Assembly: GCA_951640165.1 (NCBI GenBank)
Contig: OX621265.1
Location: 22,519,001-22,583,000 of the forward strand
DNA from: Pseudoips prasinana
Lineage: Eukaryota; Arthropoda; Insecta; Lepidoptera; Nolidae
Direction of reading: 5' to 3'
Length of the DNA stretch: 64,000 nucleotides
The notes beneath the pieces were generated by a model. It saw nothing but the letters and a program-made list of their open reading frames with translations, was not told the origin of the DNA and searched no databases. Positions 1-64,000 of this stretch are shown in pieces. The position numbers were made by a program, and so were the translations under genes. Each line of letters opens with the position of its first letter. The stretch's first letter is position 1.

Positions 1-1122
1 GATTTCCTGGGATACACGATAACACCAGAAGGCATTACACCGACAGAAGGGAAGGTACAAGCAATTCAGTCCTATCCATTGCCAAAAACAATCCAAGATC
101 TACGTCGTTTCGTTGGAATGCTTAATTTTTATCGTTCGAGCATACACCATGCGGCCGAACATCAAAAACAATTAAACAAATATTTTCACAACGCCAAGAA
201 AAACGATAAAACAAACATACAATGGACAGAAGAGGCAAAACAAGCATTCAATCAATGTAAAGAGGATATCAAGAACTGCGCATTATTGTCCTACCCATCG
301 CTGAGCGAACCTTTCGCATTGATGACAGACGCGTCAAACTCATGTGCTGGAGCCGTTATACAGCAAAAGATCAACGGCAGCTGGAGACCACTGGGATTTT
401 ATTCCAAAAAGTTCAGCGACGCTCAACAAAAGTACAGCACGTACGACCGTGAGTTGCTATCAATCTACATGGCAATACGTCACTTCCGACGTGTGTTTGA
501 AGGACGAGAGTTAATTGTTTACACGGACCACAAACCGCTGTGTAATGCATTAACATCAAACAGCAAGTCTGAGACGCCCCGCCGAACAAGATACCTTGAA
601 TATATCGGACAGTTCACGTCCAATATTCAACACGTAATCGGCCAGGACAACAAGGTCGCGGACGCATTATCGCGAGTCGAAACAATAACATGTCCGTCAC
701 CACTGGATTACACCGAGTTAGCACTAAAACAAGATTTAGATGAAGAACTTAAATTGTTGTCAAACAAAGGAAAGCACCTATTCAAGAAGATCACCATCCC
801 TAACTCAACTGCCCATCCCGTTACCTGCGAGATGTCATCAAGCACTGCTCGTCCATATTTGCCACTAGATTTTCGAAAAGCAGTATTCCGAGCGATCCAC
901 GACCTTAGTCACCCCGGCATAAGGGCGACAAGGAAGCTAGTCACCGCTCGATACTGGTGGCCCGCAATGAATAGAGACGTAAATGTGTGGACTCGAACCT
1001 GCGACGCGTGCCAGCGCGCCAAGGTGCAACAACACACAAAAGCACCCATAGCAAGTTTCCAACAAGCAAACAGACTTGGAGCATGTACATATAGATATTG
1101 TTGGTCCGTTACCTATTTCTGA
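1..1122 (+). pseudogene. pol: Unit A pol fragment: RT C-terminus, RNase H, integrase zinc domain
   Basis: The frame is open from base 1. It starts in the RT thumb and then shows the RNase H acidic motif (TDAS), the tether region (YTDHKPL) and VADALSR. It ends with an integrase HHCC finger (HDLSHPG followed by CDACQRAK). The frame closes at 1122, just after the zinc finger, because the integrase core lies one frame forward. The same break occurs in every unit, so this polyprotein is truncated before the catalytic integrase. The N-terminal RT is outside the window, so the motif-A residue of this unit cannot be read. Confidence 0.85.
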
Positions 1123-1949
1123 CGGCTTTCGATATTTATTAACCATGATAGATAGGGCTACCAAATGGCCTGAAGCCCTACCGCTGGAGGAAATAACCGC
1201 AGAACAAGTTGCTAATGCATTCTATGAGGGTTGGATTGCGAGATTTGGTTGCCCAATAACCATAACCACGGATCAAGGAAGGCAATTTGAGTCTGACTTA
1301 TTTAATAAATTAATGCAACGCATGGGAATTCACCGCACCCGCACTACTGCCTACCACCCACAGTGTAATGGCGTGATTGAGCGATGGCACCGTTCACTCA
1401 AAACGTCACTCACCGCAAGACTCAAATCCACAACATGGTCACACGAGTTACCTACAGTGTTACTGGGACTGCGCGCGTCGATAAAAGAGGATGTAGGCGC
1501 TAGTACCGCAGAATTATTATATGGCCAATCGCTGCGATTACCCGGAGAATTCTATGATGAATCAACTAAACATCGAGATACGATTTCAAACTTTATGAAT
1601 AAATTGAATGGGGCTTTAAAGAAGGCCCAGGCGCAACGGAAATCTAACCAATCACGAGCAACATTTATTCACGACGATCTACACAAATGTTCGCATGTTT
1701 ACCTACGCGATGACGCATCAAGCAAACCTCTGACGCCGACCTACAGTGGCCCGTACCAAGTGATCGATCGTAAAGATAAGTACTTCACAATCCAGTTGCG
1801 CAATAGATGCACACATATCACTATTGACAGACTAAAGCCCGCTTTCCGCATCAACACTGAGACAGAGGAACCCGTCACGGATACGTACGCATACGTCACA
1901 AGATCAGGAAGGACATCGAAGCCCTGTGTACGTTTCACTAGCGGGGGAA
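1..1949 (+). mobile_element. Ty3/Gypsy (Kabuki/CsRn1-like) unit A, internal region, cut by window edge
   Basis: This is the right-hand part of the first visible unit of the tandem array. It enters the window inside the reverse transcriptase thumb and runs through RNase H and integrase to the LTR at 1950. The sequence is essentially identical to the equivalent part of units B-F. The clade call rests on the Gag CHCC-type knuckle seen in complete units and on a primer-binding site starting TGGTGACCCCG. From memory, both are features of CsRn1/Kabuki elements. Confidence 0.9.
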
Positions 1950-1957
1950 TGATGTAG
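1076..1957 (+). pseudogene. pol: Unit A integrase core and C-terminal domain, out of frame with pol
   Basis: This is the integrase catalytic core. The DDE residues are visible as HIDIVGP (D), TTDQGRQFES (D) and GVIERWHR (E). A GPY-type C-terminal module (GPYQVIDRK) follows. The frame overlaps the upstream pol frame by 47 bp in the +1 register, which is most simply one extra base near the ACTTGGAG stretch. No start suited to independent translation is evident, so the Met given is nominal. The stop codon overlaps the start of the LTR. Confidence 0.85.
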
Positions 1958-2255
1958 CAGCTCATACTTACGTATTGATATACCTACATACTAGAGGAGC
2001 GCACCGGCCGCGCGCCCGCGCATACTGAGCTAGCCAAAGTATGGAATGAGAACCGGCCGACCGTATCATCACGCTCGCACAATGTAGGGAGTACGACACA
2101 CCTACCGACGTTGTCAAATAATGTTAGACATAAGTTTTTAGATGTACCTTATTTATTTTTATTATTTTGAACCGATACGGTATATATAAGCAGCGCTTCT
2201 CAATAAAGCACACAGATCGTTGTACGCCGTTTTACTTACCACACGCACCGCAACA
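1950..2255 (+). repeat. Gypsy LTR, unit A/B junction
   Basis: This 306-bp LTR begins TGATGTAGCAG directly after the purine-rich GCGGGGGAA and ends CGCAACA. It contains a TATA-like element (2181-2190) and an AATAAA signal (2202-2207), so it can supply both promoter and polyadenylation functions. It is the only LTR between units A and B: each pair of neighbouring units shares one LTR. A start at 1953 (TGTAGC) is equally compatible. Confidence 0.85.
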
Positions 2256-2273
2256 TTGGTGACCCCGCGTTCG
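2256..2273 (+). other. Primer-binding site of unit B
   Basis: The segment directly after the LTR reads T, then TGGTGACCCCG. This resembles the complement of a tRNA 3' end with its CCA. From memory, CsRn1-type elements use a tRNA-Trp primer with this start. Identical sites follow the LTRs at 10507, 14752, 25241 and 29486, but not the last LTR at 33731, where the array ends. Confidence 0.65.
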
Positions 2274-2779
2274 AAATGGCCACGCCCGTAACAATGGAAG
2301 ACAAAACTACGGCGCCTGCACTGCCCTACTAAGCGCAAAAGCGGTATCTCAAAAAAAATCGTAATATTTATTTTTATACCATCGGATAGCTTTAAAAAAT
2401 ACGCATCTAATGAACTAAGCCTTTTAGCGCTATCTTGTTGAAAACATATAAAAATACCCTTAAGAAAGATTTCTCTATCTCAGTTTTACCTTAAATCACT
2501 AAGGATATTAGAGGTATATCAATATTAAGTAGTCAAACAGCCGTATATTTAAATACCGCCAAATCTCTTTAACAACAACAACAATTTTTCTAAGCCGTTA
2601 AGCGGCAAATATGTAAAATACGTGAATTACTGACTTACCGCTATAACGCTTAATTTTTGAATGCTTACTTGATCTGCAAATCATTTTACTTTATGAGATA
2701 CGGTTGCAGCGGTAAATTAAAATGGCTCTTATTGTTTGATTGATACGATCGGGTTTCTAATACATTTACATTTTACCCA

Positions 2780-3270
2780 CAGGATAGTGGTTTACTACGA
2801 AAGTTTTGTGCCGACTGGTTAAGGCCGAAAAGGTTTGAGTGTTTTTCCTGTATTATAGTATGAAGGGTTGTTTGAACGCTACAAAGCCGAAATCATAAGT
2901 GAATACTACCATTTTTTTATTTTTCATCGAGATAAAAATAATATCTTACTGTGGGTTGACAATTGTTCATCACAGAACAAAAATTGGACATTTTTTTTCT
3001 TTCTTAATTTACGTTGTGAATTCAAATGACATCAACGCCGATAAGATTGGTATAAAATATTTCTAACCAGGCCACACCTTTAAGTCAGCTGAGAGTTTCC
3101 ATTATAGGGTGGAGTTGTCGATGAAGCGCATGAAAAACAAAATTTATGACTTTTCAGATTTTTCTCAGGCAGTTAGCACTGCAGGAAAAAACTTAAAACT
3201 TAAAGAAATGACTCTACAAGATTTTTATGACTGGGAAGATTACACGACACAGTATAAACTAGGGTTGTAA
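2780..3270 (+). pseudogene. Decayed transposase C-terminal region
   Basis: Discontinuous + strand frames encode a recognisable transposase tail. There is a segment with LLWVDNCSSQNKNW (about 2944-2990), then after a frame break GHTFKSAESFHYRVEL and DFYDWEDYTTQYK, ending at TAA 3268-3270. These align in order with WSDCCGGQNRN, ESGHTF and the following region of the transposase at 58963-61280. Stops and frameshifts show it is dead. The coding direction (+) runs inward from the left TIR. The 5' two thirds are unrecognisable or lost. Confidence 0.7.
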
Positions 3271-3426
3271 CGGAGGCCTCTTAGCGGAGGCGGAGGCGGA
3301 TGTGAAGGTGACGGATTTCACCTCCGCGGATGCGGAGGTTAACGGATGCGAATGCGAAGGTGAAAGTGGATGTGAAAAAATAGTATTTTATGAGTAATAT
3401 TAATATTTTTAATCTCAATAAATGAA
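3262..3426. repeat. CGGAGG-rich subterminal repeat arm (left)
   Basis: The segment starts AGGGTTGTAACGGAGGCC and contains many GGAGGC/GGATGC units. A matching arm lies at about 5715-5815, with CCTCCGTTATAACTCC and GGAGGCGGAGGCGG. Together they bracket the RTE fragment and probably mark another nested DNA transposon, perhaps hAT-like. Exact ends and TSD could not be fixed. Confidence 0.45.
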
Positions 3427-5638
3427 GAATGAGCTGAAAGTGGGGCAATTTCAATTTGACTTCGTAGAGAAGGAGGGACGCTTTATGATGAACTCCTTTT
3501 TCAAGAAGCCGGATAACCGCAAATGGACCTGGGTAAAGTAAAACAAAAAACGAGATAGACTTTATTTTGTCGACGATAAAACAGATGTTCAATGACGTCT
3601 GAGAGATCAATACGGTTAAAAGCGGGAGCGATCACAGGCGGGGCTCATTGAACCTTAATGTCAAGCTCCAGAGGTCCCGACTGATAAAGTCTATGCTCCG
3701 ACCTTTACCCATCCACGTCGAAAACCCGGAACCCTTTCAGCTCAAACTGCAAAACCGAGTGGACTCATACCACGACAGGTTCGTAGAAGCTGTCCATACG
3801 GCTGGGTCTTTAAGGCCCGCCGTACAAACAGAACCAAAAATATCTCTGACTAAGCCCTGCAGCTAAAAGAAGAAAGACGGAAAATGGTTTTGACATCCTC
3901 TGATGATGCTACCAGATACCGGCAGCTCAACAGATAGATCTAGACAGTCTTTGACTCGCGACACGCGCCCAATTAATACAAAATGTATTAAGAAGCCATC
4001 GAGTGGAACAAAGACTCTAAAGTGTTAGAAAGAGAACTGTCTGTTAAACAGAGCCAACTGACAAAGCTGTAGACTGAGGATAGCAGAATCGTCACGTCTA
4101 GACCTGAGTTGCTGGGAGAGATCGAGAGGTTCTATGGACAGCTGTATACGAGAACCCAGTCACCTGTCGATAGTTGTGCCTCAGATCCCAGAGCACGACT
4201 AATCCGAGACTTCACCGAAGACATCCCGGACGTCAGCATGTGCGAGATAAGAATTCCTCTCAAACAGCTTAAGAACAACAAGGCGCCTGGTGATGATGGA
4301 GTTACAGCAAGTTACAGCTTCTAGCTCTTCTACGGGCCCTTCAGAAGTTATTGAACTCCGTCATACTAGAAGGTCAAACGCCACAAGTATGGCACAGAGG
4401 TGTGGCGGTACTCTTCTTCAAAAAAGGCGAAAAAACCCTCTTGAAGAATTACAGACCCATCACAATGCTGAGCCATGTTTACAAGTTGTTTTTGAGAGTC
4501 ATTACGAATCGTCTCGCACGCAGGTTTGATGACTTCCAGCCTCCCGAACAAGCCGGATTCCATAAAGGCTTTAGTACCATAGACCACATAAATAAGACCG
4601 AAGAGTATAACCAGCCATTATGCTTAGTGTTTGTGGACTATGAAAAAGTCTTTGATTCGATTAGAACCTGGGCCGTACTGAGGTCTCTCAAAAAATGTCT
4701 AATCGACTACCGGTATATCGAGATGTTAAAGTGTTTATATGAAAACGCCACTATGTCAGTGCGACTCCCGGACCGGAACTGGGAACCTATCCACTTGCAG
4801 CGAGGTGTGGGGCAGGGAGATGTTATATCTCTGAAACTGTTCACTGCTGCATTGGAAGATGTCTTCAAGCTTTTGGACTGGGAAGGATTTGGCATCCATG
4901 TCAATGGCGAGTACATCACCCACCTTCAATTTTCCGACAGTATAGTACTCATGGCTGAGACCCTAGAAGACCTCGGTATAATTCTCAATGGCCTCTGGAT
5001 AGTCTCTCAACAAGTTGGTCTTAAAATTAACATGGATAAGACAAAAATGATGTCGAACATCCATGTTGCACCCACTCTTCTTAAGGTTGGAGACTGCACT
5101 CAAAGTTGTAGAGAACTAACTATATTATTTACCTAGGACAGATCATCCAACTAGGTAGGTCCAACTTCGAAAAGGAGGTAAATCATAGAATCCAACTCGG
5201 CTGGGCAGCGTTCGGGAAGCTACTTGATATCTTCTCGACCCAAATACCGTTGTGTCTCAAGTCGAAAGTCTTCAACCAGTGTGTGTTGCCAGTGATGACT
5301 AACGTCATCGCTCACTATGGGTCTTATCAGGCGGCACAAGGTCACCGAAAGATCAATGGAAAGGGCTATGCTTGGGGGTGAACCAAAGTAACCTACTTAA
5401 CCCGAAGAATTGCCAAGCTGAAGTGGCAGTGGGCAGGGCACATAGCTCGTAGAGCCGACGGCCGCTGGGGCAGAAAGGTTCTCGAGTGGCCAACACGAGC
5501 CGGATGATCTTGTGCGGGTTGCTAGAAGTCGCTGGATGCTGATAACGTAAGACGGGCAAACGAGGATATCTTTGGGGGAAGGGGGGGGGGGGTTGTCCAG
5601 CAGTGGGCGTCAATCGGCTGATATGATGATGATGATGA
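3427..5638 (+). pseudogene. 5'-truncated RTE-clade LINE fragment
   Basis: This is the + strand counterpart of the intact RTE at 37786-40900. It begins in the endonuclease C-terminal part and covers the reverse transcriptase (a 261-codon open stretch at 4351-5136) down to the tail and a short GATGAT repeat. The RT active-site box, FADD in the intact copy, is FSDS here, and several stops and frameshifts break the frame. A run of G near 5581 lies close to the 3' end. It is dead, and older than the intact copy. Confidence 0.85.
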
Positions 5639-5699
5639 CAAGATGGAATTGATGCAAAAGGCATTCTCTGCCAGTCGACCTTTGGGTGATGCAGAGATA

Positions 5700-6293
5700 C
5701 ATGATGATGCCGTAAATAAACCTCCGTTATAACTCCGCAAAAAAACAGCGGAGGCGGAGGCGGAGGCGAAGGTACGATTTCATGCGGAACTTCCGCAGTA
5801 ACGGCGTTCCGCAGAAAATATGTTGAAATCTTTTTAAAATATTATACCTCAAAACAGAATGTCCTTTTGGAGAGAACTCCCTACTTTTGACTAGATTAAT
5901 TTCATAGAATCCGTTTTTTCTTCAAATATTTTCTTATGCCATTATAAATTTGAATAATAAAAGACTTCATAAATATACTCTGATCGTTTTTATTTCCTTA
6001 AATAATACATATTTTATTCGATACAAAATGCATACTTTTTTGTATACGTACATGTAGGAGAAAAGCTAACGAAAAAGCGGTAACTCAAATTTTAATTGTT
6101 TAGTTACTAAGCGGTGTAGCAGTATCTCATGAAAAAGGTATATCCATATACATTTTTGATATTTTAACTATTTTAGTAACAAATAGATGCAATATAATAT
6201 ATAAATACTATTTAATAAGCAAAAAAATCATAATACAAAGTAAAGAAAAGGATTTTTTACAAAACATCAATTATCTCGAAACTAGCTTTCATT
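5700..6293. other. Right part of the unit B insertion, no gene
   Basis: Holds the second CGGAGG-rich arm (to about 5815), then AT-rich sequence with short echoes of the terminal motif (AAGCGGTAACTCA near 6075). I see no coding potential. Confidence 0.5.
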
Positions 6294-7139
6294 TAGATAC
6301 CGCTTTTGCGCTTAGTTGGGCAGTGCAGACGTTGAAGCAGTTAGCGTCCAGTCACGCATACCTAAATTCTGGTGCAACAGACCTAAGCTTTGGTTTGCTC
6401 AATTTGAGGTCATTATTCAAAACCAAAAGCTCAGTGATGAAAGCAAGTTCGCACTTCTTGTGGCTCAGTTGGAGATCAAGGACATCGACCAAATCAGCGA
6501 TATTATCCTGTCACCGGCCAACTCCGGCCGATACGACAATGCGAAAAGAAGATTATTGGAGGTCTACGAAGATAGCGAGGGTATTCAGCTACAAAAACTA
6601 TTGAATGAAATGGAGCTCGGCGACCAACGACCATCTCAGTTGCTGCGTCGAATGAGAAACCTCGCTGGGACTAAAATGCCAGACGACACCCTTAAAATGT
6701 TGTGGCAAGGACACCTACCTGCTTCTACCCGCACAGTGTTGGCATGTTTGAGTGAGGAATCCAAGCTAGACTCGTTGGCCGCCATGGCTGACAAAATGCA
6801 AGAGCAGCTAAGAGAGGTGAGCGCCGTGTGTTCATGCCAGTGTCAACCTACTACGTCAAAGACAGTGACGTCAGCTGAAATAGCGGTGACATCTGTATCT
6901 GCTGACCAGAAGCTTTACAGCATGATTGAAGCTCTGACCAAGGAAGTCGCAGAGCTGAAAATGAACCGATCTCGCAAGTTCCAACGCCGATCCCACAATT
7001 TCAGAAGCCGTTCCAGCTCCAAATCTCGGGACAGGAGAAACACGATGTGCTATTTTCATAAGAAATTCGGGAAATCAGCATACCGATGCAGAAGTCCGTG
7101 CAGTTTTAAAGAGACGTCTAACGAGAAGTCGGAAAACTA

Positions 7140-7550
7140 GTGGAGACCCAAGCCGTGGCGGTGGCTGAAGTCGACGATTTATCCACATACCGCCTATTTT
7201 TATACGATAAATCGCCCGGAAAGAAATTCCTAATCGACACGGGTGCAAACGTTTCCGTGTTACCCGCCACCGCACGAGATAAACAGCGGATACCAACCAA
7301 CTACTTATACGCAGCAAATGGATCACAAATACCCACTTACGGTGAGCGAACCATTGTTCTCAACATCGGAATGCGTCGTGCCTACAGTTGGCGATTTATG
7401 GTTGCAACAGTTAGCCGGCCGATATTAGGCGCTGATTTTTTGCATCACCATGCACTTATGGTGGATCTCCATGGGCGACGATTGGTGGACAAAAGAACCA
7501 ACCTATCGGCCCGAGGGTTCCTGTCACCCGCAGCAGAAGGAAGCATCTGA
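7140..7550 (+). pseudogene. pol: Unit B protease frame ending in TGA
   Basis: Retropepsin-like segment with the active-site motif LIDTGANVSVLP. It lies in the -1 frame relative to gag and ends at TGA 7548-7550, 33 bp before the nominal pol start in the same frame. Without readthrough this separates protease from RT. Unit D has CGA at this codon. Confidence 0.8.
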
Positions 7551-7583
7551 ACCATCGATGACAAGCTTCCCTACCACGACCTG

Positions 7584-9374
7584 TTGGCCCAATTTCCAGA
7601 CATCACGAGACCAAACTTAGAGAAACTGGGAAATAGTGAAGTTGAACACTATATTGAAACCACCGGCCCGCCGATATTTACAAAAGCGAGGCCACTACCG
7701 CCGCATAAATATAACGCAGCAAAACAAGAATTCCAACTCATGATGGATCAAGGAATTTGTCGACCGTCTAATAGCCCATGGGCCAGTCCATTACATATGG
7801 TATTAAAGAAAGACGGTACCTACAGAACCTGCGGCGATTATCGTAGACTTAACGCAGTAACTACACCCGACCGATACCCGATACCACGCCTGCACGACTT
7901 TACACATAACCTACAAGGTAAAACGATTTTTTCAAAAATCTATCTTCAAAAGGCCTACTATCAGATCAAAAACAGAGAAGAGGACGTGAAGAAGACAGCC
8001 GTGATTACCCCTTTTGGCTTGTACGAGTTCACCAGGATGTGTCCTGGTTTGATGAATGGAGGCCAGACCTTCCAACGTCATATCGACAACGTGCTCCGTG
8101 GCCTTCCTGTCTTCCCGTTCGTCGACGACATTCTCGTAGCTTCTGAAAACCAAGAAATACACAGAAGGGAACTTCAAGAAGTATTTAAACGTCTCAACGA
8201 TAGTGGTTTAAAAATAAACGTCGCTAAGTGTATCTTCGGCCAGTCAAAACTAGATTTCCTGGGATACACGATAACACCAGAAGGCATTACACCGACAGAA
8301 GGGAAGGTACAAGCAATTCAGTCCTATCCATTGCCAAAAACAATCCAAGATCTACGTCGTTTCGTTGGAATGCTTAATTTTTATCGTTCGAGCATACACC
8401 ATGCGGCCGAACATCAAAAACAATTAAACAAATATTTTCACAACGCCAAGAAAAACGATAAAACAAACATACAATGGACAGAAGAGGCAAAACAAGCATT
8501 CAATCAATGTAAAGAGGATATCAAGAACTGCGCATTATTGTCCTACCCATCGCTGAGCGAACCTTTCGCATTGATGACAGACGCGTCAAACTCATGTGCT
8601 GGAGCCGTTATACAGCAAAAGATCAACGGCAGCTGGAGACCACTGGGATTTTATTCCAAAAAGTTCAGCGACGCTCAACAAAAGTACAGCACGTACGACC
8701 GTGAGTTGCTATCAATCTACATGGCAATACGTCACTTCCGACGTGTGTTTGAAGGACGAGAGTTAATTGTTTACACGGACCACAAACCGCTGTGTAATGC
8801 ATTAACATCAAACAGCAAGTCTGAGACGCCCCGCCGAACAAGATACCTTGAATATATCGGACAGTTCACGTCCAATATTCAACACGTAATCGGCCAGGAC
8901 AACAAGGTCGCGGACGCATTATCGCGAGTCGAAACAATAACATGTCCGTCACCACTGGATTACACCGAGTTAGCACTAAAACAAGATTTAGATGAAGAAC
9001 TTAAATTGTTGTCAAACAAAGGAAAGCACCTATTCAAGAAGATCACCATCCCTAACTCAACTGCCCATCCCGTTACCTGCGAGATGTCATCAAGCACTGC
9101 TCGTCCATATTTGCCACTAGATTTTCGAAAAGCAGTATTCCGAGCGATCCACGACCTTAGTCACCCCGGCATAAGGGCGACAAGGAAGCTAGTCACCGCT
9201 CGATACTGGTGGCCCGCAATGAATAGAGACGTAAATGTGTGGACTCGAACCTGCGACGCGTGCCAGCGCGCCAAGGTGCAACAACACACAAAAGCACCCA
9301 TAGCAAGTTTCCAACAAGCAAACAGACTTGGAGCATGTACATATAGATATTGTTGGTCCGTTACCTATTTCTGA
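7584..9374 (+). pseudogene. pol: Unit B RT-RNase H-integrase zinc domain; RT motif A Asp changed to Tyr
   Basis: This 596-codon frame spans RT (FGLYEFTR, then the FVDD active-site box), RNase H and the integrase HHCC finger. At 7941-7943 the codon is TAT (Tyr) where units C, D and E have GAT (Asp) in the context KI-x-LQKAYYQI. That residue is the motif-A catalytic aspartate of reverse transcriptases, so this copy should be inactive. The frame ends early because of the shared integrase frameshift. Confidence 0.85.
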
Positions 9375-10209
9375 CGGCTTTCGATATTTATTAACCATGA
9401 TAGATAGGGCTACCAAATGGCCTGAAGCCCTACCGCTGGAGGAAATAACCGCAGAACAAGTTGCTAATGCATTCTATGAGGGTTGGATTGCGAGATTTGG
9501 TTGCCCAATAACCATAACCACGGATCAAGGAAGGCAATTTGAGTCTGACTTATTTAATAAATTAATGCAACGCATGGGAATTCACCGCACCCGCACTACT
9601 GCCTACCACCCACAGTGTAATGGCGTGATTGAGCGATGGCACCGTTCACTCAAAACGTCACTCACCGCAAGACTCAAATCCACAACATGGTCACACGAGT
9701 TACCTACAGTGTTACTGGGACTGCGCGCGTCGATAAAAGAGGATGTAGGCGCTAGTACCGCAGAATTATTATATGGCCAATCGCTGCGATTACCCGGAGA
9801 ATTCTATGATGAATCAACTAAACATCGAGATACGATTTCAAACTTTATGAATAAATTGAATGGGGCTTTAAAGAAGGCCCAGGCGCAACGGAAATCTAAC
9901 CAATCACGAGCAACATTTATTCACGACGATCTACACAAATGTTCGCATGTTTACCTACGCGATGACGCATCAAGCAAACCTCTGACGCCGACCTACAGTG
10001 GCCCGTACCAAGTGATCGATCGTAAAGATAAGTACTTCACAATCCAGTTGCGCAATAGATGCACACATATCACTATTGACAGACTAAAGCCCGCTTTCCG
10101 CATCAACACTGAGACAGAGGAACCCGTCACGGATACGTACGCATACGTCACAAGATCAGGAAGGACATCGAAGCCCTGTGTACGTTTCACTAGCGGGGGA
10201 ATGATGTAG
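9328..10209 (+). pseudogene. pol: Unit B integrase core, out of frame
   Basis: Same 293-codon integrase core and GPY-type tail as in unit A, with the DDE residues retained. It is displaced by one base from the upstream pol frame and overlaps it by 47 bp. Confidence 0.85.
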
Positions 10210-10507
10210 CAGCTCATACTTACGTATTGATATACCTACATACTAGAGGAGCGCACCGGCCGCGCGCCCGCGCATACTGAGCTAGCCAAAGTATGGAATG
10301 AGAACCGGCCGACCGTATCATCACGCTCGCACAATGTAGGGAGTACGACACACCTACCGACGTTGTCAAATAATGTTAGACATAAGTTTTTAGATGTACC
10401 TTATTTATTTTTATTATTTTGAACCGATACGGTATATATAAGCAGCGCTTCTCAATAAAGCACACAGATCGTTGTACGCCGTTTTACTTACCACACGCAC
10501 CGCAACA
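10202..10507 (+). repeat. Gypsy LTR, unit B/C junction
   Basis: 306-bp LTR, with no difference from the LTR at 1950-2255 seen by eye. TATA-like and AATAAA signals are at the same offsets. Confidence 0.85.
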
Positions 10508-10527
10508 TTGGTGACCCCGCGTTCGAA

Positions 10528-11385
10528 ATGGCCACGCCCGTAACAATGGAAGACAAAACTACGGCGCCTGCAGACGTTGAAGCAGTTAGCGTCCAGTCAC
10601 GCATACCTAAATTCTGGTGCAACAGACCTAAGCTTTGGTTTGCTCAATTTGAGGTCATTATTCAAAACCAAAAGCTCAGTGATGAAAGCAAGTTCGCACT
10701 TCTTGTGGCTCAGTTGGAGATCAAGGACATCGACCAAATCAGCGATATTATCCTGTCACCGGCCAACTCCGGCCGATACGACAATGCGAAAAGAAGATTA
10801 TTGGAGGTCTACGAAGATAGCGAGGGTATTCAGCTACAAAAACTATTGAATGAAATGGAGCTCGGCGACCAACGACCATCTCAGTTGCTGCGTCGAATGA
10901 GAAACCTCGCTGGGACTAAAATGCCAGACGACACCCTTAAAATGTTGTGGCAAGGACACCTACCTGCTTCTACCCGCACAGTGTTGGCATGTTTGAGTGA
11001 GGAATCCAAGCTAGACTCGTTGGCCGCCATGGCTGACAAAATGCAAGAGCAGCTAAGAGAGGTGAGCGCCGTGTGTTCATGCCAGTGTCAACCTACTACG
11101 TCAAAGACAGTGACGTCAGCTGAAATAGCGGTGACATCTGTATCTGCTGACCAGAAGCTTTACAGCATGATTGAAGCTCTGACCAAGGAAGTCGCAGAGC
11201 TGAAAATGAACCGATCTCGCAAGTTCCAACGCCGATCCCACAATTTCAGAAGCCGTTCCAGCTCCAAATCTCGGGACAGGAGAAACACGATGTGCTATTT
11301 TCATAAGAAATTCGGGAAATCAGCATACCGATGCAGAAGTCCGTGCAGTTTTAAAGAGACGTCTAACGAGAAGTCGGAAAACTAG
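10528..11385 (+). CDS. gag: Gag, unit C
   Basis: Structural protein of 285 residues that would package element RNA into cytoplasmic particles. The N-terminal two thirds read as an alpha-helical capsid-like region (PKLWFAQFE near the start, typical of insect Gypsy Gag). An Arg/Ser-rich basic stretch follows at about residues 230-260. Then comes a knuckle of the form CYFHKKFG...C..PC near 262-280, a CHCC arrangement rather than the usual CCHC. The ATG is 21 bp after the LTR. Gag ends at TAG 11383-11385. The protease frame is open only from 11367, so a -1 shift would have to occur within 11367-11385, which includes GGAAAAC. That run is not a canonical slippery heptamer. Confidence 0.85.
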   Translation: MATPVTMEDKTTAPADVEAVSVQSRIPKFWCNRPKLWFAQFEVIIQNQKLSDESKFALLVAQLEIKDIDQISDIILSPANSGRYDNAKRRLLEVYEDSEGIQLQKLLNEMELGDQRPSQLLRRMRNLAGTKMPDDTLKMLWQGHLPASTRTVLACLSEESKLDSLAAMADKMQEQLREVSAVCSCQCQPTTSKTVTSAEIAVTSVSADQKLYSMIEALTKEVAELKMNRSRKFQRRSHNFRSRSSSKSRDRRNTMCYFHKKFGKSAYRCRSPCSFKETSNEKSEN

Positions 11386-11795
11386 TGGAGACCCAAGCCG
11401 TGGCGGTGGCTGAAGTCGACGATTTATCCACATACCGCCTATTTTTATACGATAAATCGCCCGGAAAGAAATTCCTAATCGACACGGGTGCAAACGTTTC
11501 CGTGTTACCCGCCACCGCACGAGATAAACAGCGGATACCAACCAACTACTTATACGCAGCAAATGGATCACAAATACCCACTTACGGTGAGCGAACCATT
11601 GTTCTCAACATCGGAATGCGTCGTGCCTACAGTTGGCGATTTATGGTTGCAACAGTTAGCCGGCCGATATTAGGCGCTGATTTTTTGCATCACCATGCAC
11701 TTATGGTGGATCTCCATGGGCGACGATTGGTGGACAAAAGAACCAACCTATCGGCCCGAGGGTTCCTGTCACCCGCAGCAGAAGGAAGCATCTGA
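11385..11795 (+). pseudogene. pol: Protease frame, unit C, ending in TGA
   Basis: Aspartic protease with LIDTGANVSVLP (DTG active site) and a later ILGADFLHHH, which matches the usual second conserved element (ILG-D). The frame starts at a nominal GTG and would normally be fused to Gag by frameshifting. TGA 11793-11795 truncates it before RT. The context CATCTGAACC against CATCCGAACC in unit D is a C-to-T change at a CpG. Confidence 0.8.
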
Positions 11796-11828
11796 ACCAT
11801 CGATGACAAGCTTCCCTACCACGACCTG

Positions 11829-13619
11829 TTGGCCCAATTTCCAGACATCACGAGACCAAACTTAGAGAAACTGGGAAATAGTGAAGTTGAACACTATATT
11901 GAAACCACCGGCCCGCCGATATTTACAAAAGCGAGGCCACTACCGCCGCATAAATATAACGCAGCAAAACAAGAATTCCAACTCATGATGGATCAAGGAA
12001 TTTGTCGACCGTCTAATAGCCCATGGGCCAGTCCATTACATATGGTATTAAAGAAAGACGGTACCTACAGAACCTGCGGCGATTATCGTAGACTTAACGC
12101 AGTAACTACACCCGACCGATACCCGATACCACGCCTGCACGACTTTACACATAACCTACAAGGTAAAACGATTTTTTCAAAAATCGATCTTCAAAAGGCC
12201 TACTATCAGATCAAAAACAGAGAAGAGGACGTGAAGAAGACAGCCGTGATTACCCCTTTTGGCTTGTACGAGTTCACCAGGATGTGTCCTGGTTTGATGA
12301 ATGGAGGCCAGACCTTCCAACGTCATATCGACAACGTGCTCCGTGGCCTTCCTGTCTTCCCGTTCGTCGACGACATTCTCGTAGCTTCTGAAAACCAAGA
12401 AATACACAGAAGGGAACTTCAAGAAGTATTTAAACGTCTCAACGATAGTGGTTTAAAAATAAACGTCGCTAAGTGTATCTTCGGCCAGTCAAAACTAGAT
12501 TTCCTGGGATACACGATAACACCAGAAGGCATTACACCGACAGAAGGGAAGGTACAAGCAATTCAGTCCTATCCATTGCCAAAAACAATCCAAGATCTAC
12601 GTCGTTTCGTTGGAATGCTTAATTTTTATCGTTCGAGCATACACCATGCGGCCGAACATCAAAAACAATTAAACAAATATTTTCACAACGCCAAGAAAAA
12701 CGATAAAACAAACATACAATGGACAGAAGAGGCAAAACAAGCATTCAATCAATGTAAAGAGGATATCAAGAACTGCGCATTATTGTCCTACCCATCGCTG
12801 AGCGAACCTTTCGCATTGATGACAGACGCGTCAAACTCATGTGCTGGAGCCGTTATACAGCAAAAGATCAACGGCAGCTGGAGACCACTGGGATTTTATT
12901 CCAAAAAGTTCAGCGACGCTCAACAAAAGTACAGCACGTACGACCGTGAGTTGCTATCAATCTACATGGCAATACGTCACTTCCGACGTGTGTTTGAAGG
13001 ACGAGAGTTAATTGTTTACACGGACCACAAACCGCTGTGTAATGCATTAACATCAAACAGCAAGTCTGAGACGCCCCGCCGAACAAGATACCTTGAATAT
13101 ATCGGACAGTTCACGTCCAATATTCAACACGTAATCGGCCAGGACAACAAGGTCGCGGACGCATTATCGCGAGTCGAAACAATAACATGTCCGTCACCAC
13201 TGGATTACACCGAGTTAGCACTAAAACAAGATTTAGATGAAGAACTTAAATTGTTGTCAAACAAAGGAAAGCACCTATTCAAGAAGATCACCATCCCTAA
13301 CTCAACTGCCCATCCCGTTACCTGCGAGATGTCATCAAGCACTGCTCGTCCATATTTGCCACTAGATTTTCGAAAAGCAGTATTCCGAGCGATCCACGAC
13401 CTTAGTCACCCCGGCATAAGGGCGACAAGGAAGCTAGTCACCGCTCGATACTGGTGGCCCGCAATGAATAGAGACGTAAATGTGTGGACTCGAACCTGCG
13501 ACGCGTGCCAGCGCGCCAAGGTGCAACAACACACAAAAGCACCCATAGCAAGTTTCCAACAAGCAAACAGACTTGGAGCATGTACATATAGATATTGTTG
13601 GTCCGTTACCTATTTCTGA
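11829..13619 (+). pseudogene. pol: RT-RNase H-integrase zinc domain, unit C
   Basis: This 596-codon frame has the RT domain at about residues 55-240, with motif A KIDLQKAYYQI (Asp at 12186-12188) and the FVDD box. RNase H at about 315-430 shows TDAS, the ELLSIYMAIRHF helix, YTDHKPL and VADALSR. The integrase HHCC finger is at about 535-575. All catalytic residues I can place are present. The frame runs out at 13619 because the catalytic core is one base out of register. Confidence 0.85.
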
Positions 13620-14454
13620 CGGCTTTCGATATTTATTAACCATGATAGATAGGGCTACCAAATGGCCTGAAGCCCTACCGCTGGAGGAAATAACCGCAGA
13701 ACAAGTTGCTAATGCATTCTATGAGGGTTGGATTGCGAGATTTGGTTGCCCAATAACCATAACCACGGATCAAGGAAGGCAATTTGAGTCTGACTTATTT
13801 AATAAATTAATGCAACGCATGGGAATTCACCGCACCCGCACTACTGCCTACCACCCACAGTGTAATGGCGTGATTGAGCGATGGCACCGTTCACTCAAAA
13901 CGTCACTCACCGCAAGACTCAAATCCACAACATGGTCACACGAGTTACCTACAGTGTTACTGGGACTGCGCGCGTCGATAAAAGAGGATGTAGGCGCTAG
14001 TACCGCAGAATTATTATATGGCCAATCGCTGCGATTACCCGGAGAATTCTATGATGAATCAACTAAACATCGAGATACGATTTCAAACTTTATGAATAAA
14101 TTGAATGGGGCTTTAAAGAAGGCCCAGGCGCAACGGAAATCTAACCAATCACGAGCAACATTTATTCACGACGATCTACACAAATGTTCGCATGTTTACC
14201 TACGCGATGACGCATCAAGCAAACCTCTGACGCCGACCTACAGTGGCCCGTACCAAGTGATCGATCGTAAAGATAAGTACTTCACAATCCAGTTGCGCAA
14301 TAGATGCACACATATCACTATTGACAGACTAAAGCCCGCTTTCCGCATCAACACTGAGACAGAGGAACCCGTCACGGATACGTACGCATACGTCACAAGA
14401 TCAGGAAGGACATCGAAGCCCTGTGTACGTTTCACTAGCGGGGGAATGATGTAG
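13573..14454 (+). pseudogene. pol: Integrase core, unit C, out of frame
   Basis: 293-codon integrase core with D, D and E residues (HIDIVGP, TTDQGRQF, GVIERWHR) and the GPYQVIDRK module, then a basic C-terminal tail ending at the purine tract. Overlaps pol by 47 bp. Confidence 0.85.
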
Positions 14455-14752
14455 CAGCTCATACTTACGTATTGATATACCTACATACTAGAGGAGCGCA
14501 CCGGCCGCGCGCCCGCGCATACTGAGCTAGCCAAAGTATGGAATGAGAACCGGCCGACCGTATCATCACGCTCGCACAATGTAGGGAGTACGACACACCT
14601 ACCGACGTTGTCAAATAATGTTAGACATAAGTTTTTAGATGTACCTTATTTATTTTTATTATTTTGAACCGATACGGTATATATAAGCAGCGCTTCTCAA
14701 TAAAGCACACAGATCGTTGTACGCCGTTTTACTTACCACACGCACCGCAACA
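14447..14752 (+). repeat. Gypsy LTR, unit C/D junction
   Basis: 306-bp LTR, with no difference from the upstream LTRs seen by eye. Confidence 0.85.
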
Positions 14753-14772
14753 TTGGTGACCCCGCGTTCGAA

Positions 14773-15630
14773 ATGGCCACGCCCGTAACAATGGAAGACA
14801 AAACTACGGCGCCTGCAGACGTTGAAGCAGTTAGCGTCCAGTCACGCATACCTAAATTCTGGTGCAACAGACCTAAGCTTTGGTTTGCTCAATTTGAGGT
14901 CATTATTCAAAACCAAAAGCTCAGTGATGAAAGCAAGTTCGCACTTCTTGTGGCTCAGTTGGAGATCAAGGACATCGACCAAATCAGCGATATTATCCTG
15001 TCACCGGCCAACTCCGGCCGATACGACAATGCGAAAAGAAGATTATTGGAGGTCTACGAAGATAGCGAGGGTATTCAGCTACAAAAACTATTGAATGAAA
15101 TGGAGCTCGGCGACCAACGACCATCTCAGTTGCTGCGTCGAATGAGAAACCTCGCTGGGACTAAAATGCCAGACGACACCCTTAAAATGTTGTGGCAAGG
15201 ACACCTACCTGCTTCTACCCGCACAGTGTTGGCATGTTTGAGTGAGGAATCCAAGCTAGACTCGTTGGCCGCCATGGCTGACAAAATGCAAGAGCAGCTA
15301 AGAGAGGTGAGCGCCGTGTGTTCATGCCAGTGTCAACCTACTACGTCAAAGACAGTGACGTCAGCTGAAATAGCGGTGACATCTGTATCTGCTGACCAGA
15401 AGCTTTACAGCATGATTGAAGCTCTGACCAAGGAAGTCGCAGAGCTGAAAATGAACCGATCTCGCAAGTTCCAACGCCGATCCCACAATTTCAGAAGCCG
15501 TTCCAGCTCCAAATCTCGGGACAGGAGAAACACGATGTGCTATTTTCATAAGAAATTCGGGAAATCAGCATACCGATGCAGAAGTCCGTGCAGTTTTAAA
15601 GAGACGTCTAACGAGAAGTCGGAAAACTAG
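14773..15630 (+). CDS. gag: Gag, unit D
   Basis: 285-residue Gag identical to unit C. It is intact although the downstream protease is interrupted 320 bp later by the BEL/Pao insertion. Confidence 0.85.
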   Translation: MATPVTMEDKTTAPADVEAVSVQSRIPKFWCNRPKLWFAQFEVIIQNQKLSDESKFALLVAQLEIKDIDQISDIILSPANSGRYDNAKRRLLEVYEDSEGIQLQKLLNEMELGDQRPSQLLRRMRNLAGTKMPDDTLKMLWQGHLPASTRTVLACLSEESKLDSLAAMADKMQEQLREVSAVCSCQCQPTTSKTVTSAEIAVTSVSADQKLYSMIEALTKEVAELKMNRSRKFQRRSHNFRSRSSSKSRDRRNTMCYFHKKFGKSAYRCRSPCSFKETSNEKSEN

Positions 15631-15949
15631 TGGAGACCCAAGCCGTGGCGGTGGCTGAAGTCGACGATTTATCCACATACCGCCTATTTTTATACGATAA
15701 ATCGCCCGGAAAGAAATTCCTAATCGACACGGGTGCAAACGTTTCCGTGTTACCCGCCACCGCACGAGATAAACAGCGGATACCAACCAACTACTTATAC
15801 GCAGCAAATGGATCACAAATACCCACTTACGGTAAGCGAACCATTGTTCTCAACATCGGAATGCGTCGTGCCTACAGTTGGCGATTTATGGTTGCAACAG
15901 TTAGCCGGCCGATATTAGGCGCTGATTTTTTGCATCACCATGCACTTAT
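15630..15949 (+). pseudogene. pol: Protease 5' part, unit D, cut by BEL/Pao insertion
   Basis: The protease frame runs normally to 15949, where the BEL LTR begins after CTTAT. It carries a unit-specific Glu-to-Lys change (GAG to AAG near 15834). The frame resumes at 22194. Confidence 0.85.
15945..15949 (+). other. BEL/Pao target-site duplication, left copy
   Basis: CTTAT precedes the left LTR here and is repeated at 22189-22193 after the right LTR. The uninterrupted units read GCACTTATGG at this point, which confirms a 5-bp duplication. Confidence 0.9.
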
Positions 15950-16236
15950 TGTTCAGTAACGGGGGACTTCGGGGCGTCTTCAATTAGCGTTTTTATTTGA
16001 TTGAGTTTCAATATGTTTATTGATCGAGTACAAATAAATTATAATAAAGAAAATACATGTGCGTGTGACCGGTAGCTAGTCTACAATCGAAAAAGGCTTT
16101 TAATATGGCGTCTCAGGCGCAGGTGGGGGTTTCTCCCAACGGCGCGATAGTTCCTCCGCTTGCCACTCACTCGCGGCAGCACCTTCCGGCGTGTGACGTC
16201 ATGCGTTTGAAGATATAGTTGGTAGGTGCGCGAACA
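15950..16236 (-). repeat. BEL/Pao 3' LTR
   Basis: 287 bp, + strand ends TGTTCAG and CGAACA. Because the element is reversed, this is its 3' LTR. The polyprotein stop (16199) lies 38 bp inside it. Confidence 0.9.
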
Positions 16237-19200
16237 TGGCCCCGCCTTTGGAAGCACCAGCTTCCAACAAAGTTGAGGTTTTATCTCCCTGCTGCAGCGG
16301 CAACGGACAGATGCGATGGAATCCTCTTCGTAGGGTGCCCGTCGCAGTTCGCAAGTCAGCAACACGCGCAACTCCGTCTGCTCCAGGAAAGATCTTTATG
16401 ACGCGCCCCAGCTTCCATTTAAGAGGTGGCGTATTGTCTTCCTTGATCAAAACAAGGCTGTCCAATTGAATGTCGTTCTGGTGGCTCTTCCATTTGGTCC
16501 GCACTTGTAGTTCCGACACGTACTCCTTGGACCATCGCTGCCAGAAGTGCTGGCGAAGTTGTTCCAGGCGCTGGTAGCGGTCGAGCCGTGTTGTCGCCAT
16601 GTCAGTGAGGTTGTCGAATACTGGAGCAGTCAACGGCCGGCCAACGAGGAAATGACCAGGAGTAAGTGCAGTGAGGTCGGAAGGATCTGTTGACATAGGT
16701 GTAAGCGGACGGGAATTCAGGACGGCTTCGATCTGTGTCAAAACCGTGCTACATTCCTCATAAGTCAGATTAGCATTACCGATTAGCCGTTTTAGACAGT
16801 ACTTGCAGGACCGGATCCCACTCTCCCAACAGCCAAAATGGGGTGAAAATGGGGGAATAAAGGAGAACCTGATGCCATCATTAGTGGCAAAGTCAATTAT
16901 CGGATTAGAATTATTTTGGTCGTTAAAAAAAATTGCAAATTCCCTTTCTGCGCCTACGAAGGTTTTAGCATTATCGGAGTAAATAATCTCAGGTTTACCC
17001 CTTCTACTAATAAATCGTTTTAACGATAAAATATAGTCGTTGGTAGTCAGACTGGTTACAAGCTCCAAATGTATAGCTCGAGTAAGAAAACAAACGAAAA
17101 GACAAATATATGCCTTTGTTAAGCGAGCTCCTCTGCCCCTACGATTTAATATGAATATTGGCCCAGCATAATCTACACCGGTCCGCATAAACGGGAATCC
17201 TGGATCCAAGCGATCGGAAGGTAAGTTACCCATAATAGGGGTCAAGGTTTTACCTTTAATACGCGAACATATTACACATTCACGCACTATCTTACGTGTA
17301 AGATTCCTTGCACTCAGCGGCCACCAACGTTCACGTAAACTGGACAGTAATAGTTGTGGACCCGCATGTATAAGTCGTTTGTGCTCATATCTGGCTAATA
17401 GTACAGTGAAATGATGTTTACTGGACAATAAAATTGGATGTTTCTTTCCATACTCAAAACTAACGGCATTAGACAGTCTACCACCGACTCGAATCAACTT
17501 CTGATCGTCCATAAATACGTTAAGACCGGAAATACGATTTAATTCCTTTGTATTTGTCTTAATTGGTAAATCGTTTAATAATTTAAAATAAAGTTCCGGA
17601 AAAGACTGTTTCTGTGCGAGCGTAACTAACATGCGCTCCGACGCATTCAATTCATCCACGGATAACAAACCGGTTTGTTGTTTTCTAGCGCCTCGGCCGC
17701 TTCGAGCGGCGGCGATGAATCGTAGTAAATACGCACCTATACGTTTCAACCTATTGAACGATGAATAATTATCAAAGTTAAATAAATCGCATGATTGAAA
17801 TGTGCTAACTAAGTTTAATGTTTGGGACTTTAATTCCGGTAAATTATTTACATCTAAATCATTAGAAATGGACTCATTAGAAAACTCACTGTGAATATTA
17901 TGTAAATAGGACGGGCCATTCCACCACAAGCTACTATTCAATAATAAATCGAGATTTAACCCTCTTGACAATAAGTCCGCGGGATTATTTTTACTGCTAA
18001 CGTGTAACCAGTTGGAATCACCTGTTATTTCATTTATCTCAGTGACACGGTTTTGCACAAATGTTTTAAGTAAATGCGGTGACATACGCATCCACCCAAT
18101 AACTATAGTCGAGTCAGTCCAGAAGCATACCCGAGTGAATTTTAGCCTCATAGATTCTGTGATCCTTTTATATAATCTAGCTCCGATTAGAGCGGCTGAG
18201 AGCTCCAGTCGGGGGATACTTAGTGCTTTTAATGGGCTTACTTTGCTTTTGGCACATAATAGCCTACAACATACACTTGAATTGTCGCGATAGGTACGTA
18301 GATAGGCACATGCCCCGTACGCGTTGAGTGAACTGTCACAAAATATGTGCAGTTCTGTGTTTTGTACGTGATCACTCATAGCGTGACGTGGTATCCTAAG
18401 TTTATGTAAATATTTTAATGCCTCAATGAAATTATGCCATGTAGCCGCAATTTCAGGTATCACAGGCGTGTCCCAATCTAACTTACTAAGCCACAATTTT
18501 TGTAACAACATTTTCGCAATTATAACAACTGGGGATAGAAGCCCTAACGGATCATAAATCTGTGAGATCGTGGAAAGCATTACTCGCTTGGTTATTGGAA
18601 CAATTGGATTAAAATTAATTTTCGTAGTGTAGTGCAAGTCATCGGCCCCACTATGCCAACCAATACCGAGCGTTTTATTTTGTGTATGTTCGCCTTCAAA
18701 CATGGTAGCATTTTGCGTGTCCTGTGAGTTGAACTTCCACTTACGAAGAGAAAAGCAACCAGACTGCAAAACTCGTGACGTCTTTTCACAGATGGTGAGC
18801 AACGTATTATTATCATCATGACCAGTAATTAAGTCGTCAACGAATATGTCATCTTTAATGACGCGAGCTATAACATCATCATCTGTTTCCAACCCTAATT
18901 GACGTATACATCTCATACTTAAATAAGGTGATGAGGTCATCCCGTAAGTGACTGTATTTAAAGAATAGACCTTCAAAGGGTCAGTCGCTTTATCACGCCA
19001 TAATATAAGTTGCAACGACCTTTGATCTTCTTGTATTAGTACCTGCCTAAACATTTTCTCAACGTCGGCACAAGCTACGTATTTAAATTGCCTAAAACGA
19101 AGGAGTATTGAGAAAATATCGTTTTGCAATGCGGGACCCGGTAATTGAATATCATTTAACGATCTTTGAGATGTAGTCACAGCACTCGCATCGAAAACTA

Positions 19201-21622
19201 CTCGGAGTTTAGTAGTGGTACTACTGTCTCTTATCACACCGTGATGACAGAGAAAGTAGTTAGGGTTGCCGAATTTATTTATACGCGTCATATGTCCTAG
19301 GTCCTCATATTCACGCATAAAATCGCAATACATTTGCTTTAAACTAGGTGAACGTTCAAGTTTACGTTCGAGAGAAAGGAACCTATTTTTGGCCATATTA
19401 AATGAGTCACCCAGCAATTCCGGGGATTCCTTTAGCGGGATGCGAACAGAAAACCTACCATCAGATTCGCATTTTGTAGTTTTTATAAATAAGTTCTCAC
19501 ACAGTCGCTCGTCATGAGTGAGAATGTTACGCGCCTGTGGCACATTCTCAATTTCCCAAAATCGTATAAGATTTTCGTTTATGGATTGTGTAAAGTTACA
19601 TTGAACCTTACCTAAACTCTTTACGCCTGGGGTCTTGGTGTATAAAGGCCCACTTAGCAGCCAACCCAATTTTGAATTTTGAAGGTATGGCCCGTTTTCT
19701 AATCGCATTCGTGTTCCGTCTAATAATTCCCAAAAGAGGTCCGCTCCTATCAGTAAATCTATTTCTGAAGGAATATGAAAGGTAGGATCTGCTAATTGGA
19801 TATTATCGGGTATACGTATAAGCTTAGTGTTAATGCCCGTCGAGGGTAAACTGGATGTTATACGCTGCAAGACAAGGCATCGAACCCTAGCACTGTAATC
19901 GTTTAGTTTAGATCGTATGGTTATATCGCATGTATGGTTTGATTGCGTCACAGACTGTGCAACGCCACAAATATGAACTGTGGACTGTAAGGAAGGCGCG
20001 TTTAACAATCGTCTTAATTTATCGGTGATAAAGCAATGTTGGCTACCGTTGTCCAGCAAGGCTTTAGCCGTAATTTTTCGCTTATTTGAGTCTTCTATCT
20101 CCACCAACGCTGTACACAATAACACCGGTTGCAATGTACCTATAGTTTGAGGCGCGGGATCGTTGAATGCGCTTCCGTACGATTCCGCATGATGATACGT
20201 ATCTATAGCTACAGAGTGCATAGCGCTCGATGAACCTACGACCGTGTTGTCGGCTGCGTTGTATTCAGCTGATCGCTCGCTACGCACACTAGCATCCATG
20301 CCATTCATGTCGGCTGGGTGAAGTAAAGAATTATGATTACGAGAACATTGTTTACAATAACTGAACTTGCAATCTGCATTATTATGTCCCGAACGTAAAC
20401 AATTACGACATAATAATTTATTATCTACGAATTTTAACCTATCCTTAACTGATAAGTTTAAAAACTTAAAACACGTATAAATGTAATGATTACCAGTACA
20501 AAATGGACATGCGTGAGTCATTTGCTTACTAACGTTTGTAGTTGTATATTTACCTTTGCCTGTGTTAGCTATGAAACTATGCATAGATAAGTTATGTGAC
20601 TTTCTATTTACATTAGTATTTTTATTTGTATGCTCAACAGTAGGTTGTTTATTTTGCAACTTATTCGCACTTATCATATCTAACGTATCCGCTTTATTTT
20701 TTAGAAAGGTAAGTAGATCCTCTAAAGTAACCTTCTTTTCTGGCGCGGAACAAATAATACCTAAATAATGTTCCCATCCGCGTTCAGTGGCTGAATCGAG
20801 TCGCGAGACCACCAGATAAATAATCAACGTATCCCAAGATTCGGTGGGTTCCTTAAGTGTATTAAGAGCGCGAAGGTTTCTATTAACCGTATCAATAAGT
20901 TTCCTAATATGTGTCGCTGACTCATTTTTAATTGAAATAATTGAAAATAGTGCCTTAACGTGGTTATGAACTAGTAGTCTAGTGTTATGATATCGCGCTT
21001 CTAATAAGTCCCAGGCAACTTGATAATTCTCCCCGGCAAAGTCTAGTGCACTAATAACTTCTTTCGCTGGACCACTAAGCGCCGAGCGTAAATAATGCAG
21101 TTTTTGTATTGTATCAAGATCTGTACGTTTATGTATCATGGTAATGAAAGAATTTCTGAACTCCAGCCAATTGTCATAAGAGCCATCGTAAACGGCCAAT
21201 TTAATCTCCGGCAGTTTGATATTAGACTTTTGCGTAGATGAGGAGCATGTAACAGTCCCGCTACCTTCGACCAAACTTTCTGCTATAGATAACGCGTTGA
21301 AATAAAGTGACTCAAATGACTCGACGTATTCTAAATTCGATTCTATATCTGAATCGGGGCACAGAAGCTCAATCTGATTTTCTATATTATTAAAACTATT
21401 AAAATGTTCTTTAGCTGCACTAATTCTGAGTTTAATCTCTTTTGATTGAAGATTAGAAGGGGAATTATTCTTAAAATTATCTAAATATTTTTTAAATTGG
21501 GTTAATCTACACCGTAAAATACCACGCTGCTTGCGAAGGTCAACGAGGTCACTTGGCCGATTCGGTTTGGGAGAAACGGATCTGCTAGCAGCAGAAGGCA
21601 CTAAATTATCTTCACCACCCAT
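16199..21622 (-). CDS. pol: BEL/Pao Gag-Pol polyprotein
   Basis: A single 1807-residue polyprotein. Approximate domain order: Gag/DUF1759-like region (130-290, with a YDGSYDNWLEF motif), three Cys/His clusters (370-440, including CRNCLRSGHNNADC), DUF1758-like aspartic protease (ALLDNGSQHCFI, about 525), RT with box FVDD at about 927, RNase H (FCDSSLNAYGA about 1092; WTDSTIVIGWM; NPADLLSRG), integrase zinc finger (C..C about 1448), and integrase core with DYAGP, YSDNAKTF (about 1549) and CWESGIRS (about 1599). It ends with a DUF5641-like module containing WKLGRV. All catalytic residues I can place are present and no stop interrupts it. It would make all proteins needed for particle formation, cDNA synthesis and integration. 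Confidence 0.95.
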   Translation of the reverse strand: MGGEDNLVPSAASRSVSPKPNRPSDLVDLRKQRGILRCRLTQFKKYLDNFKNNSPSNLQSKEIKLRISAAKEHFNSFNNIENQIELLCPDSDIESNLEYVESFESLYFNALSIAESLVEGSGTVTCSSSTQKSNIKLPEIKLAVYDGSYDNWLEFRNSFITMIHKRTDLDTIQKLHYLRSALSGPAKEVISALDFAGENYQVAWDLLEARYHNTRLLVHNHVKALFSIISIKNESATHIRKLIDTVNRNLRALNTLKEPTESWDTLIIYLVVSRLDSATERGWEHYLGIICSAPEKKVTLEDLLTFLKNKADTLDMISANKLQNKQPTVEHTNKNTNVNRKSHNLSMHSFIANTGKGKYTTTNVSKQMTHACPFCTGNHYIYTCFKFLNLSVKDRLKFVDNKLLCRNCLRSGHNNADCKFSYCKQCSRNHNSLLHPADMNGMDASVRSERSAEYNAADNTVVGSSSAMHSVAIDTYHHAESYGSAFNDPAPQTIGTLQPVLLCTALVEIEDSNKRKITAKALLDNGSQHCFITDKLRRLLNAPSLQSTVHICGVAQSVTQSNHTCDITIRSKLNDYSARVRCLVLQRITSSLPSTGINTKLIRIPDNIQLADPTFHIPSEIDLLIGADLFWELLDGTRMRLENGPYLQNSKLGWLLSGPLYTKTPGVKSLGKVQCNFTQSINENLIRFWEIENVPQARNILTHDERLCENLFIKTTKCESDGRFSVRIPLKESPELLGDSFNMAKNRFLSLERKLERSPSLKQMYCDFMREYEDLGHMTRINKFGNPNYFLCHHGVIRDSSTTTKLRVVFDASAVTTSQRSLNDIQLPGPALQNDIFSILLRFRQFKYVACADVEKMFRQVLIQEDQRSLQLILWRDKATDPLKVYSLNTVTYGMTSSPYLSMRCIRQLGLETDDDVIARVIKDDIFVDDLITGHDDNNTLLTICEKTSRVLQSGCFSLRKWKFNSQDTQNATMFEGEHTQNKTLGIGWHSGADDLHYTTKINFNPIVPITKRVMLSTISQIYDPLGLLSPVVIIAKMLLQKLWLSKLDWDTPVIPEIAATWHNFIEALKYLHKLRIPRHAMSDHVQNTELHIFCDSSLNAYGACAYLRTYRDNSSVCCRLLCAKSKVSPLKALSIPRLELSAALIGARLYKRITESMRLKFTRVCFWTDSTIVIGWMRMSPHLLKTFVQNRVTEINEITGDSNWLHVSSKNNPADLLSRGLNLDLLLNSSLWWNGPSYLHNIHSEFSNESISNDLDVNNLPELKSQTLNLVSTFQSCDLFNFDNYSSFNRLKRIGAYLLRFIAAARSGRGARKQQTGLLSVDELNASERMLVTLAQKQSFPELYFKLLNDLPIKTNTKELNRISGLNVFMDDQKLIRVGGRLSNAVSFEYGKKHPILLSSKHHFTVLLARYEHKRLIHAGPQLLLSSLRERWWPLSARNLTRKIVRECVICSRIKGKTLTPIMGNLPSDRLDPGFPFMRTGVDYAGPIFILNRRGRGARLTKAYICLFVCFLTRAIHLELVTSLTTNDYILSLKRFISRRGKPEIIYSDNAKTFVGAEREFAIFFNDQNNSNPIIDFATNDGIRFSFIPPFSPHFGCWESGIRSCKYCLKRLIGNANLTYEECSTVLTQIEAVLNSRPLTPMSTDPSDLTALTPGHFLVGRPLTAPVFDNLTDMATTRLDRYQRLEQLRQHFWQRWSKEYVSELQVRTKWKSHQNDIQLDSLVLIKEDNTPPLKWKLGRVIKIFPGADGVARVADLRTATGTLRRGFHRICPLPLQQGDKTSTLLEAGASKGGAMFAHLPTISSNA

Positions 21623-21634
21623 TATAACGGCTTG

Positions 21635-21901
21635 TTAAGAGAGTGAAATTCGGTACTTACAGTTCAATTTCCAGGATAGTAATGGCACGTGGACGCAGAG
21701 GTCAAACGGTCGCGACACCGTGCCGCGCAGCGTACGGCAAGAATAGGTAAATACAACGGCAATCACACTAATTTGAAATATGAAAGCAACACGGTTCACA
21801 CACACACCGATTGAAACGGGAATAGACGGGATCGAAGACCTGACCGTTGATCTGACCGATGTCGTCTTCTTCTTTCGTATATCCAGGCTCAAAGGTCCAT
21901 A
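21635..21901 (-). other. BEL/Pao 5' leader
   Basis: Short untranslated leader between the 5' LTR and the polyprotein ATG at 21622, with the candidate primer-binding site at its outer edge. I see no other gene in it. Confidence 0.6.
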
Positions 21902-22188
21902 TGTTCAGTAACGGGGGACTTCGGGGCGTCTTCAATTAGCGTTTTTATTTGATTGAGTTTCAATATGTTTATTGATCGAGTACAAATAAATTATAATAAA
22001 GAAAATACATGTGCGTGTGACCGGTAGCTAGTCTACAATCGAAAAAGGCTTTTAATATGGCGTCTCAGGCGCAGGTGGGGGTTTCTCCCAACGGCGCGAT
22101 AGTTCCTCCGCTTGCCACTCACTCGCGGCAGCACCTTCCGGCGTGTGACGTCATGCGTTTGAAGATATAGTTGGTAGGTGCGCGAACA
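21902..22188 (-). repeat. BEL/Pao 5' LTR
   Basis: 287 bp, same sequence as 15950-16236 by eye. It is the 5' (promoter) LTR in the element's orientation. Confidence 0.9.
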
Positions 22189-24108
22189 CTTATGGTGGAT
22201 CTCCATGGGCGACGATTGGTGGACAAAAGAACCAACCTATCGGCCCGAGGGTTCCTGTCACCCGCAGCAGAAGGAAGCATCCGAACCATCGATGACAAGC
22301 TTCCCTACCACGACCTGTTGGCCCAATTTCCAGACATCACGAGACCAAACTTAGAGAAACTGGGAAATAGTGAAGTTGAACACTATATTGAAACCACCGG
22401 CCCGCCGATATTTACAAAAGCGAGGCCACTACCGCCGCATAAATATAACGCAGCAAAACAAGAATTCCAACTCATGATGGATCAAGGAATTTGTCGACCG
22501 TCTAATAGCCCATGGGCCAGTCCATTACATATGGTATTAAAGAAAGACGGTACCTACAGAACCTGCGGCGATTATCGTAGACTCAACGCAGTAACTACAC
22601 CCGACCGATACCCGATACCACGCCTGCACGACTTTACACATAACCTACAAGGTAAAACGATTTTTTCAAAAATCGATCTTCAAAAGGCCTACTATCAGAT
22701 CAAAAACAGAGAAGAGGACGTGAAGAAGACAGCCGTGATTACCCCTTTTGGCTTGTACGAGTTCACCAGGATGTGTCCTGGTTTGATGAATGGAGGCCAG
22801 ACCTTCCAACGTCATATCGACAACGTGCTCCGTGGCCTTCCTGTCTTCCCGTTCGTCGACGACATTCTCGTAGCTTCTGAAAACCAAGAAATACACAGAA
22901 GGGAACTTCAAGAAGTATTTAAACGTCTCAACGATAGTGGTTTAAAAATAAACGTCGCTAAGTGTATCTTCGGCCAGTCAAAACTAGATTTCCTGGGATA
23001 CACGATAACACCAGAAGGCATTACACCGACAGAAGGGAAGGTACAAGCAATTCAGTCCTATCCATTGCCAAAAACAATCCAAGATCTACGTCGTTTCGTT
23101 GGAATGCTTAATTTTTATCGTTCGAGCATACACCATGCGGCCGAACATCAAAAACAATTAAACAAATATTTTCACAACGCCAAGAAAAACGATAAAACAA
23201 ACATACAATGGACAGAAGAGGCAAAACAAGCATTCAATCAATGTAAAGAGGATATCAAGAACTGCGCATTATTGTCCTACCCATCGCTGAGCGAACCTTT
23301 CGCATTGATGACAGACGCGTCAAACTCATGTGCTGGAGCCGTTATACAGCAAAAGATCAACGGCAGCTGGAGACCACTGGGATTTTATTCCAAAAAGTTC
23401 AGCGACGCTCAACAAAAGTACAGCACGTACGACCGTGAGTTGCTATCAATCTACATGGCAATACGTCACTTCCGACGTGTGTTTGAAGGACGAGAGTTAA
23501 TTGTTTACACGGACCACAAACCGCTGTGTAATGCATTAACATCAAACAGCAAGTCTGAGACGCCCCGCCGAACAAGATACCTTGAATATATCGGACAGTT
23601 CACGTCCAATATTCAACACGTAATCGGCCAGGACAACAAGGTCGCGGACGCATTATCGCGAGTCGAAACAATAACATGTCCGTCACCACTGGATTACACC
23701 GAGTTAGCACTAAAACAAGATTTAGATGAAGAACTTAAATTGTTGTCAAACAAAGGAAAGCACCTATTCAAGAAGATCACCATCCCTAACTCAACTGCCC
23801 ATCCCGTTACCTGCGAGATGTCATCAAGCACTGCTCGTCCATATTTGCCACTAGATTTTCGAAAAGCAGTATTCCGAGCGATCCACGACCTTAGTCACCC
23901 CGGCATAAGGGCGACAAGGAAGCTAGTCACCGCTCGATACTGGTGGCCCGCAATGAATAGAGACGTAAATGTGTGGACTCGAACCTGCGACGCGTGCCAG
24001 CGCGCCAAGGTGCAACAACACACAAAAGCACCCATAGCAAGTTTCCAACAAGCAAACAGACTTGGAGCATGTACATATAGATATTGTTGGTCCGTTACCT
24101 ATTTCTGA
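22189..24108 (+). pseudogene. pol: Unit D protease 3' part fused in frame to RT-RNase H
   Basis: Continuation of unit D after the BEL insertion (the first five bases are the second TSD copy). This is the only unit in which protease and RT are in one open frame: codon 22282-22284 is CGA (Arg) where B, C, E and F have TGA. The RT motif-A Asp is present. It also has a silent T-to-C change (CTCAACGC near 22583). It still ends at the shared integrase frameshift. Any Met upstream of 22189 lies in the BEL LTR and is irrelevant to the native gene. Confidence 0.85.
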
Positions 24109-24943
24109 CGGCTTTCGATATTTATTAACCATGATAGATAGGGCTACCAAATGGCCTGAAGCCCTACCGCTGGAGGAAATAACCGCAGAACAAGTTGCTA
24201 ATGCATTCTATGAGGGTTGGATTGCGAGATTTGGTTGCCCAATAACCATAACCACGGATCAAGGAAGGCAATTTGAGTCTGACTTATTTAATAAATTAAT
24301 GCAACGCATGGGAATTCACCGCACCCGCACTACTGCCTACCACCCACAGTGTAATGGCGTGATTGAGCGATGGCACCGTTCACTCAAAACGTCACTCACC
24401 GCAAGACTCAAATCCACAACATGGTCACACGAGTTACCTACAGTGTTACTGGGACTGCGCGCGTCGATAAAAGAGGATGTAGGCGCTAGTACCGCAGAAT
24501 TATTATATGGCCAATCGCTGCGATTACCCGGAGAATTCTATGATGAATCAACTAAACATCGAGATACGATTTCAAACTTTATGAATAAATTGAATGGGGC
24601 TTTAAAGAAGGCCCAGGCGCAACGGAAATCTAACCAATCACGAGCAACATTTATTCACGACGATCTACACAAATGTTCGCATGTTTACCTACGCGATGAC
24701 GCATCAAGCAAACCTCTGACGCCGACCTACAGTGGCCCGTACCAAGTGATCGATCGTAAAGATAAGTACTTCACAATCCAGTTGCGCAATAGATGCACAC
24801 ATATCACTATTGACAGACTAAAGCCCGCTTTCCGCATCAACACTGAGACAGAGGAACCCGTCACGGATACGTACGCATACGTCACAAGATCAGGAAGGAC
24901 ATCGAAGCCCTGTGTACGTTTCACTAGCGGGGGAATGATGTAG
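24062..24943 (+). pseudogene. pol: Integrase core, unit D, out of frame
   Basis: Identical 293-codon core with the DDE triad. It carries the same +1 displacement even though unit D is otherwise the least damaged copy. Confidence 0.85.
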
Positions 24944-25241
24944 CAGCTCATACTTACGTATTGATATACCTACATACTAGAGGAGCGCACCGGCCGCGCG
25001 CCCGCGCATACTGAGCTAGCCAAAGTATGGAATGAGAACCGGCCGACCGTATCATCACGCTCGCACAATGTAGGGAGTACGACACACCTACCGACGTTGT
25101 CAAATAATGTTAGACATAAGTTTTTAGATGTACCTTATTTATTTTTATTATTTTGAACCGATACGGTATATATAAGCAGCGCTTCTCAATAAAGCACACA
25201 GATCGTTGTACGCCGTTTTACTTACCACACGCACCGCAACA
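24936..25241 (+). repeat. Gypsy LTR, unit D/E junction
   Basis: 306-bp LTR like the others. Confidence 0.85.
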
Positions 25242-25261
25242 TTGGTGACCCCGCGTTCGAA

Positions 25262-26119
25262 ATGGCCACGCCCGTAACAATGGAAGACAAAACTACGGCG
25301 CCTGCAGACGTTGAAGCAGTTAGCGTCCAGTCACGCATACCTAAATTCTGGTGCAACAGACCTAAGCTTTGGTTTGCTCAATTTGAGGTCATTATTCAAA
25401 ACCAAAAGCTCAGTGATGAAAGCAAGTTCGCACTTCTTGTGGCTCAGTTGGAGATCAAGGACATCGACCAAATCAGCGATATTATCCTGTCACCGGCCAA
25501 CTCCGGCCGATACGACAATGCGAAAAGAAGATTATTGGAGGTCTACGAAGATAGCGAGGGTATTCAGCTACAAAAACTATTGAATGAAATGGAGCTCGGC
25601 GACCAACGACCATCTCAGTTGCTGCGTCGAATGAGAAACCTCGCTGGGACTAAAATGCCAGACGACACCCTTAAAATGTTGTGGCAAGGACACCTACCTG
25701 CTTCTACCCGCACAGTGTTGGCATGTTTGAGTGAGGAATCCAAGCTAGACTCGTTGGCCGCCATGGCTGACAAAATGCAAGAGCAGCTAAGAGAGGTGAG
25801 CGCCGTGTGTTCATGCCAGTGTCAACCTACTACGTCAAAGACAGTGACGTCAGCTGAAATAGCGGTGACATCTGTATCTGCTGACCAGAAGCTTTACAGC
25901 ATGATTGAAGCTCTGACCAAGGAAGTCGCAGAGCTGAAAATGAACCGATCTCGCAAGTTCCAACGCCGATCCCACAATTTCAGAAGCCGTTCCAGCTCCA
26001 AATCTCGGGACAGGAGAAACACGATGTGCTATTTTCATAAGAAATTCGGGAAATCAGCATACCGATGCAGAAGTCCGTGCAGTTTTAAAGAGACGTCTAA
26101 CGAGAAGTCGGAAAACTAG
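25262..26119 (+). CDS. gag: Gag, unit E
   Basis: 285 residues, same as unit C. Confidence 0.85.
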   Translation: MATPVTMEDKTTAPADVEAVSVQSRIPKFWCNRPKLWFAQFEVIIQNQKLSDESKFALLVAQLEIKDIDQISDIILSPANSGRYDNAKRRLLEVYEDSEGIQLQKLLNEMELGDQRPSQLLRRMRNLAGTKMPDDTLKMLWQGHLPASTRTVLACLSEESKLDSLAAMADKMQEQLREVSAVCSCQCQPTTSKTVTSAEIAVTSVSADQKLYSMIEALTKEVAELKMNRSRKFQRRSHNFRSRSSSKSRDRRNTMCYFHKKFGKSAYRCRSPCSFKETSNEKSEN

Positions 26120-26529
26120 TGGAGACCCAAGCCGTGGCGGTGGCTGAAGTCGACGATTTATCCACATACCGCCTATTTTTATACGATAAATCGCCCGGAA
26201 AGAAATTCCTAATCGACACGGGTGCAAACGTTTCCGTGTTACCCGCCACCGCACGAGATAAACAGCGGATACCAACCAACTACTTATACGCAGCAAATGG
26301 ATCACAAATACCCACTTACGGTGAGCGAACCATTGTTCTCAACATCGGAATGCGTCGTGCCTACAGTTGGCGATTTATGGTTGCAACAGTTAGCCGGCCG
26401 ATATTAGGCGCTGATTTTTTGCATCACCATGCACTTATGGTGGATCTCCATGGGCGACGATTGGTGGACAAAAGAACCAACCTATCGGCCCGAGGGTTCC
26501 TGTCACCCGCAGCAGAAGGAAGCATCTGA
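26119..26529 (+). pseudogene. pol: Protease frame, unit E, ending in TGA
   Basis: As unit C; TGA at 26527-26529. Confidence 0.8.
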
Positions 26530-26562
26530 ACCATCGATGACAAGCTTCCCTACCACGACCTG

Positions 26563-28353
26563 TTGGCCCAATTTCCAGACATCACGAGACCAAACTTAGA
26601 GAAACTGGGAAATAGTGAAGTTGAACACTATATTGAAACCACCGGCCCGCCGATATTTACAAAAGCGAGGCCACTACCGCCGCATAAATATAACGCAGCA
26701 AAACAAGAATTCCAACTCATGATGGATCAAGGAATTTGTCGACCGTCTAATAGCCCATGGGCCAGTCCATTACATATGGTATTAAAGAAAGACGGTACCT
26801 ACAGAACCTGCGGCGATTATCGTAGACTTAACGCAGTAACTACACCCGACCGATACCCGATACCACGCCTGCACGACTTTACACATAACCTACAAGGTAA
26901 AACGATTTTTTCAAAAATCGATCTTCAAAAGGCCTACTATCAGATCAAAAACAGAGAAGAGGACGTGAAGAAGACAGCCGTGATTACCCCTTTTGGCTTG
27001 TACGAGTTCACCAGGATGTGTCCTGGTTTGATGAATGGAGGCCAGACCTTCCAACGTCATATCGACAACGTGCTCCGTGGCCTTCCTGTCTTCCCGTTCG
27101 TCGACGACATTCTCGTAGCTTCTGAAAACCAAGAAATACACAGAAGGGAACTTCAAGAAGTATTTAAACGTCTCAACGATAGTGGTTTAAAAATAAACGT
27201 CGCTAAGTGTATCTTCGGCCAGTCAAAACTAGATTTCCTGGGATACACGATAACACCAGAAGGCATTACACCGACAGAAGGGAAGGTACAAGCAATTCAG
27301 TCCTATCCATTGCCAAAAACAATCCAAGATCTACGTCGTTTCGTTGGAATGCTTAATTTTTATCGTTCGAGCATACACCATGCGGCCGAACATCAAAAAC
27401 AATTAAACAAATATTTTCACAACGCCAAGAAAAACGATAAAACAAACATACAATGGACAGAAGAGGCAAAACAAGCATTCAATCAATGTAAAGAGGATAT
27501 CAAGAACTGCGCATTATTGTCCTACCCATCGCTGAGCGAACCTTTCGCATTGATGACAGACGCGTCAAACTCATGTGCTGGAGCCGTTATACAGCAAAAG
27601 ATCAACGGCAGCTGGAGACCACTGGGATTTTATTCCAAAAAGTTCAGCGACGCTCAACAAAAGTACAGCACGTACGACCGTGAGTTGCTATCAATCTACA
27701 TGGCAATACGTCACTTCCGACGTGTGTTTGAAGGACGAGAGTTAATTGTTTACACGGACCACAAACCGCTGTGTAATGCATTAACATCAAACAGCAAGTC
27801 TGAGACGCCCCGCCGAACAAGATACCTTGAATATATCGGACAGTTCACGTCCAATATTCAACACGTAATCGGCCAGGACAACAAGGTCGCGGACGCATTA
27901 TCGCGAGTCGAAACAATAACATGTCCGTCACCACTGGATTACACCGAGTTAGCACTAAAACAAGATTTAGATGAAGAACTTAAATTGTTGTCAAACAAAG
28001 GAAAGCACCTATTCAAGAAGATCACCATCCCTAACTCAACTGCCCATCCCGTTACCTGCGAGATGTCATCAAGCACTGCTCGTCCATATTTGCCACTAGA
28101 TTTTCGAAAAGCAGTATTCCGAGCGATCCACGACCTTAGTCACCCCGGCATAAGGGCGACAAGGAAGCTAGTCACCGCTCGATACTGGTGGCCCGCAATG
28201 AATAGAGACGTAAATGTGTGGACTCGAACCTGCGACGCGTGCCAGCGCGCCAAGGTGCAACAACACACAAAAGCACCCATAGCAAGTTTCCAACAAGCAA
28301 ACAGACTTGGAGCATGTACATATAGATATTGTTGGTCCGTTACCTATTTCTGA
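26563..28353 (+). pseudogene. pol: RT-RNase H-integrase zinc domain, unit E
   Basis: As unit C, with the motif-A Asp codon GAT retained; ends at the shared frameshift. Confidence 0.85.
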
Positions 28354-29188
28354 CGGCTTTCGATATTTATTAACCATGATAGATAGGGCTACCAAATGGC
28401 CTGAAGCCCTACCGCTGGAGGAAATAACCGCAGAACAAGTTGCTAATGCATTCTATGAGGGTTGGATTGCGAGATTTGGTTGCCCAATAACCATAACCAC
28501 GGATCAAGGAAGGCAATTTGAGTCTGACTTATTTAATAAATTAATGCAACGCATGGGAATTCACCGCACCCGCACTACTGCCTACCACCCACAGTGTAAT
28601 GGCGTGATTGAGCGATGGCACCGTTCACTCAAAACGTCACTCACCGCAAGACTCAAATCCACAACATGGTCACACGAGTTACCTACAGTGTTACTGGGAC
28701 TGCGCGCGTCGATAAAAGAGGATGTAGGCGCTAGTACCGCAGAATTATTATATGGCCAATCGCTGCGATTACCCGGAGAATTCTATGATGAATCAACTAA
28801 ACATCGAGATACGATTTCAAACTTTATGAATAAATTGAATGGGGCTTTAAAGAAGGCCCAGGCGCAACGGAAATCTAACCAATCACGAGCAACATTTATT
28901 CACGACGATCTACACAAATGTTCGCATGTTTACCTACGCGATGACGCATCAAGCAAACCTCTGACGCCGACCTACAGTGGCCCGTACCAAGTGATCGATC
29001 GTAAAGATAAGTACTTCACAATCCAGTTGCGCAATAGATGCACACATATCACTATTGACAGACTAAAGCCCGCTTTCCGCATCAACACTGAGACAGAGGA
29101 ACCCGTCACGGATACGTACGCATACGTCACAAGATCAGGAAGGACATCGAAGCCCTGTGTACGTTTCACTAGCGGGGGAATGATGTAG
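28307..29188 (+). pseudogene. pol: Integrase core, unit E, out of frame
   Basis: As unit C. Confidence 0.85.
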
Positions 29189-29486
29189 CAGCTCATACTT
29201 ACGTATTGATATACCTACATACTAGAGGAGCGCACCGGCCGCGCGCCCGCGCATACTGAGCTAGCCAAAGTATGGAATGAGAACCGGCCGACCGTATCAT
29301 CACGCTCGCACAATGTAGGGAGTACGACACACCTACCGACGTTGTCAAATAATGTTAGACATAAGTTTTTAGATGTACCTTATTTATTTTTATTATTTTG
29401 AACCGATACGGTATATATAAGCAGCGCTTCTCAATAAAGCACACAGATCGTTGTACGCCGTTTTACTTACCACACGCACCGCAACA
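29181..29486 (+). repeat. Gypsy LTR, unit E/F junction
   Basis: 306-bp LTR like the others. Confidence 0.85.
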
Positions 29487-29506
29487 TTGGTGACCCCGCG
29501 TTCGAA

Positions 29507-30364
29507 ATGGCCACGCCCGTAACAATGGAAGACAAAACTACGGCGCCTGCAGACGTTGAAGCAGTTAGCGTCCAGTCACGCATACCTAAATTCTGGTGCA
29601 ACAGACCTAAGCTTTGGTTTGCTCAATTTGAGGTCATTATTCAAAACCAAAAGCTCAGTGATGAAAGCAAGTTCGCACTTCTTGTGGCTCAGTTGGAGAT
29701 CAAGGACATCGACCAAATCAGCGATATTATCCTGTCACCGGCCAACTCCGGCCGATACGACAATGCGAAAAGAAGATTATTGGAGGTCTACGAAGATAGC
29801 GAGGGTATTCAGCTACAAAAACTATTGAATGAAATGGAGCTCGGCGACCAACGACCATCTCAGTTGCTGCGTCGAATGAGAAACCTCGCTGGGACTAAAA
29901 TGCCAGACGACACCCTTAAAATGTTGTGGCAAGGACACCTACCTGCTTCTACCCGCACAGTGTTGGCATGTTTGAGTGAGGAATCCAAGCTAGACTCGTT
30001 GGCCGCCATGGCTGACAAAATGCAAGAGCAGCTAAGAGAGGTGAGCGCCGTGTGTTCATGCCAGTGTCAACCTACTACGTCAAAGACAGTGACGTCAGCT
30101 GAAATAGCGGTGACATCTGTATCTGCTGACCAGAAGCTTTACAGCATGATTGAAGCTCTGACCAAGGAAGTCGCAGAGCTGAAAATGAACCGATCTCGCA
30201 AGTTCCAACGCCGATCCCACAATTTCAGAAGCCGTTCCAGCTCCAAATCTCGGGACAGGAGAAACACGATGTGCTATTTTCATAAGAAATTCGGGAAATC
30301 AGCATACCGATGCAGAAGTCCGTGCAGTTTTAAAGAGACGTCTAACGAGAAGTCGGAAAACTAG
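29507..30364 (+). CDS. gag: Gag, unit F
   Basis: 285 residues, same as unit C. Confidence 0.85.
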   Translation: MATPVTMEDKTTAPADVEAVSVQSRIPKFWCNRPKLWFAQFEVIIQNQKLSDESKFALLVAQLEIKDIDQISDIILSPANSGRYDNAKRRLLEVYEDSEGIQLQKLLNEMELGDQRPSQLLRRMRNLAGTKMPDDTLKMLWQGHLPASTRTVLACLSEESKLDSLAAMADKMQEQLREVSAVCSCQCQPTTSKTVTSAEIAVTSVSADQKLYSMIEALTKEVAELKMNRSRKFQRRSHNFRSRSSSKSRDRRNTMCYFHKKFGKSAYRCRSPCSFKETSNEKSEN

Positions 30365-30774
30365 TGGAGACCCAAGCCGTGGCGGTGGCTGAAGTCGACG
30401 ATTTATCCACATACCGCCTATTTTTATACGATAAATCGCCCGGAAAGAAATTCCTAATCGACACGGGTGCAAACGTTTCCGTGTTACCCGCCACCGCACG
30501 AGATAAACAGCGGATACCAACCAACTACTTATACGCAGCAAATGGATCACAAATACCCACTTACGGTGAGCGAACCATTGTTCTCAACATCGGAATGCGT
30601 CGTGCCTACAGTTGGCGATTTATGGTTGCAACAGTTAGCCGGCCGATATTAGGCGCTGATTTTTTGCATCACCATGCACTTATGGTGGATCTCCATGGGC
30701 GACGATTGGTGGACAAAAGAACCAACCTATCGGCCCGAGGGTTCCTGTCACCCGCAGCAGAAGGAAGCATCTGA
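30364..30774 (+). pseudogene. pol: Protease frame, unit F, ending in TGA
   Basis: As unit C; TGA at 30772-30774. Confidence 0.8.
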
Positions 30775-30807
30775 ACCATCGATGACAAGCTTCCCTACCA
30801 CGACCTG

Positions 30808-32598
30808 TTGGCCCAATTTCCAGACATCACGAGACCAAACTTAGAGAAACTGGGAAATAGTGAAGTTGAACACTATATTGAAACCACCGGCCCGCCGATA
30901 TTTACAAAAGCGAGGCCACTACCGCCGCATAAATATAACGCAGCAAAACAAGAATTCCAACTCATGATGGATCAAGGAATTTGTCGACCGTCTAATAGCC
31001 CATGGGCCAGTCCATTACATATGGTATTAAAGAAAGACGGTACCTACAGAACCTGCGGCGATTATCGTAGACTTAACGCAGTAACTACACCCGACCGATA
31101 CCCGATACCACGCCTGCACGACTTTACACATAACCTACAAGGTAAAACGATTTTTTCAAAAATCTATCTTCAAAAGGCCTACTATCAGATCAAAAACAGA
31201 GAAGAGGACGTGAAGAAGACAGCCGTGATTACCCCTTTTGGCTTGTACGAGTTCACCAGGATGTGTCCTGGTTTGATGAATGGAGGCCAGACCTTCCAAC
31301 GTCATATCGACAACGTGCTCCGTGGCCTTCCTGTCTTCCCGTTCGTCGACGACATTCTCGTAGCTTCTGAAAACCAAGAAATACACAGAAGGGAACTTCA
31401 AGAAGTATTTAAACGTCTCAACGATAGTGGTTTAAAAATAAACGTCGCTAAGTGTATCTTCGGCCAGTCAAAACTAGATTTCCTGGGATACACGATAACA
31501 CCAGAAGGCATTACACCGACAGAAGGGAAGGTACAAGCAATTCAGTCCTATCCATTGCCAAAAACAATCCAAGATCTACGTCGTTTCGTTGGAATGCTTA
31601 ATTTTTATCGTTCGAGCATACACCATGCGGCCGAACATCAAAAACAATTAAACAAATATTTTCACAACGCCAAGAAAAACGATAAAACAAACATACAATG
31701 GACAGAAGAGGCAAAACAAGCATTCAATCAATGTAAAGAGGATATCAAGAACTGCGCATTATTGTCCTACCCATCGCTGAGCGAACCTTTCGCATTGATG
31801 ACAGACGCGTCAAACTCATGTGCTGGAGCCGTTATACAGCAAAAGATCAACGGCAGCTGGAGACCACTGGGATTTTATTCCAAAAAGTTCAGCGACGCTC
31901 AACAAAAGTACAGCACGTACGACCGTGAGTTGCTATCAATCTACATGGCAATACGTCACTTCCGACGTGTGTTTGAAGGACGAGAGTTAATTGTTTACAC
32001 GGACCACAAACCGCTGTGTAATGCATTAACATCAAACAGCAAGTCTGAGACGCCCCGCCGAACAAGATACCTTGAATATATCGGACAGTTCACGTCCAAT
32101 ATTCAACACGTAATCGGCCAGGACAACAAGGTCGCGGACGCATTATCGCGAGTCGAAACAATAACATGTCCGTCACCACTGGATTACACCGAGTTAGCAC
32201 TAAAACAAGATTTAGATGAAGAACTTAAATTGTTGTCAAACAAAGGAAAGCACCTATTCAAGAAGATCACCATCCCTAACTCAACTGCCCATCCCGTTAC
32301 CTGCGAGATGTCATCAAGCACTGCTCGTCCATATTTGCCACTAGATTTTCGAAAAGCAGTATTCCGAGCGATCCACGACCTTAGTCACCCCGGCATAAGG
32401 GCGACAAGGAAGCTAGTCACCGCTCGATACTGGTGGCCCGCAATGAATAGAGACGTAAATGTGTGGACTCGAACCTGCGACGCGTGCCAGCGCGCCAAGG
32501 TGCAACAACACACAAAAGCACCCATAGCAAGTTTCCAACAAGCAAACAGACTTGGAGCATGTACATATAGATATTGTTGGTCCGTTACCTATTTCTGA
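30808..32598 (+). pseudogene. pol: RT-RNase H-integrase zinc domain, unit F; motif A Asp changed to Tyr
   Basis: Codon TAT at 31165-31167 replaces the catalytic Asp of RT motif A, the same change as in unit B. Otherwise as unit C. Confidence 0.85.
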
Positions 32599-33433
32599 CG
32601 GCTTTCGATATTTATTAACCATGATAGATAGGGCTACCAAATGGCCTGAAGCCCTACCGCTGGAGGAAATAACCGCAGAACAAGTTGCTAATGCATTCTA
32701 TGAGGGTTGGATTGCGAGATTTGGTTGCCCAATAACCATAACCACGGATCAAGGAAGGCAATTTGAGTCTGACTTATTTAATAAATTAATGCAACGCATG
32801 GGAATTCACCGCACCCGCACTACTGCCTACCACCCACAGTGTAATGGCGTGATTGAGCGATGGCACCGTTCACTCAAAACGTCACTCACCGCAAGACTCA
32901 AATCCACAACATGGTCACACGAGTTACCTACAGTGTTACTGGGACTGCGCGCGTCGATAAAAGAGGATGTAGGCGCTAGTACCGCAGAATTATTATATGG
33001 CCAATCGCTGCGATTACCCGGAGAATTCTATGATGAATCAACTAAACATCGAGATACGATTTCAAACTTTATGAATAAATTGAATGGGGCTTTAAAGAAG
33101 GCCCAGGCGCAACGGAAATCTAACCAATCACGAGCAACATTTATTCACGACGATCTACACAAATGTTCGCATGTTTACCTACGCGATGACGCATCAAGCA
33201 AACCTCTGACGCCGACCTACAGTGGCCCGTACCAAGTGATCGATCGTAAAGATAAGTACTTCACAATCCAGTTGCGCAATAGATGCACACATATCACTAT
33301 TGACAGACTAAAGCCCGCTTTCCGCATCAACACTGAGACAGAGGAACCCGTCACGGATACGTACGCATACGTCACAAGATCAGGAAGGACATCGAAGCCC
33401 TGTGTACGTTTCACTAGCGGGGGAATGATGTAG
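32552..33433 (+). pseudogene. pol: Integrase core, unit F, out of frame
   Basis: As unit C; the stop lies inside the terminal LTR. Confidence 0.85.
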
Positions 33434-33731
33434 CAGCTCATACTTACGTATTGATATACCTACATACTAGAGGAGCGCACCGGCCGCGTGCCCGCGCATA
33501 CTGAGCTAGCCAAAGTATGGAATGAGAACCGGCCGACCGTATCATCACGCTCGCACAATGTAGGGAGTACGACACACCTACCGACGTTGTCAAATAATGT
33601 TAGACATAAGTTTTTAGATGTACCTTATTTATTTTTATTATTTTGAACCGATACGGTATATATAAGCAGCGCTTCTCAATAAAGCACACAGATCGTTGTA
33701 CGCCGTTTTACTTACCACACGCACCGCAACA
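33426..33731 (+). repeat. Terminal Gypsy LTR closing the array
   Basis: 306 bp, with one difference from the other LTRs (CGCGTGCCC instead of CGCGCGCCC near 33488). It ends ...GCAACA at 33731 and is followed by unrelated SINE sequence rather than a primer-binding site. This is the true right edge of the array. Confidence 0.9.
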
Positions 33732-33892
33732 CTTATATAGATAGATAGATACTTAAATACCTACATAGAAAACATCCATGACTCAGAAACAAATATTCGT
33801 GCTCATCACACATATATTTGCACTTACCGGGATTCGAACCCAGGACCACCAGCTTCGTAGGCAGGAGCACTACCAACTAGGCTACGGTGACC
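33732..33892 (-). mobile_element. tRNA-headed SINE, interrupted by the Gypsy array
   Basis: On the minus strand a tRNA-like head (33825-33892) has an A-box-like AGCCTAGTTGGTAG and B-box-like GGTTCGAATCC. The body continues towards the array with GAGTCATGGATGTTTTCTATG and a short GATA-type repeat. The body resembles a widespread lepidopteran SINE that I recognise from memory. The 3' tail stops at the LTR edge, so the array apparently sits in the SINE tail. Confidence 0.65.
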
Positions 33893-34701
33893 ATCAATTA
33901 ATTGTTTTGGACATTTTAATTATTTCCCAATGCGCGAGGAAACTTCAGCAGGTCAAAAAAGAAAACATCTAAATCAGTCAGATATATCATCCAAAAGCAG
34001 TTTCATGTAAAAAAAAATAAGAAAAGCTTCCTTTTTATTCATGTTGACTTTAAAAAGCGTTTGTAAAGCGTTAGAACATGTGTGTAGTAAATAGTAATAT
34101 AGTTAAGTAGGTATACATAATATTTCTAGTTACATATTATAGATATTTAGGTACACGGAGTGTTACAACATTTCTAAAATTTATTTTATAATAGTAATGA
34201 GATTATGTTTAGGTTTAATTATCGAAATTTATATTTTACTACATATTGTCTGAATGATTCTGTCTATATTAAGGTACGAATTCAATATTCTTATTATGAC
34301 GGAGCCTGTGTTTATGACGACGGTCGCGCTTTAATGCTACCACCGGACCCAGCGAAACAAACTCATTCACTCGGTTCATCTACTACCGGTTTCAACACGG
34401 CCCAGTTGAGACGGTCCGGCGAAACATAGGTACACAAGCGGGCATGAACACGGGATTTGGTCCACTTAAAGTAATTATTTAGTAGGCAAACACAATGTGT
34501 TTCCTTCATAATAGATATTTCATTAATTTCTTCGATATCTGAATACTTATTCTGCTATTCAGGACCGAGATAGAACGACCAAACAATGCAGCTATTATTC
34601 TTGAGTTAGAATAGAATACACTTATTTGTATAAACATGGTGTACATAACAGTTAAGGTTAAAAATAGCCGGCAATCGGCATACAAATATTAGGCAACATG
34701 A
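33893..34701. other. AT-rich stretch, no gene recognised
   Basis: No convincing coding region. A more GC-balanced block at about 34300-34440 could be an old TE fragment, but I could not identify it. Confidence 0.4.
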
Positions 34702-34935
34702 AATGAAAAAAAAAAAATTTGAAATGAAATCATTTATTCAGCACAACACACAAGAAATACAATCAATTAAAAAAAAGCAACATCAATACAGAGAAAAGGA
34801 AAAGAAAGAAGGTAACAATCATATCATGGGGCAGGTGTGTCTTGCATGTTCTGCCGAAAGGGTCACCACCTCAGCATCAGCTAAGTGGGATACACCTAGC
34901 GCTGGTTTTCAGTTGGCAACCCAGGTATAGTGACG
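34702..34935 (-). repeat. Probable LINE/SINE 3' tail
   Basis: On the minus strand the segment ends GCTGAATAAATGATTTCATT, with a polyadenylation-like AATAAA. Upstream is GC-richer sequence with CTGATGCTGAGGTGGTGACC. This is the style of 3' tails of insect non-LTR elements. No coding part is attached. Confidence 0.35.
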
Positions 34936-35454
34936 CACGGACGGAACTAAATAATGTACATAAATCAATCAAAATAAAGGAAATAAAATAAACGGTGACG
35001 TTAACACAACATAGGTACATGAAAAATATAATATATTATCAACGTTTTAAACTTATACAAACTGATAGTAATGCACACTGGTTTAGTAGGTATATAAGTA
35101 TATATAGGCGAGGTCAAAATATAAATAATACAGCTCAAAAAGATACTCAGCACAAAAAAATATTATTGTAATAGATAACACAGGTCTGCAAATTTGAACT
35201 CTTATTTTCCCCTTTTGGATTTGATTGCTGATATTGAGGTATTTTGGTGCGCTGATTACGAATATGTACTTGGATTTGTCCTATCACCCTCAGTTTTTTT
35301 GAAAAATCCTTTTATGTGAAATCGGAAAAAAAGGCCAACTTTACAAAGTTTTTTTCTATTACAATGAAGTAACAATTATATTACTAAACTTAAAACAGAA
35401 ACAGACAGTAATAAATAAATTAAAAATATTAAATACTTTTATGGTATCTTGCTT

Positions 35455-36621
35455 TTTTTTCACCGAAGCTCCGATTAGCCGAAAGCACATCTCAGCCCAA
35501 AATTGCTAAATATGGAATACCACAGGGCAGCGTATTAGGACCATTGTTGTTCCTAATTTACATAAATGATCTCCCGAGACACATTAAACACCCCATGGTA
35601 TTATTTGCCGATGACAGCACGGTAATAATAAAATGTGATGATCACAATACTTATGAGTCCGAAATAAATACCACACTAAAAATAATAATTCGGTGGCTAA
35701 CAAATAACAATTTACAAATAAATCTAAATAAAACCAAAATTATGCATTTCCATCAGAGATTAAATATTAGTGACATCAGTTTGATTTATCAAGGCGAAAT
35801 AGTAAATTCAATTAATTTAACCAAATTTTTAGGTATACATATTGACAACCAATTATCATGGAAAACACATGTAGGTGAGATCTGTAAAAAATTGAACAAA
35901 TCAGCCTTTGCTCTGTATAAATTAGCCAAAATAGCTAATCGGGAATCTGTCCTATGTGCCTATCACGGAAATGTCGTATCCGTTCTGAGGTACGGCATTA
36001 TATTCTGGGGTAATTCAGTCTTGAAAGAAACTATCTTTAAAGCCCAGAAAAGATGCATCAGAGCCATATGCGGCCTTGAAACAACTACAAGCTGCCAACC
36101 ATATTTTAAAAAATTAAAATTGTTAACATTGCCCTCATTGTATATTTATGAGGTAAGTATGTTTGTTAGGACGAACACTTACTTATATAATATTGCATAT
36201 AAAAGTCATTACAGAAAACTACGTGACAAGAATAAACTGGAGCTTGAGATCACATATGGCGCCGGCACAGCACTGCTGAGTAAAAGTTTTCTTTGCATGG
36301 CACAAAAAATATTCAATAAATTACCAGATGACATTAAAAAATTAACTATAACGCAATTTAAAAAATGTCTAAACAAGTTTTTGGTAGATAAATGTTATTA
36401 TACAATTAATGATTTCCTAATAGATAATATCGACATGAATAATTTTATTGACATTTTCCAATGAATTATATTGTATTTTAGTATTGTAATATTAAATATT
36501 TGCACGCCTTGTTGTGGCAAAATATAGAGATACCAACTAACCCTATTCTGTAACAACATTATGTACTGACCTATATTGCAAATAAAATAATTTGATTTGA
36601 TTTGATTTGATTTGATTTGAT
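35455..36621 (+). mobile_element. 5'-truncated CR1/Jockey-type LINE with (TTTGA)n tail
   Basis: Starts within the RT domain (GIPQGSVLGP context near 35515). It then has a 306-codon open stretch (35544-36464) with the FADD active-site box (LFADDSTVII), followed by the RT thumb and C-terminal region. After the stop there is a short 3' UTR with AATAAA and the tail (TTTGA)6 at 36591-36620, typical of CR1-like priming. The endonuclease and N-terminal RT are missing, so it is dead on arrival. Confidence 0.85.
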
Positions 36622-37051
36622 TGTGAGATTTTCGCTTGAAATTCCGACTTGGATCATCACGCTTTAATAGCCAACAGTAGTCTGCCATCATTACTTTATT
36701 CCACTTTCCCTGATAGCGACGTTCCATCTCCTTCGAGTCCTGGTGAAATCTTTTGCCTTGCTCTTCACTTACAGCTCCCAAGTTATCAGGAAAGTAGTCC
36801 AAATGCGAATTAAGGAAGTGAAGTTTAATGCTCATCGAACATCCCATTTTGCCGAAATTTTCAATCATTTTCTGTACAATTTCCTCATAATTTGGACTTT
36901 TATGGTTTCCTAGAAAATGCCTCACTACTTCCTTAAAAGATTTCCAGGCTTCTAATTCAATTGCACTCAATTTTTCGAAGTTCACGAACGCAGGTGGTAC
37001 AAACTTTATGTGCGACCCACTGTTTATCTTGATTGGCGATTGATAGGCCAA
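36622..37051 (-). pseudogene. Fragment of uncharacterised arthropod TE-associated protein
   Basis: Minus-strand frame with AWKSFKEVVRHFLGNHKSPN, then KLHFLNSHLDYFPDNLG and ADYCWLLKRD. I recognise this pattern from many multi-copy hypothetical proteins of insects and other arthropods. I know of no established function. The real C-terminus is replaced by read-through into the LINE (TTTGA)n tail (the IKSN repeats beyond 36622 are an artefact). The N-terminus is not delimited. It may be the gene of the TIR-flanked element around it. Confidence 0.55.
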
Positions 37052-37634
37052 AATACATATTATAAACGTTCCTTATAAATTCGGTTATGTTATGCTGCTG
37101 TTTTCTCAGCATAAATTGCCCACAAATGTAGCAAAAAGTGTCCGGAGAGTTTAAACACTTTCGCGATGAAATTTTTCAAGTAAGCGTTACGAATTGCACA
37201 GAAGTACTGACTTTTTAAAAATAGTGATGGTGCTATTTATACAAAATAATATTAATCTACCCTCATTAACTGTCTTCTAACGATTTAAGTTAATTTCTAT
37301 AAAAAAAACAAGAAATGAGGTCTTTAGCAAATGACCTAAAAATCCACTAGTTTTTTTGATAATAAGGGTATATCACATACTTAATTAAAAGTTATGTTTA
37401 ACTACATTTATGATTAATGCCTACTTCAACCATTTAGTGTGTTTTTTGTTTAATAAGATACGATTAAAATAAAATAATTAATAAATTACTAGGAAGTCTT
37501 AAGTAATTTAGGCAAGAAAAAGGATGATCTATAACTAAAAATCCTGACGTGATGGAATTTTTTTAATATTTTTCCCGTAATCAGCGCCCCAAAATCTATC
37601 CAAATCGCTCATCAAAACTGAAAGGGGAAAACCA
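37052..37634. other. AT-rich interval between protein fragment and right arm
   Basis: No coding region recognised. It probably belongs to the same possible TIR-flanked element. Confidence 0.35.
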
Positions 37635-37647
37635 TTGCAGACCTGTG

Positions 37648-37774
37648 AATTAATTGTATAATTTAATAATAATGAAAATGTAATAAATATATACTTAATT
37701 AATAAATTACGATCAAATAAATGATAAATTAAAATGGATAGATTCATAATAAGATTGTTTTTGGATTAAGAATT
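37648..37774 (-). pseudogene. LINE C-terminal remnant left of the RTE insertion
   Basis: Minus-strand sequence that reads as the last codons and 3' UTR of the CR1/Jockey-like LINE at 40912-42010, separated from it by the RTE insertion. The CTTTTAATTTT duplication joins the two parts. Confidence 0.5.
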
Positions 37775-37785
37775 CTTTTAATTTT

Positions 37786-40700
37786 CATCATCATCATATC
37801 AGCCGAAAGACGTCCACTGCTGGACAAAGGCCTCCCTCAAAGATCTCCACAATTGCCGGTCTTGCGCTATCCGCATCCAGCGTTTTCCAGCGACCCGCAC
37901 AAGATCATCGGTCCATCTTGTAGGGGGCCTGCCCACGCTGCGTCTTCCGGTTCGTGGTCGCCACTCGAGAACCTTTCTGCCCCAGCGGCCGTCGGCTCTA
38001 CGAGCTATGTGCCCTGCCCACTGCCACTTCAGCTTGGCAATTCTTAGGGCTATGTCGGTGACTTTGGTTCGCCTGCGGATCTCATCATTTCTGATTCGAT
38101 CTCGCAGGGAAACTCCAAGCATAGCCCTTTCCATTGCTCTTTGGGTGACCTTGAGCCGCCTGATAAGGCCCATAGTTAGCGACCACGTCTCTGTTCCGTA
38201 AGTCATCACTGGCAACACACACTGGTCGAAGACTTTCGACTTGAGACACTGCGGTATTTGGGACGAGAAGATATTACGTAGCTTCCCGAACGCTGCCCAG
38301 CCGAGTTGGATTCTACGATTGACCTCCTTCTCGAAGTTGGACCTACCTAGTTGGATGGTCTGTCCTAGGTAAATATAGTTCTCTACAACTTCGAGTGCAG
38401 AGTCTCCAACCTTAACTAGAGTGGGTGCAACATGGATGTTTGACATAATTTTCGTCTTATCCATGTTCATTTTCAGACCCACTTGTTGAGAGACTCTGCT
38501 GAGGCCATCGAGCATTGTACCGAGATCGTCAAGGGTCTCAGCCATGACTACTATATCGTCGGCAAATCGAAGGTGGGTGATGTACTCGCCATTGACATTG
38601 ATGCCAAAGCCTTTCCAGTCCAGAAGCTTGAAGACATCTTCCAATGCAGCGGTGAACAGTTTCGGAGATATAACATCTCCCTGTCTCACACCTCGCTGCA
38701 AGTGGATAGGTTTCGAGTTCTGGTCCTGGAGTCGCACTGACATAGTGGCGTTTTCGTACAAACACTTTAACACCTCGATATACCGGTAGTCGATTTGGCA
38801 CCTTTGGAGAGACCTCAGTACGGCCCAAGTTTCGATCGAATCGAAGGCTTTCTCATAGTCCACAAACGCTAAGCATAATGGCTGGTTATACTCTTCGGTC
38901 TTCTGTATAACCTGCCGCAGCGTATGTATGTGGTCTATGGTACTAAAGCCTTTACGGAAACCGGCTTGTTCGGGAGGCTGGAAGTCGTCAAACCTTCGTG
39001 CGAGACGATTCGTAATGACCCTCGAAAACAACTTGTAAACATGGTTCAGCAGTGTGATGGGTCTGTAATTCTTCAAGAGGGTTTTATCGCCCTTTTTGAA
39101 GAAGAGCACCACCACACCCCTGTGCCATGCTTTTGGCGTTTGACCTTCTAGTATGACGGAGTTAAATAACTTCTGAAGGGCCCGTAGGATTGGTGTACCA
39201 CCCGCTTTCAGAAGCTCTGCCGTAATTCCATCATCACCAGGCGCCTTGTTATTCTTAAGCTGTTCGAGAGCCATTCTAATCTCGCACAGGCTGACGTCCG
39301 GGATGTCGTCGGTGAAGTGTTGGGTTAGTCGTGCTCTGGGATCTGAGGCACAACTATCGACAGGTGACTGGGTTTTCGTATACAGCTGTCCATAGAACCT
39401 CTCGATCTCTCCCAGCAACTCAGGTTTAGACGTGACGATTCTGCCATCCTCAGTCTTCAGCTTCGTCAGTTGGCTCTGTCCAACAGACAGTTCTCTTGCA
39501 AACACTTTAGAGCCTTTGTTCCGCTCAATGGCTTCTTTAATACAATTTGTATTAAATTGGCGCGTGTCGCGAGTCAAAGACTTTGAGATCTGTCTGTTGA
39601 ACTGCCGGTATCTGGTAGCATCATCAGAGGATGTCAGAACCATTTTCCGTCTTTCGTCCATAAGCTGCAGGGTATAGTCAGAGATCTTTTTGGTTCTGTT
39701 TGTACGGTGGGCCTTGAAGACCTTAGACCCAGCCGTATGGACAGCTTCTACGAGCCTGTCATGGTATGAGTCCACTTCCTTGCAATCTGCTAGGCATTCG
39801 AAACGGTTTTGCAGTTCGAGCTGAAAGGGTTCAGGGTTTTGGATGTGGATGGGTAAAGGTCGGAGCGTAGACTTTATCAGTCGGGACCTCTGGAGCTTGA
39901 CATTTAGGTTCAATGAGCCTCTCACCAGTCTGTGATCGCTCCCGGTTTTTACCGTATTGATCACTGAGACGTCATTGAACACCTGTCTACTCGTCGACAA
40001 GATAAAGTCTATCTCGTTTTTTGTTTTACCATCGGGGCTTACCCAGATCCATTTGCGGCTTTCCGACTTCTTGAAAAAGGAGTTCATCATAAAGAGTCCC
40101 TCCTTCTCCATGAAGTCGGCCAACATTTGGCCCCGGGGGTTCCGGTCTCCAGTTCCAAATTGCCCCACTTTCAGCTCATTCCCGAATCGTTTACCCAGCT
40201 TAGCGTTAAAGTCCCCCATGACCACAGTGAAATAAGAGTTCGAGGTATGTATGGCTCTAGAAATATCCTCATACATGACCTCAACCTCATCGTCGGAGTG
40301 CGTCGAAGTCGGCGCGTAAACCTGTATGACCTTCAACGAATACCGCTTGGTAATTCTGAGTATAAGGTACGAAACCCTAGTCGACACACTCTCGATTTTC
40401 ACTATGTTGTGGACGAGGGACTTGTGGACTATGAACCCAACACCACCTTGGGACAGTTGGTCGCCTTCCCGGAAATAGAACAGATTCCCGGATTTCAGGA
40501 TTATCGTGTCCTCTCCCTCTCTTCGGACTTCAGATAATCCTATTATGTCCCAATGTAACCTGCTCAATTCTTCCTCCAGTTCGATCATCTTCTCGTCGGT
40601 CCGCATTGTGCGTGTGTTGTATGTTGCCAGGGCCAGAGGTCGTCGGTTTTGGTAACGCGGAATCTGCCGGGGATTCTTAGCACCCCCTGCCCTGCCGTAA

Positions 40701-40900
40701 CCACGGCTGTTACCACGGCTGGGAATAGCAGGGCTGCCGGGGACTGGGGGCCGCGGTTTAATTGTGTCCTTCATTTGAGGGGATCTGCCATAATCGCTAC
40801 GCTTGGCAAACGGGTTGGCGATCGCAGTAAGGTAGAGATTGGTACTCATGAGAACGCTGCTGCCCATTCTCTGGTATATATTCCCTCGGGACGACTTCTA
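37786..40900 (-). mobile_element. Full-length RTE-clade non-LTR retrotransposon
   Basis: A 3115-bp element flanked by a perfect 11-bp duplication CTTTTAATTTT (37775-37785 and 40901-40911). The 5' leader is only about 33 bp, the ORF is intact, and the 3' end is a short ATGATG repeat, as usual for insect RTEs. Shorter copies of the same tail occur at 3427-5638, 47145-47275 and 51310-51545. A perfect TSD plus an open ORF point to a recent insertion. Confidence 0.95.
37799..40867 (-). CDS. RTE endonuclease-reverse transcriptase polyprotein
   Basis: 1022 residues. An N-terminal low-complexity Pro/Arg/Gly region is followed by an apurinic-type endonuclease at about residues 78-320 (LATYNTRTMR, GLSEVRREG, VMGDFNAKLG, and a terminal SDHRLV histidine motif). 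The RT lies at about 560-840 with NYRPITLLN, FVDYEKAFDS, GVRQGDVISP and the FADD box (RFADDIVVMAE). A C-terminal domain follows with WSLT and GHIARR. All catalytic elements I know for RTE enzymes are present, so it could drive target-primed reverse transcription in the nucleus. The ATG chosen gives a short 5' UTR, usual for this clade. Confidence 0.95.
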   Translation of the reverse strand: MGSSVLMSTNLYLTAIANPFAKRSDYGRSPQMKDTIKPRPPVPGSPAIPSRGNSRGYGRAGGAKNPRQIPRYQNRRPLALATYNTRTMRTDEKMIELEEELSRLHWDIIGLSEVRREGEDTIILKSGNLFYFREGDQLSQGGVGFIVHKSLVHNIVKIESVSTRVSYLILRITKRYSLKVIQVYAPTSTHSDDEVEVMYEDISRAIHTSNSYFTVVMGDFNAKLGKRFGNELKVGQFGTGDRNPRGQMLADFMEKEGLFMMNSFFKKSESRKWIWVSPDGKTKNEIDFILSTSRQVFNDVSVINTVKTGSDHRLVRGSLNLNVKLQRSRLIKSTLRPLPIHIQNPEPFQLELQNRFECLADCKEVDSYHDRLVEAVHTAGSKVFKAHRTNRTKKISDYTLQLMDERRKMVLTSSDDATRYRQFNRQISKSLTRDTRQFNTNCIKEAIERNKGSKVFARELSVGQSQLTKLKTEDGRIVTSKPELLGEIERFYGQLYTKTQSPVDSCASDPRARLTQHFTDDIPDVSLCEIRMALEQLKNNKAPGDDGITAELLKAGGTPILRALQKLFNSVILEGQTPKAWHRGVVVLFFKKGDKTLLKNYRPITLLNHVYKLFSRVITNRLARRFDDFQPPEQAGFRKGFSTIDHIHTLRQVIQKTEEYNQPLCLAFVDYEKAFDSIETWAVLRSLQRCQIDYRYIEVLKCLYENATMSVRLQDQNSKPIHLQRGVRQGDVISPKLFTAALEDVFKLLDWKGFGINVNGEYITHLRFADDIVVMAETLDDLGTMLDGLSRVSQQVGLKMNMDKTKIMSNIHVAPTLVKVGDSALEVVENYIYLGQTIQLGRSNFEKEVNRRIQLGWAAFGKLRNIFSSQIPQCLKSKVFDQCVLPVMTYGTETWSLTMGLIRRLKVTQRAMERAMLGVSLRDRIRNDEIRRRTKVTDIALRIAKLKWQWAGHIARRADGRWGRKVLEWRPRTGRRSVGRPPTRWTDDLVRVAGKRWMRIAQDRQLWRSLREAFVQQWTSFG

Positions 40901-40911
40901 CTTTTAATTTT

Positions 40912-42010
40912 ATTCTAAAATAATTAATATTTCTCAGTTCTCGTATAGGCGGTGGGATATTGTTCCATATCTTTGCAGCTGAGTATCTGAAACTGCCCCG
41001 GAGGGAGGCTGATCTGTGTATAGGTGTAGCCAGTTGCTGTGTGCACCGTCTAGGCTCGCGCTGGCAGCGACTATTATATACCCACGATATTTTCGAGTGC
41101 TAATATGATGGATGCCTTTTAGAAATCACTCCAAAAAGCAAGATGTAACTTTCTGCGTAATTTCATCTTAAGTATAAAGTATTTGTTTCAGTATGGTGAA
41201 ACGTGGCCTCTCGGAGGAATATCGAAACAGAATCTTGCACAAGCATTTTGCACCCTCTGTAACAGCTTTTCAGTACGAGCCAGTAGCCTAGGACCATAAA
41301 CGGTGTCACAGTAATTTAACTTCGAAAGAACAATCGACTCTCCAACTGTATACGCAACTGTTCACTTAAATAGGGACGCATTATATAGTATTTTTAGTCG
41401 GTAAAAACAGTTGCGTACGCAGTTTGCGATGTGGTTTTCAAAACGAAGCGACTGGTCCATTAACAACCCCAAATTTCGCGCCTCACTCACAAGTTCAATA
41501 GCTTCTCCTAATATTTTTAGGGGTGATGAGCTTACTGACAATGTTTCCACTCTCCTTAACTGACTGTCAGTACCAAAAACCATGTACTTCGTTTTGGAGG
41601 GATTGAGGATTAGAGAGTTGACATTAGACCACTGCACAATTCTATCAAGATCGGCATTAATAGCCAGAATAGCCGTGGCATAGTCTTCAGGCCTGAAGTG
41701 AATGTAAATTTGTGTATCATCCGCATAGATATGAAAATGACAGTTTTTTATTACCTGTACCACGTCAGCGCTATACAGACTAAACAAACATGGCCCTAAA
41801 ATTGAGCCTTGTGGTACACCTTTGTGCAATGACCTAATAGTTGAAAAGGAAGAGGATCCGTCTGTTTGACGAGTTTCCACATACTGTGCACGATGAGTTA
41901 AATAGCTATGAAACCATTTTACTGTCTCAGAATCGAACCCGTAGTAAGTCATTTTGGATAAAAGTAAGTTTAAATTTAAACTGTCGAAGGCTCCGCAACA
42001 TCTGCTCAAT
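40912..42010 (-). pseudogene. CR1/Jockey-like LINE RT fragment, interrupted by the RTE
   Basis: A 215-codon open stretch (41362-42009) with GVPQGSILGPCLF, the YADD active-site box (HIYADDTQIYIH) and NPSKTKYMVFG is the RT palm. Downstream frames at 40912-41360 continue with KLNYCDTVYG, RVQNACARFC and KIWNNIPP-type C-terminal motifs, after a frame break near 41360. 5'-truncated and non-functional. Confidence 0.85.
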
Positions 42011-42109
42011 ACAAAGTTATTATTAGTTCGTACCAGCGAATTTACAAATATTGCTCAGATAATACACATAATAAACAAACATAGCTCAGGTGATATAGAT
42101 AATAAAGCG

Positions 42110-42196
42110 CGGTGACTACGGCAAGCCCCTCCAAATGGCAACGTTATAGACACCTTTGGAGGAGGCCTATGTCCAGCTGTACTTTGGCGACCTTTG
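42110..42196. repeat. RTE-like 3' tail scrap
   Basis: Contains TTTGGAGGAGGCCTATGTCC, the reverse of a GGACATAGGCCTCC tail seen at lepidopteran RTE/SINE 3' ends. It lies next to the poly(A) of the R1-like fragment. Confidence 0.45.
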
Positions 42197-43189
42197 TTTT
42201 TTTTTTTTTACATGGTGTAAATGCAAAATGTTACGCATACCCACCGCTTGGGGAAGCGACGAGTTATGTGGGACTCGCCGGGCTAGTCCCGGGATACGCA
42301 CTAAAACCACCATGGTAGACAGCCTCACAATGCCTGTAGCGGGGGGTCTGGGTACTCGTGAACGATCTCGCCAGTACCCCCGCTGTACACTGAGCGTCTG
42401 AGACTCTCCTCCGGGGACGGGAGGGGGCCAAATGCCTCCTCCTCTCCCCTTCATGCACAAGCGCGTTTAGGCAACCTGAGCTACAGCAGGTTATCTCTTC
42501 CCGGGACCGCTTATGTAAGACGAGTGGAGTGCCTCTCCTCCAAACGCCAGCGGTCCCAGGGGCGACGTCAAGCCGGGGAGAAGCCAGCCGGACGCCGCAT
42601 ACTCTCTTATTAGATTAGCTCCCAGCGCCGGCGCCGATGAAGCGGACATTAGCGTCAATATCCAGTTCATCGGCACCGTCTCGTACTCCTACGGGAGGGA
42701 TCGTTGCGCTCCCTCTCGCGTTCGGCGGCCTCCTTCTTGAGCATAACAGCTTCACAGAAAGAGGCCACCGCGTTCCATCCGGTTGTCGCCGCCAGCATAG
42801 CCGAAACCACTGCTGGCAGCGAGAGGACCAATCCTATTTCAGCGACCAGGACTCGCCTCTCGGGGGCCCAAGCTGGGCACTCCTCGAGTGTATGTTGGGC
42901 CGAGTCCGGGCCGCCGCCACAATGGTGACACGTCGGTGTCGCCTCTGTACCTATTCGACTCACCGACTGACAGGTACTCACCGAAGCACCCGTGTCCGGT
43001 GAGTATATGTGACAACCTGAAGGTTAGGCTGCCCCGTTTCCGGAGCAGCCATGCGTCAAACCATGGCAGGACCGCACCGACAGAGCGTTGACGCAAGCCA
43101 CTCGGCAATTCAAGCCGCTCGCGCCAAATCTCTAAGGCCTGTCGGTGCGCGTCCCGCCGTAGCTGTAGGCCACCTAGGCTGATGATCAT
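42197..43189 (-). pseudogene. R1-clade LINE 3' end with UTR and poly(A)
   Basis: Minus-strand frames encode LRRDAHRQALEIWRERL, then ILTGHGCFGEYL and, after a frameshift near 42950, a Cys/His motif CHHCGGGPDSAQHTLEECP. This is the C-terminal knuckle of R1/Jockey-group pol proteins. The coding part ends near 42667. A long GC-rich 3' UTR follows and ends in a run of A (minus strand; 42197-42209). 5' truncation is at a GATGATCATGATG stretch. Confidence 0.8.
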
Positions 43190-43499
43190 GATGATGATAA
43201 GTGGAACTATGTTTCATTCGGAATAATTGTGCTACACTTACTGACTCAGCTGACCGTGCACGATCGGTTCAGTAATTACCCCCTACAAGCCACAAGCTCA
43301 CAACTCACATACCTCTGTATAACATCGGATTCGGAGAGGTATCCCGTAATATGTACGTCACAATGTATTTTCTTCTATTGTTTCAGAGAACCGTGGCATA
43401 AAACAAGAAAGCTATCCGTCCGATGGTAAGTGGTTATCGTAGACTATAAAGGTTGGCAATAATAATAATAATGTCCTCCTACCCGAATTTCACGGCGGC

Positions 43500-44600
43500 C
43501 GCCGGATGTCACCATCGCCTATAATATGTCCCACGCAGATGATTTCAACACTTGCCGCCTAAAAAATGATATTCGCGCTTCCTCTCTCCTGTTGGTCACT
43601 GAAACGACTAACCTGTTCTGCTTTCCATCGAATGCAACACACCATTTTCCTAATGCAACTCCATCTCTCTTGGATCTTATCTTCGTCTCTTCTCGTGATC
43701 ACGTCGCCAAGCATGGCTAAGGCTCGGCCGACGTGTTTTCATACCACGATCTTATCTTTGTTTCCTATGAAGTCCGCCTACCAAAGGCTAAGTCGAAAAT
43801 TCTTCTGCAGCGTAATTTTAGTGGTATGAACCTTGAAAGTCTTCGAGAAGCTGCTAGTTCCATCATGCCAGTCCACATCAGTCAATGGCAAGATCTATAT
43901 ATTTAATTCCATGTGTTATAAGGGTAAAACACCTGCCGGCACTTTGCTAACTTATGAGATCATGAACCTCATAACCCTCAAAGCAGCGGCGAAATCAAAA
44001 TATAAGTGTCGCCCACCGGATTACTGTGGCGAAAAATATTTTTCCATCCAAAATCGTTGCAACAGGATGTGTAGGAACGCCCAGCGCCATAATATCCATA
44101 AATCCATCGAAAATGGAGATCCAGCCAAGGTTTGGAAATTGCTTAGATCACTAGGAGTTAGAAAATCCAGCGGTACTTCCAAATTATTTAGACATTAATT
44201 CTCTAAACCAATACTTTTCCTCTTCATTTTCGAGTAAGCATCAGCTAAAGCTCAGACTGTAAGCTACCTTTCATTTATTTCACTTTTTACTTTCAATCGA
44301 TTCCCCAATTGTGATCTTATTGATATCTTCGTAAGGATAGAGATAAAGATCTTTCGAAAAGATAAAGTATCCTATTGATATCTTCCAATGCAGTCGGTAG
44401 CGAAAGTGTCAGCCGTAATATGATCATTCCTATCCTTGATGAAATCCTAGGCATTATTAGCCATATTCTTAATTGTTCCATATCCTGTGGCTTCTTTTCC
44501 TTCTGCATGGAAAGAAGCTCTTGTGGCTCCCCTTCCTAAAACTAGAAATGCATCCTCCTTCCACGATTACCGTCCGACATCCGTCTTAACTCACGTATGT
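43500..44600 (+). pseudogene. Jockey/CR1-like LINE fragment (endonuclease to early RT)
   Basis: Scattered + strand frames give TPSLLDLIFVSSRDHVAKHG and SKILLQRNFSGMNLESLREA (endonuclease end), KYFSIQNRCNRMCRNAQR (linker) and, near 44450-44580, FPSAWKEALVAPLPK and DYRPTSVL (RT start). Many stops and frameshifts; no intact product. Confidence 0.75.
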
Positions 44601-44677
44601 GTTACTAGGTTGCACTGATAGACTATTGGACCACAACAATACTTAATTTAGATGTTTTATTAACAGGTAATACAGAA

Positions 44678-45235
44678 ATGTCGTCACTGATCAGTGAAAT
44701 ACGGTTTATGCGCAACGAACTTTATGAGATAAGAAAAGAATTTGACGACAAAATGAAAAACATTCTGATACAAAATAATGACAGAATGTCTAACATTCTG
44801 AACAATAGATTAGAAGATTTCGCAAAGATAATCCGCAAAAGAGATAATGAGCTCTCTTCCATACATTCCTCCATAACACAACTCCTGCTTAATACAGATG
44901 CGAACCAAAGAGGAGAAACAAATGCGTCCAGTAAAAAAGAAATTTGTATACCAGTTGGAGCTATAAAGAATATAACAGAACTTGTCGTTGTCACGATAAA
45001 GGACTTAAGCTTGAAGTTTACGCAACCGCCCTGCGGAGATAAAACGATACCAACCGCCACACCGCTACCGACCACCACACCGCTACCGACCACCACACCG
45101 CTACCGACTACCACACCGCTACCGACCACCACACCGCTACCGACTACCACACCGCTACCGACCACCACACCGCTACCCGAAAAGAGAGGTAAAGTACCAG
45201 CATGTGTCAGAGCAGAGTCAACAAAACACGTTTAA
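44678..45235 (+). CDS. Hypothetical 185-residue protein: coiled coil plus TTPLPT repeats
   Basis: I do not recognise this protein. The first ~70 residues are rich in charged and aliphatic residues in a coiled-coil-like pattern (LISEIRFMRNELYEIRKEFD). A short globular-looking middle (ICIPVGAIKNITELVVVTIK) follows, then a Pro/Thr tract of TTPLPT repeats. The N-terminal pattern resembles ORF1/Gag-like proteins of insect non-LTR elements. An acceptor-like TTATTAACAG lies just upstream, so it could also be a terminal exon. Coding status is unproven. Confidence 0.4.
   Translation: MSSLISEIRFMRNELYEIRKEFDDKMKNILIQNNDRMSNILNNRLEDFAKIIRKRDNELSSIHSSITQLLLNTDANQRGETNASSKKEICIPVGAIKNITELVVVTIKDLSLKFTQPPCGDKTIPTATPLPTTTPLPTTTPLPTTTPLPTTTPLPTTTPLPTTTPLPEKRGKVPACVRAESTKHV
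45059..45178 (+). repeat. 18-bp coding minisatellite
   Basis: About six and a half copies of an 18-bp unit (CTACCGACCACCACACCG) encode the TTPLPT tract. The only variation I see is C/T at one position, so the tract expanded recently. Confidence 0.85.
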
Positions 45236-45925
45236 AGAAACTCCTAATGCAAATCTAAGATAAAATCTTCCTAATAGTAAAATGCAATTGATTTTTAACA
45301 ATGATTTGAATTGTGTCTTTTTTAGATTCTTTTGTTTGACGCATTTTGATAGGTTTTGAGATATGTTTCGGTAGTTATTTGCATGTTTAATGATTCTTGA
45401 TGTTCTTTAAAATGTAGCCCATTTTTGCTAAAATATGTTGTCATCGACTTAATGTATATTGTTCTTGAAGAACTTATCAGTCAAGAACACTTTCTCACTT
45501 GCCACCTGTCAATGTCTTGCGTGAAAATGACCAGCAGGTACTAATCAACTATCAAGAGAGAGGACCTTTGTTACAGCGAGGTAAGGCGAAGCATTGATAA
45601 ACAAAATGTCAAAAACCAGCAGCGGACGCAGCGGCATAAGGCCTATAAACAGATTTATGTTTGCATATAGAATGATTTATTCTGAAAATTTGAGACTTAA
45701 TTAGGTCATCTTCAATGCTTTGCCTTAACCGGATGTATACTGAGAGATATATATATCAATCAAGTCACCATGTATTTGATTTGGCAGAGGTAGCCCTGGC
45801 GCGGCAGATGTGCGTCACGTATACTCAGCAGGCGGCTGGGCGCTCTTGTATGCATGCATCGTATCAGGTATTGCATTTTTATATTTGACACGACATGGTC
45901 TTTCAAGTGTATAAGTATATATCGA
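45236..45925. other. No gene recognised
   Basis: AT-rich interval with a short palindrome around GTTCTTGAAGAAC (about 45461). No coding region or TE identified. Confidence 0.4.
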
Positions 45926-45997
45926 CGGGGGAAAGCGGAAATGTCGTAACTTGCTATTAGCCCAAAATGCAAGTTTCGCCATTTCCGCTTTCTCCCG
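45926..45997. repeat. Inverted repeat, possible hairpin
   Basis: The left arm CGGGGGAAAGCGGAAATG and the right arm CATTTCCGCTTTCTCCCG pair with one mismatch. An inner TAACTTGC/GCAAGTT pair extends the stem. Possibly a TE terminus or a folded RNA; no further evidence. Confidence 0.55.
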
Positions 45998-46189
45998 TAC
46001 ATATGTATGTGTCTAAAAGTATTAAGGGCTCTTTTGTTTGTCTCGATAATAAAGAGGCATGTCCTGCGATCTAATAATTATAATCATTTATTTCAGAAAA
46101 TTATTCCATAGATATGTTAGTAGCAATAAAATTTATAGAACTATGTTAGTATACAGTTCAAATCAACATCCAGAAGAACAAAATAAAAA

Positions 46190-46640
46190 AATTAACTTAT
46201 CATTTTATTAGGCCAATTATTATTACTCTCTGCATCCACTCTCTGGATTGGACAGTCGTAACGATCAGCAATCATTTTTAAAATGCTGTTGGAGCGTAGT
46301 CGGTGAAGTGGTGCCGCAGTCCTTTTGCGCATTATAGCGTAAACATCATCCACCCTTGCGTTTGCAAACATAAGCGATGCACTGCAATATCGCGGCAACC
46401 CCACCAACATTGTAAAAGCATTATTATATTGTACTCGCGGGGCGTTGTAAGCTCGTTGCGTATATTGAACCCACTCCACTCGGTTGATCGAGTAAAAAGA
46501 TTGGCAGTATGCCTTGAATAGAGTTCTTTTGACTTGTACCGTAGATCGAGCAAACCTGCGCGCCAACATGTTGCTCCTTACCGCCAACGCCCTGCGCTCT
46601 GTCTCTATGTCTGCGTCATCTCTTAAATCATCAGTGACTA
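46190..46640 (-). pseudogene. LINE C-terminal fragment
   Basis: 131-codon minus-strand frame with NMLARRFARSTVQVKRTLFK, YTQRAYNAPRVQYNNAF and GLPRYCSASLMFANARVDD. I recognise this as the C-terminal region of a lepidopteran LINE pol. The RT is absent, so it is a truncated relic. Confidence 0.7.
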
Positions 46641-46824
46641 GATGAGCTATTTAGGGTATTGAACCTGTCTGCTATCTTGTGGGGTGTTCCTTCAAGTACA
46701 ACTGGAGGTATTTCTCTTAATTTTTGTTCGCTGGTGTCCTTTGGGTTTTGAGGGCACATGGCTGTCGCTCTAGCCGAAAGACATTAAATTATGAGTCGAT
46801 CCCGATAGGAAGTAAGGATGATGT

Positions 46825-46920
46825 CAGCCAAAAGATGCCCACTTAATGATCTCCACCAGAGCGAGCCTCACGACACCATCGGCCCACGTCGCGTGCTCAA
46901 GGCGCAGCAAATGCTAAGTA
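46825..46920 (-). repeat. Degenerate RTE-like 3' tail
   Basis: GATGATGTCAGCCAAAAGATG resembles the reverse complement of the RTE tail (CATCATATCAGCCGAAAGACG at the 3' end of the intact copy). Strongly diverged. Confidence 0.4.
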
Positions 46921-46950
46921 CTAATAATTTCCTGTATTTTGCCAATCCAG

Positions 46951-47066
46951 GCATCGCTGGGAACTGAGCAGTACCCGAGTACTAAAGTCATCTTGCTGGG
47001 TACGTCTGGCGTCATCATCTCTGACAGATACATCCTCTGCAATGGAGACGTGGGTATACATCCCGA
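46951..47066 (+). CDS. Serine protease homolog, exon 1 visible (His region)
   Basis: First of five + strand exons of a chymotrypsin-fold gene. The acceptor is CCAATCCAG and the donor GTGAGT; the exon ends in phase 2. It encodes GVIISDRYILCNGDV, which aligns with the family pattern GVIIS-RYVLTAAHC. The catalytic His becomes Asp and its partner Cys becomes Val, so this is a non-catalytic homolog. Such proteins act in insects as secreted co-factors or binding proteins, for example in clotting or melanisation cascades; the role here is unknown. Exons for signal peptide and propeptide must lie upstream and were not found. Confidence 0.75.
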
Positions 47067-47144
47067 GTGAGTACCTAATTAGTAACATTCTCTTATTATA
47101 AACTTTCTTTCATAAGTTCGTTGCTTGTTTTAAGACTCCTAGAA

Positions 47145-47275
47145 CGGCCGCTGGGGCGGAAAGGTTCTAGCGTGGTCATCTCCAACCGTAAGACACCGTG
47201 GGCAAAGTGGGTCATCTGGTAATATCCTCCTGGGATGCCTTTGACTAGCAATAAAAGTCTTTCAGCTGAGATGAA
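47145..47275 (+). repeat. RTE 3' tail fragment in intron 1
   Basis: CGGCCGCTGGGGCGGAAAGG matches the RTE 3' coding end, followed by CCTTTGACTAGCA and a decayed tail. 5'-truncated relic. Confidence 0.6.
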
Positions 47276-47413
47276 ATTAAAGAAATATGAAATCGGTTCA
47301 TAATTTTCCTGTACATTACCTATGAGTCAAATACAGAACAGTTTATGAATTCGGTTAAAATCAAGTTCGAATGCGTCTCGTTGTTTAAAGTCTCAATTGA
47401 TGAAACCCCGCAG

Positions 47414-47542
47414 TTTGAGGGTGGCAGTGCTCGGCGTGTCGAACCCGGCCGAGTCTGTGGCGCTGTGGCAGATCCACAAGGTGACCATGATCACGTACAG
47501 CCAGCCCGTCACCGACCTGGCGCTGCTGCTGACAAACACCCG
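47414..47542 (+). CDS. Serine protease homolog, exon 2 (Asp region)
   Basis: Acceptor CCCCGCAG; donor CG then GTAAGT. The start phase completes the split codon of exon 1 (GA+T). It encodes LRVAVLGVSN and PVTDLALLLTNTR; the Asp of TDLALL corresponds to catalytic Asp102, the only triad residue retained. GC content is clearly higher than in the flanking introns, as expected for a constrained exon. Confidence 0.8.
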
Positions 47543-47799
47543 GTAAGTAAAATAAAAATAATAAGAGATTTTGATTATTAGAATAAACTTTGTGTCGAAG
47601 TTGTGATTATCCCTGACACCAATGTAAGTAAACTAGATGACGACGATGCCGTACGTGCGTAGTGTACATAACAGCAAATCATAATGTAATAATACAATCT
47701 TGGCAAAGCTCGACAGGAGACGAATGAAGCAAGCCGCAAGTTTTACTCTTAGTCTCTATTACTGTAGGTAGTTAGTGGAAACTGCCAAGTTGCGGTAGG

Positions 47800-48080
47800 A
47801 TCACTGATCTCCGGCGCTGGGAACTGTGGGAGCTAATCCCACCGCGAGAGTGTACGGCACCCGGCTGGGTGCCGCCCCTGGGATCGCTGGCGTTTGGAGG
47901 AGGGGAGCTCCACTCGTTTTGTATAAGCGGTGCTGGGAAGAGGTATCCTGCTGTAGCTCAGTTTGCCTCAACACGCTTGTGGTGGGGAAGGGTGGGGTTG
48001 GCATTCATGCCCCCTCCCCTCCCCGGGTGAAAGTCTCACTTAGGCTGCAGTGTATAGCGGGGGTACAGGTGTGATCCAGT
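47800..48080 (+). repeat. R1-like 3' UTR fragment in intron 2
   Basis: Shares extended similarity with the 3' UTR of the R1-like element at 42390-42670 in opposite orientation (GGCGTTTGGAGGA, CCACTCGT, CCTGCTGTAGCTCAG). Degraded. Confidence 0.65.
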
Positions 48081-49112
48081 TTATTTCAGTACCCAAGTAC
48101 TGAATAATAGACAAAAATGGCACTCGGGGTGTGCCCACAGAAGGGAAAACTTGAACAATTACGTGGTGTGACTTGAACAGTGTCGCGAGGTCAATGGCTT
48201 TCCTTCCTTGTTCCTATGTCCGTACATAAACAATGTGTGTATGTAAAAATTTATACTGTTTTTTCCCATCTCTAAAATTCCCAAAACACCTAAAAGCGTT
48301 ATAAATAAAAAAAAAAGTGGTTTAAGTCACAATCTCTTAAAATTTTCTTGAAGTTTGCAGATTTTTGCCGATCGCCTACCAAATGAATAATATAAAAATA
48401 TTCGAATCGATCCGAAACGAGCAATCTTAATAAAAACAGAAATGTTTTTTTTATTGTCGCGCTACCTGACCCATATTTTGTTGGTAGGAAATTACTTAAG
48501 GCCACATTAGTACTTTTAACACAACACATTACACATGAACACAATATCAAACAAAATTTTATTAAAGAACTGCCTTCTCTTTGTAAATTTTGCAATCTTC
48601 ATTCATTTGAAACCAAAGAGATCCTACAAAAATTGTAATGTCAAAATGTCGAACTACTGTTTACCATAAAAATTGTATGTTTATGTGTGTGCAATTTTAT
48701 TGTTTATTATTATTATTATTACTTGTGTCATAACCTCTTTTATTATATACTTATAATAAAATTATGCTATGTATCGGCAAATGTTATGTACACCATCAGT
48801 GTCATGTGTATCAGAATTATACTGGTAATAATGTTGCAATAATTGTTATAATACATATCATGTGGTTGTACTAATAAATAAATAAATAACCTCTTATACC
48901 TAATATAAATATTGTATGCCCAAAACGGGCTGATTGATGTGTCTACCATGAAACATGTAACAACTGTATTACTCAAACAGAACAATAAAGACTAATACGA
49001 GAAATCGGAATCACGTCGTACCTTCCACCTAATAACTTGATCCATGACAGTTTCTGTTTGCATAATATCATTGCTATATTGTTACTAACCTAAACGCCGT
49101 TGTATGTTTCAG
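48081..49112. other. Intron 2 remainder, no gene recognised
   Basis: AT-rich. Contains simple runs of TAAA near 48880 and TTATTATTATT near 48710. No convincing ORF or TE. Confidence 0.4.
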
Positions 49113-49233
49113 TATCCAGTTCACCGACCGAGTGCAGCCGGCCTGCCTCCACCTCGGGGAGCTGGAACACGAAGAAGCTGTGCTGACCACCTGGATCGGA
49201 AGTGACCATCAGCGCGGTGCTGCTATCCGCACT
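49113..49233 (+). CDS. Serine protease homolog, exon 3
   Basis: Acceptor GTTTCAG; ends ...CGCACT before GTACGA, phase 0. It encodes IQFTDRVQPACLHLGE, the conserved strand with a Cys that pairs with the catalytic-domain C-terminal half in the family, then TTWIGSDHQRG where active enzymes have a VTGWG-like motif. The donor context is followed within about 10 bp by a Helitron-like insertion. Confidence 0.8.
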
Positions 49234-49239
49234 GTACGA

Positions 49240-49495
49240 TTATCTATTATGTATATAAAAATCAATGCCCCTTTCCGTTGTAATGTTATAACTCAACAAC
49301 GCCTTTACCAATTTGGCAAATTTTAGTCTTGAATTATTCGTGGAAGTCCAGGGAAGGTAATTTTTTTTTAAAAGGGGTTTTTACGTAGAGAAAATTAAAA
49401 AAAAAAAGTAAAATCAACATCTTTCTATATTCCCATATACAAACAATTTGTACTAATACTTAAAAGCGTAGCGAAGCACGTACCGGGCCGCTAGT
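49240..49495 (+). mobile_element. Helitron-like non-autonomous element in intron 3
   Basis: Ends GCGAAGCACGTACCGGGCCGCTAGT, of which CGGGCCGCTAGT followed by T matches 3' ends of lepidopteran Helitron-type elements (CTAGT terminus). Its 5' side reads TCTATTATGTATATAAA, comparable to TC-starting 5' ends. Boundaries are approximate; no Rep/helicase is encoded. Confidence 0.45.
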
Positions 49496-49829
49496 TATTC
49501 ATATTTACGTCATATTTACGATTTCTCCAGCGGTAGCGTGTTCACAGAATTGTGAGCGTGTTATTGGAATTTTTTATCGAATCAGGCGTAAGAAGATCCA
49601 TAACATTCAAAAATAAAGATGACATGTAGTGTTAATTGCGCTAATTATCGGTTTAATCAAGCCGGGATGCAATATGCGCCCTCGCAAACGATACGGTACC
49701 GGATATCGTACCAGCGCATGTAACTAGCATGATTACATTGTCCTTCACGCATGTGCATATTTATACACCTTCCTGGCAACAAGCCCGCCTAGTTGCGTAG
49801 TGGTGGCTGCGTGTACACGTCGGAGAGCA

Positions 49830-50100
49830 GACAAGAGGTCGGGCCTGTTCTGCTCTCGTGCGCTCAGATGGAATAGCCGACCCAAAGGTGTATGGAACAC
49901 TCCTGGTGAACCTTGTCGCACAGCTAGGACTTCTTCTTAGGACTCTTTCCCATACTTCCAGCCGCTATGATGGTTCCTTTACTGTACGCGCAGTACGCCT
50001 TTGGAATTCTTCACCACATTCCATCCGTGATAGCTCGTCATTGAGTATTTTTAAGAGCAGAGCACTTTTTATCTCTGTAACTTACGTATATATAAGGTAT
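49830..50100 (+). pseudogene. CR1/Jockey-like LINE C-terminus in intron 3
   Basis: A short frame encodes SSRYDGSFTVRAVRLWNS and SIRDSSSLSIFKSR, the final motif of many insect LINE pol proteins. Severely 5'-truncated. Confidence 0.6.
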
Positions 50101-50448
50101 GTAGGTTTATGTAGTTTATTAAATGGATATATATTTTTATAAGGTATCGTATGTAATTATTAGCGTGTATTTTATCAATATTTTTACCCGACAAGATACG
50201 TAATTATAATATTTTGTTGTACACTGCCTATACCCATAATTTTAAAAATCTCACATTCCTGATGGTTTGCTGGAAGAAAATTCAATAATGTGTGCATGTT
50301 TCTGTGTGCAATAAAGAATAAGAACCCGTGTTTACGCACGCATTCCTGTCTATAATATGTGCTGCGTAGTTTCCTCGTCTCCGGTAAGATTAAGTAGCTA
50401 CTCACTTGGGCAATGTGCTTCTTAACACCTTATTCTTGGCCGTTGCAG

Positions 50449-50559
50449 CTTACGATGCAGAAATATCCAAAGGAGGCGTGTGACACGAGTGCCAGATATT
50501 ACAACCACGTGACACATGCGTGCTACGGCCACACGATGAATCTTGCCGAGTCTTGTAAT
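50449..50559 (+). CDS. Serine protease homolog, exon 4
   Basis: Acceptor CGTTGCAG, donor GTAAGT, phase 0 on both sides, 37 codons. Contains four Cys-region residues (KEACDTSARYYN, HACYGHTM, AESCN) corresponding to the loop before the active-site Ser in the family. Confidence 0.75.
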
Positions 50560-50665
50560 GTAAGTATCAGCTCAGGAAAGAGGGTGAGTGTTGATCCTCG
50601 CCTTGCCTCTGTCCTTGACCTGTGGCTCCGTGCTAGTAGGCAGCGATCACAGCCCAACAAACACA

Positions 50666-50912
50666 CTGGGGGGCTACCGGCTAAGTCGCCGAACATCGTT
50701 TTCGTGCATGGCGTTCAAATAAATGGAAGCTTAATATTACTAAATCATTCGTTCAATCGGCTTCAACGTTGACAATCGATTCCGGACTATTTATGACGTC
50801 ACATGTGCTCATGGAAGCCGATTTAACGATTGATTAAGTCATTTTTAACCTTTATACATTTGAATGCCGATCACGAAAACAATGTTCGGCGACTTAGCCG
50901 GTTGCCCCCCAG
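50666..50912. mobile_element. MITE with ~55-bp terminal inverted repeats, intron 4
   Basis: 247-bp element. The left end CTGGGGGGCTACCGGCTAAG and the right end (reverse complement) CTGGGGGGCAACCGGCTAAG begin long matching arms that include GTCGCCGAACAT. There is no ORF. No clear target duplication was found, so the outermost bases are uncertain. Confidence 0.75.
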
Positions 50913-50939
50913 ATTTGTCAATTGACGCCAGCAGCACCA

Positions 50940-51069
50940 TGACGCGTTACCCGCACACACAGGGTGTCCCCGAACGTGTCGCCTACACTTGATGGAAACT
51001 AACAATCAGTAAGGTTACACGTGTAGGCGACACGTTCGGGGACACCCTGTGTGTGCGGGTAACGCGTCA
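50940..51069. repeat. Perfect 49-bp inverted repeat with 32-nt loop
   Basis: The arms at 50940-50988 and 51021-51069 are perfectly complementary (starting TGACGCGTTACCCGCACACA). The loop is 50989-51020. It begins 28 bp after the MITE. Transcribed with the intron it would form a long uninterrupted RNA stem. Confidence 0.9.
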
Positions 51070-51309
51070 ATGTGTCGGTACAATCATATGTGACAACGGA
51101 CTAGCTTATTCGTTAAAACATATATTTTAAATATTATATTATGCTAGTTGTATATTACTGTTCCGGCGACGTCGATCGCGGTGTTTATGAAAAATAAACG
51201 TAGTCATTTAGATAAGGGTAAGAAAGCTAAAACAGGGTAATGGAAGCCACAGACTTGTAAAGAAATAGCGAATTAAGAACTTCTAACTTTATTCAATGAG
51301 GCACTTAAG

Positions 51310-51545
51310 AACTGGCAGTGGGCAGGGCACATAGCTCGTAGAGCCGACGGCCGCTGGGGCAGAAAGGTTCTCGAGTGGCGACCACGAACCGGAAGACGCA
51401 GCGCGGGCAGGCCCCCTACAAGATGGACCGATGATCTTGTGCGGGTCGCTGGATGCGGATAGCGCAAGACCGGCTATTGTGGAGATCTTTGGGGGAGGCC
51501 TTTATCCAGCAGTGGACGTCTTTCGGTTGATATGATGATGATGAT
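51310..51545 (+). mobile_element. 5'-truncated RTE 3' end, intron 4
   Basis: Starts TGGCAGTGGGCAGGGCACAT and runs to the ATGATGATGATG tail. It is close to the intact RTE 3' end, so younger than the other scraps. About 235 bp; no ORF. Confidence 0.85.
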
Positions 51546-52062
51546 GAACTTTATTCAATGAGGCACTTATGTTAATGCTCTTGTATATACTACTACGTTA
51601 ACGGTGGAATCACCCGGAGCATGTACACAAAGTTCGGGGGATTCCTGAGACCTACTTATTCTCATCCTATTGGCATTTCGGCATCGAATTTCTGGAAGAC
51701 ATTTTCAAGGAAAATAACAAACAAATAAATCAAATTTAAAGTATGTGTAAATTGTGCCTGTGTTTTTTGTGGGAAATAAATTATTATTATTATTAAATTA
51801 ATTCATCAAGTGTTAGGTGAAAACACAACAAATAAGAAAACACCGAAAAATATAAATTTACGAATTTTAAATAACGAACAGTCAGACGGACATGCTCGAA
51901 TGAATATAAATCGTCTGTGCGTGTCGCGGTACAATCGTATCGACGGCACAAACTTTCAAATAAATGGCACTAGATTAAAACCAACCTGAACATAAATTAA
52001 TTTTCTGAAGCAAAAACAACTGCAACTAAACATGGGTCATGTCACGTTACGTATAGTAGGAT
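51546..52062. other. Intron 4 segment, no gene recognised
   Basis: AT-rich, with a TTATTATTATT run near 51780. Nothing coding seen. Confidence 0.4.
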
Positions 52063-52390
52063 TCAAATCATTTTATTTATTTCCACTTTATTGCTCGCTT
52101 TGATATTATTAATCATCTCATCCCTGAGCAAAATTCCCAAACATTTGTTTAAGATAACTCCATCTCTGGAATTATTAGGAACTAATAAGAGTATATCATA
52201 ACGCCAAACAATGCGCCCGAGTCGTTACTAGTAGAACTTCGGTTTGTTTGTTGGAGTGGCATTCATTTTATTTATTTCCACTTTATTGCTCGCTTTGATT
52301 TTATAATCTATCTTTTATTCATGAGTAGGAACTCTCAAACATTTGTATAAAATAACTCCATCTCTGGAATCATTAGTCGTTAGTATTTTA
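52063..52390 (+). repeat. Tandem duplication, period about 195 bp
   Basis: TTCCACTTTATTGCTCGCTT occurs at 52081 and 52276, each followed by similar AACTCCATCTCTGGAAT blocks. The copies differ at many positions, so the duplication is old. Confidence 0.75.
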
Positions 52391-52870
52391 ATTTATGAAA
52401 TAGTCTTGAAGAAAATTAATAGATGCCGCTAGTCCTGCCGACAAACTGTTGTGCAGTTTGGTGGATTTATAAATCAAAGAAACAATTTTATTCCAATAAA
52501 ACCTCGATTTATTTATTTATTTATATTTATTTAGTAAAAGTGACGAATGAATTATGATTCCTCGTAGAACTTCAGTTACGGTTTTAATAAATTTTAAGAA
52601 GCTGATATCTGTTTATATGTAGTGCTATGCTATGTTAGCGCAATGTCGAATGAATATTTTAATATTTAGTTTGTATGAAAGTGAAATTATTTTCTACGAG
52701 CTGCTATCTTTTAGTAAATGATTAAAACTACAAAGAAGGTATTATCAGAAGACGTGTGCCGTAAACAAATTAACTTAAATCAATCGTTTTGGTACTTTAT
52801 TATAAAAAATATGTAGAATCTGATGATAAATCAATTGTAAAATGACCACAGACGCTCTTATTATAGCTAT
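52391..52870. other. Intron 4 segment, no gene recognised
   Basis: AT-rich with a TTTATTTATTTA run near 52508. No coding signal. Confidence 0.4.
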
Positions 52871-52880
52871 ATTACACAAT

Positions 52881-53255
52881 GATGATGATGTCTTCCCGGC
52901 CGAATTTCGGCCACGGCGGCTATTCTCAATGGAGATAAGCCAATTGCGCAGGACATATTATAGTGCACAAGTGTGTGCGCAAACACAGGGGCACTTTCTA
53001 TTCCATCACTCTCATGATCCGATGGGACGACTAGCGACACGACCGGAAAGAGATCAGGCACAGGACCGACGGCTTTACGTGCTCTCCGAGGCACGGGGGT
53101 GTAATACCACCAACTTCCAGACTTCGGGCTGATACTGAGAAATTTCTTTTTACGGAAAAATCCCAAAATCACTTTTTGGCCCGACCCGGGATTTGAACCC
53201 AGGACCTCATTTTCTGCGGTTGAACACGCTACCGCTAGACCAACGAGGCAGTCGC
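52881..53255 (-). mobile_element. Complete tRNA-headed SINE with 10-bp TSD
   Basis: 375-bp SINE in reverse orientation with perfect duplication ATTACACAAT (52871-52880 and 53256-53265). The tRNA-like head (about 53179-53254) has A box TGGTCTAGCGGTAG and B box GGTTCAAATCC. The 3' tail is a CATCATC repeat like RTE tails, implying mobilisation by an RTE partner. Young by its exact TSD. Confidence 0.9.
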
Positions 53256-53265
53256 ATTACACAAT

Positions 53266-53556
53266 AGTGTACTTTTAAAGATCAATAGCATTCATTTGGC
53301 AAAGTTAAATAATAAAATTTCTCCAATAGTGTCTAAATTATACAAAGTAGTTAACTGAAGTCTAATTACTAAGTTTTCACCATAAATTTTAAATCAAATG
53401 ATGAAATTTATAATCGTGAATTTTTGTTACACCTTAACATTTCCAATTTTATTTTTAGACGTTTTTGGTTATACGTTGTAATTTAGGGTCGGTTACGTGT
53501 GTTAAACTACCTACACTGTTCAATAAAATAAAAGGTTAGTGCAATGTCGAGCAGCC
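53266..53556. other. Intron 4 segment, no gene recognised
   Basis: AT-rich, no coding signal. Confidence 0.4.
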
Positions 53557-53600
53557 TATATAAAGGATTTATGGGAAGCTTCGAGAAGGCTTTTCTTGTG
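53557..53600 (+). promoter_or_regulatory. Possible promoter: TATA box and heat-shock-element-like motif
   Basis: TATATAAAGG (about 53557-53566) is followed by GGAAGCTTCGAGAAGGC, three alternating GAA/TTC units at 5-bp spacing (GAA, TTC, GAA), which is the pattern bound by heat-shock factor. The element lies downstream of the TATA box rather than upstream, so this may be a cryptic or TE promoter. It sits about 130 bp before the palindromic minisatellite. Confidence 0.4.
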
Positions 53601-53699
53601 GTTACTCGCGAAGAGCGGAGTCTCTCGACCAGTTCTTGTTTATCGTTGAAGAATAGTTTTGGTGTATCAGTGAACGTGGAAGAAGTTTTTATTCAACAG

Positions 53700-54320
53700 T
53701 GAAGAGAGTTTGAGTTAAAATAATAATTTTAACTCAAAGACTCGACCGACAATGAAGAGAGTACGGGCTCTCATAGTTAGGCTGTCTTTCTGTTGGTCGA
53801 GTCTTTGAGTTAAAATAATTATTTTAACTCAAAGACTCGACCGACAATGAAGACAGTACGGGCTCTCATAGTTAGGCTGTCTTTCTGTTGGTCGAGTCTT
53901 TGAGTTAAAATAATTATTTTAACTCAAAGACTCGACCGACAATGAAGACAGTACGGGCTCTCATAGTTAGGCTGTCTTTCTGTTGGTCGAGTCTTTGAGT
54001 TAAAATAATTATTTTAACTCAAAGACTCGACCGACAATGAAGACAGTACGGGCTCTCATAGTTAGGCTGTCTTTCTGTTGGTCGAGTCTTTGAGTTAAAA
54101 TAATTATTTTAACTCAAAGACTCGACCGACAATGAAGACAGTACGGGCTCTCATAGTTAGGCTGTCTTTCTGTTGGTCGAGTCTTTGAGTTAAAATAATA
54201 ATTTTAACTCAAAGACTCGACCGACAATGAAGAAAGTACGGGCTCTCATAGTTAGGCTGTCTTTCTGTCGGTCGAGTCTTTGAGTTAAAATAATTATTTT
54301 AACTCAAAGACTCGAGCGAC
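53700..54320. repeat. 95-bp palindromic minisatellite
   Basis: Six complete 95-bp units start with AACTCAAAGACTCGACCGAC at 53731, 53826, 53921, 54016, 54111 and 54206, with a partial seventh at 54301. Each unit is itself inverted: GACTCGACCGACAATGAAGACAG pairs imperfectly with CTGTCTTTCTGTTGGTCGAGTC around a ~20-nt loop. Consecutive units are joined by a second palindrome, TTGAGTTAAAAT/ATTTTAACTCAA. Units differ by only a few bases. Confidence 0.95.
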
Positions 54321-55677
54321 AATTTTATTAACTAGTAACATAACAAGACAGATAGTGACAGGAGTGTATAAAATATAATTATTTTAATATAAGATTTTAT
54401 AATATGCCAGTGCTTTGATTAATAATTAGAAAGTAGGTTTCAACACCTCTAAATTACTTTGATTAACTAGATGTCATAAAAAAAAACAATGTAAAAAAGG
54501 ATATTCAAAAAATCGAAAACAAAAAGCAAAAGAAGACGAAAATAGCAAGCCACGAGTTTCTTTGTGGTTTTCTTCTCCGAGTCGTCCTCCTAGGTAGCTA
54601 GAGAAAGCCGCAGGTTCGCTAGGGTAGGTTGCCCCCTTAACACGTGATCGGTAATCCCGTGCAAGTGATCTGACCCCCATTTCTAATTCCATCTTTATAC
54701 TTCAGCGGCCGCCTGAGCTGTGGCCCGAAACCAATAAGGGTGCCCTCAGGTATTATTCGCTTAAATTAAGCTACTGGTTGAGAGCCTTTTGCGCTAGCTA
54801 GATATAAAAATATATGTGACGAAACAGATCGCACGGACGGACTAATTCATAATATTTTGTTGTTTTAATTACTGTTTTTAAACTGTGTTTATGTATTGCA
54901 TTGTGAGCTTGACAAGTACAAGTGTATGTAAATACCCAAGTGCTGAATAAATTTCATTATATCAATAAGTACGTAAGTACGTTCTTAAAACAGTGAAGGA
55001 AAACATCGAGAGGAAACCCTGAACCTACCGCTCTCATCGTGACCGCCGATCGGGTTGCAGCAGCAAGTTATGTTCATGCAGCACTTGGTCTAGTGCTAAC
55101 CAAATAGCCTGAATTGGGAAGTTTGGGGGTTACACGCCCGTGCTTCGAAGATCACGTCAAGTGGTCGGTCCTGCGCCTGACCTGTTCATAGCTTTGCCAT
55201 TCCTGTGCCTATGCTTTTGCACAGGCCCGCGCAACGACCCGTGTCCAGCGTGATTGGCTCGTCTCCGTAGACATTTATCATAAACATAATATTTATTTTT
55301 GTAAACATGTGTATAAGTTCCAATAGATGATAATTAATAGAATATACTTGTTCGCTATGTTTTGCCAATAGAAGGCGAACAAAATAATTTAAGCTTAAAC
55401 TAAATACTATATAATAGAAAATGTCAAATATCTTAAACTAACGAAATAATTGATAATTGTCAATTATAATACCTTAATTTAAACAGTCCATACAAATAGA
55501 ACGTGGACAATAGTGCAGGTTTCAATTCCAACTTATCCAGTAATGGTCTAATCATTAAGTCAGTACCTTCTGCTTATCATTAATAAGCTCAGTAATCGAG
55601 TAATAACATTTGTTTATAAGGATGAGCATCAACATTGGCTGACCACTGCTATTATTAACTTGTTTTTTTGCCTGCAG
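54321..55677. other. Intron 4 end, no gene recognised
   Basis: AT-rich interval with a GC-richer patch at 55020-55260 that resembles dispersed lepidopteran repeat sequence. No convincing exon or TE boundary found. Confidence 0.4.
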
Positions 55678-55845
55678 ACTTACGTGAGTGACCCCCTGAT
55701 GGTGTACAACGGCACTTGTGTGGCCACGGTCATCGGCGTGGAGATGTACTGGGAGCCGTGCCCGGCAGTGCCGCTCGGCTACACCAGGGTCTCCCACTAC
55801 CTGCCGTGGATCATAGAACTCATATCAACGCAATCGAATTCGTAG
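55678..55845 (+). CDS. Serine protease homolog, last exon (Ser region and C-terminus)
   Basis: Acceptor TTGCCTGCAG, phase 0, stop TAG 55843-55845. It encodes TYVSDPLMVYNGTCVATVIG, aligned with the family GDSGGPLV-NG-VGVVSWG pattern; the catalytic Ser position is Val. YTRVSHYLPWIIELI is the classic C-terminal strand and helix (YTRVS-YLPWI) of trypsin-like proteins. Together with exon 1 this shows loss of both His and Ser while the fold is retained. The reading frame across all five exons is open, so the gene appears functional as a pseudoenzyme rather than decayed. Confidence 0.85.
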   Translation, partial: TYVSDPLMVYNGTCVATVIGVEMYWEPCPAVPLGYTRVSHYLPWIIELISTQSNS

Positions 55846-56279
55846 TTTTAAAGAATTATTGTAAATCGATGCCAATCATTATTTCGTATAATTTGAAGAA
55901 TGTGCATCGTAGTCAGAACGGAGAGTCAGAGACAACACAAGTCGGCTATGGTACAGCTATAGCCATGTTTGATTATCCTTGTAAGATTTTCTGTTGAACA
56001 CTTTGATGTATATTTGGTTTCAATGATAATAAGGAAGTATTATTTATTTATTGATTGCTTTTTGTCGACTTCCATAACCTATAATAATATATACTCTAAA
56101 TATGTACTATAAATACTTTTATTTTTTTTTATTTGCTTTCACCTGTAAATCTGCCTCGGTGTTTTGGCACATGACACACTTGACTTGACACACCAACAGT
56201 ACTTATATATACATACACAATATTTAAATAGCTCACTATACAATTCAATTCTTATATTTACACCTATTAAAGGCATGCA
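55846..56279. other. Serine protease homolog 3' UTR and flank
   Basis: AT-rich sequence after the stop. No second gene seen before the retroviral LTR region. Confidence 0.4.
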
Positions 56280-56599
56280 CAACACTAAACATAGACGAAG
56301 TTGACATACAAATTACGTCAGTCCGGCAGACGGGTTGCAAAAAAAACCGATTTTATTGCAACAGGTTTTAATATTTAAAAATTACAAAGTTATATTAATT
56401 CTAAGTTGGTGACAATCGTTCGATGTGAGAAACAAGAGTGTTCAATAATTGGAAGACGATGCCGCTGCTCGATGCGCCGCGGGGGGTCACGTTGTCTTGT
56501 CAGCGTTTCCACGGTGGTCGCTGCGGTGATGCAACATTTACATTGTGTTACAATTGATTTCCTCAGTCTGCATATTCTAAGTAAATCTGGTACTTAACA
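56280..56599 (-). repeat. Putative 3' LTR of endogenous retrovirus
   Basis: On the minus strand a purine tract (ACGGGAGGGAGA, 56600-56611) follows the env stop and is directly followed by TGTTAAGTACC. An AATAAA signal lies about 240 bp further on (near 56355), then a T-rich run. No second LTR is in the window for comparison, so the far boundary is a guess. Confidence 0.45.
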
Positions 56600-56614
56600 T
56601 CTCCCTCCCGTAGA

Positions 56615-58350
56615 TCAGCGACTACTAGTGGACTGGTTCGCAAGTAGCGCTGAGAATGTAGCTTGTGTGGTGGCAGGATCAATCTGGATCTCGGCATAGT
56701 TCTTATCCTGTTCTACCTGATTATTTCTGTTCGGAATAGTAACTTGTGGACGTTGATTCCAATATCCTTTTACGGTGTGCGCAATACCAAGTGCACATGC
56801 ACCAAATAGCAGTAGGTATAGTGGAGTAATAGTATAATATACTTTGTGCAATTCAACCTTATTCAGAGACAATGGCGGTTCTATTGACAGTTCACTAGCA
56901 CTTACTTGTAGGCGATGAAGATCGATAGATTTCAATATCAACTTTTTTTTCTCTGGCTCTGAATAGTCTCCTTATAATTTGGGAAGTTCATTATCTTGAC
57001 TACCTGTCCTTTTATTCTGTCGTCACGATTTATTAGAGTCAGCTTTGGGCTTCGTAGAGTGCAGCCTTTGGGAATAGTGATTAGATAACTTCCCTGTATC
57101 GTGCTGTACTGATCTTGCGTGCAGGTAAAATGAATCTTGGTGGAAACTGGAAAATTTACCGCATAGTGCCGATCGTCGAGGGTTTCTACAGCTTCTGTTG
57201 TCAATTTGGCCGTTGCGAATGTACAAGATGCGGTGATTTGTTGAGTGGTGATCAGTTGGTAGATGCAGTCAGCTTGATTATTATAGTGGTAATTGATGTT
57301 GTCCTCGCAGAAATAATATGGGCCAGACTTCGGGCATTCAGCCTCTATGTACATAAAATCCTTGTCATGAATTGCCAGGAAGGGATGTGAAGGGATGAGT
57401 ATCTTATAATCCTTGTTGGGGACTATAGATAACTTATAGAGATTATAAGCGGAAGGGTGAATAACTGGGAATTTAAAAATGATTACTAAACTGTCACCTT
57501 TATAATAATATCCTAATTTAATTATATCAAAATATTCTCTAAAACTAACACTCAGTATTTGATCTCTGCCATAGAGAGCATTTAACTGTTCTATCATATC
57601 ATGAAACATATCTAATCTAAACATAAGAAAATGTGTGCTTTTAGCACGAATAAAAGCTAGTAAGTTTTCTAACCTAAGAATCTCATCAGACAAAGATTCT
57701 ACATTATCTGCTAACGTTAATATAAATTAGTTAAATGGGTAGAGTTAAATGGGTGTACTTTATGAAATCAGTTTCTATGTCTTTGGCCAAGATTTCATTT
57801 ACAACTTTTTGTATTTTGCCCTGATTTAATATTAGGTCCTTTAAAATGATAGAATTTTGTGACATCCAATTTTTATTTAAGCTTATACGGTTATTGATTT
57901 GTGTGGCTATCTTATTTTCATTTTCCTGCAATAACATGATGGCATTGTCATATCGAATAGCATCTGTTGCATCTAAATTGCCAGAAATACTTTTAATGAC
58001 CGAGCCTAAGCCGTCAATTAAACCTCGCTTAGTGCGATTAGACTGAAATAATTCTAACTGTTGAAATAGCCTATCCATTTTATTGTACAAATATTCAATA
58101 TGGGGTTTGAATAATGAAACCGTTTTATTGTGAAGCTGGGGCGAAACATTATCTAACTGTTCTTTAATTATATCTAAATTTTTATGAATGATACCTAAAT
58201 TAACTGGTTGAACAAAGGAGTGATAGTGTGAAATAATTTTGGTTTGTCCTAAATTGAAAGGTAGTATGCCTGGCCCTTTCTCCAGGCTATTAAATGTTAT
58301 CTCTTGTGCTTGAACCAGGCTCAGGATCAGGGAGAGAGTCCTGTAACAAG
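56615..58350 (-). pseudogene. env: F-type envelope gene of an insect endogenous retrovirus, two frame breaks
   Basis: Minus-strand env in three frames: about 58340-57731, 57693-56938 and 56941-56615. The first segment lacks an ATG but opens at an acceptor-like TTGTTACAG (near 58341) followed by a hydrophobic signal-like stretch, as expected for spliced errantivirus env mRNA. A furin-type site (RTKR) and a Gly/Ile-rich fusion-peptide-like segment (GLIDGLGS) follow. The third segment has a membrane anchor (LYLLLFGACALGIA) and a short cytoplasmic tail. Breaks are near 57740 and in a T8 homopolymer at 56943-56950. In functional relatives the protein mediates membrane fusion; this copy is broken as read. 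Confidence 0.75.
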
Positions 58351-58599
58351 CGAACCCTGTTAGGGACTCTTTTCAACCGAGATTTGGCTACTGGTCCACG
58401 CTTCTTTTTAGTATAAATATGAATTGGTAGATCCGACAAAACTGTATCTGATGTAAATCTAGGGGCTAATTTTTGGCGACTGGCCATGGGATTACGCACG
58501 AAAATCTGCTGATCTGGGGAGTATTCCTGTTCAGGTTCTCGATCTTTATTTATATTCTCAGTGATTCGCGTACGATCGTGAAGCGAAGAGTCATTAATA
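58290..58599 (-). pseudogene. pol: Endogenous retrovirus pol 3' end (integrase C-terminus)
   Basis: Minus-strand frame with FVRNPMASRQKLAPRF and LSDLPIHIYTKKKRGPVAKS, a pattern of the errantivirus/Gypsy integrase C-terminal tail. It ends at 58290 and overlaps the start of env. The upstream boundary is the transposon insertion at 58600; residues encoded beyond 58603 belong to the transposon TIR. The rest of pol should lie past 63985, outside the window. Confidence 0.75.
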
Positions 58600-58603
58600 A
58601 TTT

Positions 58604-58640
58604 GGACCGATTTAAGCAAAAATGATTCAATCCACACAAA
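58604..58640 (+). repeat. Transposon TIR, left
   Basis: Outer 23 bases are identical to the inverted right end (63945-63981); two mismatches by base 33. Confidence 0.9.
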
Positions 58641-58962
58641 CCTTATTTTGAGATATTTGACTTTAAAATTCATTTCAGTTTTTCTCAGGCTTTGTAATGC
58701 TAAATTTAGTTTTTTTTAATTTTATGTAATTTTATACGAACTTAACTATTTCACATACATGAATTTATTGAATATATTGTAATAATTTAGATGATATTAA
58801 CGAAAATATGCTCCGGGATCATTTTTACAAAATACATTTTGTATGGAATTAACTTTGTAGGTTGCAGAAAGCAAAATGCAAAAGTGATTCAAAATGAGAC
58901 AAAAATAGACACTGAAAAAATGTTTATTATTCTTGTTTTATTAAAAAAATACAAAAAATACC

Positions 58963-61280
58963 CTACTCCTCATCTAAATCAAAGTCTGGTTCAACACAAA
59001 AACCATCTATATCATCTGTTACTGTATCGTCTCCCCTCAGGGTTTTGTAGTAATCGATGCAATCATTTGGTATAAGATGGAATAATGATTTCAAATCATT
59101 TAACTTTTTTTTATTAATCAGTTTTCCTGATGGCCATAATTCTTGCAAATCTTCTTCTACAATATCAAACTCAACACCTTTAAATTTCTTTTTTATATTG
59201 AGTTCTTTATAGTTTTCATCAAAGGTAGATCTCATGAACAAAGAATGTGGAGCCTGTTTTTTTATTAATATTTCTTTTGTTTTAAGCCAGTTTACTTTAC
59301 TCTTATCATTAAATGTTTTTCTATTAGTTATTTTCTTTTCTAGAATATGAGATCCAACAAAATCACAACTTTCCATTTTATGAACCTGTAAAGGGTTTTT
59401 GTTTTTACATTGTTTCATGATGGCAATATAATCATTCACGGAATATATCCTTTCATATTGCTTAAGTCGAGTCTCAATTTTAGCGAAATCGTTGTCGTTG
59501 GGCAGAAATGTGTGTCCTGATTCTAGGTATCGAAAGCTGATTGTCTCTAAGGTGGGGTGTCTATTTAAAATAGCCTTCAAAATTAAAACAATTTTTATAT
59601 TTCTATTTTGACCTCCGCAACAGTCACTCCACAAGATCAATTCTTTTACTGTAGGGCTTAGCAAGCACTTAATATATTTTCTCAAACATGAACCCACTTC
59701 TTGAGCCCCTCTACCTGCCTCGCCTTCATCCCAAACATAACAATTCCCAACATCGTTGGAAGCCGAGTGTATACCACAGTTGTAGACCCATAACTGCCTT
59801 TTATAGAAAACTATATTGGTCGGTATTCTAGGTAAGGGTAACGTTTTTTCTAAATCGTAAGTCAAACATTCAGTTTCTTCACAAGTTTTAGCCTGTTCAA
59901 AATCTTCCTTCATCTTCTTCCTTAAATCTTCCGCAATTTTTTGGTGTTCTTCTTGTTGTCTTTGGGCATTTTCTTTTTCAGTTGTGGTAGTAGAATTTTT
60001 TAACGCAATTCGGTAAAGATCACATTTGTTACATGTGTCTTTTTTAAGACTCTTGCATCTCAAATTGAAATTTTGTACGAAAACTTTTCTTACAATATTG
60101 AAGGATGGACATTTTTCGTCTTTACCAAATTCTTTTTCAAATTCTATTTTAAATAGTTCGTAAATTTTTGGTACTGTCATTCCTGGCTGCAAATATAAAA
60201 CATGACTGTTCTTTTCCCTACAATAATGTGACTCGTATTTAGGTAACCTTCTGATAACATCAATGATAAGCTCAATATGTCTTTGTGGCGTTTTATTCCA
60301 TCCACCTGCTCTTTCTCCTCTTCTGTCTTTTATTTCTCGGTCGTTGCGATTTTTACTAAGACTAACAGTAACTTTTTGGGGTGATATTTGTAGCGTTCCA
60401 CAAAACATGTCTCGACAAACTGGTATATTGCTAAGTTTATACACGCGAACAAATTGTCGAGGTTTTCTCTTTGACGGGGAACTTAATGTAACGTAACTTC
60501 GTTTCTTTTTGCTTTCTGTAACGTTAGATGCTATGTATAAAAGTTGTGCTGCGTATGATCCAAGATGTACGAATTTATGAAATTCTCGTTACCTATCTTC
60601 TTTTGACATTAAATTAGCACAATCGTTTTTGCATGAACATTTAAAGTCAATGAATTTTTTTGATGGCACATCCTTTTTTTTAGTTTGGTAAGGTAAATTT
60701 TTGTACTTTCTTTCTTTAGTTTCCTGACGATTATATTTTTGTTTTAGTTTTCTTCCTCTCTTTTTACGACCTTCATATTCGTTTTCTAGTACATTATCTG
60801 AAGTACATACAATATCGTTTGCAATTTCTTGTACGTAATTAATTTGTGTTTCTGCTTCCTTACTTACTTCAGTGTTTGTTCTTGTTACACATTCTTTTAC
60901 ACTTTCTTCTATATTATCTTTGTTTCTGTCTTCTTCAATATTAAGTCTCTCTGTTGATTTTACTTTTTTAGTTCTCTTTTCTGCAGAATGGATTAATGCT
61001 TCTGAAGTTATGATGCTTCTTTCATCACAAGCAGTGTCACTTTCTGAATCTGTCGTATCTGATGCAATAAAATCTGGATCTTTTACGCTGTCATCACTGT
61101 TATATGATAATATATAATTATTATTTTTTGGTTTACCTTCTGATGTCTGTGGGGATGGTTCTTCGGTAATTGTATTCATTAATTCAGTGTGCATAAGCCT
61201 CAATGGAGTCAACGGGGAATATGAAGGTGGAGGAATTGAAAAATTAGAAAGAAGCGTGGGGCTAGTAACGCTTTCATTAT
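58963..61280 (-). pseudogene. Transposase exon 4 (main catalytic exon) with in-frame TAA
   Basis: The acceptor ATCTTTCAG ends at 61281; the exon carries 772 codons to the stop at 58963. One TAA at 60589-60591 interrupts it between an acidic/basic N-terminal half with a Cys cluster (FKCSCKNDCANLM) and the catalytic half. The frame before and after is identical, so this is a single nonsense change. The C-terminal half has a Cys motif (CNKCDLY), WVYNCGIHSAS, WDEGEAGRG, LILWSDCCGGQNRN and YLESGHTFLPNDNDFA, the hallmark blocks of this widespread insect transposase-like family, with Asp/His candidates for catalysis. From 60444 to 58963 a 493-codon open stretch retains the whole catalytic half. Confidence 0.75.
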
Positions 61281-61373
61281 CTGAAAGATATACAATAAAA
61301 TGAACAGGTTAGTTAGTTGCAGTTTAGTATAGCAAACATTTTACTGTCTTAGGATCATAATGTGACCGTTTAC

Positions 61374-61781
61374 CTTCAGTTATTGACTTTTCCAAAACTT
61401 CACCAGAAACCATTTGGCTTACGTCGGCTGGCGATTTGATAGAATGAGTTTCTTCATTATCACTTTTTAAAATACAAGATGCTTGTTCTTTGTTCGTGCA
61501 ATCTGGCTGTAAACAAGAGTCTGATTCCTCATCATCACTTTCTTCTATATATATTTCTTGTCTACCTTGACTGTAATCAAGGTGTTGAACTACTGTGGTA
61601 CATTTTGGTGAACTATCTGTAATATTACTAGTTCCTTGAAGTGGATCTTTAGGGCATCGTTCAACAAAAGGGTCATTAGGCTCTTCAAACTGCTCTTTTG
61701 ACAAAATGTTGAACAATTTTTCCGTTTCAGGAGACATTGCTCTGATTGGCGATGACGTACAAGATTGTTGATTTTCATCAC
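61374..61781 (-). CDS. Transposase exon 3
   Basis: Acceptor TTGTTTCAG, donor GTAAAC, 408 bp, phase-compatible with exons 2 and 4. It encodes an acidic Ser/Glu-rich region (IEESDDEESDSC) without recognisable domain, typical of the variable N-terminal part of this family. Confidence 0.65.
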
Positions 61782-61890
61782 CTGAAACAATAAGGGGCTG
61801 TAAACTATTTTACTCTTACTAAAGTACTTTACGTTTTACCTATTCAACATTTTGACGGGTCACGTAAACCATAATAAGTATCAATGTCTT

Positions 61891-61964
61891 TTACCCGACC
61901 CGGGGATCGAACCAGCAACCTAGCAGGCCGTACATAGTACCATCGAGCCACCAAAGCAGGAGGA
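61891..61964 (-). mobile_element. tRNA-like SINE head in transposase intron 2
   Basis: On the minus strand TGGTGGCTCGATGGTACT and GGTTCGATCCCCGGGTCGGG form A- and B-box-like motifs of a tRNA-derived head. It cannot be a normal tRNA gene because the surrounding intron and SINE-like GGGTAAAA context replace a proper tRNA end. TSD not resolved. Confidence 0.5.
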
Positions 61965-62023
61965 GGAAATAAATAGATAAAATTTACCTAGTTTTTATTA
62001 TTAAAATTTGTGTAGGTACTTAC

Positions 62024-62149
62024 CTAACTTACTTTGAGCCGCTTGACGAAAGTTGTCACTGCAATAGTCTTTCTGAACCATTCTTATCATATTATCACTC
62101 CTCTTACATCTCTTAGAAAGATGTGAATAATTTTGGAGCGACCGGTTAT
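62024..62149 (-). CDS. Transposase exon 2
   Basis: Acceptor ...TAGAAG, donor GTAAGT, 126 bp, in phase with exons 1 and 3. It encodes RSLQNYSHLSKRCKRSDNMI, basic, possibly DNA-binding. Confidence 0.6.
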
Positions 62150-62587
62150 CTTCTATTTGTGGCAAAACATGAAAAAAACAAATATTAGGTAGTAAGTTAG
62201 TGAGTTCAACTTTGCCTTTATTTGAAGGTATCTACCAAAGGTAGCAAGCCAGGCCATAGAGCCAAAGAGTACGTTATTTAGTTGACAAAAATATGTAGAT
62301 ACTTAAATAAAAATTCTTCCGGCGATATGTTGATAATGTAATCCTTAAATATTGTTATTTTCATAAAAAACATAATCCAAATAAGTTATTATGCAACAGA
62401 AACAATTTAATTTACTAAAGTAATAGTAGGTAAAATAGCCGACGTCGATGCATTTTGATTTTTGGCGGTATCTTTGACAAAACTTAGCAAGTACCAAGCC
62501 GTTCAGTTCACGACAAAAAAGCAATCGTATATTATCTACTCGAAATATTAATCAATTACCATTCCTACAATGATAATAATTACTTAC

Positions 62588-62657
62588 CAACATCTTCTTG
62601 TCGTTCTGCAACTGTTTTTTCACGAACACTTTTCAATATTGAACCTTTTCGATTCAT
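62588..62657 (-). CDS. Transposase exon 1
   Basis: ATG (62655-62657) starts MNRKGSILKSVREKT; the donor GTAAGTA ends the exon after 70 bp in phase 1. With exons 2-4 the coding sequence totals 2922 bp, exactly divisible by three, which supports the model. The ATG was chosen as the only one giving this phase agreement. Confidence 0.6.
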
Positions 62658-63981
62658 ATTTTGTAAGTTTAAGAGTAAACTTTTGTTAAAAACCTCAAAT
62701 TATCTACTTACAAACACAATTAAACAAAATCAAAACAATGAGAAGGTACACTTATGTTTTATTTATTTTTTATTGCACAGCAATAATATCACAACGTTTC
62801 AATAGACGAGATCAATCGAACTGACTAGGCCGGCTCCCCTCTCCGCCCGCTACCCTCCCCGCAGCGCGGTTCGCGCGGCACGTGCAGCTCATGTAGGTAT
62901 AATCCGACCGCGACCGCGAGTGACGCGGTCGAGCCACGCAGTTTGCCAGTTATTAATAATTATGTAATAAATATATTATTATATAAATTAAGTAGGGAAT
63001 TGCAATAAATCTCGAGTGGATCCTTTTTGTGTATTAACTTAAAGTTTAATATGTTTTTTTTCAAAACCGCAATAATGATTCAAGCTCTCAGGTTCATTTA
63101 CGTAAAAATTTAAATAAAGAAAGTGTGTGCAAAACAATATTGCAAAAAAGATTCAAGGGACGTTGAATCGTTTTTGTAAAACGCTGTAATAATTTTTCAC
63201 TGCGCTTAAAATTTTTCAAAAATGATCCATGTCTCTTGAATCTTTTTAGCAAAACTTAAGCGGGTCTAATAGGTTCATTTTGAAATTTGCATAAATGATC
63301 TTCGTTAAGATTGTCTACTTAACCACATTATCCTAAGAAAAATAATAAATTTTCTTACAAAACATACAATTTTATTACAATTATAATAAACTGCAATAAT
63401 AAAATACACGGTTTAAATAAATAAATACCTATTTAACTAAAGTTTTCGATATAAAAATAATATTTTGTTTAGTATTTATCGCCAAGATAGAATATTAATG
63501 ATAATTTTATACTTATTAAACCGTGAATCGTTGTTTAAGAATAAAATATTACGTATTTCTATATTTCATGTGGTCTGAATCTATAAAGTTATGTAATCGA
63601 ATGTTATTTTTAAATGAGTTAAAATGATTCATGACTTTTGAAACATTTAAACAATATTTTTTTGTAATATTTTGTATGTTGTTTAAAAAGCATAATTGTT
63701 CCAAGTAGTATGAATCATTATAGCAAAAATAAATTATTACATGAGAGGACAACTCAAGACATTGCAATAATGATTCAAATAGCTTGAAACACTTATGCAT
63801 TTTAAAAATTGATCTTCGACATGATAGCTGTGGCTTGGATCATATGGATTTTCGCCAATATTATTAAGATAGAATGACGAGTCTTTGATATGTTAAAATA
63901 TACCTTATTTGCATAGCATAGGTCACAAAATCTCGAAATTGTCAAGGTTGTGGGTTGGATCATTTTTGCTTAAATCGGTCC
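62658..63981 (-). other. Transposon 5' region with GC-rich block and subterminal repeats
   Basis: Upstream of the transposase ATG, a GC-rich block (62820-62950) stands out from the AT-rich surroundings and may be the promoter. From about 63070 to 63981 variants of AATGATTCAA/TTGAATCATT recur in both orientations up to the TIR, as expected for transposase-binding subterminal repeats. No other gene. Confidence 0.6.
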
Positions 63982-64000
63982 ATTTGGAACACTTCCTTCA

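What the first reader, a model, noticed from the sequence alone, without database searches (positions are those of the whole stretch)
58600..63985. Near-intact 5.4-kb transposon with a four-exon, ~973-codon transposase broken by one TAA
TSD ATTT, matching TIRs, and a gene model whose exon phases agree throughout (2922 bp coding) define a complete element. Only TAA 60589-60591 interrupts it. This is the best candidate here for a poorly described system. Sister copies without the stop may be active.
Basis: partly seen in the sequence, partly recalled or inferred. Interest (0 to 1): 0.8.

Follow-up and report, generated by a model that had tools for sequence, protein, structure and literature searches.

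The report
Young insect DNA transposon, DUF7869 transposase
This is a complete, recently inserted jumping gene of an insect genome whose enzyme gene is broken by one stop codon in this copy only; near-identical sister copies, one with an unbroken gene, show that a little-described transposon family has moved recently.

Summary
Confirmed. Window 58604-63981 (5378 bp) is a full DNA transposon: 33-nt inverted repeats, 4-bp target duplication ATTT, minus-strand four-exon gene with one internal stop. The window's own genome holds 8 copies: six full length (five others 99.55-99.80% identical), one truncated, one split. All 7 copies with both ends visible have a perfect 4-bp duplication (AATT x4, GATT, ATTT, AGTT). 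The stop is private to this copy (sense codon in 7 of 7 others); one of five other full-length copies has an uninterrupted 974-codon frame. The protein matches Pfam DUF7869; its predicted model has an RNase H/integrase-like core with three nearly invariant aspartates. Five insertions of divergent relatives (of 14 regions examined) share GGAC termini and 4-bp duplications; GWTYCA motifs cluster at the gene-5' end in this element and 3 of 4 relatives tested, mostly as head-to-head pairs 13-14 bp apart: probable transposase sites. Best reading: a DDD cut-and-paste transposon resembling the Sola superfamily; membership is untested because no Sola reference sequence was available. Exons 1-2 rest on splice signals alone; activity is not shown. 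Novelty lies in the DUF7869 assignment and end anatomy, not the mechanism.

The parts
58600..58603 (.). left target site duplication ATTT
63982..63985 (.). right target site duplication ATTT
58604..63981 (-). complete transposon, 5378 bp, gene on the minus strand
58604..58636 (+). terminal inverted repeat at the gene-3' end, GGACCGATTTAAGCAAAAATGATTCAATCCACA
63949..63981 (-). terminal inverted repeat at the gene-5' end
62588..62657 (-). exon 1 (70 bp, ATG); splice signals only, no credible homologue among 120 relatives
62024..62152 (-). exon 2 (129 bp); splice signals only, no credible homologue among 120 relatives
61374..61781 (-). exon 3 (408 bp), holds a SPIRxMSPETxxLFNIL segment seen in relatives
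   Evidence: best E 6e-5 against 120 proteins
58963..61280 (-). exon 4 (2318 bp with stop), transposase body
60589..60591 (-). internal stop codon, private to this copy
59302..59646 (-). match to Pfam PF25273 (DUF7869), 28.6 bits, cut-off 26
59458..59874 (-). RNase H-like catalytic core (residues 239-377 of the 541-aa part); D245 at 59854-59856, D322 at 59623-59625, D365 at 59494-59496, E372 at 59473-59475
63017..63961 (.). asymmetric subterminal array: 13 GATYCA in 62960-63981 (16 GWTYCA in the right-hand 1000 bp), including 5 head-to-head pairs 13-14 bp apart
58624..58891 (+). two GATYCA sites at the gene-3' end (58624, 58886); not a significant cluster with the wider motif
58923..58942 (-). 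two AATAAA words just after the stop, possible polyadenylation signals
   Evidence: read
38681..39377 (-). unoccupied relative of the target (non-LTR reverse transcriptase gene) of sister copy L009; shows AATT once

Best explanation
A non-functional copy of a young, low-copy, autonomous DNA transposon family. The gene reads inward from the gene-5' (right-hand) end and encodes a ~974-aa transposase: a probably disordered N-terminal tail, conserved Cys/His residues that may bind zinc, and an RNase H-like DDD core. Proposed mechanism: the enzyme binds the inverted repeats and the array of head-to-head GCAAAAAxGATYCA sites at the gene-5' end, pairs the ends, cuts them and joins them to a target with a 4-bp stagger, preferring AATT-like sites. 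Shown by sequence: ends, 4-bp duplications, unoccupied targets, youth, near-invariant acidic residues, motif clustering. Predicted: the fold. Inferred: site binding, excision (cut-and-paste rather than copy-out), splicing, activity in trans. This copy lost its gene through one private stop, most simply after insertion, and may still be moved by enzyme from an intact copy.
Against: Foldseek gave no PDB or viral match at E<=0.001; the fold claim rests on VIA Z (10.4, where 7-8 is typical of models without a clear match; the Mos1 rows have rmsd near 16 A), secondary structure order and residue conservation. No RNA, protein or transposition data. Exons 1-2 lack homology support. No excision footprint was looked for, so copy-out is not excluded. 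Unoccupied targets were found for the window copy and for 1 of 5 sisters tested against the window. An inverted repeat starting GGAC with an exact 4-bp duplication was found in 5 of 14 divergent regions; in L026 the repeat is there but the flanks differ (AACT/ATTA). The motifs were chosen after seeing repeats in this element and widened after seeing relatives, so the shuffle counts are post hoc; L036 is weak (5 vs 2.5, 31 of 300 shuffles), and the gene-3' 400 bp is not enriched in 4 of 5 elements.
Confidence: 0.88

Rival explanations
1. A retroelement-like or segmentally duplicated region, not a DNA transposon: the copies arose by duplication of a locus.
For: The window is full of LTR and non-LTR elements, including a near-identical tandem array.
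Against: Copies lie on eight different contigs; identity stops exactly at GGACC/GGTCC with unlike flanks and a 4-bp duplication each time; no reverse transcriptase frame in the element; unoccupied target for L009.
Confidence: 0.02
2. The protein is a domesticated or passenger gene carried by a transposon that is moved by another transposase.
For: Databases name the family DUF7869 or uncharacterised; no source name, as far as shown, says transposase.
Against: Divergent families that share the protein share the same kind of termini and duplication length (5 insertions of 4 families; L036 and L037 are one family); integrase-like core with nearly invariant Asp triad; no other large gene in the element.
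Confidence: 0.05
3. The family is already dead: the intact frame is chance survival and all copies are relics of one past burst. (Not exclusive of the best explanation.)
For: Five of the six full-length copies, this one included, carry a disabling stop or frameshift.
Against: Only 2-8 substitutions from the column majority per full-length copy, one complete frame; some single-base frameshifts could be sequencing errors (inference).
Confidence: 0.35
4. Recent horizontal arrival: the family entered this genome from another species and then made about eight copies. (Not exclusive of the best explanation.)
For: The 357-bp gene-3' end matches only the 8 young copies; next relatives in the genome are 63-77% identical; one protein of unknown origin is 88% identical over 89% of the 541-aa part.
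Against: Counts from that search are lower bounds; the source of the 88% protein is not named; the gene-5' end search did not complete. Recent reactivation of one resident copy would look the same.
Confidence: 0.4

Closest known systems
Sola superfamily (Sola1/Sola2) of eukaryotic DNA transposons
   Same: DDD transposase, 4-bp duplications, inverted repeats of 11-1124 bp, mostly 2-9 kb (PMC10741241, passages); Sola2 elements of amoebae have AT-rich duplications (AWWT; ATAT, AAAT, ATTT) and an 888-aa enzyme (PMC3627910, passages); Sola1 mean length 5445 bp in bivalves (PMC10294476, passages).
   Different: Sequence kinship to a Sola transposase could not be tested; GATT and AGTT duplications here fall outside AWWT; the passages read do not mention a head-to-head subterminal array.
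Kolobok and piggyBac
   Same: 4-bp duplications and DDD/E transposases; Kolobok termini 5'-RR (PMC9587614, passages), as here GG.
   Different: Both use TTAA (same passages); here AATT, GATT, ATTT, AGTT and never TTAA in 7 of 7 copies.
Retroviral integrases and mariner-type transposases (Mos1, SETMAR)
   Same: RNase H-like core in the predicted model.
   Different: 7-12% identity for the rows cited, fold level only; mariner makes 2-bp TA duplications (PMC10741241 passage).
CACTA (En/Spm) subterminal repeat arrays (recalled, no call)
   Same: Many short enzyme-binding motifs clustered near the ends.
   Different: Termini GGAC, not CACTA; 4-bp not 3-bp duplications; motif in head-to-head pairs at one end.

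Membership tests
DDE/D cut-and-paste transposons (general) | terminal inverted repeats and constant-length target duplication | tested here: met
   7 of 7 copies with both ends visible have 4 bp
DDE/D cut-and-paste transposons (general) | RNase H-like core with three acidic residues | tested here: met
   (predicted model; Foldseek alone gave nothing at E<=0.001)
DDE/D cut-and-paste transposons (general) | excision and transposition catalysed by the encoded protein | not testable with these tools
   needs an assay
Sola | DDD transposase | tested here: met
   Asp in 227 of 228 (D245), 220 of 220 (D322), 222 of 223 (D365) aligned residues of 235 proteins, gaps set aside; E372 is Glu in 219 of 222, so DDE is not fully excluded
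Sola | 4-bp target duplication | tested here: met
Sola | sequence kinship to described Sola transposases | not testable with these tools
   no Sola reference held; two founding papers (recalled DOIs) not held
Sola2 of amoebae | AWWT duplications | tested here: inconclusive
   5 of 7 fit (AATT x4, ATTT); GATT and AGTT do not
Kolobok | TTAA duplication | tested here: not met
[quoted passage not shown]
   by eye only: the conserved H359 is preceded by ESG in the window protein, so E, not C or D, stands three before it; no formal test
piggyBac | TTAA duplication | tested here: not met
DUF7869 (PF25273) | score over the curated cut-off | tested here: met
   28.6 vs 26 bits

The most novel reading that the evidence does not exclude
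DUF7869 proteins are the transposases of a large, still expanding insect DNA transposon group of its own, separate from Sola, marked by GGAC termini (in the subgroup studied), 4-bp AATT-like duplications, an integrase-like DDD(+E) core and an asymmetric array of head-to-head binding sites 13-14 bp apart at the promoter end. In this genome 150 loci were scored out of 901 candidates and all 150 pass the family cut-off.
Probability: 0.25. Interest if true: 0.6.

Novelty: new member of a known kind. Interest (0 to 1): 0.42.

Why it matters
It gives a likely function to a protein family that databases list as unknown, so many 'genes' of this family in insect annotations are probably transposases. 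A young family with an intact copy, defined ends and known target duplications is a practical candidate for an insect gene-transfer tool and for watching a transposon invasion at an early stage. The paired-site array at one end is a testable model of how such enzymes recognise their ends.

Tried and rejected
End point: the T/A beside the repeat makes 58603/63982 look like part of it; the other copies show that the element starts at GGACC with a 4-bp duplication. Weak hits set aside: NCBIfam RNA polymerase and tRNA ligase models, Pfam Rpr2 and GIDA below cut-off; no PDB sequence match. No relative was confirmed in IMG/VR by protein or by alignment or in prokaryote genome contigs. Foldseek PDB and viral searches gave nothing at E<=0.001; families absent there are not excluded. 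A tRNA-like stretch in intron 2 was not called by ARAGORN, bacterial setting. Joined flanks of L010, L012, L013 and L014 had no match in the window. Nine of the 14 divergent regions (L026 among them) gave no GGAC repeat with exact 4-bp duplication and were not pursued; the same scan also returned repeat pairs not starting with GGAC (in L027, L031, L033, L035, L037, and copies of the same repeats shifted by a few bases), which I dropped. L036 was left out of the pair-orientation count (one search used 4 of 5 elements). The distant 795-codon family (L040) has a candidate inverted repeat GTGTCGGTTAGATA but I saw no matching duplication, so nothing is claimed for its ends. Searches for print: 'DUF7869' 0 papers; five Sola phrases, 7 papers holding at least one; listings only. 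Only PMC papers under open licences are covered; Repbase and Dfam are not searchable here, so the family may well be catalogued there.
Full report
Observation. The inverted repeat arms are 34 nt at 94%, the duplication ATTT flanks the element, and the four-exon minus-strand model gives 2925 bp with one internal stop. The element proper is 58604-63981, 5378 bp.

Copies. The window lies in a 1.126-Gb, 56-contig genome. A DNA search with the 1623-bp last-exon frame gave 32 rows: 9 belong to 8 near-identical copies (one copy is split) on 8 contigs, and the other 23 are 63-77% identical. I fetched the seven others. Five are full length, 99.55-99.80% identical; one (L011) matches only element positions 1-4145; one (L015/L016) is split by about 20.3 kb of other DNA (and the coordinates). 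Every copy with both ends visible, 7 of 7, has a perfect 4-bp duplication: AATT in four, ATTT here, GATT, AGTT; the single visible end of L011 is flanked by AATT. The 357-bp gene-3' end matches the same 8 places and gave no other match (counts are lower bounds). The corresponding search with the gene-5' end did not complete.

The stop. At 60591-60589 all 7 sister copies have a sense codon. Under the window's gene model, 1 of the 5 other full-length copies has an uninterrupted frame; the other four have a stop or frameshift of their own, and the truncated copy has a frameshift. Full-length copies differ from the column majority by 2-8 substitutions and 0-10 indel columns, a star-like pattern. 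With a recalled lepidopteran mutation rate near 3e-9 per site per generation this means roughly 0.1-0.5 million generations; that is an estimate, not a result.

Unoccupied targets. Sister copy L009 sits in a non-LTR reverse-transcriptase gene; its flanks, joined with one AATT, align through the junction with a relative inside this window (39377-38681, 89%) without a gap there. The joined flanks of the four other full-length sisters had no match in the window. The window copy sits in what I read as the pol 3' region of an errantivirus-like element; its flanks, joined with one ATTT, leave a continuous frame in one of three frames.

Gene model. All three introns have GT-AG ends. Exon 3 shares a short segment with relatives (best E 6e-5 against 120 proteins); exons 1-2 have no credible homologue among them. 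In two relatives of the same genome (L034, L038) the order of N-terminal segments, read by eye, differs from the window's, so that region is modular and its splicing needs RNA evidence.

Ends of relatives. Of 14 divergent regions fetched, a scan for an inverted repeat plus exact 4-bp duplication found GGACGTAG ends in 5: L027 AATT, L034 AATT, L036 AAAT, L037 AAAT, L038 AGTT; L036 and L037 are one family, so this is 4 families. L026 has the repeat but non-matching flanks; the other 8 gave none. Where found, GGAC termini and a 4-bp A/T-rich duplication hold across enzymes about 45-60% identical to the window's in most stretches.

Subterminal array. GATYCA, chosen after seeing repeats, occurs 13 times in 62960-63981 against 0.99 in dinucleotide shuffles (0 of 500 reach it), twice in the 359-bp other end (0.32; 18 of 500), and 6 times in the 3695 bp between (3.5; 63 of 500). 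With the wider GWTYCA, chosen after seeing relatives, the first 1000 bp from the gene-5' tip hold 16 (2.1 expected) in the window element and 10 (2.6), 10 (2.3) and 12 (3.0) in L034, L038 and L027, each with 0 of 300 shuffles as high; L036 has 5 (2.5; 31 of 300). The gene-3' 400 bp is enriched only in L027 (3; 4 of 300). The first site lies 21 nt from the tip in four of these five. Of 13 close pairs (11-15 bp apart) in four elements, 11 are head-to-head at 13-14 bp, one is tandem and one tail-to-tail; the common form is GCAAAAAxGATYCA-N7-TGRATCxTTTTTGC, read by eye. I take these as transposase-binding sites; binding is inferred.

Abundance. A scan of the genome for PF25273 had 901 first-look candidates; 150 were scored and all 150 passed the cut-off, 10 of them with a stop inside the match, many in open frames of about 700-980 codons; none of 14 control genomes, not named in the answer, had a match. 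The window's own copy is not in that list, so the count is a lower bound. Two copies of one distant family are 99.7% identical over 3.4 kb, each with a 795-codon frame.

Placement. DDD core, 4-bp A/T-rich duplications, length and inverted repeats fit Sola as described in the passages read; TTAA families are excluded by the duplications. Kinship by sequence to Sola could not be tested. I therefore say it works like a Sola-type cut-and-paste transposon and leave membership open.

Noticed in passing
6324-15949 and 22187-33731 (also 1-2320): Tandem array of a Gypsy-like LTR element, unit 4245 bp, stretches 99.87-100% identical; in the units listed the pol frame is split at the same place (a 301-aa frame follows a longer one in each); a BEL-like 1811-aa frame (16199-21634) lies between the two blocks. 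Looks like amplification by tandem duplication, not transposition.
   Followed up: partly
G000:C30, between L015 position 4771 and L016 position 1157: One sister copy is split by about 20.3 kb of DNA whose outermost 40 bp are inverted repeats (ATGTGCGTTACCCC...) and which duplicated 9 bp (GTTACGTTA): another large transposon; a DUF7869 hit at C30:10886291 lies inside it.
   Followed up: no
56938-57726 and 57731-58372, minus strand: Env-like frames of an errantivirus-like provirus with a furin-like RTKR site, in two pieces (my reading); the transposon sits just upstream, in its pol 3' region. Described only.
   Followed up: partly
53709-54323: 95-bp tandem repeat, 6.5 copies, 98% matches.
   Followed up: no
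61880-61960: Intron 2 holds a tRNA-like, possibly SINE-derived stretch (GGATCGAACC box); ARAGORN calls no tRNA.
   Followed up: partly
62820-62940: Short GC-rich block upstream of the ATG in an otherwise AT-rich element, possibly promoter-related (read).
   Followed up: no
L040 (G000:C3:10617500-10622500): Distant DUF7869 family with intact 795-codon frames; about a dozen loci with the same match range and similar frame length are listed; its ends and duplication were not settled.
   Followed up: partly
3458-5375 and 38115-40117: Two non-LTR elements 87% identical in the window; their family is the target of sister copy L009.
   Followed up: yes
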